Source: Burkholderiales bacterium (GTDB lineage Bacteria; Pseudomonadota; Gammaproteobacteria; Burkholderiales; Burkholderiaceae_C). Taken from it: a stretch of 57,956 nt of DNA. The stretch spans positions 1-57,956 of the forward strand of contig JANXYH010000105.1 of NCBI GenBank assembly GCA_025350145.1, given 5' to 3'. The notes under the pieces are model-generated. The model did not search any database. It was not told the origin of the DNA and saw nothing but the letters and a program-made list of their open reading frames with translations. Positions 1 through 57,956 of the stretch are shown one piece after another. Position numbers and translations under genes: made by a program. Numbering within the stretch: position 1 is the first letter of the stretch; every line of letters begins with the position of its first letter.

Positions 1-660
1 GTAGGGGTCCTTGATGTTCTCCTGCATCAGCTTCCAGTTGCCCGGGATGCGCTGCCGGTTGTAGCCCAGCAGCGTCAGCTTGCGGCCGTTGAACAATCGG
101 TCGAAGTAGCCGGTGATGGCCGGCCCCATGAAGTCCTCGAGCGACTCGATGGCGTGGTCGAACGAGGCAAACACCACCCCGCCACGGCAGGCGACCTTGA
201 GCTTGTTCAGGCCGTGCTCGGCGGTCTGAAAGTCGGCCGGCATGCCGCCGTTGACCTTGCCGTCCTGTTTGACGCCACGGCGAAACGGCACGCCCTGCAG
301 GTCGCCGCTGAGGCTGTAGCTCCACTGGTGGTAGGGGCAGATGAAGTCCCGGCGGTTGCCGTGGCGCTCGCGGCAGAACGACATGCCGCGGTGGGCGCAG
401 ACGTTCTCGACCACGTGGATGCTGGCGTCGGTGTCGCGCACCATCACCACCGAGCGCTCGCCGACCACACTGCGCCTGAAATCGCCCGGATTGGGGATTT
501 CGGCCTCCAGGCCGACATAGCACCAGTGCCCGGCGTAGAAGAAGCGCTCCAGCTCCCTGCGGTACAGGCCGGGGTCGGTGTAGGCCATGAACGGGATCCG
601 GCTGCTGCCGGCGGACTCCCATTCGATCGCGGGCGGAAAAACCGGGCGGGTGTCGCTCAT
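1..660 (-). CDS. Rieske-type aromatic ring-hydroxylating oxygenase, large subunit (3' end outside window)
   Basis: Reading leftwards from an ATG at 660, the frame stays open for 220 codons to the window edge, so the C-terminal catalytic part is missing. The translation begins MSDTRPVFPP and has a Rieske [2Fe-2S] motif, CAHRGM, followed about 15 residues later by CPYHQW. These are the C-x-H and C-x2-H ligand pairs. Downstream GNWKLMQENIKDPY matches the start of the mononuclear-iron catalytic domain of ring-hydroxylating oxygenases of the anthranilate/salicylate/terephthalate type. The enzyme would hydroxylate an aromatic substrate using electrons from a reductase that is not in the window. It lies 44 bp downstream of the purine nucleoside phosphorylase gene on the same strand. 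The family is clear; the substrate cannot be told. Confidence 0.9.
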   Translation of the reverse strand, partial: MSDTRPVFPPAIEWESAGSSRIPFMAYTDPGLYRRELERFFYAGHWCYVGLEAEIPNPGDFRRSVVGERSVVMVRDTDASIHVVENVCAHRGMSFCRERHGNRRDFICPYHQWSYSLSGDLQGVPFRRGVKQDGKVNGGMPADFQTAEHGLNKLKVACRGGVVFASFDHAIESLEDFMGPAITGYFDRLFNGRKLTLLGYNRQRIPGNWKLMQENIKDPY

Positions 661-704
661 GGGCAAGGTGGCGGTTGGCGATCGGGGTCGGGCTGGACCG
701 GGGC

Positions 705-1556
705 TCAGGCCGGCGCGGCTGACGCCGGGGTCGGCGCGATTGCGGCCACGATGGCGGCCAGCGTCAGCGCCGCTGATTCTGCACTGGCCTGTGCCGTGGC
801 CAGGGTGTGGGCATGGCTCAGGCGCTCGCCCGACAGCCCGGCGGCCATGTTGGTCAGCAGCGCCAGGCCCAGCACCGGCAGCCCGGCGTGGCGCGCCAGG
901 ATGGTCTCGGGCACGGTGCTCATGCCCACCGCCTGGGCGCCCAGCAGCCCGAGCATGCGGATCTCGGCCGGGGTCTCGAACTGCGGCCCCAGCACCCAGG
1001 CGTAGACGCCTTCGTGCAGCCGCACGTCAACAGTCTTGGCGGCGGCATGGGCCTGGGCGCGCAGCGCCGGGCTGTAGGCGTCGACCATGTCAACAAAGCG
1101 GCCGTTGCCCGGCTCGTGGTGCAGCGGCGTGCGCTGGGCGATGTTGAGGTGGTCGCTGATCAGCATCAGCGTGCCCGGCGGCATCGCCGGGTCCAGGCTG
1201 CCGGCGGCATTGGTCAGCACCAGCGCCCGACAGCCCAGCTCGGCCAGGCAGCGGATCGCGCCCTTCATGGCGGCGGCGTCGCCACTTTCGTAGGCATGCT
1301 GGCGGCCACGCAACAGCGCCACCGGCCGACCGCCCAGGGTGCCCAGGCGCAGGCTGCCGGCGTGGCCGGCCACGCCCAGGCGCGGGAAGGCGGGCAGCTT
1401 GGCGTAGGCCAGGTCGACGGCCCCCGTGACCAGCCCGGCCACGCCGTCCCAGCCCGAGCCCAGGACGACGGCGATCTCGGGTGCGACGCCGCTGGCGCGG
1501 ATGCGGGCGACGCTGGCGGTGACGCTGGCAGTGAGGTTTTGGCTCAGACCGTTCAT
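705..1556 (-). CDS. Purine nucleoside phosphorylase (trimeric class I type)
   Basis: This 283-residue protein should cleave purine nucleosides with phosphate into base and pentose-1-phosphate in the cytoplasm. Visible family motifs are GSGW (33-36), RGRQH (83-87, phosphate/sugar binding), TNAAGS (115-120), GPQFETPAE (190-198, with the base-contacting Glu) and a Thr-Asn pair at 235-236. Length fits the 270-290 residue class I family. The reading frame is open further upstream, but ATG at 1556 overlaps the cdd stop by 4 nt (ATGA), which argues for translational coupling and fixes the start. It is the last salvage enzyme of the nucleoside operon. MTA phosphorylase is a related alternative, but the TN motif favours a purine nucleoside enzyme. 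Confidence 0.9.
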   Translation of the reverse strand: MNGLSQNLTASVTASVARIRASGVAPEIAVVLGSGWDGVAGLVTGAVDLAYAKLPAFPRLGVAGHAGSLRLGTLGGRPVALLRGRQHAYESGDAAAMKGAIRCLAELGCRALVLTNAAGSLDPAMPPGTLMLISDHLNIAQRTPLHHEPGNGRFVDMVDAYSPALRAQAHAAAKTVDVRLHEGVYAWVLGPQFETPAEIRMLGLLGAQAVGMSTVPETILARHAGLPVLGLALLTNMAAGLSGERLSHAHTLATAQASAESAALTLAAIVAAIAPTPASAAPA

Positions 1557-1963
1557 GGGCACAGGTGAGCGGGGCCGAAGCTGAAGGGCAGGAGCGCGCC
1601 CAAGCTGTGGCGGGCGCGCACGGCAGTCAGGTCGGCGACCCAGACCGGGCAGTCGTCGTCGGCAAATTCGCGCAGCCGCTGGCGGCAGCCGCCGCAGGGC
1701 GTGACCGGCTCGGCCGCCACCGCCACCACCACCGCCGCCAGGATGCGCCGGCCGCCGGCCAGCACCAGTTGGGCGATGGCCGAGGCCTCGGCACACTGGC
1801 CCTGCGGGTAGGCCGCGTTCTCGACATTGCAGCCGGCGTGGATGCGGCCCTGCTCATCCAGCAGCGCGGCACCGACCGCAAAGCTGGAGTACGGCGCATA
1901 GGCCCGCTCGCGGGCGGCGCGGGCGGCCGCCAGCAGGCGCTGCAGGGTCTCGTCGGCCAGCAT
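1553..1963 (-). CDS. cdd: Cytidine deaminase
   Basis: The 136-residue protein is a short homotetrameric-type cytidine deaminase that converts cytidine or deoxycytidine to uridine or deoxyuridine. The zinc site is visible as CAE at 57-59 (Cys ligand and catalytic Glu) and PCGGCRQ at 89-95 (two Cys ligands). NVENA at 46-50 is the usual ribose-binding stretch. The start at 1963 overlaps the stop of the upstream permease by one base (TGATG), and its stop overlaps the phosphorylase start. Together with the BMP-type ABC transporter this places it in an uptake-and-salvage operon. Confidence 0.95.
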   Translation of the reverse strand: MLADETLQRLLAAARAARERAYAPYSSFAVGAALLDEQGRIHAGCNVENAAYPQGQCAEASAIAQLVLAGGRRILAAVVVAVAAEPVTPCGGCRQRLREFADDDCPVWVADLTAVRARHSLGALLPFSFGPAHLCP

Positions 1964-2931
1964 CAACGCTCCTTCCGGTAGGGCATGCCCAGCGCCGCCG
2001 GGGCCCGCGAGCGGCCCATGAATCCGGCCAGCAGGACCACCGTCAGCAGGTACGGCAGGGCCTGGATTGCCTGCACCGGGACCGCACCAATGCCAGGAAC
2101 GACGACACCCTGCAGGCGGATCGCCGCCGCGTCTAGAAAGCCGAACAGCAGGCACGCCCAGAGCGCGCCGACCGGATGCCATTTGCCGAAGATCATCGCC
2201 GCCAGCGCCATGTAGCCGCGCCCGGCGGTCATGTGCGGGACGAAGCTGGGGTTCTGCGCCAGCACCAGGTAGGCGCCGGCCAGGCCGCTCAACAACCCGT
2301 TCAGTGCCAATGCGCTGTAGCGCAGGCCGGCCACCGACAGCCCGGCGGCGTCGACCATCGCCGGGTTTTCGCCGGCAGCACGCAGGCGCAGGCCGTAGCG
2401 GCTGCGGTAGAGCAGCCACCACAGCGCCGGCACCAGGGCCAGCGCCAGGTAGACGATGGGGTAATGGCCGAGCAGGCCCAGGCCCAGCACCGCGCCGACC
2501 CAGGGCAGCGCCTGCAGCGCCTGCCCGGCGTCGGCAAACCAGATCGACAGGCGCACCGTGTCGGGCAGGGGCGGGGTCTGGCCGCCGATCTTGAACCAGG
2601 CGATGCCCAGGACGATGCTCAGGCCGACGGCGGTCATGGTGATCGCCATGCCCAGCACCACCTGGTCGCCAGGGTGGCTGACGCAGGCATAACCGTGCAG
2701 CATCGACAAGGCCAGGCCGACCGCCAGCGCCGCCAGCAGCGCCAGCGGCAACGATGCGCTGACCGCACCGACGGCACCGGCGGCAAAGGCCGACAGCAGC
2801 ATCTTGCCCTCCAGGCCAAGGTCGATCACGCCGGCGCGCTCGCTCAGCGTGCCGGCCAGGGCGCACAGGATCAGCGGCGTCGAGACCCGCAGCGTCGACG
2901 CCAACAGCGTGCCGATCAGCACCTCATCCAT
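1963..2931 (-). CDS. Nucleoside ABC transporter permease, second subunit
   Basis: This 322-residue membrane protein has about eight hydrophobic segments and the family stretch LSERAGVIDLGLEGKM near residues 29-44. That stretch marks the BPD_transp_2 permeases paired with BMP-family binding proteins (the YufQ/NupQ type). It should form a heterodimeric channel with the product of the preceding gene in the inner membrane. The start overlaps the 3' end of the upstream permease by 8 nt, and its stop touches the cdd start. Substrate assignment to nucleosides rests on the salvage genes in the same operon. Confidence 0.9.
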   Translation of the reverse strand: MDEVLIGTLLASTLRVSTPLILCALAGTLSERAGVIDLGLEGKMLLSAFAAGAVGAVSASLPLALLAALAVGLALSMLHGYACVSHPGDQVVLGMAITMTAVGLSIVLGIAWFKIGGQTPPLPDTVRLSIWFADAGQALQALPWVGAVLGLGLLGHYPIVYLALALVPALWWLLYRSRYGLRLRAAGENPAMVDAAGLSVAGLRYSALALNGLLSGLAGAYLVLAQNPSFVPHMTAGRGYMALAAMIFGKWHPVGALWACLLFGFLDAAAIRLQGVVVPGIGAVPVQAIQALPYLLTVVLLAGFMGRSRAPAALGMPYRKER

Positions 2932-4048
2932 GCGCCAGCGCCTCGCGCTTGGGCCGCCGCAGCGCCGCGTACAGCCGCGCCAGCGTGGGCGCCGCGACCT
3001 GCGCCATCGCGCCGGAGAACAGCACGATCAGGCCCTGCAGGGTCGTGACCATGTCGCGGCTGAAGCCCGGGATCTCGAACGCCAGCTCGGCCCCGCCCTG
3101 GTACAGCGCGCCGAACAGCAGCGCCGCAGCCGCGATCCCGGCCGGGTGGTTGCGCCCGATCAGCGACACCGCGATGCCGGTGAAGCCGGCGCCGACCACG
3201 TAGTCCAGCAGCAGCCGGTGCTGGACCCCGGCCAACTCGTTGATGCCGACCTGGCCGGCCAACGCGCCCGAGACCATCATCGCCAGCATCACCTGGCGGC
3301 GCGGCCCGATGCCAGCGTAGTGCGCCGCCGCCGTGGCATGGCCGACCGCACGCAACTCGTAGCCGATGCGGCTGCGCCAGAGCAGCAGGTAGACCGCCAG
3401 CGCGCTGGCCATGGCCAGCAGCAGGCTCAGGTTCAGCGGCGTGCGCGGCCACTCCAGCCCCAGCCAGGCCAGCGCCTGGTGCATGCCGGGCATGGCCGCC
3501 GACGCGGCGAAGGCGCGGGTCTCGATGGCCATGTTGCCTGGCTCCTTGAGCACATTGACCAGCAGCCAGGCCAGCAGCGCCGAGGCCATGAAATTGAACA
3601 TGATGGTGGTGATCACGATGTGGCTGCCGCGCCAGGCCTGCAGGGCGCCCGGCACCGCTGCCCAGAGCAGGCCGGCCAGCGCCGCAGCGGCGACCATCAG
3701 CGGCAGCATCACCCAGGCTGGCAGGTGCTCGGCCCAGGCCAGCGCTGCCAGCGCCGCGCCCAGGCCGCCGAGCATGGCCTGGCCCTCGCCGCCGATGTTG
3801 AACAGCCCGGCATGGAAGGCCACCGCCACCGCCAGCCCGGTGAAGACAAAGGTGGTGGCGTAGTACAGGGTGTAGCTGATCCCGGCGCGGCTGCCGAACG
3901 CGCCCTTGGCCAGCAGCACCATCACCTGCAGCGGCTGCTGGCCGACCGCCAGCAGCACCAGGCAGCTCACCGCCAGCGCCAGGCCGAGGTTGACCAGCGG
4001 CAGCACGCCAATGTCGAGCCAGCGCGGCAGCTCGGTGGGCGGGCTCAT
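2924..4048 (-). CDS. Nucleoside ABC transporter permease, first subunit
   Basis: A 374-residue BPD_transp_2-type permease with repeated hydrophobic segments and the family signature HAGLFNIGGEGQ in the N-terminal third, typical of the YufP/NupP partner. ATG at 4048 (MSPPTELPRW) is chosen because it begins 7 nt after the ATPase stop. An in-frame start at 4084 would overlap the ATPase by 29 nt and adds a proline-rich tail unlike the family. It works with the next permease and the double ATPase to import substrate delivered by the BMP protein. Confidence 0.9.
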   Translation of the reverse strand: MSPPTELPRWLDIGVLPLVNLGLALAVSCLVLLAVGQQPLQVMVLLAKGAFGSRAGISYTLYYATTFVFTGLAVAVAFHAGLFNIGGEGQAMLGGLGAALAALAWAEHLPAWVMLPLMVAAAALAGLLWAAVPGALQAWRGSHIVITTIMFNFMASALLAWLLVNVLKEPGNMAIETRAFAASAAMPGMHQALAWLGLEWPRTPLNLSLLLAMASALAVYLLLWRSRIGYELRAVGHATAAAHYAGIGPRRQVMLAMMVSGALAGQVGINELAGVQHRLLLDYVVGAGFTGIAVSLIGRNHPAGIAAAALLFGALYQGGAELAFEIPGFSRDMVTTLQGLIVLFSGAMAQVAAPTLARLYAALRRPKREALAHG

Positions 4049-4055
4049 GGCGAAT

Positions 4056-5609
4056 TCAGCCGGCCAGGGCGGATGCCGCCGCACCGGCCATCAAGCGCCC
4101 CAGCGCCGCTTCTGAGGCTTGGGCAATCGGCAGCTCGCCGGCAATCCGGCCACTGTCCATCACCAGCACGCGGTCGGACAGGGCCAGGATTTCGTCGAGT
4201 TCGGACGACACCAGCAGCACCGCGCCGCCGGCCGCGCGCATAGCGCGGATGCGGCCGTGGATGAACTCGATCGCGCCGATATCGACGCCGCGGGTGGGTT
4301 GGCCGACCAGCAGCACGCTCGGGCCGGTCAGGGCCTCGCGCGCCAGCACCAGCTTCTGCTGGTTGCCTCCGGAGAACTTGGACGAGCGCAGCGCCGGATG
4401 GCGTGGGCGCACGTCGTAGTCGGCCATCATCGCGGCGGTGTCGGCGCGCATCGCCTGCGGCTTCATCCAGCCGGCGGCGCTGCAAAAGCGCGCCAGCCGG
4501 TGCTGGCCCAGGGTCGCCGACTCCCAGGCCGCGAAGGGCAGGACCAGGCCATGCAGGTGGCGGTCCTCGGGCACGTGGGCGATGCCGAGTTGGCGGGCCC
4601 TGGCCGGGTCCAGCCAGCGCCTGGCCGTGAACGCGCTGGCGCCCACAGTGAGCCGGCCGGCTTGCGGCGCCAGCATGCCGGCCAATACCTGCAGCAACTC
4701 GCTCTGGCCATTGCCCGAGACCCCGGCGATGCCGACGATCTCGCCCGCGCGCAGCGCCAACGACACCTCGCGCAGGCGCGGCACGCCCAGGGGGTCGGCC
4801 CAGCCGAGTTGCTCGGCCGCCAGCAGCACCGCGCCGGGTGCGGCCTCGACCTGCTCCGCATGCCGTCCGAGTTGCACCCGGCGCCCGACCATGGCCAGCG
4901 CCAGCGCGTCCAGGCTGGTGTCGGCAACCGCGCAATCCAGCACCACCGCGCCCGCGCGCATCACCGTGACCTGATCGCACAGGGCCATGATTTCCTTGAG
5001 CTTGTGGCTGATCAGCAGCACTGTCGTGCCCCGCTCGCGCAGGCGGCGCAAGGTGGCAAAGAGCTGCCCGGTCTCGTGCGGGGTGAGGACGGCGGTGGGC
5101 TCGTCCAGGATCAGGATGCGTGCGCCGCGGTACAGCGCCTTGAGGATCTCCAGCCGCTGGCGCTCGCCCACCGGCAGCGCCTCTACGCTCAAGTCCAGCC
5201 GCACCGTCAGGCCGGTGTCGGCCATCAGCCGCTGCAGTTCGACCCGGACCCGGGCACGGGCGCGGCTCAGGCGCCAGTCGGGCTCGGCGCCGAGCATCAC
5301 GTTGTCCAGCGCCGACAGCGGATCGACCAGCATGAAGTGCTGGTGCACCATGCCTATGCCCAGGGCGATTGCCTCGGCCGAGCCGGCGATGCGGGCCGGC
5401 GCGCCGTGGATCCAGATCTGGCCCGCATCGGCCTGGTAGAGGCCGTACAGGATCGACATCAGGGTGCTCTTGCCGGCGCCGTTCTCGCCGACGATGCCGT
5501 GCACCGTGCCGGCGCGCACCGTCAGGTCAACCGCGCGGTTGGCCTGGACCGCGCCGAAGCGCTTGGCGATGCCGCGCATCTGCACCGCCGCGGGCGTGGA
5601 CTCGGCCAT
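4056..5609 (-). CDS. Nucleoside ABC transporter ATP-binding protein (two fused nucleotide-binding domains)
   Basis: The 517-residue protein has two ABC modules, as usual for the sugar/nucleoside importer class. The first has Walker A GENGAGKST (41-49), the QHF loop after GIGMVH, and the signature-like PVGERQRLEI. The second has a degenerate P-loop GVSGNGQSE and a good signature FSGGNQQKLVLAR. Asymmetry with one degenerate site is normal for this class. It energises the two permeases encoded immediately downstream, and its start lies 37 nt after the BMP-family gene stop. A single-substrate sugar importer is the main alternative; the BMP-type binding protein makes nucleosides more likely. Confidence 0.93.
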   Translation of the reverse strand: MAESTPAAVQMRGIAKRFGAVQANRAVDLTVRAGTVHGIVGENGAGKSTLMSILYGLYQADAGQIWIHGAPARIAGSAEAIALGIGMVHQHFMLVDPLSALDNVMLGAEPDWRLSRARARVRVELQRLMADTGLTVRLDLSVEALPVGERQRLEILKALYRGARILILDEPTAVLTPHETGQLFATLRRLRERGTTVLLISHKLKEIMALCDQVTVMRAGAVVLDCAVADTSLDALALAMVGRRVQLGRHAEQVEAAPGAVLLAAEQLGWADPLGVPRLREVSLALRAGEIVGIAGVSGNGQSELLQVLAGMLAPQAGRLTVGASAFTARRWLDPARARQLGIAHVPEDRHLHGLVLPFAAWESATLGQHRLARFCSAAGWMKPQAMRADTAAMMADYDVRPRHPALRSSKFSGGNQQKLVLAREALTGPSVLLVGQPTRGVDIGAIEFIHGRIRAMRAAGGAVLLVSSELDEILALSDRVLVMDSGRIAGELPIAQASEAALGRLMAGAAASALAG

Positions 5610-5646
5610 TCAAGCCCGGCGCTGCTCGAGCGGGCGTGCCGGCAAC

Positions 5647-6615
5647 TCAGTATTTGCAGGCGTTGTCGGCCATGTAGTCGGCGACCTTGATCTTGCCGGC
5701 AATGATGTCGGCCTTGGCGGCATCGACCTTGGCCTTGAGCGCGCCGCTGACCAGCTTGTCGTTGTGCTTGTCGAGCGCGTAGTCGACCCCGCCCTCCTTC
5801 AGGCCCAGCACCGTGATCGCCCCCGGGTTGACCTTGTTGCTGAGGTTGTAGACGGCGGTGTCGACCCGCTTGACCATCGAGGTCAGCATCGTGCCGGGGT
5901 GCAGGTGGTTCTGGTTGCTGTCGACGCCGATGGCCAGCTTGCCGCCGTCCTTGGCCGCTTGATAAACGCCCACGCCCGTGCCACCGGCCGCGGCGAAAAC
6001 AACATCGACGCCCTTGGCAAACTGGGCCTTGGCCAGCTCACCGCCGCGCGCCGGGTCGTTCCAGGCCGATGGCGTGGTGCCGGTCATGTTGGTCGTGATC
6101 TCGGCCTTGGGGTTGGCGTACTTGGCGCCCTGCTCGTAGCCGCAGGCGAACTTGCGGATCAGCGGGATGTCCATGCCGCCGACAAAGCCGACCTTGCCGG
6201 TCTTGCTCGACAGCGCGGCGATCATGCCGACCAGGAAGCTGCCCTCCTGCTCCTTGAACACCACCGACTCGACGTTGGGCGCCTTGACGACCATGTCGAT
6301 GATCGCGAATTGCAGTTTGGGGAAAGCCTTGGCCGCCTTCTCGATCGAGCTGGCCTGGCTGAAGCCGACGCCGATGATCGGGCTGGCGTTCTTCTCGGCC
6401 ATGCGTTGCATCGCCTGGTCGCGCTGCGCCTCGTTGGCAATCTCGAAATCCAGGTACGGCTTGCCGGTGTCCTTCTTCCAGCGCTCGGCGCCGTTGTAGG
6501 CGGCCTCGTTGAACGACTTGTCGAACTTGCCGCCCATGTCGTAGATGACGGCGGGCTCGGCGTGGGCCAGGCTGGCAGCGGCGGCCAGTGCGATCAGGCT
6601 CAGGGCGGTCTTCAT
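5647..6615 (-). CDS. BMP-family nucleoside-binding lipoprotein/periplasmic protein
   Basis: This 322-residue protein starts with a signal peptide (MKTALSLIALAAAASLAHA, cleavage expected near residue 19) and continues with the BMP/Med domain: IYDMGGKFDKSFNEAA near the N-terminus, GFVGGMDIPLIRKF in the middle and GVDSNQNHL in the second lobe. These segments form the purine nucleoside pocket in family members. No lipobox cysteine is obvious, so it is probably a soluble periplasmic protein. It is the first gene of the nucleoside import operon and faces the divergent adenosine deaminase gene across 132 bp that must hold both promoters. Confidence 0.93.
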   Translation of the reverse strand: MKTALSLIALAAAASLAHAEPAVIYDMGGKFDKSFNEAAYNGAERWKKDTGKPYLDFEIANEAQRDQAMQRMAEKNASPIIGVGFSQASSIEKAAKAFPKLQFAIIDMVVKAPNVESVVFKEQEGSFLVGMIAALSSKTGKVGFVGGMDIPLIRKFACGYEQGAKYANPKAEITTNMTGTTPSAWNDPARGGELAKAQFAKGVDVVFAAAGGTGVGVYQAAKDGGKLAIGVDSNQNHLHPGTMLTSMVKRVDTAVYNLSNKVNPGAITVLGLKEGGVDYALDKHNDKLVSGALKAKVDAAKADIIAGKIKVADYMADNACKY

Positions 6616-6735
6616 GGGGTGCGTCCGATGCTGGGTGTTGGGGAAGGGTCAATCTGCCGGATCAGGATAGCAAGACTTGCCGCCCCGGCCCAGTCGGGAA
6701 AGGCCTGCCCTGGGTGCCGACCGGCGGGCCGCCGC

Positions 6736-6750
6736 TAGGATAGTGCGATG
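6736..6750 (+). promoter_or_regulatory. Candidate -10 element for add, with leaderless start
   Basis: TAGGAT at 6736-6741 is followed by only six bases before the ATG at 6748. That places a transcription start on or next to the start codon. No purine-rich ribosome binding site lies upstream. A convincing -35 was not found. The signal is suggestive only. Confidence 0.35.
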
Positions 6751-7812
6751 CCCGAAATCCCCAGCCAGCCCTGGGCCGAATCCGCCCGCAGTCTGCCCAA
6801 GGTGCTGCTGCACGAGCACCTGGACGGTGGCCTGCGCTTGGCGACGCTGCTGGACCTGCTGCACCAACGCGGCCTGGCCGCGCCGGCTGGCGATGTCGCC
6901 GCGCTGGGCGCCTGGTTCCGCGCCCGCGCCAATGCCGGCAGCCTGGTCGAATACCTGCGCGGCTTCGGCCTGACGGTGGCGGCCATGGCCAGCCCAGAGG
7001 CCATGCGCCGGGTGGCGTTTGAGGCGGCCGAGGACGCGCGCCTGGACGGCTGCGTGCTGGCCGAGTTCCGCATCGCGCCGCTGCTGTTCGAGCCCATGGG
7101 CATCCGCGGCGAGGTCGCGGTGCAGGCGCTGCTCGACGGCCTGGCGCGCTCCAGCCTGGCCAGCGGCCTGATCGTCTGCGCGATGCGCCACGAGCCCGAT
7201 GCGCAGATTGCCAGGGCAGCGGCACTGGCGATGCAGTTTGGCGGCCATGGCGTGGTCGGCTTCGACCTGGCCGGGCCCGAGGCCGGCTGGCCAGCCACCC
7301 GCCATGCCGCCCTGCTGGCGCGGGTGCGGGCCAGCGGCCTGGGGCTGACCCTGCATGCCGGCGAGGCCGACAGCGGACTGCGGGTGCTGGAGGCGGCCGA
7401 GCTCGGCGCCCAGCGCATCGGCCACGGCGTGCGCCTGGCCGATCTGCTCAGCACGGCCCAGCACCGGGCGCAGACCGAGCGCCTGCGCCAGCGCGGTGTG
7501 CACCTCGAGGTCTGCCCGACCAGCAATGTCCACACCGGCGCGGTGGCGAGCCTGGCCGGGCACCCGATCCGGGCGCTGTGGGAGGCCGGCCTGGCGCTGT
7601 CGTTCCACACCGACAACCGGTTGATCAGCGCGGTCAGCATGTCGGACGAAGCCGCCAATCTGGTCGGTCAACTGGGTTTTGCCTGGCCCGATCTGGTGCA
7701 GATGGCGCACCAGGCGGCGGCCGCATCGTTCCTGCCCGAGGCCGCGCGGGCCCAGGCGCAGCAGGCGATCCACGACCGCGCTAGGGCCGCGCCGGCGCAT
7801 TCCACTGGATGA
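6748..7812 (+). CDS. add: Adenosine deaminase
   Basis: The 354-residue protein belongs to the metal-dependent adenosine/AMP deaminases and should convert adenosine to inosine, which the phosphorylase encoded nearby can then cleave. Metal ligands and catalytic residues are visible: HEHLDGG (His 22 and 24), LTLHAGEAD (third His), the GHG of RIGHGVRL and the HTDN segment near residue 290. The NTDN/HTDN form rather than STDDP is seen in many bacterial adenosine deaminases. It is divergent from the nucleoside transporter operon, and its 3' end overlaps the convergent nitroreductase gene by 32 bp. Adenine deaminase of the same fold is the alternative. Confidence 0.92.
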   Translation: MPEIPSQPWAESARSLPKVLLHEHLDGGLRLATLLDLLHQRGLAAPAGDVAALGAWFRARANAGSLVEYLRGFGLTVAAMASPEAMRRVAFEAAEDARLDGCVLAEFRIAPLLFEPMGIRGEVAVQALLDGLARSSLASGLIVCAMRHEPDAQIARAAALAMQFGGHGVVGFDLAGPEAGWPATRHAALLARVRASGLGLTLHAGEADSGLRVLEAAELGAQRIGHGVRLADLLSTAQHRAQTERLRQRGVHLEVCPTSNVHTGAVASLAGHPIRALWEAGLALSFHTDNRLISAVSMSDEAANLVGQLGFAWPDLVQMAHQAAAASFLPEAARAQAQQAIHDRARAAPAHSTG

Positions 7813-8503
7813 AGGCCTGGGCCGGCAGCCGCGCCAGATTGGGCACCCGGGCGTCGGCGGCGGGATAGCCCACCGGCATCAGCAGCACCGCCCTTTCGTT
7901 GCTGCCCCGGCCCAGCAGGTCGCGCAGGAAGGCCATCGGGTTGGGCGTGTGGGTCAGCGTCACCAGGCCCATCGTCTGGATCGCGGCGATGAACAGGCCG
8001 GCGGCGATGTTGACGCTCTCGTCGACGTAGTAGTTCTTGCGCTGCGAGCCGTCGGCGTTGAGGCCGTACTTCTCGGCGAACAGCACCACCACCCAGGGCG
8101 CATCGGTCATGTGCGCCTTGACATGGTCGGTGCCCAGCGGGTGCAGCGCGGCGCGCCATTCCTCGGGCATGCGGCCGCTGTAGGTCTTCTGCTCCTCGGC
8201 TTCGGCGGCGGCCCGCAACTGGGCCTTCAGGCCGGCGTCGTCGATGGCGACAAAGCGCCAGGGCTGGCGGTGTGCGCCCGACGGCGCGGTGCCGGCGGTG
8301 AGCATGGCCAACTCGATCAGCCGCCGCGCCACCGGCTGGCGCGAGAAGTGCCGGGTGCTGCGGCGCCGGTTCATCTCGGCGTAGAAGGCTTCGGCCCGGG
8401 CCAGCATCTCGGGCTCGCTGTGGCGTTGGTAGCCGGGCAGCGGCACGAACACCGGCTCGGGCAGATGGGCGGTGAGTTGCTTGTAGTCGATCGGGGCCGT
8501 CAT
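7781..8503 (-). CDS. Nitroreductase-family flavoprotein, iodotyrosine deiodinase-like
   Basis: A 240-residue FMN-dependent oxidoreductase of the nitroreductase fold. NRRRSTRHFS near residue 45 and GTAPSGAHRQPWRFV near residue 75 are the usual phosphate- and flavin-binding segments. The latter, together with the long insert after KYGLNADGS, resembles the iodotyrosine deiodinase-like branch. The ATG at 8503 is preferred over an upstream in-frame start at 8629 because the family alignment begins near there and the extra 42 residues look non-coding. The substrate is unknown. It converges on add with a 32 bp overlap. Confidence 0.85.
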   Translation of the reverse strand: MTAPIDYKQLTAHLPEPVFVPLPGYQRHSEPEMLARAEAFYAEMNRRRSTRHFSRQPVARRLIELAMLTAGTAPSGAHRQPWRFVAIDDAGLKAQLRAAAEAEEQKTYSGRMPEEWRAALHPLGTDHVKAHMTDAPWVVVLFAEKYGLNADGSQRKNYYVDESVNIAAGLFIAAIQTMGLVTLTHTPNPMAFLRDLLGRGSNERAVLLMPVGYPAADARVPNLARLPAQAFIQWNAPARP

Positions 8504-8572
8504 GCCGCGCTCCAGGGTTGGCAGAAATGGGTCGGATCGGGGCGCAGCGTAACTGCCAGCGGGCCAATGCCA

Positions 8573-8607
8573 GGTGCCCGGTGCCCGGTGCACGGTGCAC
8601 GGTGCTG
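8573..8607. repeat. Five tandem copies of a 7-bp unit
   Basis: The units read ggtgccc, ggtgccc, ggtgcac, ggtgcac, ggtgctg without spacers. They lie in the 161 bp between the divergent nitroreductase and SDR genes, about 58 bp before the SDR start. Length variation by slippage is plausible. Confidence 0.8.
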
Positions 8608-8664
8608 GGCGGTCGCACCCCGGCGTCACAATCCCCGGCTTCGCAAATCCTCGGGTGACCTGCC

Positions 8665-9429
8665 ATGGCCAAGTTGTTCGATCTCACCGGGCGCACGGCC
8701 CTGGTCACGGGCTCCTCGCGTGGCCTGGGCCGGGCGATGGCCGAGGGCCTGGCCCAGGCCGGGGCCCGGGTCCTGATCAACGGCCTCGACGCGGCCCGTG
8801 CCGAGGCCACCGCGCTGGCCCTGCGTCAGGCCGGCCACCAGGCCGATGTCGCCGCCTTCGACGTGACCGACGAGGCCCAGATCGTCGCTACCTTCAACCG
8901 CCTGGACGCGCAGGGCACGGCGGTCGACATCCTGGTCAACAACGCCGGCATCCAGTTGCGCAAGCCGATGGTCGAACTGAGCACCGCCGAATGGCAGCGC
9001 GTGATCGACACCAACCTGACCAGCGCCTTCGTCATCGGCCGCGAGGCGGCCCGGCGGATGCTGCCGCGCGGCCACGGCAAGATCATCAACATCGGCTCGC
9101 TGATGAGCAGCCTGGGCCGCGCCACGGTCGCGCCCTACACCGCCGCCAAGGGCGGCATCAAGCTGCTGACGCAGGCGATGGCGGCGGAATGGGCGGCCAG
9201 CGGCATCCAGGCCAACGCCATCGGCCCGGGCTACATGCTGACCGAGATGAACCAGGCCCTGATCGACAACCCGAGCTTCAACGCCTGGGTGGTCGGGCGC
9301 ACGCCGTCGCGGCGCTGGGGCCGACCCGACGAACTGGTCGGCACCGCCGTCTACCTGGCCAGCGCCGCATCCGACTATGTCAACGGCCAGATCGTCTATG
9401 TCGATGGCGGCATGACGGCCATTCTCTGA
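8665..9429 (+). CDS. SDR-family oxidoreductase, gluconate 5-dehydrogenase-like
   Basis: This 254-residue classical short-chain dehydrogenase has the cofactor motif TGSSRGLG (15-22), NNAG (92-95) and the catalytic triad Ser145, Tyr158, Lys162. LTGRTALVTGSSRGLG and the ending DGGMTAIL resemble gluconate 5-dehydrogenases, which reduce 5-keto-gluconate to gluconate. The gene 15 bp downstream is a zinc dehydrogenase that resembles L-idonate 5-dehydrogenase, so the pair could interconvert L-idonate, 5-ketogluconate and D-gluconate. No kinase or permease of an idonate pathway is adjacent, so the exact sugar acid is uncertain. Confidence 0.88.
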   Translation: MAKLFDLTGRTALVTGSSRGLGRAMAEGLAQAGARVLINGLDAARAEATALALRQAGHQADVAAFDVTDEAQIVATFNRLDAQGTAVDILVNNAGIQLRKPMVELSTAEWQRVIDTNLTSAFVIGREAARRMLPRGHGKIINIGSLMSSLGRATVAPYTAAKGGIKLLTQAMAAEWAASGIQANAIGPGYMLTEMNQALIDNPSFNAWVVGRTPSRRWGRPDELVGTAVYLASAASDYVNGQIVYVDGGMTAIL

Positions 9430-9444
9430 ACCCGGGAGCCGACG

Positions 9445-10497
9445 ATGCGACTGCGCTGCATGTGTCTGAAGATCCACGCCCCCACCGACCTGCGGCTGGA
9501 GGAGATGGAGGTCGCCGAGCCCGGCCCGGGCGAGGTGCTGGTCAAGGTGGCGATGGGCGGCATCTGCGGCTCGGATCTGCACTACTACCGCCACGGCGGC
9601 TTCGGCACGATCCGCATCCAGGAGCCGATGGTGCTGGGCCACGAAGTCGCCGGCAGCGTCAGCGCGGTCGGCCCCGAGGTGACCCGGGTGCAGGTCGGCG
9701 ACCGCGTCGCGGTGACGCCCAGCCGGCCCTGCTCGGCCTGCCGCTATTGCCTCGAAGGCCTGCCCAACCAGTGCCTGGACATGCGCTACTACGGCAGCGC
9801 GATGCGCATGCCGCATGTCCAGGGCGCGTTCCGCGACACCCTGCTGTGCAACGCGGTGCAGTGCTTCAAGGTGGCCGAGGGCGTGCCAATCACGCTGGCC
9901 GCGCTGGCCGAGCCGTTTGCGGTCTGTCTGCACGCCGTCTCGCGCGCCGGGCCATTGATCGGCAAGCGGGTGCTGGTCTCGGGCTGCGGGCCAATTGGCG
10001 TGCTCTCGGTCGCCGCCGCGCGCATCCACGGCGCGGCCGAGATTGTTGCCACCGATGTGCTTGACGAACCGCTGCGCGTGGCCAAGGCGATGGGCGCGAC
10101 CCGCACGATCAACGCCGCCACCGACTCGGACTGGGTGCGCGCCGGCTCGGCCGACAAGGGCAGCTTTGACGTGATGCTCGAATGCTCGGGCAACCAGCGC
10201 GCCCTGCGCGACGGCCTGGAGGTGATGCGCCCGCGCGGCGTGGTGGTGCAGCTCGGCCTGGGTGGCGATGTCAGCGTGCCGCAGAACCTGATCGTGGCCA
10301 AGGAGTTGAGCATCTGCGGCTCGTTCCGCTTCCATGCCGAATTTGCCCTGGCGGTGCAGCTCATCAACGAGGCGCGGCTGGATTTCAGCCCGGTCGTCAG
10401 CCACACCTTCGGCCTGCGCCAGGCCACCGAGGCTTTCGAGCTGGCCAGTGATCGGCAGAAGTCGATGAAGGTGCTGCTGGACTTTGCGCAGGCCTGA
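9445..10497 (+). CDS. Zinc-dependent alcohol dehydrogenase, L-idonate 5-dehydrogenase-like
   Basis: A 350-residue medium-chain dehydrogenase. The catalytic zinc ligands are in GGICGSD (Cys41) and GHE (His66-Glu67). The four structural zinc cysteines are at 96, 99, 102 and 110 within PCSACRYCLEGLPNQC. SGCGPIGVLS in the second half is the nucleotide-binding glycine motif. The closest recognisable type is L-idonate 5-dehydrogenase. It probably forms an operon with the SDR gene 15 bp upstream. Sorbitol or another polyol dehydrogenase is possible. Confidence 0.88.
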   Translation: MRLRCMCLKIHAPTDLRLEEMEVAEPGPGEVLVKVAMGGICGSDLHYYRHGGFGTIRIQEPMVLGHEVAGSVSAVGPEVTRVQVGDRVAVTPSRPCSACRYCLEGLPNQCLDMRYYGSAMRMPHVQGAFRDTLLCNAVQCFKVAEGVPITLAALAEPFAVCLHAVSRAGPLIGKRVLVSGCGPIGVLSVAAARIHGAAEIVATDVLDEPLRVAKAMGATRTINAATDSDWVRAGSADKGSFDVMLECSGNQRALRDGLEVMRPRGVVVQLGLGGDVSVPQNLIVAKELSICGSFRFHAEFALAVQLINEARLDFSPVVSHTFGLRQATEAFELASDRQKSMKVLLDFAQA

Positions 10498-10579
10498 TGG
10501 CGCTTCGGCGGTGGTTTGAACGACCCAGGGAGGGATCTGCATGGCGGGCCAGATTCAGGCGCATGCCGGCCTGACCATA

Positions 10580-10608
10580 TACGAACTATTTGCCACTCTT
10601 TGTTCGTA
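10580..10608. promoter_or_regulatory. Inverted repeat operator candidate for the Xre/RES module
   Basis: A perfect 7-bp inverted repeat, TACGAAC (10580-10586) and GTTCGTA (10602-10608), has half-site centres 22 bp apart, i.e. two helical turns. A promoter-like TTGCCA (10590-10595) and CACAAT (10613-10618), 17 bp apart, overlap it. The first codon of the antitoxin is 41 bp downstream. Autorepression by the encoded helix-turn-helix antitoxin is the obvious reading. Confidence 0.65.
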
Positions 10609-10648
10609 AGCGCACAATCGCGTCGCCTTCTACTCTGGAGCCACCGCC

Positions 10649-11065
10649 ATGGGTGCAATGCTGGAAATCCCGCTTGCCGTCGCGCCACCGGACCTGAAAT
10701 CCGAGGCCGCCGCCGCGGCCGCCCTGCGCACCTTTTGGCGGTTGGCCGAGGCCTGGCAACTCAGCGCCGCCGAGCAACTCAACCTGCTCGGGGTCGGCAA
10801 GACCACCTTCTACCAATGGAAGCAGGGCAAGGTCACGGCACTGGACCGGCATGTGCTGGAGCGCCTGTCCTACCTCTTCGGCATCTACGCCGCGCTGCAA
10901 ATCCTCTTGCCCGTGGCCGAACGCGCCAACGCCTGGATCCGCAAACCCAACCAGGCGCCATTCCTGGGCGGCCAATCCGCACTGGCACGGATGCTCGGCG
11001 GCCAGGTGGCGGACTTGTTCGTCGTGCGCCAATACCTGGACGCGCAACGCGGCGGCAAGGCGTGA
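10649..11065 (+). CDS. Xre/MbcA/ParS-type antitoxin
   Basis: The 138-residue protein has an Xre-like helix-turn-helix (around LSAAEQLNLLGVGKTTFYQW, residues 39-58) followed by the C-terminal toxin-binding segment of the MbcA/ParS/Xre antitoxin family. That segment includes a PNQAPFLGGQSALARML stretch, matching the family pattern in which a product-like loop is followed by GxSAL. It should neutralise the RES protein encoded next and repress its own promoter. Its stop codon overlaps the GTG start of the toxin (GTGA), as expected for a coupled type II pair. An alternative ATG lies at 10658. Confidence 0.9.
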   Translation: MGAMLEIPLAVAPPDLKSEAAAAAALRTFWRLAEAWQLSAAEQLNLLGVGKTTFYQWKQGKVTALDRHVLERLSYLFGIYAALQILLPVAERANAWIRKPNQAPFLGGQSALARMLGGQVADLFVVRQYLDAQRGGKA

Positions 11066-11793
11066 GCCCGAACGACATCCCCCGCGTCGCGCTCGACTGG
11101 CGCCCCTGCCACCGCCTGGTCGCCAGCCGATTCCCGACCATCGGCCTGTACGACGACATCACCGCCGCGCAAGACCTGGAAGTGGTCTTCGCCATCGAGG
11201 CGCTGACCAACCCGCGCATCCGCCAGGAACTGGGCGCCTTGTCGCTGGTGGCACCCAATGATCGCCTCAGCGGCCCTGGCGCGACCCTGGTGATGGCCGC
11301 CTTCACCCACCTCAACCCCGAGGGCTCGCGCTTCTGCGACGGCAGCTACGGCGTCTACTACGCCGCGCTGGCGCTGGAGACGGCGGTGGCCGAGGTCAGC
11401 CACCACCGTGCGGTCTTTCTGGCGCGCACTGGCGAGCCCGAGATCGCCTTCGACCTGCGCCGCATCCAGGCCGAACTGGCCGCCGACGCCGCCCACGACA
11501 TCCGCGCTGGCGCCGTCGACCCGGCAGCCCTGGCCGAAATCTGCCATCCCAGTCGCTACGCCGCCGGCCAGGACCTGGGCCGCCGCCTGCGCCAGGCTGG
11601 CGCCCAGGCCATCGTCTACGACAGCGTCCGCCACCGCGGTGGCCAATGCGCCGCCGCGTTCTTGCCGCGGCTGCTGCGCAAACCGCGCATCGCCGGCCAT
11701 GTCGGCCTGCATTGGGACGGTAAGCGCATCAGCCACTGGTACCTCAAGGGCCAGCCCAGGCCGCTGCTGGCCGTCGCCTCCCACCCGATTTGA
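11062..11793 (+). CDS. RES-domain toxin (NAD+-degrading family)
   Basis: A 243-residue RES-domain protein. The three defining polar residues are placed as in the family: Arg in EGSRF (90), Glu in ETAVAEVSHH (111) with tyrosines at 99-100, and Ser in IVYDSVR (188). Known RES toxins deplete cellular NAD+; activity here is inferred. The frame is open far upstream, but the GTG at 11062 that overlaps the antitoxin stop is the natural start. It sits directly upstream of a dehydrogenase gene, 11 bp away. Confidence 0.9.
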   Translation: MSPNDIPRVALDWRPCHRLVASRFPTIGLYDDITAAQDLEVVFAIEALTNPRIRQELGALSLVAPNDRLSGPGATLVMAAFTHLNPEGSRFCDGSYGVYYAALALETAVAEVSHHRAVFLARTGEPEIAFDLRRIQAELAADAAHDIRAGAVDPAALAEICHPSRYAAGQDLGRRLRQAGAQAIVYDSVRHRGGQCAAAFLPRLLRKPRIAGHVGLHWDGKRISHWYLKGQPRPLLAVASHPI

Positions 11794-11804
11794 AGCCCCA
11801 AACC

Positions 11805-12887
11805 ATGACCATCGCCAACCACCTGATACCCGTCGCCCGGCTGCACACCGCGATCCGCCTGCTGGTGCGCGGCTTTGGCAGCGCTCCGGCCGAAGTTGAG
11901 GCCGTCGCCAACAACCTGATCGAGGCCAACCTGCGCGGCCACGACTCGCATGGCATCGGCATGTTGCCGCGCTACGCCGACGCCTACCTCGAGGGCGGGC
12001 TCAAGCCCAACGCCCATGTCAAGACCTTGCTCGACGGCGGGGCGATGCTGCGCCTGGACGGCGACACCGGTTTCGGCCAGGTCATCGGCCAGGAAGCCAT
12101 GGCCCTGGGCATAGCCCGCGCCCGCCAGCACGGCAGTTGCATCGTCGCGCTGGGCAATGCCCACCACCTCGGGCGGATCGGTGCCTGGGCCGAGCAGGCG
12201 GCAGAGGCCGGCCTGGTGTCCATGCACTTCGTCAACGTCATCAGCCGCGCCATCGTCGCCCCCTATGGCGGCGCCGATGCCCGCTTCGGCACCAACCCGT
12301 TCTGTGCCGGCGTGCCGTTCGCCAACCGCCCGCCGGTGATCCTCGACCTGGCCACCAGCGTCATCGCCCAGGGCAAGACCCGGGTCGCCCACAACAAGGG
12401 CGAGCCGGTCGCGCCGGACTGTTTGATCGACGACCAGGGCCGCGCCACCACCGACCCGCGCTACACCGTGATCCCGCCGTTCGGCGCCCTGCTCACCTTT
12501 GGTGGCCACAAGGGCTACGGCCTGGCCCTGATGTGCGAACTGCTGGGCGGCGCGTTGGCCGCAGGTGCCACCCAGCGCAGCGACGAGACCGGCAAGAAAC
12601 GGGTCCACAACGGCATGCTCAGCGTGCTGCTCGATCCGGCCATGCTCAGCGACCGTGCCGCCTTTGAGGCCGAGGCCCTGGCCTTTCTGGACTGGGTCCA
12701 GGCCAGCCCGCCACGCCAGGGTTTTGAGGCGGTGCAGGCGGCCGGCGACCCGGAGCGCGCCTACCGGGCCAGCCGGTTGGCCGATGGCGTGCCGGTAGAC
12801 GGCACGACTTGGGGCGAAATCCTTGCGGCAGCGGAAAAGCTGGGGGTCTCAGCGGCGGCGATTCAGGCTGCGGCGGGGCTGGTCTGA
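11805..12887 (+). CDS. Malate/L-lactate dehydrogenase family (Ldh_2) oxidoreductase
   Basis: A 360-residue NAD(P)-dependent oxidoreductase of the Ldh_2 family, which acts on 2-hydroxy acids or their keto forms. Family features include NLRGHDSHGIGMLPRY early in the protein, GNAHHLGRIG near residue 115, and YGGADARFGTNP followed by a conserved lysine region (FGGHKGYGLAL). The ATG at 11805 has family-typical spacing; a TTG at 11790 overlapping the toxin stop is less likely. The position directly behind the toxin gene may be accidental, or the gene may share the toxin promoter. Members include hydroxycarboxylate dehydrogenase B and ureidoglycolate dehydrogenase; the substrate is not resolvable here. 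Confidence 0.88.
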   Translation: MTIANHLIPVARLHTAIRLLVRGFGSAPAEVEAVANNLIEANLRGHDSHGIGMLPRYADAYLEGGLKPNAHVKTLLDGGAMLRLDGDTGFGQVIGQEAMALGIARARQHGSCIVALGNAHHLGRIGAWAEQAAEAGLVSMHFVNVISRAIVAPYGGADARFGTNPFCAGVPFANRPPVILDLATSVIAQGKTRVAHNKGEPVAPDCLIDDQGRATTDPRYTVIPPFGALLTFGGHKGYGLALMCELLGGALAAGATQRSDETGKKRVHNGMLSVLLDPAMLSDRAAFEAEALAFLDWVQASPPRQGFEAVQAAGDPERAYRASRLADGVPVDGTTWGEILAAAEKLGVSAAAIQAAAGLV

Positions 12888-13187
12888 GCGATTTGTACCA
12901 ATCGACCGCAGGTCGATCCAAGGCCCGTGATGCCTCTTGGGCCGGCCATCAATGGCGACTCGACGCTGCCCGTAGCCATGTACCCAGCGGCCACGTCACG
13001 CGACTGCGGCCTGGTCGGGCGCAACTGGTCAGGCGCTGGCAGCCTGCTGATTGGCAAACAGCGGCCGTGGCGCCTTCAGGGCATGACCCAGGAATTCGTC
13101 TTGGGCGACCAAGAAATTCAGCTTCGACAACATCGTCAGATCGAAATGATGGGTCGGCTGACGCGGCCCTGAGGTGATTTTAGAAAT
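12888..13187. other. 300-bp gap of lower GC with no convincing gene
   Basis: This gap holds a short perfect inverted repeat just after the dehydrogenase gene and a minus-strand open frame at 13029-13187. That frame continues in phase from the orphan gene beyond its stop codon. An inner ATG at 13133 would give a 34-residue peptide beginning MLSKLNFLVAQDEF. It looks more protein-like than the shadows around it but matches no family I recognise. It may be decayed coding DNA. Confidence 0.5.
12901..12917. terminator. Short stem-loop after the dehydrogenase gene
   Basis: ATCGACC and GGTCGAT form a 7-bp perfect inverted repeat around a 3-base loop, 14 bp after the stop codon. No T-run follows, so a factor-independent terminator is doubtful. 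Confidence 0.35.
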
Positions 13188-13817
13188 TCACCTGGGTTCG
13201 AATCCCAGGGTATCTGACCGGCGCAGCCAGCGGCGCACCCACCGATTATCATCCATCTGATACTCAACCTCAATCCAGAGCGGCTTTGCGGTCAGGACCG
13301 CGACAACGTCGCCGGCGACGACATAGCTCGGCAAGCGGGTCTGTGCATCGGCTGTTCGGTGAAAATAGGCACGGCTGGATTGAACCGAGCGCAATTCGAT
13401 CCATTTTTTCAGCCGAACTTGCTCCAGGAGCAGGCCAGTGGATATTTCAGGGGGCAACACCAGGCCGCAGCCAGCATGCTCATGACCGCGCGCGATGGTC
13501 AGCCTGACCCCGCCAGGCGCAGTCGCGAGTTGCCCCGCGAAGGACTCGATTGACCAACTGTTGATAGTGGCCCTGCCGCCCTGGCTGGTTCCGGTCAAAT
13601 AAAATCGGCAACGCTTGGGCGGATCGCCCTGATCCTCTCGGAAATACCCGGTCAAGTGGCCCGCAGAATCCACTGCCAACATCAGTCCTTCGAATTGGCC
13701 TGATTTCAGACTGGGCGTCGCTGCGCACGCCTGGATGGCACTAACCAATGTCAGCCAAACCATGGCTTGCAGAGCCAGGCGCATCGCGCCGCCAAGGCGT
13801 CTAGCTGTCGGTTTCAT
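13188..13817 (-). CDS. Hypothetical secreted protein with C-terminal SH3-like segment
   Basis: A 209-residue protein with an N-terminal signal (positively charged KPTARRLGGAMR, then a hydrophobic stretch ending SAIQAC). It could be a lipoprotein, though the lipobox is imperfect. The body carries pairs of short strands. The C-terminal 55 residues, around YVVAGDVVAVL and WIEVEYQM, look like a bacterial SH3-type fold. GC content and codon choice are visibly lower than in the flanking operons. The last residues (DTLGFEPR) are encoded by sequence that reads as a tRNA T-arm on the other strand, so the natural C-terminus may have been replaced. I do not recognise the family. ATG at 13817 is the first start; 13784 is an alternative. 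Confidence 0.65.
   Translation of the reverse strand: MKPTARRLGGAMRLALQAMVWLTLVSAIQACAATPSLKSGQFEGLMLAVDSAGHLTGYFREDQGDPPKRCRFYLTGTSQGGRATINSWSIESFAGQLATAPGGVRLTIARGHEHAGCGLVLPPEISTGLLLEQVRLKKWIELRSVQSSRAYFHRTADAQTRLPSYVVAGDVVAVLTAKPLWIEVEYQMDDNRWVRRWLRRSDTLGFEPR
13191..13219 (+). other. tRNA T-arm-like sequence with partial acceptor, no complete tRNA
   Basis: CCTGGG, loop TTCGAAT and CCCAGG form a 6-bp stem with the exact T-loop consensus. They are followed by seven bases (13210-13216) and ACC. CAGAT at 13137-13141 can pair with ATCTG at 13212-13216 at tRNA-like distance, but no D-arm or anticodon arm could be folded between them. It may be a degenerate tRNA or an attachment-site remnant. 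Confidence 0.5.
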
Positions 13818-13963
13818 GGGCGACCTTCAGGGTTTGCCCAGGCGCTCTGCTGATTCGCATTGTCGCGGTGCCACGCCGGGCTGGCATTGCGGACGTTACG
13901 GAACAGGTAGGCCAGATTAGGGTAGTCCTTGTCAAGCAAAGCGCTGGAGCTCAGCGCCGATCC

Positions 13964-15499
13964 TCAGCCGCCCGTCTGGGCCGCGTGCTGCTCGCGCAGC
14001 AGGTTCTTCTGCACCTTGCCCATCGCATTGCGCGGCAGTTGCTCGACCACATGGACCTGCTTGGGGACCTTGAAGTTGGCGATCTGCGACTTGAGTGCGG
14101 CGGTGATTGCGCTGCCGTCCAGCCTTGCCCCTGGCTTGGCCACGACCACCGCGACCACGGCTTCGCCGAAGTCGGCATGGGGCACGCCGATCACCGCCGA
14201 TTCCTGGACCCCGGGCAGGTCGTTGATGAAGCCCTCGATCTCGGCGGGATAGACGTTGTAGCCGCCGCTGATGATCAAGTCTTTGCTGCGGCCGACGATG
14301 GTGGCGTAGCCGTTGGCGTCAAGCTGGCCGACGTCGCCGGTCTTGAAATAGCCGTCGGCGCTGAACTCTTCGGCGGTCTTCTCGGGCATGCGCCAGTAGC
14401 CGGCGAAGACGTTCGGGCCCTTGACCTGGATGTGGCCGATCTCGCCGGCCGGGCAGGGCGAGCCGGCGTCGTCGACGACGCGCAACTGCACGCCGGGCAG
14501 GGCCGGGCCAACGGTGCCGCGCAGGCGCGGGCCGTCGCTGGCGCGGCAGGGGTTGCTGGCCAGCATCACCGTCTCGCTCATGCCGTAGCGCTCAAGCAGG
14601 GTCATGCCGGTGCGCTCGGTCCAGGCGTCGAAGGTTTCCACCAGCAGCGGCGCCGAGCCGCTGATGCACAAGCGCATGTGGGCGGTGGCGGCGCGGCTCA
14701 AGCTGGGCTCGGCCAGCATGCGCACGTACAGGGTCGGCACGCCCATCATCACCGTGGCCTCGGCCATGCGGGCAATCGCCGCCTTGGGGTCGAACTTGCT
14801 GAACCAGAGGATCTTGCTGCCGCCGAGCAGGGCGCAATGGCTGGCCACGAACAGGCCGTGGACGTGGAAGATCGGCAGGGCGTGGATCAGCACGTCGTCG
14901 GCCTGCCAATCCCAGCAGCGGTTCAAGGTGCGGGCGTTGGACAGCAGGTTGCCGTGGCTGAGCATCGCGCCCTTGCTGCGCCCGGTGGTGCCGCTGGTGT
15001 AGAGGATCGCGGCCAGGTCCTCGGCATTGCGCTGCACCGGCGCGTGCAGATCGCTGTGCGGCGCGGCGCGCTGCAGCAGGCTGCCGCTGCGGTCGTCACC
15101 GAGGGTGAAGACATGGGCGGTGCCGGCGGAAAAGGCGATGCGGCTGACCCAGGCGAAGTTCTTTGGCGAGCAGACCACCACCGCCGGCTCGGCGTTGGTG
15201 ATGAAGTAGCCGATCTCGGCCGCCTGGTAGGCGGTGTTGAGCGGCAGGAAGACATGGCCGGCGCGCAGCACCGCCAGGTACAGCAGCAGCGCTTCGACGC
15301 TCTTGTCGGTTTGCACCGCAATCCGGCTGGCCGCTGGCAGGTCGAGGCTGACCAGCAGGTTGGCGATGCGGGCGCTGCCATGCTCCAGATCGGCCCAGGT
15401 GTAGCGCAGCGGCGGGCCGTCGGCGGTCTCGATGGCGGTGCGGCTCAAATCCGCCGGAAAGGCCGCCCGCAGGGCGACGAACAGGTTCTGATTGGACAT
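13964..15499 (-). CDS. matB: Malonyl-CoA synthetase
   Basis: A 511-residue adenylate-forming ligase that activates malonate with ATP and CoA. The P-loop-like YTSGTTGRSKG is at 167-177. LLERYGMSETVMLASNP and GTVGPALPGVQLRVV are typical of the MatB/ACSF3 branch. The C-terminal GKVQKNLLRE carries the catalytic lysine. The start at 15499 (MSNQNLF) lies 5 nt after the dctM stop; an upstream start at 15532 would overlap dctM. It is the last gene of an operon with malonyl-CoA decarboxylase and a TRAP carrier, which supports malonate over other short acids. Confidence 0.93.
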   Translation of the reverse strand: MSNQNLFVALRAAFPADLSRTAIETADGPPLRYTWADLEHGSARIANLLVSLDLPAASRIAVQTDKSVEALLLYLAVLRAGHVFLPLNTAYQAAEIGYFITNAEPAVVVCSPKNFAWVSRIAFSAGTAHVFTLGDDRSGSLLQRAAPHSDLHAPVQRNAEDLAAILYTSGTTGRSKGAMLSHGNLLSNARTLNRCWDWQADDVLIHALPIFHVHGLFVASHCALLGGSKILWFSKFDPKAAIARMAEATVMMGVPTLYVRMLAEPSLSRAATAHMRLCISGSAPLLVETFDAWTERTGMTLLERYGMSETVMLASNPCRASDGPRLRGTVGPALPGVQLRVVDDAGSPCPAGEIGHIQVKGPNVFAGYWRMPEKTAEEFSADGYFKTGDVGQLDANGYATIVGRSKDLIISGGYNVYPAEIEGFINDLPGVQESAVIGVPHADFGEAVVAVVVAKPGARLDGSAITAALKSQIANFKVPKQVHVVEQLPRNAMGKVQKNLLREQHAAQTGG

Positions 15500-15504
15500 G
15501 GCGG

Positions 15505-16848
15505 TCAGCCCATGGCGACGGCGGGCAGCCACATCGCGATGCCGGGAAAGATACAGATCAGCAGCACCGCGACCATCATCAGCAGGACGAACGGCAGCAC
15601 CCCCCAGATCACGTCGGACAGCGGGATGTCGGGGGCGATGTTCTTGATGACGAAGATGTTCAGCCCGACCGGCGGGTGGATCAGGCCCATCTCCATGACG
15701 ATGGTCATCAGGATGCCAAACCAGATCAGGTCAAAGCCGGCGGCCTTGAGCGGCGGCAGCAGGATCGGCGCGGTCATCAGGATGATCGACACCGGCGGCA
15801 GGAAGAACCCCAGCACCACCACCAGCAGCAGGATCGCGGCCAGCAGCGGCCAGCGCGAGAGCTGCATCTCGACAATCGACTGCGCCGCCGACTGGCTGAT
15901 GTGCAGGTAGCTCATCACGTAGCTGAACAGCAGCGACATGCCGATGATGAACATCAGCATGGTCGATTCGCGGATCGTCGCCTTGAGGATGGGCGCCAGG
16001 TCGCGGCCACGCCAGACACCGTAGACGCAGGCGATCAGCACCAGCGCCAGGATGCCGCCCAGCCCGGCCGTCTCCGATGGCGTGGCGTAGCCGCCGTAGA
16101 GCGCGCCCATCACCCCGATCAGCAGGACGACGAAGGGCAGCACCCGCGGCAGCATCTCGAACTTCTCGCTCAGCGAGTAGTTGTGCGCCTGCAGGAAGGC
16201 GTGGGTCGTGCCATCGGCCTCGTAGGCGGCCTTGGCATTGGCGTATTCGCGCCGGTACTGCCAGACCGCATAGGCCGAGAACAGGATCACCAGCAGCAGC
16301 CCCGGCCCCAGGCCGGCCAGGAACAGCCGGCCCAGCGAGACCTCGGCCGCGACCGCGTAGAGGATCATCGTGATCGACGGCGGCAGCAAGATGCCCAGGG
16401 TGCCACCGGCGGCGATGATGCCTGCGGCAAAGCCGGGCGAGTAGCCTCGGCGGCGCATCTCCGGGATGCCGGCCGAGCCTATCGCCGAGCAAGTGGCCGG
16501 GCTGGAGCCGGCCATCGCCGCGAACAGCGCGCAAGTGACGACGTTGGCGATGCCCAATCCGCCGGGGATGCGCTGCATCCAGGCGTGCATCGCCAGGTAC
16601 AGGTCGCGGCCGGCGTTGCTGCGGCCTATCGCCGCGCCCTTGAGGATGAACAGCGGGATCGACAGCAGGGTGATGCTGGCCATCTCCTCGTAGACGTTCT
16701 GCGTGATCGTGTCCAGCGACGCCGCCGGCATGAAGAAGTACATGAACAGGGTGGCCACGCCGCCCAGCGCAAAAGCGATAGGCATGCCGGAGAACATCAC
16801 CAGCAAGGTCGCCAGGCCGAACAACAGCCCGATTTGTGAGACGGTCAT
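15505..16848 (-). CDS. dctM: TRAP transporter large permease subunit (malonate)
   Basis: A 447-residue integral membrane protein with about twelve hydrophobic segments, the usual size for DctM. SGMPIAFALGG near the N-terminus, AGSSPATCSAIGS, GGTLGILLPPS and the later PPVGLNIFVIK are family signatures. It forms the sodium-driven import channel with the small subunit. ATG at 16848 overlaps the dctQ stop as ATGA; the longer open frame upstream is a shadow of dctQ. Operon partners matA and matB suggest malonate as substrate. Confidence 0.93.
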   Translation of the reverse strand: MTVSQIGLLFGLATLLVMFSGMPIAFALGGVATLFMYFFMPAASLDTITQNVYEEMASITLLSIPLFILKGAAIGRSNAGRDLYLAMHAWMQRIPGGLGIANVVTCALFAAMAGSSPATCSAIGSAGIPEMRRRGYSPGFAAGIIAAGGTLGILLPPSITMILYAVAAEVSLGRLFLAGLGPGLLLVILFSAYAVWQYRREYANAKAAYEADGTTHAFLQAHNYSLSEKFEMLPRVLPFVVLLIGVMGALYGGYATPSETAGLGGILALVLIACVYGVWRGRDLAPILKATIRESTMLMFIIGMSLLFSYVMSYLHISQSAAQSIVEMQLSRWPLLAAILLLVVVLGFFLPPVSIILMTAPILLPPLKAAGFDLIWFGILMTIVMEMGLIHPPVGLNIFVIKNIAPDIPLSDVIWGVLPFVLLMMVAVLLICIFPGIAMWLPAVAMG

Positions 16849-17384
16849 TGGGCGGCTCCAGGGCTGCGGCGCAGCCACAGTTGCAGGGCAAGTTGCAGGC
16901 TCAGCAGGACCATGCCCAGGGTCATCAGGCCGTAGGGAATCCACAACGGCGGCGACCACGACGATGACGTGGTCTGGTGGTCGACCACGGCCTCGTGCAG
17001 CAGGTGCCAGGACTTCCAGGCGAAGAAGGCGCAGAACAGCAGGCACAGCACGTCGACGATCAGGCGCCGGGCGCGGTCTACGGCCGGCGGCAGCAGGCCG
17101 ACGATGGCCTCGATGCCGATGTGGCCACGCTGCTGCTGCACCCAGGCGGCGCACAGGAAAGTGACGCCGACCAGCAGGAACACCGCCGACTCGTCCTGCC
17201 AGTCGGTGCTGGCCTTGAGCACGTAGCGCGAAGCGACGCTGGAGCTCAGCACCAGGGCGGCGGCCACCAGGGCCACCATGCTCAGCGCCACCACCGCGCG
17301 GTTGATGGCGTGCAGCGCGCGCTCGGCCCAACCCGCGCCTGCGGGCAGCGCATCGCCCGCGGCGGAAAGTTCTGCGCCGCTCAC
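16845..17384 (-). CDS. dctQ: TRAP transporter small permease subunit (malonate)
   Basis: A 179-residue protein with four hydrophobic segments and the DctQ-typical RYVLKASTDWQDESAVFLL stretch. A GTG at 17384 overlaps the dctP stop (GTGA) and is the most economical start. The longer frame to 17477 would overlap dctP by 97 bp and would add a hydrophilic tail not expected in this family. It bridges the binding protein and the large permease in the inner membrane. Confidence 0.88.
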   Translation of the reverse strand: MSGAELSAAGDALPAGAGWAERALHAINRAVVALSMVALVAAALVLSSSVASRYVLKASTDWQDESAVFLLVGVTFLCAAWVQQQRGHIGIEAIVGLLPPAVDRARRLIVDVLCLLFCAFFAWKSWHLLHEAVVDHQTTSSSWSPPLWIPYGLMTLGMVLLSLQLALQLWLRRSPGAAQ

Positions 17385-18403
17385 AGCAGCTTCTGCGCTG
17401 CGACCAGCAATTTCGCGCAGGTCTCGCTCTTCTCGCCGAAGTCCTTCCAGGCGTTGCCTCGGGCGATCGTCTGCCACTTCTTCAGGGTCGGCTCGTCCAG
17501 GTCTACCACCTTGGCCCCGGCCTTGGCGTAGACACTGGCCACGGCCTGGTCATCGGCCTTGGCGCCCTCCAGGCCGAACTTTTCCATCTCGGCGCCGACC
17601 GTGACCATCGCCTCCTGCTGGTCCTTGGGCAGCTTGGCAAAGATCGCCTTGGAGATCAGCAGCGGCTCCAGCATGAACCAGTACGAGCGGCCGCGTCCGG
17701 TGGTCAGCGCCTTGGCGACTTCCTCCAGGCGGAACGAGATCAGGCTGGTCGAGGAGGTGATCGCTGCGTCCATCGCGCCGGTCTGCATCGCCGCGTAGAT
17801 TTCGTTGGATGGCAGCGAGATCACCGAGGCGCCGGCATCCTTGAGCATCATGTCGACCTCGCGGCTGCCGCCGCGGATCTTCAGACCCTTGGCGTCCTCG
17901 GGCGCGACCACCGGCTTGACCTTGCTGGCGACGCCGCCGGCCTGCCAGATCCACGACAGGATCATCACGCCCTTCTCGTCCAGAACCTGGGTCAGCAACT
18001 TGCCGACTTCGGCCGTCTTCCAGGCTGCGCCGACCTCGTAGCTGGGCACCAGCGCCGGCATCAGGCCGATGTTGGTCTCGGGCACCTCGCCGCCGGCATA
18101 GGACAGCGGCACCAGGCCGAGGTCGAGCGCGCCCTTGCGCAGGGCGCTGAACTGCGAATTGACCTTCATCAGCGAGGCGCCGGGGTAGACCTGGAACTTC
18201 AGGCCGCCCTTGGTGCGCTTCTCGACCTCGGCGCCGAACTTCTGGCACAGCCGGTCGCGGAAGTCGCCCGTATCGGCACTGCCGCCGGGGAACTGGTGGG
18301 AGATCTTCAACGTGCCAGCGGCCTGGGCGCGGGCCCGGGCCGACAGCATGCCCAGCGAAGCGGCGGCGCCGAAATGGGTGAAAGTCCTGCGGTCGAGGTT
18401 CAT
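17381..18403 (-). CDS. dctP: TRAP transporter substrate-binding protein (malonate)
   Basis: A 340-residue periplasmic receptor. The N-terminus is a Tat-like signal (NLDRRTFTHFGAAASLG, cleavage likely after ARAQA). Family landmarks include ISHQFPGGSADTGDF near residue 34, a conserved arginine in the KGLKIRGGSREVD segment, and SNEIYAAMQTGAMDA around residue 205. The 59 bp before it, after matA, could hold a local ribosome site. It captures the dicarboxylate and hands it to DctQM. Substrate is inferred from the operon. Confidence 0.92.
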   Translation of the reverse strand: MNLDRRTFTHFGAAASLGMLSARARAQAAGTLKISHQFPGGSADTGDFRDRLCQKFGAEVEKRTKGGLKFQVYPGASLMKVNSQFSALRKGALDLGLVPLSYAGGEVPETNIGLMPALVPSYEVGAAWKTAEVGKLLTQVLDEKGVMILSWIWQAGGVASKVKPVVAPEDAKGLKIRGGSREVDMMLKDAGASVISLPSNEIYAAMQTGAMDAAITSSTSLISFRLEEVAKALTTGRGRSYWFMLEPLLISKAIFAKLPKDQQEAMVTVGAEMEKFGLEGAKADDQAVASVYAKAGAKVVDLDEPTLKKWQTIARGNAWKDFGEKSETCAKLLVAAQKLL

Positions 18404-18462
18404 GCTGGCTGTCTCCTGGTGTAGGTCTATGGCGAATTCTCTGGCTTGGCTTGGCGGCAGCG

Positions 18463-19857
18463 CTACAGCAAAGCCGCCAGCGCGCGCGAATGAACCACCC
18501 GGCCGGCGCCAAAACGGCGGTGGTTGAGCTCGATGCGCGACAAATCGTACAAGTAGTTGACCATCAGGCCGGCCGACTGCTTCAGGCCGTAGGGCGCGAG
18601 GTTGGCACTGGCGTTGAGCCGCTCCAGCCGGGCGCCGTTGTCAAGGTGAAAGCGCGCCACCGGGTCGCCGCCGGGCCGGGCCGAGCAGTGCACCAGGTAC
18701 AGCGACGCCAGGCGCCACAGCGCATGGTGGGCGTTGGCCGGCAGGCCTGCCAGCGCTTTGGCGTTGGCCAGGCTCTGCAGGCCGTCACCGGCGGCCTCGC
18801 GCAGCAAGGCCAGGGCGTGGATGGCGCGCTCGGTCGCCGCCTGCGGCATGCCGACCAAGGCGCTGCCGATGCGTGCCGGGTCGCGGGCCTGGTGCAGCCA
18901 GCCCATCAGCCCTGGGACTGGCGAGAGCGTGCAGAAGGTCTTGAGCTGGGGCAACTCTCGCTTCAACTGCTCGGCCACGCGCTTGATCAGGAAGTTGCCC
19001 AGCGAGACGTTGCGCAAGCCCGGCTGGCAGTTGCTGATCGAGTAGAACACCGCGACCTTGAAGGCCTCGGGCGGCAGGGGTGCCGACTTCTTGTCGATCA
19101 AGGGGGCGATCGCACCGGCCATCTCGGGCAGCAGCGCCACCTCGACAAAGATCAGCGGCTCGTCGGGCAACTGGGGATGAAAGAAGGCGAAGCAGCGCCG
19201 ATCGGGTTGCAGCCGGCGATGCAGGTCGTCCCAGCCATCGACCTCGTGCACCGCCTCGTGGCGGATGATCTGCTCAAGCAACTGCGCCGGCGAATTCCAG
19301 TCGACCTTGCGCATCTGCAGAAAGCCGGGGTTGAACCAACTGCCCAGCAGGTGCAGCAGGTCGTGCTCGACACCGGCCAGGCCGGCGGCGGCCTCGCGCT
19401 TGGGCAAGCGCTCGAGCAGGCTGCGGCGCAGGCGGACGATCGCAGCGGTGCCGCCCGGTGCGCGGTTGAGGCGGCGGAACAACTCCTGCCGCGGCGGCTC
19501 GGCGGTTTGCGTCAGCCGCACCAGGTGCTCGACGTTGGTCGGCGCATTGGCGTAGGCCATGGCCGCCAGCACCACCTGTTTCGGATCGGGAGAAAAATCC
19601 CGCGCCAGGTGCTCGAAGAAGCGGCTGCGGCTGTCCTCGGCCAGCGCCTCGAACTGGCGGATGACATCGGCGGCGATGCTCGGCCCGTTGGCCTGCCCGC
19701 GGTCGGACAGCAGGCGCCGGCAGTCCTGCAGCAGCGTGCGCAGTGCCGGATCGGCGCGGCGCGGCCGGCTGAGCCCGATCTGCGCCGGTGCTGCCAGTGG
19801 GGCCGGTGGGGCCAACTCAGGCTTGGCGTTGACGCTCATCGCGGACGGGCTGGACAT
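18463..19857 (-). CDS. matA: Malonyl-CoA decarboxylase
   Basis: A 464-residue enzyme that decarboxylates malonyl-CoA to acetyl-CoA. Recognisable MCD segments are HEAVHEVDGWDDLHRRL near the middle, FYSISNCQPGLRNVSLGNF, and FCTLSPVPGLMGWL, which bears the catalytic Ser. A histidine typical of the C-terminal GNAT-like domain lies in YLVHCSARPGGDPVARFHL. It starts 4 nt after the GntR regulator stop, so the two are cotranscribed. With matB and the TRAP carrier it completes conversion of external malonate to acetyl-CoA. Confidence 0.94.
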   Translation of the reverse strand: MSSPSAMSVNAKPELAPPAPLAAPAQIGLSRPRRADPALRTLLQDCRRLLSDRGQANGPSIAADVIRQFEALAEDSRSRFFEHLARDFSPDPKQVVLAAMAYANAPTNVEHLVRLTQTAEPPRQELFRRLNRAPGGTAAIVRLRRSLLERLPKREAAAGLAGVEHDLLHLLGSWFNPGFLQMRKVDWNSPAQLLEQIIRHEAVHEVDGWDDLHRRLQPDRRCFAFFHPQLPDEPLIFVEVALLPEMAGAIAPLIDKKSAPLPPEAFKVAVFYSISNCQPGLRNVSLGNFLIKRVAEQLKRELPQLKTFCTLSPVPGLMGWLHQARDPARIGSALVGMPQAATERAIHALALLREAAGDGLQSLANAKALAGLPANAHHALWRLASLYLVHCSARPGGDPVARFHLDNGARLERLNASANLAPYGLKQSAGLMVNYLYDLSRIELNHRRFGAGRVVHSRALAALL

Positions 19858-19861
19858 TGGA

Positions 19862-20545
19862 TTAACCTTGTGTCGGCTGGTCGGATTCCAGCCGCTGAAG
19901 ACTCTTCAAGGCGCGCGACTGGGCCATCAGGTGGTTTTGCATGGCCTGTTCGGCGCGGGCCGGGTCGCGTGCCAGGATCGCCGCCAGCAGGTCGCGGTGC
20001 TCCTGTATCGACGCCTCGATCCGCCCCGGCAGCTTGAGCTGGCGACCGCGCCACAGCCGCATGAAGCGGCGCAGATCGGCCGACACCCGGTCCAGCCAGC
20101 GGTTGGCCGCCAGGCTCTGCACCGCGCTGTGGAACTCGTGGTTGATGCGGTAGTAGCCGTCCAGGTCATGCGCGGCGGCGCTGCGCTCCAACTGGTCGTG
20201 CAGGCGCTGCAAATGCAGCATGGCGTCGTCGCTGGCGCGCAGCGCGGCCTCGTGGGCGCAGCGGCCCTCCAGCAGCGCCATCACAGGAAACAACTGCTCG
20301 GCGTCGGCGTCGGTCATCTCGACCACCCGGTGCCCGCGCCGGGGCATGGCCTCTACCAGCCCCTCGGCGGCCAACACCTTCAGCGCTTCGCGCAGCGGCG
20401 TGCGGCTGATCTGGAATCGCGCCGCCAGCGCGACCTCGTCGATGAACTTGCCCGCCTGCAATTCGCACTCGAACACCATGTCGCGCAGGCGTGCGGCCAC
20501 GCCGTCGTGCATCGAGGTGCCGTGCAGGGGGATGGGATCGACCAT
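19862..20545 (-). CDS. matR: GntR/FCD-family regulator of the malonate operon
   Basis: A 227-residue regulator with an N-terminal winged helix (FQISRTPLREALKVLAAEGL is the recognition region) and a C-terminal FCD ligand domain (HEFH and a later EHRDLLAAILARD with the metal/ligand histidines). The ATG at 20545 is chosen; a TTG at 20566 would put the start inside the palindrome. By analogy with MatR it represses the operon until malonate or malonyl-CoA accumulates. It is the first gene of the operon, so it is autoregulated. Confidence 0.9.
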   Translation of the reverse strand: MVDPIPLHGTSMHDGVAARLRDMVFECELQAGKFIDEVALAARFQISRTPLREALKVLAAEGLVEAMPRRGHRVVEMTDADAEQLFPVMALLEGRCAHEAALRASDDAMLHLQRLHDQLERSAAAHDLDGYYRINHEFHSAVQSLAANRWLDRVSADLRRFMRLWRGRQLKLPGRIEASIQEHRDLLAAILARDPARAEQAMQNHLMAQSRALKSLQRLESDQPTQG

Positions 20546-20552
20546 GCCTGCA

Positions 20553-20572
20553 CTGTAATCCTGCAATTACAG
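20553..20572. promoter_or_regulatory. Palindromic operator candidate for the GntR regulator
   Basis: CTGTAAT (20553-20559) and ATTACAG (20566-20572) form a perfect 7-bp inverted repeat with a 6-base spacer, ending 7 bp before the matR start codon. The AT content stands out locally. The position fits autorepression. Confidence 0.65.
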
Positions 20573-20779
20573 AATTATGATTGGGGTAATCCCGAAGGTG
20601 ATCCCGATGAGCGCTGCGGAAATGGCGCCGATAGCGGTCAGCGCGGTCAGCGCCATAGACGCTGCCCGGGTACGCCTTGTGGCGCGTCTCGGGCAGCGCG
20701 GGGGCGCGGGCGGCACGGCGCCGCAGCCCCCGTCGTGCGACACCTGCCGAGCCGACCGGAGGCCGTCGTCGGCGCTCAT
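20567..20779 (-). CDS. Possible small protein with hydrophobic C-terminus
   Basis: An open frame of 70 codons starts with an ATG that overlaps the stop of the DUF2917 gene (ATGA) and ends inside the matR operator. The first 40 residues are arginine-rich and look like shadow coding. The last 29, starting MALTALTAIGAI, form a single hydrophobic helix ending FGITPIIIL. An inner ATG at 20656 would give just that peptide. It could be a small membrane protein or chance; I give it low weight. Confidence 0.25.
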   Translation of the reverse strand: MSADDGLRSARQVSHDGGCGAVPPAPPRCPRRATRRTRAASMALTALTAIGAISAALIGITFGITPIIIL

Positions 20780-21156
20780 GCCCATGCTTGGGCGGCGGCG
20801 CCGGCTCGCGGGTGCTGGTGCGAGTGCTGGTGCGGGTGCTGGTGCTGGTGGCGCCACAGTCGGCCCAGCCAATCGGAAGCGGCCTGGACCGGGGACGGGT
20901 GGTCAGCACCGCTGGCTGTCGCTTGGCACAGGTCCAGCCGGACGCGTTCGTGGCCCAGCGGGGTGACGAGCACAGGCTGGTCGGACTCGACCGTCCATTC
21001 CTCGCCCGGCGCCAACACCAGGTCGCGGGCATCGTTGTCGATGGTGATCCAGGCCGTGCCGCCGACGCTGCGCAAACGGGTGCCTTTGGCGGCGCTCAGA
21101 CGCAATGGCCGGGCAGGGTGAAGCTGGACCTGGGCGTGACGGGTGTGGACATCCAT
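20776..21156 (-). CDS. DUF2917 protein with histidine-rich tail
   Basis: A 126-residue protein. Residues 12-75 match the DUF2917 pattern: a hydrophobic strand, GTAWITIDND, DLVLAPGEEW, then VLVTPLG. This is a cupin-like small beta domain of unknown function. The tail is unusual: residues 103-115 alternate His with Gln, Pro or Ser (HQHQHPHQHSHQH), seven histidines in all, encoded by an imperfect 6-bp tandem repeat. This could bind metal. The start at 21156 (MDVHTRH) is favoured over 21186. It is divergent from a LysR gene that probably controls it. Confidence 0.8.
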   Translation of the reverse strand: MDVHTRHAQVQLHPARPLRLSAAKGTRLRSVGGTAWITIDNDARDLVLAPGEEWTVESDQPVLVTPLGHERVRLDLCQATASGADHPSPVQAASDWLGRLWRHQHQHPHQHSHQHPRAGAAAQAWA

Positions 21157-21283
21157 GGCAAACTCCTTTGAATGCGCTGAGTTCATGCGATTTGATGAAA
21201 TCTCTGGCGCGGTGAAGAGAGTTTCCTACGTGCATGTCGGCATGACAAACGCTCATTTCACATACATCACATTCCCTGCATGC

Positions 21284-22213
21284 ATGTCAAAAGACCCATC
21301 CAGGTTGCCACCCTTAGACCTGTTGGTGTCGTTCGAGGCGGTCGCCCGCCAGGCCTCGATCACCCGCGCAGCGGCCGAGCGCTTCATCACCCAGTCGGCG
21401 ATGAGCCGCCAGGTGCAGGCGCTGGAGGCCGAATTGGGCGTGGCTCTATTCCAGCGCCGCCACCGGGCGCTGGCACTGACCGACGCCGGCCGCCAGTTGC
21501 TGGCGACCTGCACCACCGTGCTGGCGCAGTTGCGTGACAGCCTGGCCGCGATCCGTGGGCAGGGCGCGCGCGAACTGCTGGCGCTGACCACCACGCCCAG
21601 CTTCGCCGCGCTCTGGCTGATCCCGCGGCTGGCCGATTTCACCCGTGCCCACCCTGGCACCGATGTGCGCCTGGACGCCAGCTTCGAGCGCCGCGACCTG
21701 AAGCGCGACGGCTTTGACATCGCCGTGCGCTATGGCCGGGCCGACGCCGCCGGCGCCCTCGGCCAGCGGCTGTTCGGCGAAGCGCTGGTGCCGGTCTGCG
21801 CGCCGGCGCTGGTGGCGCGGCCGGGTTCGCCGCTGCTGGCCCTGGCCGACCTGGCACGCCACACCCTGCTGCAAATCACCGCCGGCCAGCCTGGCGGCAT
21901 GCCGGTGGACTGGGAGTTGTGGCTGCAGGCCCTGGGCGCGGCCCAGGTCCAGCCAATGGCGACGCTGAGCTTTTCGAGCTACAACGAGGCGATCGCGGCG
22001 GCCGTGGCCGGCCATGGCCTGGCCTTGGGGCGCCGCCCCTTGATCGACGGCCTGATCGCCAGCGGCCAACTGGTCGTGCCCTTTGGCCAGGCCACCGACA
22101 CCGCCAGGGTCTATGTCGTGATGGTCGAGCCCGAGGCGCGCCAACGGCCGGCGGTCAAGGCCTTGGAAGCCTGGTTGATCGCCCAGGCCAGCGCGCCAAC
22201 CATCACAGCCTGA
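21284..22213 (+). CDS. LysR-family transcriptional regulator (GcvA-like)
   Basis: A 309-residue LysR protein. The winged helix occupies about residues 5-64: LPPLDLLVSFEAVARQASIT, then FITQSAMSRQVQALE as the recognition helix. The effector domain follows and resembles the GcvA branch (ALTTTPSFAALWLIPRL, then DIAVRYG). The ATG at 21284 gives the normal family length; the frame is open further upstream, but that part covers the divergent promoter. It is likely to control the DUF2917 gene and possibly itself. TTCAT (21182-21186) and ATGAA (21195-21199) are a small inverted repeat in the 127-bp divergent region. Confidence 0.92.
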   Translation: MSKDPSRLPPLDLLVSFEAVARQASITRAAAERFITQSAMSRQVQALEAELGVALFQRRHRALALTDAGRQLLATCTTVLAQLRDSLAAIRGQGARELLALTTTPSFAALWLIPRLADFTRAHPGTDVRLDASFERRDLKRDGFDIAVRYGRADAAGALGQRLFGEALVPVCAPALVARPGSPLLALADLARHTLLQITAGQPGGMPVDWELWLQALGAAQVQPMATLSFSSYNEAIAAAVAGHGLALGRRPLIDGLIASGQLVVPFGQATDTARVYVVMVEPEARQRPAVKALEAWLIAQASAPTITA

Positions 22214-22282
22214 GGGCGCGGCCCTGCCTGAGCGGCACCTAGAATGGTTTGCACCTCGATTCCCAGCCAGCGCCGCCCGCCC

Positions 22283-22897
22283 ATGAAACTGATCGGATCA
22301 CCCACCAGCCCCTATGTGCGCAAGGTGCGCGTCGTGATGGCCGAGAAGAAGCTCGACTACCAGTTCCTGGTCGAGGACGTCTGGGGCAACGACGCGATCC
22401 TGAAGTCCAACCCGCTGGGCAAAGTGCCCTGCCTGGTGATGGAAGGGGGCGAGGCGGTGTTCGACTCGCGCGTGATCGTCGAGTACGTGGACACCTTGTC
22501 GCCGGTCGGCAAGCTGATCCCGCCGACCGGCCGCGAGCGGGTCGAAGTTCGCACCTGGGAGGCGCTGGCCGACGGCCTGTGCGACGCCGCGTTGCTGGCG
22601 CGGATGGAGGCCACCTGGGGGCCGCGCGAGGGCGCCCGCAGCCAGGCTTGGATTGACCGGCAACTCAGCCGCATCGATTCGGCGCTGCAGGCGATGAGCC
22701 TGGGCCTGGGCGACAAGGCGTGGTGCAACGGCAACCACTTCACCCTGGCCGATGTGGCGGTGGGCGCGGCGCTGTTCTACCTCGATTTCCGCTTCAGCCA
22801 GATCGGCTGGCGCGGCGCCTACCCGAACCTGGAGCGGCTGGCCGAGAAGCTCGCCGCCAGGCAAAGCTTCATCGACACCGCGCCGCCGCAGGCCTGA
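22283..22897 (+). CDS. Glutathione S-transferase family protein
   Basis: A 204-residue GST-like protein with a thioredoxin-fold N-terminus (MKLIGSPTSPYVRKVRVV, with a Ser/Tyr region at residues 6-9), the cis-proline segment GKVPCLV, and the glutathione-contacting DSRVIVEYV. The C-terminal half is all-helical and contains FTLADVAVGAALFYLDFR. The ATG at 22283 gives the family N-terminus; an in-frame ATG at 22244 adds 13 residues. TAGAAT at 22240-22245 is a possible -10 element overlapping that upstream ATG, which also argues for the downstream start. The substrate is unknown. Confidence 0.9.
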   Translation: MKLIGSPTSPYVRKVRVVMAEKKLDYQFLVEDVWGNDAILKSNPLGKVPCLVMEGGEAVFDSRVIVEYVDTLSPVGKLIPPTGRERVEVRTWEALADGLCDAALLARMEATWGPREGARSQAWIDRQLSRIDSALQAMSLGLGDKAWCNGNHFTLADVAVGAALFYLDFRFSQIGWRGAYPNLERLAEKLAARQSFIDTAPPQA

Positions 22898-22929
22898 CCC
22901 GCCTCAGTTCAGCGCCTCAGGGCAGCGGC

Positions 22930-23583
22930 TCAGCCCGCCTGCAAGGCCAGGCCGCCGGCGCGCAACTGCCACTGCATCTTGCGGTAAATCTCGCGCACCC
23001 GGCCGGTCAGTTCGCGCGGACGCACGCCCTCGACCCGGGCCAGCTCGGCCAACCGGTAACCGTCGGACAGCTTGAGCAGCAACAGGCGCTCGGTGTCGGT
23101 CAGGGTCAGCGGATTGGCCAGGTCCTCGATCACACAGCGCCGCTGGCCAACCGGCCGGGCGCCGAAGTGCTCTAGCAGGCGGTGGGCGATCCAGGGGGCG
23201 ATGTCGGCGCCGCCCGAGACGGTGTCGGTGGCGTGTTGCAGCCACTCGGCCGGGCTGTCGGTCTCGGCGTTGACGAAGTTGTCGGCGCCGGCCTGCAGCG
23301 CCTGCAGCAGCAGGTCGTCATCGCCACAGTAGGTCTGCACCAGCACTTGGGTGTCCGCCGGTTGGCGACCCGAGCGCAGCGTCCGCACCACGTCGACCAC
23401 CGTGCCGTCGACCAGGCGCAGGTCACAGACCAGCAGCGCCGGCTGCAACTGCGCCAGACTGCGCCGGGCGGTGCCGACGCTGCGCACCGGTGCCAGCACC
23501 CGCCATTGCCCGCTGCCGCGAAGCAGCCCGCACCAACGTTCGGCCAGGGCCGGATTGTGGATCGCCAATAAGACCGAGTTCAT
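22930..23583 (-). CDS. LuxR/NarL-type response regulator-like protein
   Basis: A 217-residue protein with a receiver-like domain (phospho-acceptor candidate Asp54 in LLVCDLRLVDG; LVQTY near 82 where Thr/Ser would be) and a C-terminal LuxR-type helix-turn-helix from about 163. It has the canonical TLTDTERLLLLKLSDGY and then a RVEGVRPRELTGRVREIY recognition part. The frame is open well upstream, but the ATG at 23583 begins the receiver domain. No sensor kinase is adjacent. The upstream neighbour on the same strand is the glutamate synthase-like gene, separated by 178 bp. Confidence 0.85.
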   Translation of the reverse strand: MNSVLLAIHNPALAERWCGLLRGSGQWRVLAPVRSVGTARRSLAQLQPALLVCDLRLVDGTVVDVVRTLRSGRQPADTQVLVQTYCGDDDLLLQALQAGADNFVNAETDSPAEWLQHATDTVSGGADIAPWIAHRLLEHFGARPVGQRRCVIEDLANPLTLTDTERLLLLKLSDGYRLAELARVEGVRPRELTGRVREIYRKMQWQLRAGGLALQAG

Positions 23584-23649
23584 GATTCCAACCTGGGTTG
23601 TGTGACACCGTTGGAAACAGATTCTGCGCAGTCGGTTCGCGCGCCGCAT

Positions 23650-23664
23650 CCCCGCATCGCGGGG
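23650..23664. terminator. GC-rich stem-loop between the FMN-protein gene and the response regulator gene
   Basis: CCCCGC, loop ATC, GCGGGG form a perfect 6-bp stem. It lies about 98 bp past the end of the FMN-protein gene. The T-rich side (CTTT) is on the plus strand, so as a terminator for minus-strand transcription it is imperfect. Confidence 0.35.
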
Positions 23665-23761
23665 GCTTTGGCCGCTGCGGGCGCAGGCGTTCGGCCCGGC
23701 CGTGTGGTCCGTCACGCGCCGGCCGTCCGGCAGCCACCCGGCGGCTGCGCTCAGGCTGCGG

Positions 23762-25543
23762 TCAGGCGGGCAGGTCGCTGGCCGAACCGCTCCTGGCCCC
23801 TGCCTCGGTCTGCCGTGGCAGGCGCAAACCGGCAATCGAGATCGGCTGCACGGGCGGCGACATCGACACCGGCTCATGGCCCGGCACCACCAGGGCGACA
23901 TCGGCCTTGGGCCTGAAGCTGTCGCTGCGGGCCATCGGCCAGAAGGCGCCGAAGACCGGGTGCGGCCAGGCCACTTCGCCGCGCTCGGCGGCCAGCAACT
24001 CACCAGGCTTGCAGGCGCTGAGCAGGGTCGAGAGCAATCGCACCTCACCATCGGGCGTACGGCGAACGATGTGCGCCGCAGTCAACTGGTTGGGGTGGTT
24101 CACCCCGGCCGCCTGGATCAGTTCGCGCAGCGCCTCCAGGGTGTGGCCGTGAAAGCGCCGCACCCGCTCGATCTTGTCGGGCACGACCAGGGCACGCTGG
24201 CGCAGCCGGTCTTGGGTGGTCACGCCGGTCGGGCAGGTGCCGGTGTGGCAATGCTGGGCCTGGATGCAGCCCAGCGCGAACATGAAGCCGCGCGCCGCAT
24301 TGCACCAGTCGGCGCCCAGGGCCATCATCCGCGCGATGTCGAAGGCGCTGACGATCTTGCCGGCGCAGCCCAGGCGGATGCGCTCGCGCAGGTTCAGCCC
24401 GACCAAGGTGTTGTGGACCAGGCGCAGGCCCTCTTGCAGCGGCGCCCCGACATGGTCGGTGAACTCCAGCGGCGCCGCGCCGGTGCCGCCCTCGGCGCCA
24501 TCGACGACGATGAAGTCGGGCAACAGGTCGGTCTCCTGCATCGCCCGGGCAATCGCGAACCACTCCCAGGGGTGGCCGATGCAGAGCTTGAAGCCGACCG
24601 GCTTGCCGCCCGAGAGCTGGCGCAACCGCTCGATGAAATGCAGCATCTCCAGCGGTGTGGCGAAGGCGCTGTGCGCGGCCGGCGAGACGCAATCCACCCC
24701 GACCATCACGCCGCGTGCGCTGGCGATCTCGGGCGTGACCTTGGGGCCCGGCAGGACGCCGCCGTGGCCCGGCTTGGCGCCCTGGCTGAGCTTGAGCTCG
24801 ATCATCTTGACTTGCGGGTCGCGGGCGGCGGCGGCGAACTTGTCGGGGTCGAAGCCGCCTTGGGCATCGCGGCAGCCAAAGTAGCCCGAGCCGATCTCCC
24901 AGATCAGGTCACCGCCGTGGACCCGGTGGTATTGGCTGATCGAGCCCTCGCCGGTGTCGTGGGCAAAGCCGCCGGCCTTGGCGCCACCATTGAGTGCCAG
25001 CACGGCGTTGGCGCTGAGGGCGCCAAAACTCATCGCCGAGATGTTGAACAGGCTGGCCGAATAGGGCTGGCGGCAACGCCCGCCGCCGATGCGGATGCGA
25101 AAGTCGTGCGAGGCCACGCTGCTGGGCTGGATCGAGTGGTTGATCCATTCGAAGCCGGCGGCGTTGACATCGAGCTGGGTGCCGAACGGCCGCTTGTCCG
25201 ACTCGCCCTTGCTGCGCTGGTAAACCAGGCTGCGCTGCTGGCGCGAGAACGGCACCGCCTCGCGGTCGCCCTCGAGCAGGTATTGGCGCAACTCCGGCCG
25301 CACCCACTCGAACAGGAAACGCAGATGGCCGATCAGCGGATAGTTGCGCAGCACCGCGTGGCGGGTCTGCTGCATGTCGTGCAGGCCGACCAGCAAGGCC
25401 AGCCCGCCGACCAGGGCCAGCCACAGATCCATCCCGGCGAAGGCCCAGAGCGCCGCACCCAGCACCATGCAGACGCCGGACAGCACCACGCTGAGGTAGC
25501 GGATCGGAAAGTAGCGGTCCAGCAACATCAGCCAGGCTGGCAT
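23762..25543 (-). CDS. FMN-binding glutamate synthase-family protein, membrane-anchored
   Basis: A 593-residue protein. Two hydrophobic segments lie in the first 53 residues (VVLSGVCMVLGAALWAF and LWLALVGGLALLVGL). The rest is the Glu_synthase domain: ISAMSFGALSANAVLALN, GEGSISQYHR, IELKLSQGAKPGHGG, and DGAEGGTGAAPLEF for FMN and substrate. Cysteines spaced for a 3Fe-4S cluster are seen in CIQAQHCHTGTCPTG. No glutaminase domain is present. Such stand-alone proteins are common in proteobacteria and their reaction is poorly known; a glutamate synthase-like oxidoreductase is the safe call. The C-terminal 40 residues are proline-rich and variable. Confidence 0.9.
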   Translation of the reverse strand: MPAWLMLLDRYFPIRYLSVVLSGVCMVLGAALWAFAGMDLWLALVGGLALLVGLHDMQQTRHAVLRNYPLIGHLRFLFEWVRPELRQYLLEGDREAVPFSRQQRSLVYQRSKGESDKRPFGTQLDVNAAGFEWINHSIQPSSVASHDFRIRIGGGRCRQPYSASLFNISAMSFGALSANAVLALNGGAKAGGFAHDTGEGSISQYHRVHGGDLIWEIGSGYFGCRDAQGGFDPDKFAAAARDPQVKMIELKLSQGAKPGHGGVLPGPKVTPEIASARGVMVGVDCVSPAAHSAFATPLEMLHFIERLRQLSGGKPVGFKLCIGHPWEWFAIARAMQETDLLPDFIVVDGAEGGTGAAPLEFTDHVGAPLQEGLRLVHNTLVGLNLRERIRLGCAGKIVSAFDIARMMALGADWCNAARGFMFALGCIQAQHCHTGTCPTGVTTQDRLRQRALVVPDKIERVRRFHGHTLEALRELIQAAGVNHPNQLTAAHIVRRTPDGEVRLLSTLLSACKPGELLAAERGEVAWPHPVFGAFWPMARSDSFRPKADVALVVPGHEPVSMSPPVQPISIAGLRLPRQTEAGARSGSASDLPA

Positions 25544-25676
25544 GGGGTGTCTCCTACGGTGGACGGGGCCGGCTTCGTCGCCTGCAGCGACCCGACCTTT
25601 CAGGGTAGCGGCATTTCAGCCGATCAGCGGCAGGCTGGTGCCGCGAACTGGCCAACCATAAGGCGGCAATTCAGGC

Positions 25677-26510
25677 TCAGGGTCTGGCCGACGGGAAAAA
25701 CACCTGCTGGCCGTTGATTTGGTAGGCGGCAATGCGGGCCTGGCCGGCGGGCGCGACCAGCCAATCGGCAAACTGCTGGGCCAGCGCCGCCTTGACCTGC
25801 GGGTGCCTGGCCGGGTTGACGACCAGCACGCCGTAGGGGTTGCGCAGGGCCCGGTCGCCCTCGACCAGCAGGGCCAGGTCGGCGCGGTTCTTGAACGCCA
25901 GCCAGGTGCTGCGGTCGGCCAGCAGGTACTGGCCGGTCGAGGCGGCGATGTTCAGCGCCTGGCCCATGCCGCAGCCGCAGGCCTGGTAGCCGGCGAATTT
26001 CTGGCCGCGGATGTCGATCCCGGCCTGCTGCCACAGCCGCAACTCGGCGGCGTGGGTGCCGCTGTTGTCGCCGCGCGAGACAAAGCCGCTGCCAGCCCGG
26101 CCGTGGAGCTTCTTGAACGCGCCGACGATGTCGCTGCCGCGCAGCCCGGCCGGGTCGGACGCCGGGCCGAGCAGCACGAAATCGTTGTACATCAGCTCGC
26201 GGCGCTGGGTTGCGAAGCCCTCGGCGACGAAGCGCTCCTCGGCCACGCGGTCATGCACCAGCAGGGCGTCGGCGTCGCCGCGGCGGGCGGTGTCCAGCGC
26301 CTGACCGGTGCCCAGCGCCAGCACCCGCACCGTGATGCCGCTGGCGGCGGTGAACGCCGGCAGCAGGTGGGCGAACAAGCCGGACTGCTCGGTCGAGGTG
26401 GTCGAGGCCAGCACGATGTAGCGTTGGCCGGGCGGCGATTGGGCAGCCGCCGCGCCGACCCACAGCCCGGCCCAGCCCAGCAGCAACAGACGCCAACGAA
26501 TCAGTCCCAC
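25677..26510 (-). CDS. tupA: Tungstate ABC transporter substrate-binding protein
   Basis: A 277-residue periplasmic protein. A signal peptide (RWRLLLLGWAGLWVGAAAAQ) precedes the TupA-type core: VLASTTSTEQSGL (oxyanion contact), LALGTGQALDTARRGDADALL, LMYNDFVLLGP, and SRGDNSGTHAAELRLW. TupA binds tungstate, sometimes molybdate. There is no in-frame ATG before the signal peptide; GTG at 26510, which overlaps the end of tupC by 10 nt, is the start. Order tupB-tupC-tupA with overlaps indicates one operon. Molybdate-binding ModA is less likely given the TTST motif. Confidence 0.9.
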   Translation of the reverse strand: MGLIRWRLLLLGWAGLWVGAAAAQSPPGQRYIVLASTTSTEQSGLFAHLLPAFTAASGITVRVLALGTGQALDTARRGDADALLVHDRVAEERFVAEGFATQRRELMYNDFVLLGPASDPAGLRGSDIVGAFKKLHGRAGSGFVSRGDNSGTHAAELRLWQQAGIDIRGQKFAGYQACGCGMGQALNIAASTGQYLLADRSTWLAFKNRADLALLVEGDRALRNPYGVLVVNPARHPQVKAALAQQFADWLVAPAGQARIAAYQINGQQVFFPSARP

Positions 26511-27244
26511 GGCAACTCGCCTTTGAGAAACGCCGCCGCCGCATGGCTGGCGGTCGGGGCAAAGAAGCCTGGGGTCGGCAGGTCGACCAGCGCCCGGCCG
26601 GCCTCCAGGTAGAGCACCCGCTGGCACAGCCGCTTGGCCTGGCCGAGGTTGTGGGTGCTCAACACCAGGACCACGCCGTCGCGGCCGAAGTCGTCGATCA
26701 GTCCCTCGACCTCGCGCTTGGCCGACGGATCGAGGCTGGCGGTGGGTTCGTCCAGACAAAGGATATCGGGCGCCAGCGCCCAGGCCCGGGCCAAGGCCAG
26801 GCGCTGCTGCTGGCCGCCCGAGAGGGTGCGTGCCGGGCGCTGCGCCTGCGCATGCAAACCGACCCGGCGCAGCGCCTCGTCACAGCGGGCGCGGCGCTGC
26901 GCCGCCGGCACGCCACGCAGCCACAGCCCCAGGGCGACATTGCGCCTGGCCGACAGGTGGAGCAGGAACGGGCGCTGGAACAGCAGGGTCGAGACCGGCA
27001 TGCGGCCAGGGTCGCCGGTTGCGGCGGCAGGCCCTGCCATGGCGTGGGCGATGCGCTGACCACTGCTGGCCGGCAGCACCCCGTCGAGCAGGCGCAGCAG
27101 GGTGGTCTTGCCCGAGCCGTTGGCGCCGACCAGCGCCAGGCGCTCGCCCCGGTGCAATTGCAGGTCCAGCGGCTGCAGCGCCGTGACCGCGCCGAAGCGC
27201 ACGCTGGCGGCTCTCAGGCTCAGCAGCAGTTGGCCCGAGTTCAT
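26501..27244 (-). CDS. tupC: Tungstate ABC transporter ATP-binding protein
   Basis: A 247-residue ABC ATPase with Walker A GANGSGKTT (39-47), signature LSGGQQQRLALAR, Walker B ILCLDEPTASLD and the switch histidine in LVLSTHNLGQA. The start overlaps the tupB stop by 4 nt (ATGA). It powers the TupB permease. The Q-loop segment LLFQRPFLLHLSARRN is normal. Its role is assigned from tupA and tupB next to it. Confidence 0.92.
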   Translation of the reverse strand: MNSGQLLLSLRAASVRFGAVTALQPLDLQLHRGERLALVGANGSGKTTLLRLLDGVLPASSGQRIAHAMAGPAAATGDPGRMPVSTLLFQRPFLLHLSARRNVALGLWLRGVPAAQRRARCDEALRRVGLHAQAQRPARTLSGGQQQRLALARAWALAPDILCLDEPTASLDPSAKREVEGLIDDFGRDGVVLVLSTHNLGQAKRLCQRVLYLEAGRALVDLPTPGFFAPTASHAAAAFLKGELPWD

Positions 27245-27960
27245 TGGCCGCGGCCGCCCTGCCAGGCGTCAACTGGCTGCGGCGCCAGCGCCAACAGCAG
27301 GTTGACCAAGGCCACCACCCCCAGCAGCACCAGCCCCAGGCCCAGCGCCAGGGGCAGATCGCCCTTGCTGGTCTCGAGCGCGATCGCGGTGGTCATGACC
27401 CGGGTCACGCCGTCGATGTTGCCGCCCACCACCATCACCGCGCCGACCTCGGCGACGGCCCGGCCGAACGCCGTCAGCAGCACCGTCAGCACCGCCCTGC
27501 GCTCGTGCAGCAGCAGCAGCAGCGCGGTCATGGCGCGGCCGGCGCCCAGCGCCTGCAACTGGTCGCCGCCGTCGCGCAGCGCGTCGTCCACCACCTGCCG
27601 CGCCAGTGCCGCGATCAGTGGCAGCACCAGCAGGGTCTGGGCGATGACCATCGCCGCGGGCGTGAACAAAATCCCCCACGACCCGAGTGGCCCGGCGCGC
27701 GACAGCAGCAGGTAGACGACCAGCCCAACCACCACCGAGGGCAGCGCCAGCAAGGTATTGAGCGCGCCCACCGCCAGGCCATGGCCGGGAAAGCGCGCCA
27801 CCGCCAGCCAGGCGCCGGCCAACAGGCCCAGCGCCGCGCCGAACAGGCAGGCCAGCGCGCTGACCCGCAGCGACAGCGCCACGATCGCCAGCAGCGCGGC
27901 ATCGGCATGCAGCACCAGGCCCAAGGCGGTGCTCAGGCTTTGGGCGAAGGGGTTGGCCAT
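27241..27960 (-). CDS. tupB: Tungstate ABC transporter permease
   Basis: A 239-residue membrane protein with about five or six hydrophobic segments and the EAA-type cytoplasmic loop for ATPase contact (ALGAGRAMTALLLLLHERR). AFGRAVAEVGAVMVVGGNI is the distinctive TupB/ModB-like stretch. It is the first gene of the tungstate operon. The 85 bp between it and the convergent-side HAF protein gene show no obvious promoter; transcription most likely starts there. Confidence 0.92.
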   Translation of the reverse strand: MANPFAQSLSTALGLVLHADAALLAIVALSLRVSALACLFGAALGLLAGAWLAVARFPGHGLAVGALNTLLALPSVVVGLVVYLLLSRAGPLGSWGILFTPAAMVIAQTLLVLPLIAALARQVVDDALRDGGDQLQALGAGRAMTALLLLLHERRAVLTVLLTAFGRAVAEVGAVMVVGGNIDGVTRVMTTAIALETSKGDLPLALGLGLVLLGVVALVNLLLALAPQPVDAWQGGRGQ

Positions 27961-28045
27961 CCGGCGGCGCGGTCGGTGCTCAAGCGCGCGATTTTCAGGC
28001 CTGGCGCAGCGCCCGCCGCCCGGCCGTGGGCGGCGGCGCGCGAAG

Positions 28046-29485
28046 TCACTGCTCGGCCGAATCCGGCGTCAGCAGCCAGGGCGAGGCATAGAACCAACCC
28101 GGCCGGTCGTTGGGCTCGAACTGCTGCACGCTCAGCGCCACCCCCTGGCAGGACTGCGACGGCGGCAGCAGCCGCGCCAGCGGGTGCAGCAGCAGGCGCT
28201 GGCCGCGTTCGGTCTGGCCGACATCGCTGGCGCGCAGCTCCAGCGTCCGCGCCTGGCCGGGCCGCAGCAGCACGATCTGCGAGGGCCCGACCGGGCGCGC
28301 ATCGGCATCGCTGAAGGCCAGCGCCACCCGGCAGGTCGGGATCGCGTCGGATTGCACCGCCGGCACCAGCGAGACCGCACGCACCATCAGCCGCAGCGAC
28401 TGCTCCGGCCCGAGGCTGACCACACCCAGCCGCGCCGGCGGGTCGGGCTGCGGGTTGAAGGCCAGCACCGGGCCGGCGCCAGCCAGCGCGGCGGCGGCGG
28501 CCAGGCAGGCCAGCGCGCTCGGCCGGCGCCGCCGCGACCGCGCCCATGCCAGCAAGGCCAGGCCGGCCACCAGCGACCAGCCCAGCGCCGGTTCGGCCAC
28601 CGGTGTGGCGATGAAACCATGGACCAGGCCGCGCGCATCGCCCCATTCGCCGACGATCACCCCCAGGTCGTTGATGGCGTTGGCGATGGTGTATTCGGCG
28701 CCGGGCAGGTTGAACGAACGGGCAACGCCGCCATGCTCGACGAAGGCGCTGCCGTTGCTGCTGGCGTCCTGCCACCAGCCGACCACATCGCCGAGGTCGT
28801 TGGTGCCATGGGCAAAGGTGAAGCCCAGGCTGGGCACATCGATCTGCCGCAGCGTTGCGCCCAGCATTTCGAAGCCGTGCCAAATCCCAGCGTCGACAAA
28901 GCTGCCGACCACGCGCCCGCTGGCATCGATGCCGCGCACTGCGGTATAGCCGTCGCTGCCCAGGTCCAACGTGGCATAGGCGCTGCCGCTTTTGATGAAG
29001 CCACGCGTGGTCAGGCCGAAATCCAGCGAATAACTGCCCACCACCTGGCCGCTGTCGTTCAGACCCCAGGCAAAGATGTCGTTGGGTGCGCCCGGGTCGA
29101 TCTGGGTCACGACCGCGCCGGAGCGGGTGTAGCCCCAGAGCTTGGCGCCGTCGTAGTACGAACCAGAGATCTGGCCGAGTTGGTTGATGCCGTAGACCTC
29201 GGAGATGTTGACCGAGCCCGGCACCACCACCGTCTGCACGCTGCCGCTGGCGGCGCGGACGAAGCCGATGCCGCAGCAAGCGCCGTCGTCGGTCCAGCCG
29301 ACGATGGTGCCGGCGTTGTTGATGCCGGTGAGCTTGGTGTCGACCGCGCCGGGCATGTCGATGGTGGTGAAGCTGTAGGGTGCGGCGCTGGCCGGCAGCA
29401 CCATCCCGGCGCCCAACCAGGGCAAGGCGGCGGCCAGCCAGGCGAGCAGAGTTGCCAGGGCACGGGCAAGGTGGCGAGGGGTCAT
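28046..29485 (-). CDS. Secreted HAF-repeat protein with internal anchor and second secretion-like module
   Basis: A 479-residue protein. Residues 1-34 are a signal peptide ending PASAAP. Residues 35-290 carry about six HAF-type repeats (GINNAGTIVGW, GINQLGQISGSY, GLNDSGQVVGSY, GIDASGRVVGSF, GTNDLGDVVGWW, AINDLGVIVGE), expected to form a beta-propeller. Then VAEPALGWSL (296-305), a hydrophobic span and RSRRRRPS (316-323) look like a PEP-CTERM-type sorting tail. The chain does not stop there: a second hydrophobic segment (324-342, ending VLAF) is followed by NPQPDPP (344-350) and a 130-residue domain. It looks like two secreted proteins fused. It lies 121 bp downstream of the kinase gene on the same strand. 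Confidence 0.75.
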   Translation of the reverse strand: MTPRHLARALATLLAWLAAALPWLGAGMVLPASAAPYSFTTIDMPGAVDTKLTGINNAGTIVGWTDDGACCGIGFVRAASGSVQTVVVPGSVNISEVYGINQLGQISGSYYDGAKLWGYTRSGAVVTQIDPGAPNDIFAWGLNDSGQVVGSYSLDFGLTTRGFIKSGSAYATLDLGSDGYTAVRGIDASGRVVGSFVDAGIWHGFEMLGATLRQIDVPSLGFTFAHGTNDLGDVVGWWQDASSNGSAFVEHGGVARSFNLPGAEYTIANAINDLGVIVGEWGDARGLVHGFIATPVAEPALGWSLVAGLALLAWARSRRRRPSALACLAAAAALAGAGPVLAFNPQPDPPARLGVVSLGPEQSLRLMVRAVSLVPAVQSDAIPTCRVALAFSDADARPVGPSQIVLLRPGQARTLELRASDVGQTERGQRLLLHPLARLLPPSQSCQGVALSVQQFEPNDRPGWFYASPWLLTPDSAEQ

Positions 29486-29584
29486 GAGAAAGCTCCGGAA
29501 AGGACGCTGCTGACAATCCCGGCGTGGATCGATTGCGCCGGGTCCTGGAGAAGATTCGGCAAGCGCCGCCCGACCGGACATCGC

Positions 29585-29606
29585 CCCCCCTCGATTCAGG
29601 GGGTGG
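29585..29606. terminator. Stem-loop after the kinase gene
   Basis: CCCCC (29586-29590) and GGGGG (29599-29603) flank an 8-base loop directly after the kinase stop codon. There is no T-run on the transcribed side, so it may slow transcription or stabilise the 3' end instead of terminating. Confidence 0.35.
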
Positions 29607-32522
29607 TCAAAAGACCAGCCACAGGCGCAGCGGCAGCTCGATCTGGTGCTGCGCCAGCAATCCGGCCCGGGCGCTGCGGGCCAGCGCGGCGGCGGCAGCG
29701 TCTTGGCCGGCAGCGCGCAGCAGCTCGGCGCGCACCGCCTGGGCCGTCAGCCACAGCGGGTGCCCGGCCTGGCCGTCGCCAAGCGTGGCCTGAAGCCCGG
29801 CCAGGGCCTTGTCCCAGGCCTGCTGGGCCGGGCCGTGCTGGCCCAGATCGGCCAGCGCCATGGCCTGGTTCAGCCCGGCCTTGGCGGCCAGCAGCCGCGC
29901 CTGGAAGATGCTTGAGCTGCTGGCCAAGGCCTGCGCCTCCTCGGCCACCGCCGCCGCCTGCCCAGGCTGGCCCAGGGCGCGCAGGGCGCCGGCCAGGTAA
30001 CTGCGGGTGAAGGCGCGGCGCCAGGCAGCGGTCTTGGCCGCCAGTTCGCGCGCCGACACCTCCTCGAGCAGGGCGCGGGCCTGGGTGGCGTCACCGCTCA
30101 GCAGCAGGGCCAGGGCCGATTGGCGCTGCATGCCGCGCTGCTCGGGTGCGCGGGCAGCGTCGCTCGCGCCATCGGCGGGCAGCCGGGCGTTGAACTCGTC
30201 GAGGCTGCGCCGGGCCAGCGCCTGGGCCGGTTGCGCCCGCCCCAGCAGCAGCAGCGGCAGGACGCTGGCCTGCTCGGCGATGGCGGTCTTGAGGTCGGCC
30301 GGGCCGTAGAGCGCGCGGCTGCGCTGGGCATGTTCAGCCATCGCCAGCAGGGCCGCGGCCGGGTCGCCGGCGTCGGTCAAGGCCAGGCCCAGGTCGCGCC
30401 GCAGGGCCGTGCCGGTGGGGTTGGGGTCGCCGGTCAGGCGGTCGTATTCGGCGATCGATTGGCGCAGCGCCTGCACCGCCGGCACCAAGGCCCCGGCGCG
30501 CCACAGCACCTGGCCGGCCTCGCCGCGCAATGAGGCACCCTCGATCGCCTGGGCCGGTGGCAGCAGCCGCAGGCGCGGCTCGACCTCGACCAGGATCGCC
30601 AGCGCGCGCGGCAGTTGCCCGGCGCGTGCCAGGTTGAAGGCCATCCGGCTGCGCGCCTGCAGGGTGTCCAAATTGTCCGGCCCTTTGAGCGCGGTCAGGC
30701 GCGGGACCAGGTCCTGGAGCACGCGCAGCGCCTCGTCGCCGCGCTGCAGCATGCCCAGGCTGGTGGCCTCGGCCATTGCCAGGTCCAGCACCAGGGCCTC
30801 GTCTGGCTCGGACCGCGACCAGGGCAGGGGCGAGCGGTCGTCGCGCAGCGCCTGCTGGGCTTGGCCCACCAGTGCCAGCGACGCCTCGTAGTGCAACAGG
30901 CCCTCCTCGACCGTGGCCAGGGCCAGCACGGCCTGGGCATAGGCCGGCCCGCGCCCGCCGGTCTGGGCCTGCAGGCTGTCGCGGCGGGCCTGGGCCAGCG
31001 GCCGGGCGTGGGCAAAGTCGGACAGCCGCAGCTCGATCCGCAACAAGGCCTCCAGGACCGCGTCGCGCAACTCGGGCTGGTCGGCCAGTCGGGTGTGGAC
31101 ATCCTTGGTGCCACGCGCCAGCAGTTCACGCGCGGTCGGGTCCTTGCCCTGGCTGCGGGCCGGGTCGGCGGCATCGAAGACGCCGACCAGAAAATCTTGC
31201 ACCGCCCGCGCCCTGGCCGCCTGCCGGGTTGCCAGTTGCGCCTGCCACAGCGCCAGACCGGTGCCTGCGACCAGGGCCAGCGCCACCGCTGCGGCGGCAG
31301 CCACGGCAATGCGGTTGCGGCGCAGGAACTTGGCGGCGCGGTAGCCCAGGCTGGCGGGATGGGCCAGCACCGCCACGCCGTCGAGCTGGCGTTGCAGGTC
31401 GGCGGCAAAAGCCTCGGCGCTGGCATAGCGCAGTGCCGGCTCGCGCTGCAGCGCCTTGGCCAGGATGTTGTCCAGATCGCCGCGCAACTGCCGGGCCAGG
31501 GTCTCGGGCCGGCCACTGCGGCGGGCGGCCACTTGTTGCACATCGGACTGCTCCTGCAGCGCCCGGCTGGCGCGTGCCGGGTCGGTGGCGAGCACGGCCT
31601 GTTCGAGCGCCGCCCGACCCGCCTGCGCGGGCACGAACGGGCGCCGGCCGCAGAGCAGTTCGAACAGCACCACAGCCAGCGAATAGACGTCGGCGGTGGT
31701 GCTGGCCGGGGCGCGCAGGAGTTGCTCGGGCGCGGCGTAGTCGGGCGTCAGCAGCGCCTGCCCGACTTCGGTCAGCGGCCCACCCGAGCCGGCCACATCG
31801 TCCAGCGGCAGGGCGATGCCGAAGTCGAGCAACTGCACCTGGCCGGCCGCGTCGACAAAGATGTTCGAGGGCTTCAAGTCGCGGTGCACCACCAACTGGG
31901 CATGGGCGTACTGCACCGCCGACAGCACCTGCATGAACAGCAGGATGCGTGCACGCAGATCCAGCCGGCGGGCGTCGGCATGGGCGGTGATGGTCTGGCC
32001 ATCGACCAAGGCCATCGCCAGCCAGGGCTGGCCGGCATCGGTCAGGCCGGCGTCGTAGAGCCGGGCGATGTGCGGATGTTCCAGCCGCGCCAGGAGGTCG
32101 CGCTCGCGGGCAAAGCGCTGCGCCCAGCGGCGCTGGCCGGGGTGGGCGAACGGCAGCTTCAGCGCGACCTGGCGCTGAACCTTGCCATCCGCCGGATCGG
32201 CGCGCTCGGCCCGCCAGACCACGCCCATGCCGCCTTCGCCCAGGAGTTGCAACAGCCGGTAGGGGCCGACCAGGTCATTGGCGGCGGCGGTCTGGCTGGC
32301 CTCAAGGCTGTCGGCGACCAGCCGGCGCAGCGCCGTCGGCGTGATCGTGCTGGCCTGCTCCTGGGCAGTGCTGTGGTCGAGCAGGCGCTGCAGGTGCGGC
32401 AGCAGATCGGCGTCGGCGTCGGCTTGAGCCGCCAGCCAGGCCGGGCGCTGCTCGGCCGGCAAGGCCAGCAGGGCGTCGGCGGATTGCGCCAGCCTGGCCA
32501 GTCGGTCGGCGCCCAGGGCCAT
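29607..32522 (-). CDS. Transmembrane Ser/Thr protein kinase with TPR-like extracytoplasmic region
   Basis: A 971-residue protein. Residues 1-80 are a helical leader; the kinase domain spans about 88-375 with GEGGMG (95-100), the ATP-anchoring Lys122, HRDLKPSN (213-220, catalytic Asp215), DFG (233-235) and APEQ after it. A single transmembrane helix is at about 404-425. The remaining 540 residues are Ala/Leu-rich helical repeats of TPR character, with spacing such as ALAIL and YEASLALVGQA. It starts 13 nt after an ECF sigma gene, so the two are an operon. The known pairing of such sigma factors with kinases suggests the sigma factor is the substrate. Confidence 0.9.
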   Translation of the reverse strand: MALGADRLARLAQSADALLALPAEQRPAWLAAQADADADLLPHLQRLLDHSTAQEQASTITPTALRRLVADSLEASQTAAANDLVGPYRLLQLLGEGGMGVVWRAERADPADGKVQRQVALKLPFAHPGQRRWAQRFARERDLLARLEHPHIARLYDAGLTDAGQPWLAMALVDGQTITAHADARRLDLRARILLFMQVLSAVQYAHAQLVVHRDLKPSNIFVDAAGQVQLLDFGIALPLDDVAGSGGPLTEVGQALLTPDYAAPEQLLRAPASTTADVYSLAVVLFELLCGRRPFVPAQAGRAALEQAVLATDPARASRALQEQSDVQQVAARRSGRPETLARQLRGDLDNILAKALQREPALRYASAEAFAADLQRQLDGVAVLAHPASLGYRAAKFLRRNRIAVAAAAAVALALVAGTGLALWQAQLATRQAARARAVQDFLVGVFDAADPARSQGKDPTARELLARGTKDVHTRLADQPELRDAVLEALLRIELRLSDFAHARPLAQARRDSLQAQTGGRGPAYAQAVLALATVEEGLLHYEASLALVGQAQQALRDDRSPLPWSRSEPDEALVLDLAMAEATSLGMLQRGDEALRVLQDLVPRLTALKGPDNLDTLQARSRMAFNLARAGQLPRALAILVEVEPRLRLLPPAQAIEGASLRGEAGQVLWRAGALVPAVQALRQSIAEYDRLTGDPNPTGTALRRDLGLALTDAGDPAAALLAMAEHAQRSRALYGPADLKTAIAEQASVLPLLLLGRAQPAQALARRSLDEFNARLPADGASDAARAPEQRGMQRQSALALLLSGDATQARALLEEVSARELAAKTAAWRRAFTRSYLAGALRALGQPGQAAAVAEEAQALASSSSIFQARLLAAKAGLNQAMALADLGQHGPAQQAWDKALAGLQATLGDGQAGHPLWLTAQAVRAELLRAAGQDAAAAALARSARAGLLAQHQIELPLRLWLVF

Positions 32523-32535
32523 CGCCGTGCCAGGT

Positions 32536-33102
32536 TCAGGCGGCTTCGGTCGCCGCCTGCAGCAGCACCTTGGCCTTGGCCCATTGGCGGCGCACGGTGC
32601 GGTCGGTCAGGCCCAGCGCCTGCGCGACCTGCAATTCGCCCAGTCCGCCGAAGCAGCGCATCTCGATGATCTGCACCAGGCGCTCGTCGACCTGGCTGAG
32701 CTGGGCCATCGCCTCGTGCATGCGCAGCAATTGCTCGTCGCCGAGGTTGGCGGCCGCAGCAGCGCCGTCGCCGGTGTCGAGCGTCACCTGCTGCAGGCCG
32801 CCACCGCGACGCAGGGCGTGGCGGCGGCGAACGAAGTCGACCACCACGAAGCGCATCACCCGGCAGGCGTAGCCGAGGAATTGGCCGGGGTCGGTGATGG
32901 CGCTCCGGGCGTCGCCGGCCATGCGCAGGTAGGTCTCGTGCACCAGGCCCTGGGTGTCCAGCAGCGTGATCGCCTCGTTGCGGCGCAATTGGGCATGGGC
33001 CAGGCGCTTCAGGCGCGGGTAGAGCTGGGCAAAGAGTTGGCCGAGTTCGGGCCTGGGGTCGAGATCGGCAGCGGCCAGTGCGGGATCGGCGGTGTCGGGC
33101 AT
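32536..33102 (-). CDS. ECF sigma factor (TIGR02999-like), kinase-associated
   Basis: A 188-residue sigma-70 family protein. Region 2 runs from about 20 to 95, with VHETYLRM at 54-61; region 4 from about 130 to 180, with LQVAQALGLTDRTVRRQWAKAK as helix-turn-helix. At the position where ECF factors usually have the acidic DAED motif, this one has DTQG (49-52), so negative charge is lacking and a threonine (Thr50) stands there. No anti-sigma gene is adjacent; a Ser/Thr kinase follows. The ATG at 33102 is preferred; an in-frame ATG at 33132 adds ten residues. Confidence 0.88.
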   Translation of the reverse strand: MPDTADPALAAADLDPRPELGQLFAQLYPRLKRLAHAQLRRNEAITLLDTQGLVHETYLRMAGDARSAITDPGQFLGYACRVMRFVVVDFVRRRHALRRGGGLQQVTLDTGDGAAAAANLGDEQLLRMHEAMAQLSQVDERLVQIIEMRCFGGLGELQVAQALGLTDRTVRRQWAKAKVLLQAATEAA

Positions 33103-33424
33103 GGGCGTCAGGTCAATGTGGCAGGCCCCCATGATCCGGGGCGTCGCCGCGCAGCACGGAAATCAGAGCGATGGCGGGCGCGGTGTCTTGCGGACCATGC
33201 TACGCCGGCCACGATCGTGAGCCGCTGCGCAGCATCGACCACGACTGTGTCCAGATGTGCGCTGAGCGGGCATGACCGAACGCCACCCTGACTGCGGCCG
33301 CAGCCTGGGCGCAGCGAAAAAGGGGACAAGTCAAACGCTGGCGGCTGCACGCTAAAGCTTGAGGCGAGCGCACCGATATGTTCCATGAGCGGCCCGCACC
33401 TCAGCGCGCGCCGGTCACCCCAAA
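33103..33424. other. 322-bp divergent intergenic region
   Basis: This lies between the divergent sigma/kinase operon and the CHASE-GGDEF gene. It must hold both promoters. It includes a locally less GC-rich patch near 33320-33365. I found no strong -35/-10 pair, RNA gene or open frame worth calling. Confidence 0.5.
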
Positions 33425-35962
33425 ATGACGTCTACCCAGACCCCGCCCGACTCGACCGATGCTGCGCAGCGCGCCAAGCTGCGCAGCCCTTGGCCGACCC
33501 TGTTGGCCAGCCTGTTGTTCTGCGCCGGGGCAGGCGCCAGCGTCTGGGCCTGGCTGTCCAGTGCGCAGTCCCAGGCCGATGTCGCCGACGCCGAGTTCGC
33601 GCGCTTCGCCAACCTGACGGTCAACAGCATCGACCAGCGTTTGCAGCGCCAGGTTGACCTGCTGGCCAGCTTCCAGGCGCTGTTCCGCGGCGGCGGCCAG
33701 GTCAGTCGGGTCGAGTTCCACCGCCTGTTCGAAGACCTGCGCGTCAGCAGCCGGTTCCCTGGGGTGCAGACCATTGCTTTCTCGCGCCAGGTCAGCGAGG
33801 GCCAGCGCCCAGCGCTGGAGGCCACGGTGCGCGCCGACCGCAGCCTGCACGCCGACGGCTACCGGCTGTTCGAGGTGCATCCGCGCGGCCCGCGCAGCGA
33901 CTACATCGTCGCCGTCTACGTCGAGCCCATGCACGGCAACGAGGCGGTGATGGGCTATGACGGCGCCGCCGAGCCGGTCCGCCGCGAGGTCGCCGACCGC
34001 GCCCGCGACAGCGGTCTGGCAGCGGCGACCGCGCCAATCAAGACCTTCAGTGGCCTGACCGGGCTGGCCATCCGCGCCCCGGTCTACCGTGCCGGCGCCG
34101 CCACCGACACGCTGGCGGCGCGCCGCGCCGCCTACCTCGGCCAGATCAGCAGCGTGGTCACGGGCCAGGCCCTGCTGCAACACGCCTTGCCGCAGCAGGC
34201 ATCGGGTCTGCCCTATCGGGTGCGGATCAGCGACATCGGTTACAGCGACGCGCCCCCAGGCTCTCAAGGAAACGAAGGGCCGCTCCCGAGTTTCCTTGAC
34301 CCCCTCGGGGGGCCTGACGCGAAGCGGCAGGTCTGGGGGCGCTCAGAGCAGGTCAAGCCGCAAGCCCTGGCCGAGCTTGGCGACCTCAGTGCGGCGGCGC
34401 CGGAGCGGGCCAGCGCCAGCGACTACCGGCGCCACACGCTGAACGCTGCCGGGCGACTCTGGCAGGTCGAGTTCAGCCGTCCGCCGATCCGCCACACGCT
34501 CGGTGTCAGCCCGCTGTTGGTGTTGATCGCCGGGCTGCTGGCGACCCTGGCGCTGTCAGGCTTCGTCGCCCGGATGACCTGGCTGAACCGCCTCGCCAGG
34601 GCGCAGGCCGAACGCAGCAGCGCCCAGGCCCGGGCCAACGCCGAACGGCTGGAGACGGTGTTCAACAGCACCGTCGACGGCATCATCACGCTCGACGCGC
34701 AGGGTTACATGCTCAGCGTCAACCGGGCCGCGCAGCACTGCTTTGGCTACCGCGAGGCCGAGATGCTGGGCCGGCGTCTGAACCTGCTGCTGCCGGACGG
34801 GCTGCCCGGTGGCTACGGCGCAGAGGGTCTGAGCGCGCTGGTCAAGGGCGGCGCCGACCCGGCCTGCGGCCACAACCGCAGCCTGCCCGGCCAGCGTGCC
34901 GACACCAGCCGGCTGCCGATCGAGTTGGGCGTCAGTGAAATGGAGGTCGATGGCCAACGCCAGTTCGTCTGCCTGGTGCGCGACCTGAGCGACCTGCACG
35001 CCGCCGAGCAGCGCCTGGCACAGTCGGCGCAGGACTTGCAAGCAGCCAACGCCTTGCGCGAGGCGGTTTTCCGCCATGCTGCCTTCGCCTTGATCGTCAC
35101 CGACCGCAACGCCATGGTGCGCGCCGTCAATCCTGCTGCCGAACGGCTGCTGGGCTACAGCGCCGAGCAGATGGTGGGCAAGATGCCGGCCTCGGCGATC
35201 CATGACCCGATCGAGTTCGCCGACCTGGACGGCGCCGTGGTCGAGCACCTGCACCCCGCGCCGGACGCCCACGACAGCGGACGCAGTTTGAGCCTGGAGC
35301 GGCAGGTGCGCTACATCCGCCAGGACGGGCACGCCGTGCCGGTGTCGCTGACCCTGTCTGCGTTGCGCGACGCGCAAGGCCAATTTGACGGCCTGGTCGG
35401 CATCTCGTATGACGTCACCGAGCGCCAACGCATGGCCGAGCACCTGCTCCACATGGCCTACCACGACGGCCTGACCGGCCTGGCCAACCGGGTGCTGCTC
35501 GAGGACCGGCTGGGCCAGGCGATCAGCCAGGCCAGCCGCGATGGTCAGGCGCTGGCGCTGCTGTTCATTGACCTGGACCGCTTCAAACCGATCAACGACA
35601 CCTACGGCCATGCCGTAGGCGACCAGGTGCTGTGCGAGGTGGCGCGGCGGCTGCTGGCCAGCCTGCGCACCATGGACACGGTGGCGCGGGTCGGCGGCGA
35701 CGAGTTCGTGGTGCTGCTGACCGCCATCAGCCAGGCCAGCGACTGCCTCCTGGTGGCCGACAAACTCGTGACCAGCATCAGCGAGCCGATCGCCATCGGC
35801 GAGCGTTGGCTTGAGGTCGGCGCCAGTGTCGGCGTGGCCCATTGGCCAGACGCCGGGGTCGACGCCGGGGCGATGCTGCGCAGTGCCGACGCCGCCATGT
35901 ACCGGGCAAAGCAGGCCAGGCGCCAGGCGCTGGGCGCGATGTCGGACATGGTCGTGCCTTGA
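33425..35962 (+). CDS. Membrane diguanylate cyclase with CHASE, two PAS and GGDEF domains
   Basis: An 845-residue protein. Transmembrane segments at about 25-45 and 360-380 enclose a periplasmic CHASE domain (FPGVQTIAFSRQV, then YIVAVYVEPM). Two PAS domains follow (about 415-520 and 545-665). The GGDEF domain has the active-site motif GGDEF at 757-761, after the metal-binding FIDLDRFKPIND, so it should make cyclic di-GMP. No EAL domain. Residues 276-306 (APPGSQGNEG...) match a 93-bp palindromic repeat inserted in frame, in the late part of the CHASE region. The product may sense an unknown periplasmic ligand. Confidence 0.9.
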   Translation: MTSTQTPPDSTDAAQRAKLRSPWPTLLASLLFCAGAGASVWAWLSSAQSQADVADAEFARFANLTVNSIDQRLQRQVDLLASFQALFRGGGQVSRVEFHRLFEDLRVSSRFPGVQTIAFSRQVSEGQRPALEATVRADRSLHADGYRLFEVHPRGPRSDYIVAVYVEPMHGNEAVMGYDGAAEPVRREVADRARDSGLAAATAPIKTFSGLTGLAIRAPVYRAGAATDTLAARRAAYLGQISSVVTGQALLQHALPQQASGLPYRVRISDIGYSDAPPGSQGNEGPLPSFLDPLGGPDAKRQVWGRSEQVKPQALAELGDLSAAAPERASASDYRRHTLNAAGRLWQVEFSRPPIRHTLGVSPLLVLIAGLLATLALSGFVARMTWLNRLARAQAERSSAQARANAERLETVFNSTVDGIITLDAQGYMLSVNRAAQHCFGYREAEMLGRRLNLLLPDGLPGGYGAEGLSALVKGGADPACGHNRSLPGQRADTSRLPIELGVSEMEVDGQRQFVCLVRDLSDLHAAEQRLAQSAQDLQAANALREAVFRHAAFALIVTDRNAMVRAVNPAAERLLGYSAEQMVGKMPASAIHDPIEFADLDGAVVEHLHPAPDAHDSGRSLSLERQVRYIRQDGHAVPVSLTLSALRDAQGQFDGLVGISYDVTERQRMAEHLLHMAYHDGLTGLANRVLLEDRLGQAISQASRDGQALALLFIDLDRFKPINDTYGHAVGDQVLCEVARRLLASLRTMDTVARVGGDEFVVLLTAISQASDCLLVADKLVTSISEPIAIGERWLEVGASVGVAHWPDAGVDAGAMLRSADAAMYRAKQARRQALGAMSDMVVP
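34250..34342. repeat. 93-bp palindromic repeat element inside a coding region
   Basis: Ends are perfect 10-bp inverted repeats, GCGCCCCCAG (34250-34259) and CTGGGGGCGC (34333-34342). Inside are another 10-bp inverted repeat, TCAAGGAAAC (34264-34273) and GTTTCCTTGA (34290-34299), and a CCCCC-TC-GGGGG hairpin (34300-34311). The length is exactly 31 codons and the frame is open. It has the look of the small palindromic intergenic repeats common in Burkholderiales genomes. Confidence 0.8.
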
Positions 35963-36027
35963 GGCGGATGCCGGCCACGATCAGGCCTGATCCGGCGCTG
36001 ACGCCAGACCGCCGACGCCGCCTCAAG
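35958..36027. terminator. Long hairpin spanning two convergent stop codons
   Basis: CTTGAGGCGG (35958-35967) and CCGCCTCAAG (36018-36027) are perfect 10-bp arms, each containing the TGA stop of one gene (GGDEF protein on plus, MOSC protein on minus). Nested between is a 14-bp perfect palindrome GATCAGGCCTGATC (35979-35992). A bidirectional terminator is likely, though without clear T-runs. Confidence 0.6.
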
Positions 36028-36601
36028 CGCGGCGCATCTTGGCGCGGAACAACTCGCGCAGGTTGACCTCGCGCGGGCCCGGCCGCAACTGCAGGGCGTC
36101 GCCGGCACTGACCGTGCCCGGTTCGACCACCGCCAGGTAGGCGCCGCAGTAGCCCGACTGCACCATCAGCTTGCTGGCCTGGCTGAAGCCCATCGCCGCG
36201 TTGAACTTGAAACAGGGGTAGCGCGGCTGACTGACGGCGAGCACACAGCCCGGCAGCAGCAGGTGGTCGCCGATCCAGAGCTGATCCTCGCTCAGGCCGG
36301 CCAGGGTCAGGTTTTCGCCCGGCAGCCCCAGGGGCATAGGCACCTCGGCGGCAGCCACGCCGGCCTGCGCCCGCACCGTCTGCCAGAACGCGTAGTGCAG
36401 CAGCGGGTAGGCGTAGACCGCCTTGGCCAGACCGCCATGCACGCTCAGGTCGGCTTGCTCGTCGCCGTCCAGGCCCATCACACTGACATCGACCGGGCCT
36501 TGCACGGGCAGTTTGCCGATGCCGGTCAGCACCGAGCGGCCATCGATCTGGCGCTGCTGCGCCAGGCTGCGGTTGACACTGGCGACATAGGTGGCGGGCA
36601 T
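36023..36601 (-). CDS. MOSC domain-containing protein
   Basis: A 192-residue YiiM-type MOSC protein. SVHGGLAKAVYAYPLLHY near 53-70 is the family core, and the Cys of RYPCFKF near 127-133 is the conserved sulfur-carrying cysteine. These proteins are thought to take sulfur or a molybdenum cofactor; the substrates of stand-alone forms are known only in a few cases (N-hydroxylated compounds). It converges with the GGDEF gene, sharing the hairpin between them. The start at 36601 gives the normal family N-terminus. Confidence 0.9.
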   Translation of the reverse strand: MPATYVASVNRSLAQQRQIDGRSVLTGIGKLPVQGPVDVSVMGLDGDEQADLSVHGGLAKAVYAYPLLHYAFWQTVRAQAGVAAAEVPMPLGLPGENLTLAGLSEDQLWIGDHLLLPGCVLAVSQPRYPCFKFNAAMGFSQASKLMVQSGYCGAYLAVVEPGTVSAGDALQLRPGPREVNLRELFRAKMRRA

Positions 36602-36931
36602 GGTCGAGGGCCGTGAAACAGCTCAGGCGTAAAGTCATGTGCCAAAGGCACGATACCCCCGGGTCGGGGTGGTTACCGCATGATTACACTGGATTGACAA
36701 TCCCGCCCCCGGGTTGACGATGCCAGGCTCGGCAGCGATTCTGAGGGTTTGGGATTCGCGGTGGCAACGGCCCCGACCGGGCGAGCTGCCAAACCCCACC
36801 TGACCCGTTGTGCTGGCCCACTGCAGGCGCATCGGCTTGGCTTGGACCGCGACGACTTGTGCGCCTTCGTCCTCGCCCCCACGGCGCCGCATGCGCCCCG
36901 CATTCTTTGACTTGAAGCCTTGGAGACCCTG
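36602..36931. other. 330-bp intergenic region upstream of pckG
   Basis: Divergent between the MOSC gene and pckG, so it carries both promoters. A TTGACA at 36694-36699 could serve pckG but its -10 partner (GACGAT, 16 bp on) is weak. A purine-rich GGAG stands about 7 bp before the pckG ATG. No open frame or RNA gene was convincing. Confidence 0.45.
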
Positions 36932-38824
36932 ATGAACCGACCCCTGATGGAGGGCATTCGCCTGAACGTTCCGGCCCATGTACGGCATACCCGACTGCTG
37001 TCTTGGGTGGCCGAGATGGCGGCGTTGACCGAAGCCGCCGAGGTCTATTGGTGCGACGGCTCCGAGGACGAATACGACCGCCTGTGCGAGTTGCTGGTCC
37101 AGGCCGGCACGTTCAAGCGGCTCAACCCGGCGCTGCGGCCGAACAGCTTTCTGGCCTGCAGCGACCCGGGCGACGTGGCACGGGTCGAGGACCGCACCTT
37201 CATCTGCACCCCCAACCCCGAAGACGCCGGCCCGACCAACCACTGGATTGCGCCCGATCAGATGCGCGCGGTGCTGCAGACCGGCCAGGCCGATGGCACG
37301 CCGGCACTGTTCAAAGGCTGCATGCGCGGCCGGACGATGTACTTGGTGCCGTTCTCGATGGGCCCGCTGGGTTCGCCGATCGCCCACATCGGGGTTGAGT
37401 TGTCCGACAGCGCCTATGTCGCGGTCAACATGCGGCTCATGACCCGGATGGGCCGGCCGGTGCTGGACCTGCTGGGCGAGGGCGGCGACTTCGTTCCCTG
37501 TATCCACACCGTCGGCGCGCCACTGGCCCCCGGCCAGGCCAGCACGGCCTGGCCCTGCAACCCGACCAAGTACATCGTCCACTACCCGCAGACCCGCGAA
37601 ATCTGGAGCTACGGCTCAGGCTACGGCGGCAATGCCCTGCTCGGCAAGAAGTGCTTTGCGCTGCGCATTGCCAGCACCATGGGCAAGGACGAAGGCTGGC
37701 TGGCCGAGCACATGCTGATCCTGGGGGTGAGCTCGCCTGCGGGCAAGAAATACCATGTCGCCGCGGCTTTCCCAAGCGCTTGCGGCAAGACCAATTTCGC
37801 GATGCTGGTGCCGCCGGCCGGCCTGGCCGGCTGGACTGTGACCACGGTGGGCGACGACATCGCCTGGATCAAGCCCGGCGCCGACGGCCGGCTCTACGCC
37901 ATCAACCCCGAAGCCGGCTATTTCGGCGTCGCGCCCGGCACCAATTCCAAGACCAACCCGAACTGCATGGCCAGCCTGCAGCGCGACACGATCTTCACCA
38001 ATGTGGCCCTGACCGACGACGGCGATGTCTGGTGGGAAGGCATGGACGGCGCGGTGCCAGCACACTTGATCGACTGGCAGGGCCAGGACTGGACACCGGC
38101 AATCGCCCGGCAGCATCTGGTCAACGGCAAGCCCCGCTCGGCGGCGCACCCCAACTCGCGCTTCACCGTCGCGGCGACGAACAACCCGGTGCTGGATTCG
38201 GGCTGGGATTCGCCCGCCGGCTGCGCCATCGACGCCTTCATCTTCGGCGGCCGGCGCTCGACCACGGTGCCGCTGGTGACCGAGGCGCGCGACTGGGCCG
38301 AGGGCGTGTACATGGCTGCCACCATGGGCTCGGAGACCACCGCCGCAGCCGGCGGTGCGCAGGGCGTGGTGCGGCGCGACCCGTTCGCCATGCTGCCCTT
38401 CATCGGGTACCACATGGGCGAGTACTTCGGCCATTGGCTGCGCCTGGGCGCCAGGCTGCAGGCCAGCGGCGCGACCTTGCCGAAGATCTTCTGCGTCAAC
38501 TGGTTCCGCAAGGACGCCGATGGCCAGTTCGTCTGGCCGGGCTACGGCGAGAACATGCGGGTGCTGAAATGGGCGCTGGAGCGCGTCGAGGGTCAAGCCG
38601 GTGGCGACAGCCATTTCTTCGGCACCAGCCCGGGCTTTGACGACCTGAGCTGGGCCGGGCTGGATTTCAGCCGCGCCCAATATGCCAGCGTGACGGCGAT
38701 GGACCGCGACGCCTGGCGCGCTGAACTGGCCTCGCATGGCGAGTTGTTCGAGCAACTCGCGGCACGCCTGCCAGCGCAATTGCTGGCGACACAGCAGCGC
38801 ATCGCACAGGCGCTGGCGGCTTGA
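36932..38824 (+). CDS. pckG: Phosphoenolpyruvate carboxykinase (GTP)
   Basis: A 630-residue GTP-dependent PEPCK that converts oxaloacetate to PEP and CO2 for gluconeogenesis. The P-loop with the reactive cysteine is FPSACGKTN (280-288, Cys284). The second kinase motif is [27 protein letters not shown] and FCVNWFRKD are further GTP-PEPCK hallmarks. The ATG at 36932 is preferred over an in-frame TTG at 36920. Length is close to the ~600-620 family norm. It is monocistronic. Confidence 0.97.
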
Positions 38825-38862
38825 GCCAACCCGGATCGCCGGCCGCGTCTGGCCGTTGACGC

Positions 38863-39654
38863 ATGCGGCTGCAACTGCTGTCCGACCTGCACCTCGAGAC
38901 CGAGGCATTCGATCCGCAGCCGGCGCCGGGCGCAGAGGTGCTGGTGCTGGCCGGCGACATCGACGCCACCTGGGCCGGCCTGTCGCGCTTTGCCGGCTGG
39001 CCGGTGCCGGTGCTGATGGTCGCCGGCAACCATGAGTTCGATGGCCGAGACCTGCGCCGTGACTGGCCCGCGCTGCACGGCCAGTGCGAGCGCGCTGGCA
39101 TCCGCTTGCTGCAACGCCAGCGCCACATCATGACCGCCAACGATGGCACGCGGGTGCGCTTCGTCTGCACGCTGCGCTGGTCAGACTTCAACACCTTTGG
39201 CCCAGCCGGCCGCGACCGCGCCGAACGGTCAGGCGCCTACTTCCTGCGGCGGATGGCGGCCAAGCGCGACGGCCTTGAATTGGATGTGGCCGGACTGCGC
39301 ACCGAAGGGCTGGCCTGCCGGGATTGGCTGGAGAGCGAGTTGCGGGCGCAGCCCGCTGGCGGGTGCGCTGGCGGGTGGGACAGGACCGTCGTGGTGACCC
39401 ACTTTGCGCCCAGCTTGCGCAGTGCCGATCCGCGCTTCGGCCACCAGCCGGGCACCGCCAGCTTCTGCAACGCCGACGACGACCTGATCCCGATGGCCGA
39501 CCTGTGGCTGCATGGCCACCTGCATTGCCGCCACGACTATGCGATTGAGCGCGTCGGCAAGCGCCCGAGTCGCGTCGTCTGCCAGGCCATGGGACTGCAC
39601 CACAACGGCGAGTCCAAGGGTTTCGACCCGCTCAAATTGATCGAATTGCGCTAG
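38863..39654 (+). CDS. Metallophosphoesterase
   Basis: A 263-residue calcineurin-like phosphoesterase. All metal-binding motifs are there: DLH (after QLLS), GDID (53), GNHEF (75), the isolated VVTHFAP and HGHLH. It resembles the small bacterial 'YpbG/ser-thr phosphatase' type with one domain; the substrate is unknown. It starts 38 bp after pckG on the same strand and could be cotranscribed. Confidence 0.9.
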   Translation: MRLQLLSDLHLETEAFDPQPAPGAEVLVLAGDIDATWAGLSRFAGWPVPVLMVAGNHEFDGRDLRRDWPALHGQCERAGIRLLQRQRHIMTANDGTRVRFVCTLRWSDFNTFGPAGRDRAERSGAYFLRRMAAKRDGLELDVAGLRTEGLACRDWLESELRAQPAGGCAGGWDRTVVVTHFAPSLRSADPRFGHQPGTASFCNADDDLIPMADLWLHGHLHCRHDYAIERVGKRPSRVVCQAMGLHHNGESKGFDPLKLIELR

Positions 39655-39754
39655 CCGTGCCGGGCGGCAACGGGCCGATCTCAGCCGCCGGATCGACATC
39701 CGATCGAAGCGGGGCGACGCTGACCCGCAGGCCAGCCATCGCGTCACGTTCCGG

Positions 39755-39973
39755 TCAACCGGCGGCGCGGGCGCTGCGCAGATTGGCCATCCAACCGAGG
39801 CGGGCGGGCTGGCTGGGTGCCGGACTGAAATCCTGCGCTTGATCGAGCGTGTGCTCCAGCCCCAGCGCGGTCCCCATGTCGGCAGGCTCCATCGGGCGGC
39901 GGCGCGGCTTGCGGCGGTCCGCACGGCGCTCGAACAGGCGGCTGAGCAAGGATCGCTTGGTGGGTTCAGTCAC
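39755..39973 (-). CDS. Small hypothetical protein
   Basis: A 72-residue protein starting at a GTG with a good ribosome site (AAAGGGAG about 8 bases upstream). The N-terminus TEPTKRSLLSRLFERR is strongly basic and amphipathic; a proline- and arginine-rich segment follows (RKPRRRPMEP). The rest is Ala/Ser/Gln-rich with no domain I recognise. It could be membrane- or nucleic-acid-binding. It is antisense to the spurious frames around it and the ribosome site is the best evidence for reality. Confidence 0.6.
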   Translation of the reverse strand: MTEPTKRSLLSRLFERRADRRKPRRRPMEPADMGTALGLEHTLDQAQDFSPAPSQPARLGWMANLRSARAAG

Positions 39974-40186
39974 TGTCTACTCCCTTTCAACACCGACCGG
40001 ATCGGCCACCCGAGTTTCACGGTCTGATTTGGCAGGCATGTGACGAACTCCAACACCAAGCACGGCCAAATCCAGACGCAGCCCGAGCATTTCAGATTGC
40101 CCGGCCATCGACGATGACATTTCGCACACTGCGCAGTCCTACCCGGTCACGCGGCAAACCAGCCTGGCTTGACTAAGCTTGCCAGC

Positions 40187-40693
40187 ATGAATTCCTCCGC
40201 ATTTCCCTTGCTTTCCGCCGCTGGCCCGACCCGCTCCGCGGCCATGCTGCTGCGTCCCACGGCGCACACCTTCCATGACCTGTTGATGCAGCACAACGAC
40301 GCCTTGCTGCGCTGGGTGTTGGCCCGGGTCGGCCAGCCCATGGACAGCAACGATCCGGCCCGGCGCGCGTTCGTCGAGGCTGCCGCCGAGATGCAGCGTC
40401 GGCGCGGCGAACCCGACTTCTCGGGCTGGCTGTTTGCCGCCGCAGTCCGCGTGGCCCGCCGCCTGTCCACCGGCAGCGGCACGCAACAACTCCTGCCCGA
40501 ATCGGCGTTGACAGGCCTGTTGCCCGAAATGCGCGCAGTCCTCAGACTGGTGGCGCGCGGCGCCATCGGTGTTGATGAAGCCAGCCTGATGCTGCCGATG
40601 CCGCTGGAGGCCTTGCGCCGCCGCTTGGTGCACGCCCGCCAGAGCAACCAGAGCGCAGCCCTGCGCGGCGCGACCGCCAGACCGAACGACTGA
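40187..40693 (+). CDS. Hypothetical protein with distant sigma-factor-like layout
   Basis: A 168-residue, helix-rich protein. The first half (TFHDLLMQHNDALLRWVLAR, then PDFSGWLFAAAVRVARR) is arranged like region 2 of ECF sigma factors. The second (LLPEMRAVLRLVARGAIGVD, then MPLEALRRRLVHARQ) is arranged like a shortened region 4. Conserved acidic residues for core binding are not obvious. I do not recognise a family with certainty; a degenerate sigma factor or adaptor is a guess. ATG at 40187; TTG at 40169 would add six residues. Confidence 0.6.
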   Translation: MNSSAFPLLSAAGPTRSAAMLLRPTAHTFHDLLMQHNDALLRWVLARVGQPMDSNDPARRAFVEAAAEMQRRRGEPDFSGWLFAAAVRVARRLSTGSGTQQLLPESALTGLLPEMRAVLRLVARGAIGVDEASLMLPMPLEALRRRLVHARQSNQSAALRGATARPND

Positions 40694-40936
40694 ACAGTGC
40701 TTGATCGGCGGCAAATCATTGCCGCCGCCAGTGCAGGCCAGCCGTCATGGCCATGCGAGCGGACGCAGCCCTTGGTCCTCACCGGATTGCCAAGCTCTGG
40801 CTCAACACTGGCCGCGGCACCCTGGGTTGGACCCTGGGCCTGAGCGTCCGTCGGGCGCGACACTGCGCCCGGCTGCCCCCTAGAATCGCGCCCTTTTTCC
40901 CCTCCTGCCGGTGGCCCTGGCCCCGGCCCATGGTTC

Positions 40937-42229
40937 GTGTCCACAGCCTGCGCGATTGACTTCGGCACCTCGAACTCGGCCATCGCCTTGCCGCAACTGG
41001 GGTCGGGCGACAGCGGGCCTGACGAGGTCCACCTGGTGGCGCTGGAGGCTGGCCAGCGGACCATGCCGACAGCCGTGTTCTACGCCGTCGAAGGCCTGCG
41101 CGGGCACGAGTTGCCGCAGCGTCACTACGGCCGTGCAGCGGTGGCGGCCTACGTCGAGGGCATCGAAGGCCGGCTGATGCGCTCGATGAAGAGCATCCTC
41201 GGATCGACCCTGGCCGAGCAGGCCACCGATGTCGGCGGCGGGCACTCGGTGCGCTACCTGGATGTCGTGTCCGGCTACCTGCGCCACCTCAAATCGCTGG
41301 CCGAGGCCGAGGCGGGCGTGGCCTTGACGCAGGTGGTGCTGGGCCGGCCGGTGTTCTTTGTCGACGACGACCCCGAACGCGACGCCGCCGCCCAGGCCGC
41401 GCTGACACGGGCCGCCAGGGCGGTCGGGTTCAGCGAGATCCGATTCCAGTTCGAGCCCATCGCCGCAGCGCTGGACTATGAGGCCGGCATCGACCGCGAA
41501 CAACTCGTGCTGGTGGCCGACATCGGTGGCGGCACCTCGGACTTTTCGCTGCTGCGGGTCGGACCGGCGCGGCGCGGCAGGCTCGACCGCAGCGACGACA
41601 TCCTGGCCAACCACGGCGTGCACATCGCCGGTACCGACTTCGACCGCCACATCGAATTGGCAGCGATCCTGCCGGCCTGCGGCTACCGAGGGGTCGGGCC
41701 AAATGGGCGTGAAGTGCCCAGCAAGGTCTACTTCGACCTGGCCACCTGGCATCTGATCAACACCGTCTACAGCCCGGCAAGGCAGGCCGAGCTGGCCGGG
41801 ATGAAGGGCTTCTATGCCGACCTGGTGCAGCACGCCGGGCTGATGCAGGTGGTTCGGCAGCGCCAGGGCCATGCCCTGATCGCCAAGGCCGAAAGCGCCA
41901 AGATTGCCCTGGCCGAGGGTGGCGCCGCGCAGATCGACCTGTCGGCCATCGCCGCCGGCCTGTCGCAGCGGCTGGACGAGGCCCCTACCTTGGCGGCGCT
42001 GGAGGCCGACATGGCGCAGATCGTCGCCGCAGCCGACGCCACCCTGGCCCAGGCCGGGCTGGCCCGCGAGCGTGTCGATGCCCTGTATTTTACCGGCGGA
42101 TCGACCGGCTTGCGGCCCCTGGCGCGGCGCATCGCTGGCCGTTTTCCGAACGCCCGGCCGGTCTTCGGCGACCGCTTTGCCAGCGTCGCCAAGGGCCTGG
42201 GGCGGCAGGCGCGAATGGCCTTCGGCTGA
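40937..42229 (+). CDS. Hsp70-family ATPase, YegD-like
   Basis: A 430-residue protein with the actin/Hsp70 nucleotide-binding fold only: phosphate-1 AIDFGTSNSAIA, phosphate-2 VADIGGGTSDFSLL, and the adenosine motif YFTGGSTGLRPL. There is no Hsp70 substrate-binding domain. The protein resembles YegD, an Hsp70-like protein of unclear function. The start is GTG at 40937 (an ATG at 40930 is out of frame). TAGAAT at 40881-40886 is a possible -10 element 50 bp upstream. Confidence 0.9.
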   Translation: MSTACAIDFGTSNSAIALPQLGSGDSGPDEVHLVALEAGQRTMPTAVFYAVEGLRGHELPQRHYGRAAVAAYVEGIEGRLMRSMKSILGSTLAEQATDVGGGHSVRYLDVVSGYLRHLKSLAEAEAGVALTQVVLGRPVFFVDDDPERDAAAQAALTRAARAVGFSEIRFQFEPIAAALDYEAGIDREQLVLVADIGGGTSDFSLLRVGPARRGRLDRSDDILANHGVHIAGTDFDRHIELAAILPACGYRGVGPNGREVPSKVYFDLATWHLINTVYSPARQAELAGMKGFYADLVQHAGLMQVVRQRQGHALIAKAESAKIALAEGGAAQIDLSAIAAGLSQRLDEAPTLAALEADMAQIVAAADATLAQAGLARERVDALYFTGGSTGLRPLARRIAGRFPNARPVFGDRFASVAKGLGRQARMAFG

Positions 42230-42238
42230 CGCCTGCGG

Positions 42239-42254
42239 TTAAATTGCGGTCATG
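42239..42254 (+). promoter_or_regulatory. Candidate -10 element for the GNAT gene, leaderless start
   Basis: TTAAAT at 42239-42244 is followed by seven bases before the ATG at 42252, which places the likely transcription start at the start codon. No ribosome site is visible. It lies just beyond the Hsp70-like gene's stop codon. Confidence 0.3.
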
Positions 42255-42704
42255 CTGACCATTCGCCCGATTGAGGACCGAGATTTCGCCGCCTGGAAAC
42301 CCCTCTGGGATGGCTACAACGCCTTCTATGGGCGGCTCGGCGCGACGGCCCTGCCCGATGCTGTCACCCAGACCACCTGGCAGCGCTTTCTTGACCCGGC
42401 CGAAGCGATGCATGCCCTGGTCGCCGAGCGTGACGGCCAATTGCTCGGCCTGTGCCACAACCTGTACCACCGCAGCACCACCCTGATCGATCCGACCTGC
42501 TACCTGCAGGACCTGTACACCGACCCGGCCAGCCGCGGCCAGGGCATAGGCCGGGCCTTGATCCAGGCCGTCTACCGGCAGGCCCAAGCGGCCGGGATCG
42601 TCCGCGTCTACTGGCACACCCACGAGAGCAATGCCGCCGGCCGACTGCTGTACGACAAGCTTGCCCAGCACCTGGGGTTCTTGGTCTACAGCCACTACAC
42701 CTGA
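42252..42704 (+). CDS. GNAT-family N-acetyltransferase
   Basis: A 150-residue acetyltransferase of the GNAT fold. The acetyl-CoA site is the R/Q-x-x-G-x-G/A sequence SRGQGIGRALIQAVYRQA near 95-112, after the strand CYLQDLYTDPA. The C-terminal WHTHESNAAGRLLYDKL helps bind the acceptor. Substrate unknown; small amines or amino acids are usual. Confidence 0.9.
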   Translation: MLTIRPIEDRDFAAWKPLWDGYNAFYGRLGATALPDAVTQTTWQRFLDPAEAMHALVAERDGQLLGLCHNLYHRSTTLIDPTCYLQDLYTDPASRGQGIGRALIQAVYRQAQAAGIVRVYWHTHESNAAGRLLYDKLAQHLGFLVYSHYT

Positions 42705-42724
42705 GCCAATAAGCGAGCGCCGCC

Positions 42725-43045
42725 ATGCGGCATGCCCGTGCACCGGCCTTGGCCCAGTTGGCGGCCTTGCTGGGGCAGCTCAGGACACTGCCGGGCATGG
42801 CCGAGCGGCGACCCGGCGTGTTTTACCGCCGCAGCCAACCCTTCCTGCATTTCCACGAAGACCCGGCCGGCCTGTTTGCCGACCTGCGCCTGGTGGCAGG
42901 CGAGGATTTCGCGCGCTTTGCAGTCGACTGCAGCGCTCAGAAGGCCGCCTTGGTGGCGGCGGTCAGCGCAGCGCTGACTGCGGGGTCAGCGGCACCAGCG
43001 GCACCAGCGACATCAGCGGCGGCGGGCGCGCGGGCCCGGGCCTGA
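42725..43045 (+). CDS. Hypothetical protein (short, C-terminally low-complexity)
   Basis: A 106-residue protein with a core of about 85 residues (RRPGVFYRRSQPFLHFHEDP, then GLFADLRLVAGEDFARF) that appears real: conserved-looking FLHFHEDPAG and FAVDCSAQK stretches. The last 20 residues are Ala/Ser/Pro low complexity from a 9-bp tandem repeat and overlap the convergent UPF0149 gene by 33 bp. I recognise it only as a common unnamed protein of related bacteria. It may follow the GNAT gene in a small operon (20 bp gap). Confidence 0.7.
   Translation: MRHARAPALAQLAALLGQLRTLPGMAERRPGVFYRRSQPFLHFHEDPAGLFADLRLVAGEDFARFAVDCSAQKAALVAAVSAALTAGSAAPAAPATSAAAGARARA
42988..43020. repeat. 9-bp tandem repeat in the overlapping 3' ends of two genes
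   Basis: Units agcggcacc, agcggcacc, agcgacatc and then agcggc lie in the overlap of the hypothetical and the UPF0149 genes and encode parts of both C-termini, including the latter's stop codon. Slippage here would change both proteins. Confidence 0.7.
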
Positions 43046-43666
43046 GCGCGGCCCCGCTGGTGGCGCCGGGCTGCGCGGCCGAGACACATCGGCGATCAGC
43101 AGCACGCCCTGCACCAAGTCTTCCACCGCCTCGCCCAACTCGGCAGCCGGTTCGAGGGTGTCGATCACAGCCAGGATTGCGCCGGCATCTTCCAGGTCGT
43201 CGGGGTCAAGGTGGCGGTACATGCCGGCCAGTGGTTCGGTGAGCTGGTCCTCGAAGCGGTCCATCAACTGGGGGAACAAATCGACTGCGGTGGCAAATCC
43301 CGCCACCCAGGGCATCACGGTCTCGGATGGGCCGGCATCTTCGTCAAGTTCGTAGACCCAGGGGTCGAACCACTGCCGCAGGTGGATTGCCCGGTTCAGT
43401 TCGGCATGGCGGCGCAGCACCAGTTCGCGCAGCCTGGCCATGTCGAAGCGGCTCGGCGGCGCGCGGCCATCCAGGTCGACCACGTGCGCCAGCCAGTGGG
43501 CCTCGGCCACCGGCCGAGGCTGCAACAGCACGCCGCAGAGGTAGCCGTCGAGCATCACGACATCCAGGGGCTCCAGCGTCTGCGGCAGGCTGTCGAGCAA
43601 GGCGCCTAGGGCGGCCAGGTCGGCCTCGTTCAGCGGCGGGGTGTTGGGCGCGGACGCGGTGGCCAT
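43013..43666 (-). CDS. UPF0149/YecA-family protein
   Basis: A 217-residue protein of the UPF0149 (YgfB/YecA) family. LGALLDSLPQTLEPLDVVML near the N-terminus, LDGYLCGVLLQP, PWVYELDEDAGPSETVMPWVAGF and DLFPQLMD are typical. The C-terminal 25 residues are Pro/Arg-rich and low complexity; the usual zinc-binding SEC-C tail of YecA is missing. The frame runs further upstream, but ATG at 43666 fits the family start. Function is unknown. It is convergent with and overlaps the short hypothetical gene. Confidence 0.85.
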   Translation of the reverse strand: MATASAPNTPPLNEADLAALGALLDSLPQTLEPLDVVMLDGYLCGVLLQPRPVAEAHWLAHVVDLDGRAPPSRFDMARLRELVLRRHAELNRAIHLRQWFDPWVYELDEDAGPSETVMPWVAGFATAVDLFPQLMDRFEDQLTEPLAGMYRHLDPDDLEDAGAILAVIDTLEPAAELGEAVEDLVQGVLLIADVSRPRSPAPPAGPRSGPGPRARRR

Positions 43667-43704
43667 GGCGCCGATTGTGGCCTCGGCGCTGCCGTCGCTG
43701 CGCC

Positions 43705-44217
43705 TCAGCCCAGCGCGGTCGGCTGCCAGACCGAGGGCTGCGCCTGCAACACGTCCAGGCCAAAGCGCTGACCGGCCAGGTGGTCGGCGATGCAGCGCCA
43801 CAGCAGCGGGCTGCGGTGCCTGTTGCTGCACGCCCGGATCTCGTCGGCCCCCAGCCAGAGGGTGCGCACGATCGGGCTGTCCAGGGCGCGGCCGGGCTCG
43901 GGCTCGCCGACGCTGCCAGCAAAGGCAAAGCGCAGGTAGCTGATGTCCTCGGCCGGCTGGCCAGCGCCTGCCGGGCGTTGCAGCCGCGCCTGGTAGACGC
44001 CGAGCAAGGCCTGTGGGCTGAACTGGCAAGCGGTCTCCTCCAGGCACTCGCGGACCACCGCCTGCAGCAGCGACTCGGCCGGGTCGAGATGGCCGGCCGG
44101 GTTGTTCAGGCGCAGGCCCTCGGGCGTCATTTCCTCGACCAGCAGGAAGCGGCCGTCGCTGGCGCGCTGGACGACCGCCGCAACGGTGACACTGGGCTTC
44201 CAGCGCAGCTCTGGCAT
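43705..44217 (-). CDS. Nudix hydrolase, NudJ-like
   Basis: A 170-residue Nudix hydrolase. The Nudix box is intact: GHLDPAESLLQAVVREC, followed by LEETACQF, matching Gx5Ex7REUxEExGU. TVAAVVQR... EEMTPEGLRLNNPAGHLDP resembles NudJ, a phosphatase that also acts on thiamine pyrophosphate precursors and nucleotides. It is divergent from pntAA across 82 bp. The gene stops 38 bp before the UPF0149 start on the same strand, so they may be cotranscribed. Confidence 0.88.
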   Translation of the reverse strand: MPELRWKPSVTVAAVVQRASDGRFLLVEEMTPEGLRLNNPAGHLDPAESLLQAVVRECLEETACQFSPQALLGVYQARLQRPAGAGQPAEDISYLRFAFAGSVGEPEPGRALDSPIVRTLWLGADEIRACSNRHRSPLLWRCIADHLAGQRFGLDVLQAQPSVWQPTALG

Positions 44218-44299
44218 GAACGCATGCTAGCCGCTGCGCCAGCGAAACCGGGTAAGCTCGCCGGCTTTGCGCGCTTAAGTCGGCTGGAGGGGCAACTGA

Positions 44300-45418
44300 A
44301 TGTGGATCGGAGTACCGCTGGAAACCGCGCCGGGTGAGTCCCGCGTGGCCGTCACCCCGGAAACCGCCAAGAAGTTGGTGGCGCAGGGCCACCGCGTGAC
44401 GGTGCAAGCAGGCGCCGGCATCGCCGCCAGCGCCACCGACGAGGCCTACCTGGGGGCCGGCGCGCAGATCACCGACCGGGCCGGCGCCCTGGGCGCCGAA
44501 CTGGTGCTCAAGGTGCGATCACCGCTGGCCGACGAGTTGCCGTTGATGAACCGCGGTGCCGGCCTGATCGGCATGCTCAACCCCTTCGACCGCGATGGCC
44601 TGGCCGCGCTGGCTGGCGCCGGCTTGACCAGCTTTGCGCTCGAAGCCGCCCCGCGCACCACCCGGGCGCAGAGCATGGATGTGCTGTCATCGCAAGCCAA
44701 CATCGCCGGCTACAAGGCGGTGATGATGGCCGCCGACGCCTACCAGCGGCTGTTCCCGATGCTGATGACCGCCGCCGGCACGATCAAGGCGGCCCGGGTG
44801 GTGATCCTGGGCGTCGGCGTGGCCGGCCTGCAGGCGATTGCCACGGCCAAGCGCCTGGGCGCGGTGATCGAGGCCTCCGACGTGCGGCCCTCGGTCAAGG
44901 AGCAGGTCGAGTCGCTGGGTGCCAAGTTCATCGATGTGGCCTACGAGACAGCCGAGGAAAAGGAAGCCGCGCAGGGCGTGGGCGGCTATGCCAAACCGAT
45001 GCCGGCGAGCTGGATGGAGCGGCAGAAGGTCGAGGTCGCCAAGCGCGTGGCCAACGCCGACATCGTCATCAGCACCGCGCTGATCCCCGGCCGGGCCGCG
45101 CCGGTGCTGATCACCGAGGCGATGGTGCAGAGCATGAAGGCCGGCTCGGTGATCGTCGACATGGCCGCCCCGGCCGGTGGCAACTGCCCGCTGACCGAGG
45201 CCGGACGCAACGTCGTCAAGCATGGCGTGACGATCATCGGCCAGACCAACATCCCGGCCCTGGTGGCGGCGGACTCGTCCAGCCTGTACGCCCGCAATGT
45301 GCTCGACTTCTTGAAGCTGGTGCTGCCCAAGGACGGAACGCTGCAGGTGCCGATGGACGACGACATCGTGGCCGCCTGCCTGATGACCCAGTCCGGCGAG
45401 ATCTGCCGCAAGCCCTAA
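44300..45418 (+). CDS. pntAA: NAD(P) transhydrogenase subunit alpha, part 1
   Basis: A 372-residue NAD(H)-binding domain I of proton-translocating transhydrogenase. The dinucleotide motif is GVGVAGLQAIATAKRLG near 172-188. RPSVKEQVESLGAKF and MKAGSVIVDMAAPAGGNC are further landmarks. The protein ends where the membrane part of a fused PntA would begin, so this is the three-subunit form seen in many proteobacteria. Ribosome site GGAGG lies about 10 bases before the ATG at 44300. Confidence 0.95.
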   Translation: MWIGVPLETAPGESRVAVTPETAKKLVAQGHRVTVQAGAGIAASATDEAYLGAGAQITDRAGALGAELVLKVRSPLADELPLMNRGAGLIGMLNPFDRDGLAALAGAGLTSFALEAAPRTTRAQSMDVLSSQANIAGYKAVMMAADAYQRLFPMLMTAAGTIKAARVVILGVGVAGLQAIATAKRLGAVIEASDVRPSVKEQVESLGAKFIDVAYETAEEKEAAQGVGGYAKPMPASWMERQKVEVAKRVANADIVISTALIPGRAAPVLITEAMVQSMKAGSVIVDMAAPAGGNCPLTEAGRNVVKHGVTIIGQTNIPALVAADSSSLYARNVLDFLKLVLPKDGTLQVPMDDDIVAACLMTQSGEICRKP

Positions 45419-45437
45419 GACCCGAGGATCCCAAGCC

Positions 45438-45758
45438 ATGGACGCCGTCTCACCCACGATCATCAACCTGATCATCTTCGTGCTGGCCATCTACGTGGGC
45501 TACCACGTGGTCTGGACCGTCACCCCCGCCCTGCACACGCCGCTGATGGCGGTGACCAACGCGATCTCGGCCATCGTCATCGTCGGCGCGATGCTGGCCG
45601 CCGCGCTGACCGAGACCACGTTTGGCCGCAGCATGGGGGTGCTGGCGGTGGCGCTGGCCTCGGTCAACATCTTCGGCGGGTTCCTGGTGACCCGGCGGAT
45701 GCTGGAGATGTTCAAGAAGAAGGAACGGCCGGCCAAGGCGCTAGAGGGAGCCAAGTGA
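45438..45758 (+). CDS. pntAB: NAD(P) transhydrogenase subunit alpha, part 2
   Basis: A 106-residue membrane protein with three hydrophobic helices (IINLIIFVLAIYVGYHV, AISAIVIVGAMLAAAL, MGVLAVALASVNIFGGF) and the conserved proton-channel region of the short alpha-2 subunit. It begins 19 nt after pntAA, and its stop overlaps the pntB start. Together with PntB it forms the membrane domain. Confidence 0.95.
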   Translation: MDAVSPTIINLIIFVLAIYVGYHVVWTVTPALHTPLMAVTNAISAIVIVGAMLAAALTETTFGRSMGVLAVALASVNIFGGFLVTRRMLEMFKKKERPAKALEGAK

Positions 45759-47182
45759 TGAGCCTGAATCTGGTGACCCTGCTGTACCTCGTGGCCAGCG
45801 TCTGCTTCATCCAGGCGCTCAAGGGCCTGAGCCACCCGACCACCTCGATCCGCGGCAACCTGTTCGGCATGATCGGCATGGCCATTGCCATGGCCACCAC
45901 GGCGGCGCTGATCGTCAAGCTCGCCGAGGGCAATCTGATCGGGATGGGCTGGGTCCTGCTCGGGCTGCTCGTGGGTGCGGCCTATGGCGCCTGGCGCGCC
46001 AAGACGGTCGAGATGACCAAGATGCCCGAGTTGGTGGCGTTCTTCCACAGCATGATCGGCCTGGCGGCGGTGTTCATTGCGGTCGCGGCCGTGGCCGAGC
46101 CGCATGCCTTTGGTATTGCCGCCAAGTTCGACCCGATCCCCGGCGGCAACCGGATCGAGTTGGCGCTGGGCGCCTTCATCGGTGCGGTCACGTTCTCGGG
46201 CTCGGTGATCGCTTTCGGCAAGCTCTCGGGCACCTACAAGTTCCGCCTGTTCAAGGGCGCACCGGTGGTGTTTGCCGGGCAGCACAAACTCAACCTTGCG
46301 CTGGGCCTGCTGGTGCTGGTGCTGGGCTTTGGCTTCTGGCACAGCCAGAGTTCGCTCGATTTCGGCGGCATCGTCCTGCTCGGCTTCGTCCTCGGGGTGC
46401 TGATCATCATTCCCATCGGCGGCGCCGACATGCCGGTGGTGGTGTCGATGCTCAACAGCTATTCCGGCTGGGCGGCGGCAGGCATAGGCTTTTCGCTCAA
46501 CAACAGCATGCTGATCATTGCCGGCAGCCTGGTCGGAAGCTCGGGCGCAATCCTGAGCTACATCATGTGCAAGGCGATGAACCGCTCGTTCTTCAACGTC
46601 ATCCTCGGCGGCTTTGGTGGCGAGACCGGCCAGGCAGCGGCCGGCGCACAGGCCCAGCGGCCGGTCAAGAGCGGCTCGGCCGATGACGCCGCCTTCGTGC
46701 TCGGCAATGCCGAGACCGTGGTGATCGTGCCAGGCTACGGCCTGGCGGTGGCGCGTGCCCAGCATGCGGTCAAGGAACTGGCGGCCAAGCTCACCGCCCG
46801 GGGCGTGACCGTGAAGTACGCCATCCACCCGGTGGCCGGCCGCATGCCCGGCCACATGAACGTGCTGCTGGCCGAGGCCGAAGTGCCCTACGACCAGGTC
46901 TTCGAGATGGAGGACATCAACGGCGAATTCGGCCAGGCCGATGTCGCCATCATCCTCGGCGCCAACGACGTGGTGAACCCGGCCGCGCACATCAAGGGCA
47001 GCGCGATTTACGGCATGCCCATCCTGGAGGCCAGCAAAGCCAAGACCGTGATCGTCAACAAGCGCAGCATGGCCGCCGGCTACGCCGGTCTGGACAACGA
47101 GCTGTTCTACATGGACAAGACGATGATGGTGTTCGGCGACGCCAAGAAGGTGGTCGAGGCGATGGTCAAGGCGATCGAGTAG
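45758..47182 (+). CDS. pntB: NAD(P) transhydrogenase subunit beta
   Basis: A 474-residue protein. The N-terminal two thirds span the membrane many times (SLNLVTLLYLVASVCFI onward). The last 170 residues are the NADP-binding domain III: VIVPGYGLAVARAQHAV and, later, GANDVVNPAAHIKG and VINK near the end. ATG at 45758 overlaps the pntAB stop by one base (TGATG). The complex uses the proton gradient to make NADPH from NADH. Confidence 0.95.
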   Translation: MSLNLVTLLYLVASVCFIQALKGLSHPTTSIRGNLFGMIGMAIAMATTAALIVKLAEGNLIGMGWVLLGLLVGAAYGAWRAKTVEMTKMPELVAFFHSMIGLAAVFIAVAAVAEPHAFGIAAKFDPIPGGNRIELALGAFIGAVTFSGSVIAFGKLSGTYKFRLFKGAPVVFAGQHKLNLALGLLVLVLGFGFWHSQSSLDFGGIVLLGFVLGVLIIIPIGGADMPVVVSMLNSYSGWAAAGIGFSLNNSMLIIAGSLVGSSGAILSYIMCKAMNRSFFNVILGGFGGETGQAAAGAQAQRPVKSGSADDAAFVLGNAETVVIVPGYGLAVARAQHAVKELAAKLTARGVTVKYAIHPVAGRMPGHMNVLLAEAEVPYDQVFEMEDINGEFGQADVAIILGANDVVNPAAHIKGSAIYGMPILEASKAKTVIVNKRSMAAGYAGLDNELFYMDKTMMVFGDAKKVVEAMVKAIE

Positions 47183-47270
47183 CGGCCTGCGCCGGGTCGG
47201 CCCCTGGCGCTTGCCCTGATCGTCAAGCGGTCAGCCATGCGTCAGAATCTTCTTCACAACGGAGACTGTG

Positions 47271-48995
47271 ATGGAGAAGATCTGGCTCAAGCAATATCCG
47301 CAGGGCGTGCCTGCGGAAATTCCGCTCGATGCCTACCCGTCGTTGGTGGCGTTGATCGACGACAGCCTGCAGAAATACCGGGACAAGACCGCCTACCGTT
47401 TCATGGGACGGGCAATCGGTTTTGGCGAAATCGATGACGGCTCTCGCGCCCTGGCGGCCTGGCTGCAGGGCCAGGGTCTGGCGCGTGGTGATCGGGTGGC
47501 GATCATGCTGCCCAACGTGCCGCAGTACCCGGTCGCGGTGGCCGCGATCCTGCGCGCCGGTCTGGTCGTGGTCAACGTCAATCCGCTCTACACGCCTCGC
47601 GAGTTGGAGCACCAGCTCAAGGACTCGGGCGCCAAGGCGATCGTGGTGCTGGAGAACTTTGCCGCCACCCTGGCCCAAGTAATCGACCAGGTACCGACCA
47701 AGCTGGTGCTGTTGGCGGCGATGGGCGACATGCTGGGCCTGGTCAAGGGCGCCCTGGTCAACCACGTGGTGCGGCGGGTCAAGAAGTTGGTGCCCGAGTT
47801 CAGGTTGCCGGCTGCGGTGCGCTTCAAGGATGCGCTCAGCGCGGGCCGGCGGATGAGCCTGGCGGCGGCCAAGGTCGGCCCCGACGACATCGCGGTGTTG
47901 CAATACACCGGTGGCACGACCGGCGTCAGCAAGGGCGCGGTGCTGCTTCACCGCAACCTCGTGGCGAATATTCTGCAGGCCGAAGCCTGGTACCAGCCGG
48001 CGCTCAAGAAAATTCCGCCGGGCGAGCAGATCGTGACCGTCTGCGCCCTGCCCCTCTACCACATCTTCGGCTTCAATTCGAACATGATGCTGGGCCTGCG
48101 GATGGGCGGCTGCAATATCCTGATTGCCAACCCCCGGGATATCGGCGCGATGCTCAAGGATCTGGCCGCGCAGCCGTTCCACTCGTTGCCCGCAGTCAAT
48201 ACCCTGTTCACCGCACTGGCCAACCATCCGGATTTTGACAAAGTCGATTGGCAGCACCTCAAGATTTCCGTTGGTGGCGGCATGGCAGTGACCCAGGGAA
48301 CCGCCCGTTTGTGGTTGGAGAAGACCGGTTGCGCGATTTGCGAGGGCTATGGCCTGTCGGAAACCAGCCCGTCGGCCACCTGCAACCCGGTCGACGCCAC
48401 GGCCTTTTCAGGCACCATCGGTCTGCCCATGCCCAACACCGAACTGGCCTTGCTCGACGATGACGGCAACGAGGTGCCGGCGGGCCAGCCGGGTGAGATT
48501 GCGATCCGTGGCCCGCAGGTCATGGCTGGCTATTGGCAGCGGCCCGACGAAACCGCCAAGGTCATGACCGCCAACGGCTATTTCCGCACCGGCGATATTG
48601 GCACGGTCGACGAATTGGGGTATTTCAAGATTGTCGACCGGAAGAAGGACATGATCCTGGTGTCGGGCTTCAATGTCTATCCCAATGAAATCGAGGATGT
48701 GCTCAGCCAGATGCCTGGTATTCTCGAATGCGCGGCCGTCGGTATTCCCGACGAGAAAGCCGGTGAGGCCGTCAAGGTGGTCCTCGTAAAGAAGTCCGAA
48801 GGGGTCACCGAGGCGGATGTTCGGGCCTGGTCTGAAGCCAATTTGACGGGTTATAAACGGCCCAAGCTGATAGAGTTTCGCAGCGAATTACCAAAATCAG
48901 CCGTCGGGAAAATTTTGCGGCGCGAATTGCGCGACAATGTGTCCGACCGCGCCAGCGCATTGAACACAACAAATCCACTTGCCCGCCATGGCTGA
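47271..48995 (+). CDS. fadD: Long-chain fatty acid-CoA ligase
   Basis: A 574-residue AMP-forming acyl-CoA synthetase. YTGGTTGVSKGAVL (P-loop), the GYGLSETSP adenine motif, YFRTGDIGTVDELGYF and the C-terminal KSAVGKILRREL are clear. It should activate fatty acids for beta-oxidation. ATG at 47271 follows a GGAGACTGTG ribosome site; a GTG at 47268 is less likely. The wobble positions are noticeably more AT-rich than those of its neighbours, especially in the last third. Downstream a short hypothetical gene overlaps by 8 nt. Confidence 0.94.
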   Translation: MEKIWLKQYPQGVPAEIPLDAYPSLVALIDDSLQKYRDKTAYRFMGRAIGFGEIDDGSRALAAWLQGQGLARGDRVAIMLPNVPQYPVAVAAILRAGLVVVNVNPLYTPRELEHQLKDSGAKAIVVLENFAATLAQVIDQVPTKLVLLAAMGDMLGLVKGALVNHVVRRVKKLVPEFRLPAAVRFKDALSAGRRMSLAAAKVGPDDIAVLQYTGGTTGVSKGAVLLHRNLVANILQAEAWYQPALKKIPPGEQIVTVCALPLYHIFGFNSNMMLGLRMGGCNILIANPRDIGAMLKDLAAQPFHSLPAVNTLFTALANHPDFDKVDWQHLKISVGGGMAVTQGTARLWLEKTGCAICEGYGLSETSPSATCNPVDATAFSGTIGLPMPNTELALLDDDGNEVPAGQPGEIAIRGPQVMAGYWQRPDETAKVMTANGYFRTGDIGTVDELGYFKIVDRKKDMILVSGFNVYPNEIEDVLSQMPGILECAAVGIPDEKAGEAVKVVLVKKSEGVTEADVRAWSEANLTGYKRPKLIEFRSELPKSAVGKILRRELRDNVSDRASALNTTNPLARHG

Positions 48996-49503
48996 CGCTT
49001 ACGTCAAGACCGAAGCCGGACGCCGCGAAATACGTGAACGGGCGACTGCACTGACGCGACCGGGGCGAAACCTGCTGTTGATCATCGACGCCTCAAAGTC
49101 GGGTGCTGAATGGCTAGGCTTGGTCCAGGGCGGCACCGCAGACGATCTGGCGCGACTGATCGATGCGGGCCTGGTGGCACGTCAGCCGGCCGGCGCTGGC
49201 GCCCGGGCGGCGGCGGTCGGGGCCGCCGCCGCTGGCCAGCCGGCCAGTGCCAATGCTGGCCGGGCAAGCCTGGCCCAGCAACTGGCGTCGCTGCCCTACC
49301 GGCAGCTCTACGACCTGATCACCTCGCAGGCCCGCCCACGCCTGGGTCTGATCAAGGGCTACAAGATGGTGCTGGAGGTCGAGCGCTGCAACGGCCCGGC
49401 CGAGATTCGGGTATTGACCGCACGCTTCATCGAGATGGTTCGCGAAGTCCAAGGCGATGCCGAAGCACAGGCGCTGCTGCGCATGCTCAGCGCCCCTCCC
49501 TGA
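48988..49503 (+). CDS. Hypothetical protein, fadD-linked
   Basis: A 171-residue protein with two segments: residues 1-60 (KTEAGRREIRERATALTRPG, then LLLIIDASKSGAEWL) and the C-terminal 75 (LASLPYRQLYDLITSQARPR, then LGLIKGYKMVLEVERCNG). They are joined by an Ala/Gly-rich linker. The first part resembles the winged-helix-like leader seen in many Burkholderiales signalling proteins; the second is helical. I cannot name a function. ATG at 48988 overlaps the fadD stop by 8 nt, so the pair is translationally coupled. Confidence 0.7.
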   Translation: MADAYVKTEAGRREIRERATALTRPGRNLLLIIDASKSGAEWLGLVQGGTADDLARLIDAGLVARQPAGAGARAAAVGAAAAGQPASANAGRASLAQQLASLPYRQLYDLITSQARPRLGLIKGYKMVLEVERCNGPAEIRVLTARFIEMVREVQGDAEAQALLRMLSAPP

Positions 49504-49507
49504 AACC

Positions 49508-50272
49508 TTGCCACCCCGTTTTTTCGTCGAACCGCCGCTGCTGGCGGGCGCAGCGCTGATGCTGCCCGACAACGCCGTGCGCCATGTGCAGGTGTTGCGC
49601 CTGCAACCTGGCGCGGCGCTGACGCTGTTCGACGGCCAGGGCGGCCAATGGCTGGCCGAGATCGAGCGGATCGGTCGCCGCGAAGTGCAGGTGCGCGTGG
49701 CCGAGCACCAGGCGCGCGAGTGCGAACTGGCGCGCGCGGTGATCCTGGCGCCGGCCATGCCGGCCAACGAGCGCATGGACGGCCTGGTCGAGAAGGCCAC
49801 CGAGCTGGGGGCGGCAGCGATTTGGCCGCTGGTGTGCGAGCGCTCGGTGCTGCGTCTGGCAGGCGAGCGGGCCGAGCGCCGGGCCGGCCATTGGCGCGCG
49901 ATTGCCCGTGCGGCCTGTGAGCAAAGTGGGCGCAACCGCGTGCCCGAGGTGGCAGCGCCGCAGGGCCTGGCCGGCTGCCTGGCCGGGCTGGACCGTTCGG
50001 CGCCCGACAGCATCCGGCTGCTGCTCAGCTTTGCCGCCGATGCGCTGCCGGCGCATCGGCTCAGCTCGCTGCTGGAGCGTGAGCGCCCGGTGCTGGTGCT
50101 CAGCGGCCCCGAGGGCGGCCTGAGCCCGGCCGAGGAATCGCAGGCCCGCGCGGTCGGCTTCATCGCGGTGTCGCTGGGGGAGCGGGTCCTGCGCGCCGAT
50201 ACTGCGCCTTTGGCCGCGCTGGCCGCACTCGCCCTGCTGGCGGCGTCGCCAGGAACCGCCGCTGCCACTTGA
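49508..50272 (+). CDS. rsmE: 16S rRNA (uracil1498-N3)-methyltransferase
   Basis: A 254-residue SPOUT-fold methyltransferase. PPRFFVEPPL is the family N-terminus, KATELGAAAIWPLVCERSV is central, and the deep-knot SAM site is LSGPEGGLSPAEESQA and SLGERVLRADTAPLAAL near the C-terminus. The family start is best matched by a TTG at 49508, 4 nt after the upstream stop; an ATG at 49457 would overlap that gene by 47 nt. It methylates U1498 in the 30S decoding region. Confidence 0.9.
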   Translation: MPPRFFVEPPLLAGAALMLPDNAVRHVQVLRLQPGAALTLFDGQGGQWLAEIERIGRREVQVRVAEHQARECELARAVILAPAMPANERMDGLVEKATELGAAAIWPLVCERSVLRLAGERAERRAGHWRAIARAACEQSGRNRVPEVAAPQGLAGCLAGLDRSAPDSIRLLLSFAADALPAHRLSSLLERERPVLVLSGPEGGLSPAEESQARAVGFIAVSLGERVLRADTAPLAALAALALLAASPGTAAAT

Positions 50273-50307
50273 GCCGGCAACAGAGCGCCGACAACCTTGA
50301 GCCGACG

Positions 50308-51486
50308 ATGAATCCACGCCTGTTCCTGCTGCTGCTGTGCCAGGGCTTGTTTCTGGTGAACAACGTGGTGTTCATGGCCATCAATGGTCTGGTCGGGCTG
50401 TCGCTGGCGCCGACCGCTTGGATGGCGACCTTGCCGATCACCGGCTACGTCCTGGGCGGGGCGCTGTCGACCGCCCTGGTGGCCAGGCACCAGCGGCGTT
50501 TTGGCCGCCGACGCGCGTTCCAGTTGGGGCTGCTGGTGGCGATGGTCAGCGCTGCGGTCTGCGCCGTCGCGGTCACGGTCCAAAGCTTTGCGCTGCTGGT
50601 GCTGGCCACCATGCTGGCCGGCTACTACAACGCCAACGCCTCGCTCTACCGCTTTGCGGCGCTGGAACTGGTGCCCGAGTCGGCCAAGGAACGCGCCATC
50701 TCGTGGGTGCTGGCCGGCGGCATCATCGGCGCGGTGGTCGGGCCCAACCTGGCTGCGGTCAGCCGCAACGCCCTGCCCCAGCCTTTTGCCGGCGCCTACC
50801 TGGCCCTGGTAGTTGTGGCGCTGCTGAGCCTGCTGCTGATGTCGTGCATCCCGTTCCCGGCGCTGCCGGGCCAGGGCAGCAAGGGTCCGGCGGCCGGCCG
50901 GCCGCTGGGCCAGATCGTGCGCCAGCCGGTGTTCATCGTCGCGGCGGCGGGCTGCGCGATCGGCTATGGCGTGATGAACCTGCTGATGGCGGCCACGCCG
51001 ATCGCCATGGCGCAGTGCGGCCACCCTTTCGCCGCCGCTGCGCTGGTGCTGGAGTGGCATGTGTTGGGCATGTACCTGCCGAGCTTCTTCACCGGCCGGC
51101 TGATCAAGCGCTTCGGCGTGCTGCCAATCATGGCCTGCGGCCTGCTGCTCAACATCGGCTGCGTGGCGTTTGCGCTGTCGGGCCAGGACGTGATGCACTT
51201 CCTGGGCGCGCTGGTGGTGCTGGGCGTGGGCTGGAACTTTCTCTACATCGGCGGCAGCACCTTGGCCACCGGCACCTGGGCCCCCGAGGAGAAGACCCGC
51301 GCCCAGGCGGCGCTGGACTTTTGCGTCTATGCCACCATGACGATCACCTCGTTCAGCTCCGGCGCGCTGGTCACCACCGGCGGCTGGACGGCGATGAACC
51401 TGGGCTCGATCCTGCCCCTGACCTTGCTCGGCGCGGCGATGGTCTGGCTGGTGCGGATGCGCCGGCCCGCACCGCAGCCAGCCTGA
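50308..51486 (+). CDS. MFS transporter
   Basis: A 392-residue major facilitator with about twelve hydrophobic segments. The loop RHQRRFGRRRAF between helices 2 and 3 is the basic MFS signature region. Substrates cannot be told; the YfkF-like drug or metabolite carriers are the closest I recall. ATG at 50308 is 35 nt past the rsmE stop; an upstream TTG at 50269 would overlap rsmE. Confidence 0.88.
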   Translation: MNPRLFLLLLCQGLFLVNNVVFMAINGLVGLSLAPTAWMATLPITGYVLGGALSTALVARHQRRFGRRRAFQLGLLVAMVSAAVCAVAVTVQSFALLVLATMLAGYYNANASLYRFAALELVPESAKERAISWVLAGGIIGAVVGPNLAAVSRNALPQPFAGAYLALVVVALLSLLLMSCIPFPALPGQGSKGPAAGRPLGQIVRQPVFIVAAAGCAIGYGVMNLLMAATPIAMAQCGHPFAAAALVLEWHVLGMYLPSFFTGRLIKRFGVLPIMACGLLLNIGCVAFALSGQDVMHFLGALVVLGVGWNFLYIGGSTLATGTWAPEEKTRAQAALDFCVYATMTITSFSSGALVTTGGWTAMNLGSILPLTLLGAAMVWLVRMRRPAPQPA

Positions 51487-51495
51487 GCCGGGCGC

Positions 51496-52779
51496 TCAGG
51501 CGCTGGCCGGCGCGGGGTCGGGCTTGCTGGCGCGTGCCGATCCGGCGACCAGGTCGAAGCGGAACAGCCGGCATTCGATCGGCCCGTTCCACAGCGGCAC
51601 GCGGCGCGAGGCCTTCAGACGCAAGGCCTGTGGCAGCGTCATCTCCGGGCTCAGCACCCAGGCCGTCCAGCCGGCGAAATGGCGCTTCCAGTGGCTCGCC
51701 AGCGCGGCGTGAAAGGCCGCCGCCGAGGCGCCGCCGTCAAAGGCCTCGCGGCCGGCAGGGCGCTGGCCACCCGTCCCCTTGGGGTCGATCCGCTCGCCAT
51801 ACGGCGGGTTCAGCACCAGCACGCCGCGCGCGGCCGGCGGCGGCCGCTGCAAGGCATCGGCGGTGCGGAAATCGATGGCCTGCGCGACGCCGGCCCGCTC
51901 GGCATTGCGGCTGGCGAAATCGGTCATGCGGAACGACACGTCGCCGGCAAAGATCGGCACTGCCGAAGGGTGCTGGCGGGCCCGCGCCGCATCCTTCATG
52001 CGCTGCCAGGCCGGGCGCTGCGGGGCAAAGGGCAACAGCCGCTCGAACGCGAAATGGCGGTTCAGCCCGGGGGCGATGGCGCAGGCGATCTGCGCCGCCT
52101 CGATGGCGATGGTGCCTGCGCCGCAGCAGGGGTCGAACAGCGGCCCGTCTTCGCTGCGGCCGGCCCAACCGGCAGCGGCCAACATCGCCGCAGCCAAGGT
52201 CTCCTTCAGCGGCGCCTCACCTTTTTGGCCGGCGCCGTCGCGCCAGCCGCGCTTGAACAGCGCTTGGCCCGAGGTGTCAACGTACAAGGTCGCCTGGTCC
52301 GGCGCCAGGTGCAAGGCCAGCGGCAGGTCCGGCCGCTGGGTGTCGACGCTGGGGCGCTCGCCGCAGGCTTCGCGCAGGGCGTCGCAGACCGCGTCCTTGA
52401 TCCGCAGCGCCGCGAAGTTCAGGCTCCGCAGCGGGCTGCGCTGCGCGGTGACATCGACCTTGAGGGTCTGCTGCGGCGTGATCCATTGCGGCCAGGCTAC
52501 CTGCCGCGCCAGCGCGTACAGGTCATGCTCGCTGGCGTAGGGGCCTTTTGCCAGCGGCCAGAGCACGCGCTGGGCCAGGCGGCATTCCAGGTTCAGGCGC
52601 ATCGCCACCAGGGCGTCGCCCTGCACCACCACCCCGCCACGCCCGACCTGAACCTGCGCCCCGACCCCGAGCAGTTGCAGGCACTCCTCGCCCAGCAGGG
52701 CCTCGACCCCGGCCGCGCAGGGCAGAAACAGCGCCGCCGTGCCTGGGCCCTGCGGCGCCTGCGGGTTAGGCGGGCTCAC
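51496..52779 (-). CDS. THUMP-domain RNA guanine methyltransferase, RlmL N-terminal-like
   Basis: A 427-residue protein. A THUMP domain (about 60-160) is followed by a Rossmann methyltransferase domain with FDPCCGAGTIAIEAA (SAM binding) and the catalytic NPPYGER near residue 325. It resembles the N-terminal half of RlmL, which makes m2G2445 in 23S rRNA; the second, RlmK-like half is absent. GTG start at 52779 overlaps the rpoN stop (GTGA), so it is coupled to rpoN. Confidence 0.88.
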   Translation of the reverse strand: MSPPNPQAPQGPGTAALFLPCAAGVEALLGEECLQLLGVGAQVQVGRGGVVVQGDALVAMRLNLECRLAQRVLWPLAKGPYASEHDLYALARQVAWPQWITPQQTLKVDVTAQRSPLRSLNFAALRIKDAVCDALREACGERPSVDTQRPDLPLALHLAPDQATLYVDTSGQALFKRGWRDGAGQKGEAPLKETLAAAMLAAAGWAGRSEDGPLFDPCCGAGTIAIEAAQIACAIAPGLNRHFAFERLLPFAPQRPAWQRMKDAARARQHPSAVPIFAGDVSFRMTDFASRNAERAGVAQAIDFRTADALQRPPPAARGVLVLNPPYGERIDPKGTGGQRPAGREAFDGGASAAAFHAALASHWKRHFAGWTAWVLSPEMTLPQALRLKASRRVPLWNGPIECRLFRFDLVAGSARASKPDPAPASA

Positions 52780-54353
52780 AGGGTCTTGCGCAGGTTGGCC
52801 GGGGCGATCTTCAACGCCTCGCGGTACTTGGCCACGGTGCGCCGGGCCACGGTGATGCCTTGCTCGGCCAGCATCTGGGCAAGCTGGCTGTCCGACAGCG
52901 GCTTGCCGCCCTCGGCATCGACAAGTTGGCGGATCAGCGCACGCACCGCAGTGGAGCTGGCGTTGCCGCCGGCCTCGGTGTGCAGCGACGAGCCGAAGAA
53001 GTACTTGAGCTCGAAGGTGCCGTGCGGCGTGGTCATGTACTTGGCCGTGGTCACGCGCGAGATCGTCGACTCGTGCAGACTGAGCTCGTCGGCAATTTCG
53101 CGCAGCACCAGTGGCTTCATGGCGATCGCGCCGTGGCTGAAGAAGCCCTTCTGGCGCTCGACGATGGCCTGGCTGACACGCAGGATCGTGTCAAAGCGCT
53201 GGAGGATGTTCTTCATGAACCAGCGCGCCTCCTGCAGCCGCGCCGACATCGCCGCGCCGTTGCCGTTGCGCTGGCCGCGAATGGCCTGGGCGTAGAGATC
53301 GTTGATGCGCAGCTTGGGCATCACTTCGGCATTGAGGGTGGCCTTGAAGCCGCGGCCCGAGCGCACCACCAGCACGTCCGGGACGATGATGTTGGCCTCG
53401 GCGCGGGCAAAACGGCGGCCCGGCTTGGGCTCACAGGCGACGATCATGGCCTGCGCCTGGCGCAACAGGTCTTCGTCGGCGCCGGTGCTGACAAGCAGCC
53501 GCCGCAGGTCGCGCTTGGCCAGCAGTTCGAGGTGGTCCCGGGCAATGGTGATCGCCACCGCCCGGGCGCGGCTGGCGGGCCGCTCGCGCAGTTGCAGCAC
53601 CAGGCACTCGCCGAGGGTGGATGCGCCCACCCCGGTCGGCTCCAGGCTCTGCAGCCAGCCCAGCGCACAGCGCAGAAGCGAGGCCAGGTTCTCCAGCGCC
53701 TCGACGTTGGCCTCGTCGGCTTTGCTGCCGGTGTCCAGGCCGAGCTCGTCGGCCAGTTTGGCGGCCAGCTCATCGAGGCTGTCGAGCAGATAGCCGTCGC
53801 CGTCCAAGGACTCGATCAGCACCATCAGCGCAGCCCGGTCGTCGTCGGACAGGCGCATGCCCAGCGCCTGGCTGTGCAGGTGCTCGGCCAAGGTCGGGCC
53901 GGCGTCGGCGTTGTCGGCGGGTTCGAAGTCAGGGTTGTCGGTGCCGCTGTGGGCGGCCATCGCCACCGGCTGCTCGCCGATGCCGTCGAAGTCGTCGCGT
54001 TCGGTGCCGTTCTCCCAGTCGTCGCGGGCGGTGCTGCCGAATTCGGCCATGTCGACGCCGGCCGGCTCGTCGCCACCACCCCCGTCGGCCTGCGCGCTGG
54101 CGCCGGCCTCGTGCGCCACCAGGCTGTCTTTCTCGCGCTCGGCGCTGGCATCAGGCGCACTGCCGACGCGCTCCAGCCCGTAGGCGCCCGCGCTGTCGTC
54201 TTCGCCGACATCCAAGAACGGGTTTTGTTCGAGCATCTGCTCGACTTCCTGGTGCAGCTCCAGCGTCGACAACTGCAGCAGACGAATCGACTGCTGCAAC
54301 TGCGGCGTCAGTGCCAGGTGCTGTGACAGCCTGACCTGCAGTGACTGCTTCAT
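52776..54353 (-). CDS. rpoN: RNA polymerase sigma-54 factor
   Basis: A 525-residue sigma-54. Region I is Gln/Leu-rich (LSQHLALTPQLQQSIRLLQL), followed by an acidic region II of about 110 residues (rich in DD, ED) that is long for the family. The core-binding domain and HESTISRVTTAKYM helix-turn-helix follow, and the RpoN box ARRTVAKYRE is at 503-512. ATG at 54353 gives the family start (MKQSLQVRL). It lies 5 nt after lptB and overlaps the methyltransferase gene. Confidence 0.96.
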   Translation of the reverse strand: MKQSLQVRLSQHLALTPQLQQSIRLLQLSTLELHQEVEQMLEQNPFLDVGEDDSAGAYGLERVGSAPDASAEREKDSLVAHEAGASAQADGGGGDEPAGVDMAEFGSTARDDWENGTERDDFDGIGEQPVAMAAHSGTDNPDFEPADNADAGPTLAEHLHSQALGMRLSDDDRAALMVLIESLDGDGYLLDSLDELAAKLADELGLDTGSKADEANVEALENLASLLRCALGWLQSLEPTGVGASTLGECLVLQLRERPASRARAVAITIARDHLELLAKRDLRRLLVSTGADEDLLRQAQAMIVACEPKPGRRFARAEANIIVPDVLVVRSGRGFKATLNAEVMPKLRINDLYAQAIRGQRNGNGAAMSARLQEARWFMKNILQRFDTILRVSQAIVERQKGFFSHGAIAMKPLVLREIADELSLHESTISRVTTAKYMTTPHGTFELKYFFGSSLHTEAGGNASSTAVRALIRQLVDAEGGKPLSDSQLAQMLAEQGITVARRTVAKYREALKIAPANLRKTL

Positions 54354-54358
54354 GGCGC

Positions 54359-55195
54359 TCACATCCGGAAATGCTCGCCGAGATAGACCCGGCGCACATC
54401 GGCGTTGGCGATGATCTCGGCGGGCGAGCCCTGGGCCAGCACCTGGCCATCGCTGATGATGTAGGCACGGTCGCAAATGCCCAGCATCTCGCGCACGTTG
54501 TGGTCCGTGATCAGCACGCCGATGCCGCGCGACTTGAGGAAGCCGATGATCCGCTGGATCTCGATCACGGCGATCGGATCGACCCCGGCGAAGGGCTCGT
54601 CGAGCAGGATGAAGCGCGGCTGGGTGGCCAGCGCGCGGGCGATCTCGACCCGCCGCCGCTCGCCGCCAGACAACGCCGCTGCGGGCGAATGGCGCAGCTT
54701 TTCAATTGACAAGTCGTGCAGCAGTTGCGCCAGCAGCGCCTGGATCCTGGCCGGCGGCAAGGGCTTGCCGTCGGGCCCGAGCTGCAGCTCGAGCACCGCG
54801 CGGATGTTCTCTTCGACGTTGAGCTTGCGAAAGATCGAGGCCTCTTGCGGCAGGTACGACAAACCCATGCGCGCGCGCTGGTGGATCGGCTTGCCATGGA
54901 CCGCAACGCCGTCGATGTGGATCTGCCCGGCGTCGGCCCGAACCAGGCCGACGACCATGTAGAAAGTGGTGGTCTTGCCCGCGCCGTTCGGGCCCAGCAG
55001 GCCCACCACTTCGCCAGCCGCCACGCGCAGATGCACATCGCGCACCACCTGCCTGGCGCCATAGTGCTTTTGCAGGCCACTGACCTCAAGCCGGCTGCCA
55101 GACGGCGTCACCGGCCTGGGCGCAGGCGCGTCGGCTGCGGCGCACTCCACCAGGCCGCTGGCCAGCGGATCGGCGATATCGGGCGCCAGGCTCAT
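54359..55195 (-). CDS. lptB: LPS export ABC transporter ATP-binding protein
   Basis: A 278-residue ABC ATPase: Walker [13 protein letters not shown]-loop [12 protein letters not shown], signature [15 protein letters not shown], Walker [13 protein letters not shown], and TDHNVREML with the switch histidine. These are LptB-specific. The first 35 residues are an N-terminal extension relative to the ~240-residue family. ATG at 55195 overlaps the lptA stop by 4 nt. It drives LPS transport with LptF/G, which are not in this window. Confidence 0.95.
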
Positions 55196-55791
55196 CGCCG
55201 CTCGCCCGTGGCCGAAGCGGCCTGATCTCGCGGCGCTATCACTGCCCGCACCCGGCCACCGGGGTTGTTCGGGCCGACGGCGCCGCCCTCGACGCTGAAC
55301 TGCTCGCCGATCGAGTCCCAGATGATCAACCGGCCGGTGATCTCGTCCAGCGCGTGGCCACCGCGCAGCCGCGCGACCCGGGCCTGGCCGTCGAAGCGCA
55401 CCGTGCCGGTTCGGCCGTCGTAGACGATCTGCTGGGCACTGCCCTCGACGTATTCATCGAGGTTGTCGCGCTTCTGCCGGTACTGCGCGTTCTGGCCGTT
55501 GGCGCCACTGAGCGTGGCAAGCTGGTAGCCCTCGGGCGTCTCGCGCAACTCCAGCTTCTCGGCACGCATCCACAGGCTGCCCTGGGCCACGGTGACGTTG
55601 CCGCTGCACAGGCTGGTCTGGCGCAACAGGTTGACGGTGCAGGGTTTGTCCGACTCCAGCGTCATCGGCCGGCTGCGGTCGGCCTTTTCGGCCCCGGCCG
55701 GGCTGGCCAGCAGGCCGCAAAACACCAGCGTCAGACCGGCCAGGACGCCGCGACGGGGTGAAGGATGGCAAATTGGGTGCGGGAAGGGCAT
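55192..55791 (-). CDS. lptA: LPS transport periplasmic protein
   Basis: A 199-residue protein with a signal peptide ([22 protein letters not shown]) and an OstA/LptA jelly-roll domain ([20 protein letters not shown], then [20 protein letters not shown] and [11 protein letters not shown]). It bridges inner and outer membranes for LPS. ATG at 55791 is preferred to a GTG at 55803. LptC, often encoded just upstream, is missing here; dsbA is there instead. Confidence 0.92.
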
Positions 55792-55925
55792 TGGACGGCA
55801 CAAATCTTGCAGTCCATTCTAGGCTCGGCGGCAGTCTGCGCCAGGGCTTCGGCGCGCAATCCTTCGCACTCCGGGCGCCGGGTGCATCAGCGCCAGCCGC
55901 TGCGGCGGCCAACCTGGCGCAGGCC

Positions 55926-56606
55926 TCAGCCCTTCTTGGCGCCGACGCCGCGCAGTTGCGCCACGAGTTGGTCGACCACCTGCAAGGCCTTCTCGGGGCT
56001 GCCGGCGGTGGCAGGCGAGGTCATGAAGCGGCCGTGCACGCCCAGGGTCGGGACGCTGTCGATATGGTAGGCGCCAGAGAGCTGGGTGCTTTGCCGCACC
56101 TTGCTCGCGGTCGAGAAGCTTTTCATGGCGTCGATGATCTTGGCGCCGTCCAGGCCATTGGCGCTGGCCCAGGTGCTGACGTCGGCGTCCTTGTCGAAGC
56201 GCTGCTGACCGACATGGATCGCGGCAAACACCTTCTTGTGGTTGACGTCGGCCAGGCCCAGCGCTTCGAGGGCAAAGTACAGCCGCTGGTAGGGCTCCTG
56301 GAACGGCTGGAAGGCCACTGGCAGGCGGCGGAAATTGACATCCGCCGGCACTTTGCGGGCCCAGGCATCGAGCGTCGGCTCAAAGGCATTGCAGTGCGGG
56401 CACCAGTAGCCGAAGAACTCCACCACCTCGATCTTGCCCGGCGCCATCGGCAGCGGCGAGGGCACGCGGACATAGTCCTTGCCCTCGACCGGGCCGCCCT
56501 GGGCGACGGCCAGCGTGGTCGAAAGCGCGGCCATCGTGCCCAGAACGGCTGAAGCACCCGCCACGCCGGTGGCGCCGAGCTGGCGTGAGAAATCGCGTCG
56601 GTTCAT
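55926..56606 (-). CDS. dsbA: Thiol:disulfide interchange protein, DsbA type
   Basis: A 226-residue periplasmic oxidoreductase. The active site is CPHC at 69-72 within EFFGYWCPHCNAFEP, and VPTLGVHG provides the cis-proline. The N-terminus has a twin-arginine motif (NRRDFSRQLG) before its hydrophobic segment, suggesting Tat export of a folded protein. A tandem GGGGTA-type repeat lies 21-84 bp upstream of the start at 56606. Confidence 0.92.
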   Translation of the reverse strand: MNRRDFSRQLGATGVAGASAVLGTMAALSTTLAVAQGGPVEGKDYVRVPSPLPMAPGKIEVVEFFGYWCPHCNAFEPTLDAWARKVPADVNFRRLPVAFQPFQEPYQRLYFALEALGLADVNHKKVFAAIHVGQQRFDKDADVSTWASANGLDGAKIIDAMKSFSTASKVRQSTQLSGAYHIDSVPTLGVHGRFMTSPATAGSPEKALQVVDQLVAQLRGVGAKKG

Positions 56607-56626
56607 GTCTTGGATCCTGTAGCAAC

Positions 56627-56690
56627 GGGTAGGGGTAGGGGTAGGGGTAGGGGGTAGGGGGTAGGGGGTAGCGGGTAGCGAGTAGCGGTA
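56627..56690. repeat. Telomere-like tandem repeat, GGGGTA-type units
   Basis: About ten units of 5-7 bp (GGGTA, three GGGGTA, three GGGGGTA, then GCGGGTA, GCGAGTA, GCGGTA) run without spacers. On the plus strand they form G-tracts able to make a quadruplex; the minus (coding) strand is C-rich. They lie between the SPOR and dsbA genes. Confidence 0.9.
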
Positions 56691-56735
56691 TAGGGCAGGC
56701 GTGCGCCGGGTGGAGTCAAAGCTCGGCCAACAGGT

Positions 56736-57419
56736 TCAACGCTCGGCGCGCACCAGACTGGCGTCGATCCCGGACTCGCCGAGCTTGGCCTGCGCCGACT
56801 CGGCCTCGGCGCGCTCGTCGAACGGGCCCATCCTCACCCGGTAAACGACGCGGCCGGACTGCTCGCGCTCCAGCACCTTGGCCACCTGGCCCAGCATGGC
56901 GAGTTTGGCGCGCTGGGTCTCGGCGTCGTCGATGCGCGCATAGGCGCCGGCCTGGACCCAGTATTGGTAGCCCTCGGCCGCGGGTCGTGCGGCGCTTGCT
57001 GACTGGCCGGCCAGCAGGGCCGCCGGGTCGCGGGCGCCGCGTGCGGTCGGCGCACTGGCGACTGCACTGGCGACTGCACTGGCGACTGCACTGGCCGGCG
57101 TTGCCGCGTTGGTGGCAACCCGCGCTGGGGGTGGTGCCGAGGCAGGCTCGGATGCCGCACTGGCGGCGGCGGCCGCTGCGCCCGATGCCGCGCGCGCTGC
57201 GGCCTTGCCGGCCAGCGGCGCGTTCGGGTCCCAGTTGCGGTTCTTCTGCGCCTCGACCACGTCCTGGTCGGCGCTGCGCTGGGGCAGTTTGTTGATGAAG
57301 GGCACCGGCGCCTTGGTGATGTACACCGCCACCGCCAGCGCCACGCCCAGGCCGATCAGCAGGCCCACCACCAGGCCGGTGACGAAGCCGCCGTGCGGTC
57401 GGCTGCGCAGGCTGCTCAC
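56736..57419 (-). CDS. SPOR-domain cell-division/peptidoglycan protein
   Basis: A 227-residue protein. A transmembrane helix ([20 protein letters not shown]) lies near residues 11-31. A long Ala/Ser/Pro linker follows. A C-terminal SPOR domain (about 148-222) has [15 protein letters not shown] and [16 protein letters not shown], which binds denuded peptidoglycan at the septum. The linker contains [13 protein letters not shown] from a 12-bp tandem repeat. GTG at 57419 overlaps the argS stop (GTGA). Confidence 0.9.
57052..57095. repeat. 12-bp tandem repeat in the SPOR-protein linker
   Basis: GCACTGGCGACT is repeated three times perfectly plus a partial copy. It encodes the Ala/Val/Ser linker in frame, so gain or loss of copies would alter linker length without a frameshift. 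Confidence 0.85.
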
Positions 57420-57956
57420 GCGCTGACCCCGGCGACCGGGGCAGGCTCGCGCGCCATCTGCTCGGGCGCCGAAACACCGATCACGGCCAGGGCGTTGCGC
57501 AGCACCTGGCCGGTGGCATGCAGCAAGGCCATCCGCGCCAGCGCCAGCGCCGGCTCGTCGGCCAGCAAGCGCTCGGCGCCGTACCAACTGTGCAGGGCTG
57601 CGGCGACATCGCGCAGGTAGAACGCCACCGCGTGCGGCGCCTGCGTTGCGGCGGCGTCGCTGAGCATCTCGGGGTAGGCGGCCAGGGCCCGCATCAACTG
57701 GATTTCGCTGGCGGCGCTCAGGCGCGACAGGTCGGCCGCCGCCAGGTCGGGCGCCGCGCCGGTCTTGGCGCTGTACTGCGCCAGCACCGAGCAGATCCGC
57801 GCATGCGCGTACTGGACGTAGAAGACCGGGTTTTCGTCATTGGCCTGGAGCGCCAGGTCGATGTCGAAGGTGAATTCGGTGTCGGCCTTGCGGCTGACCA
57901 GGAAAAACCGCACCGCGTCGCGGCTGGTCCAGCCAATCAGGTCGCGCAGCGTGACA
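57416..57956 (-). CDS. argS: Arginyl-tRNA synthetase (C-terminal part; 5' end outside window)
   Basis: The open frame covers about 180 codons to the window edge. [20 protein letters not shown] and [16 protein letters not shown] are catalytic-domain segments of ArgRS. The last 110 residues ([31 protein letters not shown]) are the DALR anticodon-binding domain. The N-terminal half with the signature HIGH motif is outside the window. It is the first visible gene of the argS-SPOR-dsbA string. Confidence 0.94.

Follow-up and report, generated by a model that had tools for sequence, protein, structure and literature searches.

A candidate three-gene signalling unit of an ECF43-like sigma factor without the canonical phosphosite threonine, a membrane kinase and a secreted HAF-repeat fusion protein

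Three adjacent genes in the window, the whole 57,956-nucleotide stretch of Burkholderiales DNA that was analysed, encode an ECF43-like sigma factor, a transmembrane Ser/Thr kinase and a HAF-repeat protein whose reading frame runs on into a second secreted domain. We propose, with a probability of roughly 0.55, that these genes form a signalling unit in which the kinase switches the sigma factor through a relocated phosphosite and to which the secreted HAF fusion protein belongs. In the ECF43 model, as given in the consulted parts of two reports, one phosphorylated threonine of region 2.2 replaces the missing acidic residues, and the work on EcfK adds a site in the linker (PMC8999054, PMC13147305). 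Judged by its aligned sequence, the window sigma factor is missing this canonical phosphoacceptor; the unit is, on the same grounds, ECF43-like but lacks one defining feature, the phosphothreonine at the third motif place, and is thus a variant. The features discussed below are as follows.

33102..32536, minus strand: sigma factor gene, ECF43-like; 188 aa from the ATG at 33102; PF07638 and TIGR02999
32947..32958, minus strand: region 2.2 motif D49-T50-Q51-G52, placed by sequence, published motif positions and alignments
32950-32952, minus strand: Gln51 codon, standing at the known phosphothreonine place
32773..32784, minus strand: linker T107-L-D-T110; Thr107 is the proposed counterpart of EcfK Thr106, from column statistics and spacing
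29607..32522, minus strand: Ser/Thr kinase gene; 971 aa, transmembrane, Hanks-type, with a C-terminal TPR-like region; PF00069 and TPR_12
29485..28046, minus strand: HAF-repeat ORF; 479 aa; TIGR02913
28523..29485, minus strand: HAF-repeat part of that ORF, with a signal peptide and a degenerate PEP-CTERM-like tail (VAEP...RRRR); TIGR02913
28049..28519, minus strand: second secreted domain of the same ORF; signal-peptide-like stretch, FNPQPDPP, about 130 residues

Layout of the locus and the sigma factor/kinase pair

The three genes are real and lie in the order given by the first-pass annotation, the sigma gene being followed after 13 nt by the kinase gene and this after 121 nt by the HAF-repeat ORF. 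All three frames are open, and an in-frame ATG at 33132 is a possible alternative start for the sigma factor. Nothing lies between the sigma and kinase genes and the other neighbour of the sigma gene is a divergent CHASE-PAS-GGDEF gene, so that no anti-sigma gene is adjacent, as had been claimed. The divergent gene (33425-35962, plus strand; CHASE-PAS-PAS-GGDEF) encodes a probable diguanylate cyclase and has its upstream region in common with the sigma gene. Behind the HAF gene, at 25677-27960 on the minus strand, lie ABC transporter genes, comprising an ATPase and a solute-binding protein by Pfam and a probable permease without a Pfam match; by resemblance, we take these to serve perhaps tungstate or molybdate uptake.

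The sigma factor matches PF07638 at 108.5 bits (cut-off 21.1) and TIGR02999 at 132.3 bits (cut-off 126.15), and no relative was found in the PDB at E 0.01. It is the only strong PF07638 match in the window genome, where two further matches of 23.7 and 23.5 bits, in frames of more than 600 aa, are barely above the 21.1-bit cut-off. The kinase matches Pkinase (PF00069) at 128.1 bits and TPR_12 at 30.5 bits (cut-off 30.1), carries one strong hydrophobic segment around residues 403-428, and has intact GEGGMG, VALK, HRDLKPSN, DFG and APE motifs. Its best PDB match, 9EED (E 7.3e-43, residues 4-381), includes the part N-terminal to the kinase domain and is reported to be PknS of Xanthomonas citri (PMC13147305). 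For the sigma factor and the kinase, the proposed pairing of the EcfP/PknT and EcfK/PknS kind is borne out as ECF43-like.

The region 2.2 phosphosite and the linker

The motif is STTA in EcfP, with the second threonine phosphorylated (PMC8999054), and QATE in EcfK, with Thr51 phosphorylated (PMC13147305), which makes the phosphothreonine the third motif letter in both. When anchored by DxxDxxQE, the window sigma factor reads D49-T50-Q51-G52-L-V-H55-E56, and the phosphothreonine place therefore falls on Gln51. Thr50 is the second letter and aligns with the first threonine of the DTTA common among homologues. The first-pass annotation had read DTQG correctly (residues 49-52) but had placed Thr50 at the published EcfP/EcfK phosphosite, which is off by one residue; Thr50 as the EcfP/EcfK acceptor is ruled out by the motif alignment. 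Its description of the acidic motif as lacking applies to the second D, replaced by Gly52, but not to Asp49, the first D of DxxD, which is kept as in 100 of the 124 distinct homologues sampled.

The reported ECF43 consensus is QTTA, with threonine at the phosphosite in 88% of members and hence absent from 12% (PMC13147305). To place the window sigma factor among its relatives, 127 stretches including the window were searched; a sigma factor was present in 126 of them, with 129 occurrences in total. These stretches came from overlapping searches of 150, 399, 21 and 399 genomes (family, order, genus) and from named records, and they represent good matches to the window sigma factor, not a random sample of ECF43. 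Counting occurrences with the same motif and linker once left 124 of the 129, with Thr in 98, Gln in 8, Ser in 6, Gly in 6, Ala in 2, Glu in 2, Asn in 1 and Pro in 1 at the third place, where one Glu (L222) and the Pro (L204) come from doubtful alignments. Serine at this place could still be phosphorylated. A starred clade of nine sigma factors (L116-L121, L152, L198 and L232, not L122 on) has Ser or Ala there and never Thr. The sigma factor of L207 (genome G735) has DTES, a natural phosphomimic with Glu at the phosphothreonine place, and the adjacent kinase keeps its catalytic loop and DFG.

When 84,980 species genomes were scanned for exact matches to the DTQ[G/A] sigma motif, seven stretches were returned. 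Six hold such a sigma factor and one (L082) does not; the six include near-copies, their titles name Burkholderiales in five cases and a beta proteobacterium in one, and a kinase lies downstream in all five that have room for one. In a tree of 128 homologue rows built without the motif columns, the change between Thr and not-Thr occurred at least 12 times, and starred branches require six of these changes; on 125 rows the minimum is 10. Glutamine at the third place arose at least three times on the 128-row tree, and a single origin of the Gln variant was rejected (p-AU 0.0013). The sister of the window sigma factor is that of L114, which has the motif DTTS (57% identity; SH-aLRT 92, branch not starred). 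At 9126-12001, L114 holds two sigma/kinase pairs back to back in opposite directions, and the first pair is the nearest relative of that in the window.

Kinases persist beside the sigma factors that have no threonine at the phosphosite. Where 1.5 kb or more of downstream sequence was available, a kinase followed the sigma gene at 24 of 25 loci without the threonine and at 83 of 95 loci with it. The catalytic loop and DFG were matched in all 28 non-Thr rows with a kinase, and simple patterns missed the ATP-binding lysine in 4 of the 28 and the P-loop in 16.

We next consider where the switch may have gone. EcfK with T51A is reported to be functional and EcfK with T51A/T106A is not, T106 being located in the sigma2-sigma4 linker (PMC13147305). 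The linker of the window sigma factor has threonine at 107 and 110, and Thr107 was matched to EcfK Thr106 by spacing (55 vs 56 residues) and column make-up, not by a direct alignment with EcfK. Ser, Thr, Asp or Glu occupies T106 in 76.9% and S108 in 63.3% of the published set (PMC13147305), and position 107 in 99 and position 109 in 83 of the 124 window homologues. Three of the 128 tree rows were dropped before paired and Fisher counts: L222 (misaligned), L204 and the second, distant sigma factor of L114. In raw Fisher counts, Thr or Ser stands at 107 in 24 of 27 non-Thr sigma factors compared with 69 of 98 others (p 0.08, not significant) and at 110 in 26 of 27 compared with 90 of 98 (p 0.68). 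Once relatedness is allowed for, the six independent pairs on the tree give no power for retention at 107, at 110 or at the first or second motif place. Since EcfK tolerates T51A unless T106 is also lost, linker Thr107, perhaps together with Thr50, may carry the switch in the window sigma factor. By this comparison, the switch has probably moved and works like that of EcfK/PknS, with the linker as the most likely new site.

The same counts bear on two competing accounts. The kinase could instead phosphorylate Thr50, one residue before the old site, so that phosphorylated Thr50 does the work of phosphorylated Thr51, which would make it the residue named at first pass but for another reason; threonine occupies the second motif place in 27 of 27 non-Thr sigma factors and 82 of 98 others (raw Fisher p 0.02), and none of the 125 rows is without threonine at both places. 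However, the dropped row L204 (DPPA as aligned, doubtful) has no threonine at either place, the six independent pairs provide no test of dependence, and the site reported for EcfP and EcfK is the third place and not the second (PMC8999054, PMC13147305), all of which leads us to regard a shift to Thr50 as unlikely. A partly constitutive sigma factor, able to bind core with Asp49 and Gln51 alone while the kinase no longer controls it or acts elsewhere, would fit the finding that all 27 non-Thr sigma factors begin the motif with Asp, compared with 76 of 98 others (raw Fisher p 0.004), as well as the phosphomimic of L207, but it sits poorly with kinases that remain adjacent with their catalytic loop and DFG intact, and we consider it quite unlikely. 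A switch relocated to the linker is the reading retained below.

The HAF fusion protein and its linkage to sigma/kinase loci

The HAF ORF matches TIGR02913 at 29.5 bits (cut-off 22.65), although the same repeat reached only 16 bits in a six-frame genome search, and a PDB search at E 0.1 gave one weak match (E 0.041). Its description as a HAF-repeat protein thus stands but is incomplete, as the ORF also encodes a PEP-CTERM-like tail, which is degenerate, and a further secreted domain. The PEP-CTERM signal PF07589 gave no match in the window ORF at E up to 1; the VAEP of the tail aligns with the VPEP/MPEP of genus-mates. Past this tail, the frame continues through a signal-peptide-like stretch into the FNPQPDPP domain, which matched no Pfam or NCBIfam family.

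Besides the window, a search of 299 genomes of the family matched the FNPQPDPP domain three times, in two genomes that both belong to one other genus. All three lie beside ECF43-like kinases: L285 follows a kinase fragment located at the end of a contig, L286 follows a sigma-kinase pair, and L284 lies between the sigma factor and the kinase. These relatives are stand-alone proteins that look secreted by eye and are 46, 38 and 34% identical to the window domain (L285, L286 and L284, respectively), and the domains of the window and L285 have a C-terminal DSAE in common. No plasmid copies of the domain were found. The presence of HAF and FNPQPDPP in one ORF, each found beside ECF43-like kinases elsewhere, argues that both belong to the module.

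By a crude repeat rule, 5 of the 129 sigma occurrences have a HAF ORF downstream in the same orientation (the window, L078, L193, L208 and L212). In the genus-mates L208 and L212, whose sigma motif is NTTA, a HAF protein directly behind the kinase ends in PEP-CTERM and is 39% and 36% identical, respectively, to the HAF part in the window; that of L208 exceeds the PF07589 cut-off. In the named MAG L078, which has a DTQA sigma factor, the HAF protein starts 175 nt past the kinase stop and matches TIGR02913 at 112.8 bits. At 6021-8000 (plus strand) of L078, the HAF repeats are followed by a long stretch resembling autotransporter-type repeats that runs off the end.

The background was estimated by a HAF profile search of 80 genomes, of which 78 had supplied a sigma locus and two were further genus-mates. 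This gave 75 matches in 24 genomes, reduced to 51 genes by merging matches on the same contig and strand within 1.2 kb. Relative to the 83 PF07638 matches at E 1e-10 in those 24 genomes, 11 of the 51 HAF genes have a sigma gene of this kind no more than 10 kb away, compared with 0.73 expected, and chance linkage was rejected. Without the three genomes that were the source of the profile, 8 of 48 genes remain near a sigma gene; they occupy 7 loci spread over 5 genomes, and the Poisson p is about 1e-6 when every gene is treated as independent, though two share one locus. A kinase is present at all seven further HAF-sigma loci in varying arrangements, with the HAF gene of L274 located between sigma and kinase. 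The linkage recurs in several genera, and the refuting condition named in the first-pass annotation, a HAF gene without such linkage elsewhere, did not refute its proposal. The other 40 of the 51 HAF genes are not near a sigma gene. No HAF gene was found in 12-13.5 kb beside the nearest orthologous pairs (L114 and L128), both of which have the phosphosite threonine, and none of the HAF genes in nine other order-level genomes had a sigma or kinase gene within 1.5 kb flanks.

The linked HAF proteins mostly end in PEP-CTERM-like tails by eye, and the window genome has two exosortases (PF09721, 235.3 and 222.6 bits) and 19 PEP-CTERM matches. PEP-CTERM genes are not enriched near the sigma genes, with 1 among the best 150 matches listed compared with 1.95 expected, and a merely general density of PEP-CTERM genes was rejected as an explanation of the linkage. 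Secreted proteins in general show no excess behind such kinases (12 of 52, compared with 157 of the 728 remaining ORFs; the rule used to call signal peptides was crude and also missed the window HAF gene), and the broader proposal that such kinases are generally followed by a secreted protein was not supported. A search for bipartite promoter words common to the sigma and HAF upstream regions found 0, compared with 1.49 in shuffles. Decay of the unit, in which this lineage would be losing the sigma site, the PEP-CTERM tail and the gene boundary and the linkage with HAF would be a remnant, is improbable: the degenerate tail and the pairs of L114 and L128 without HAF would agree with it, but the open frames, the intact kinase motifs, the HAF linkage across genera and the in-frame second domain with its similarity to L285 down to DSAE all oppose it.

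Proposed mechanism and comparison with known systems

In the proposed mechanism, the membrane kinase would use its outer TPR-like region to sense a cue in the envelope or outside the cell, and would phosphorylate the adjacent ECF43-like sigma factor, which would engage RNA polymerase poorly until it gains negative charge. Asp49 may give part of the region 2.2 charge. Because the usual region 2.2 acceptor is Gln51 here, we infer that the remaining charge would be supplied elsewhere, most likely at linker Thr107 and possibly with Thr50 or Thr110. The third gene would contribute the secreted HAF-repeat protein with its second secreted domain, either as a surface product turned on by the sigma factor or as an accessory contacted by the outer domain of the kinase. 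This third component, placed in the unit by linkage, is probably the more novel part. A bolder version, in which an ECF43-type kinase has the secreted HAF/FNPQPDPP protein as its dedicated partner outside the cytoplasm, in a three-component transmembrane system, and activation through the linker without a region 2.2 phosphothreonine evolved several times, is possible but doubtful.

Whether phosphorylation of the linker is enough by itself to switch a sigma factor can be asked directly of the natural sigma factors that have repeatedly lost the region 2.2 threonine and kept their kinases. The HAF and FNPQPDPP proteins found beside such receptor kinases are specific candidates for the stimulus or the output of these kinases, and the link gives HAF repeats a first functional lead. 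By titles and abstracts, we found in the open-licence literature neither HAF proteins joined with ECF43 systems nor a treatment of Gln at the ECF43 phosphosite. Of the unit put forward at first pass as a candidate for an undescribed system, the sigma/kinase pair is already in print (PMC8999054, PMC13147305); what is new relative to the consulted parts of these reports is the absence of the phosphosite and the third component.

The HAF part matches the HAF-repeat family (TIGR02913), but its frame continues into a second secreted domain that belongs to no known family. The PEP-CTERM/exosortase system is similar in the mostly PEP-CTERM-like tails of the linked HAF proteins and the exosortases of the window genome, but the window HAF tail differs from its substrates in having no Pfam PEP-CTERM match, and regulation there is described as sigma-54 with a histidine kinase, PrsK/PrsR, unlike in the window (PMC1569441, PMC9850573). 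EcfP/PknT of Vibrio parahaemolyticus (ECF43) likewise has a kinase-activated sigma factor with no full DAED and no anti-sigma factor, but EcfP is phosphorylated on the second threonine of STTA, which the window sigma factor does not have (PMC8999054), and its motif contains no acid, whereas the window keeps Asp49 (PMC13147305). EcfK/PknS of Xanthomonas citri (ECF43) has type VI secretion as its output, and the part of the report consulted does not mention a HAF neighbour (PMC13147305). EcfK also differs in having Thr51 in place of the Gln51 of the window and in carrying Glu as the fourth motif letter. The two systems are alike in pairing a sigma factor with an adjacent transmembrane Hanks kinase, in the N-terminal extension and C-terminal TPR region of PknS and the window kinase, and in the linker threonine kept by both EcfK and the window sigma factor (PMC13147305).
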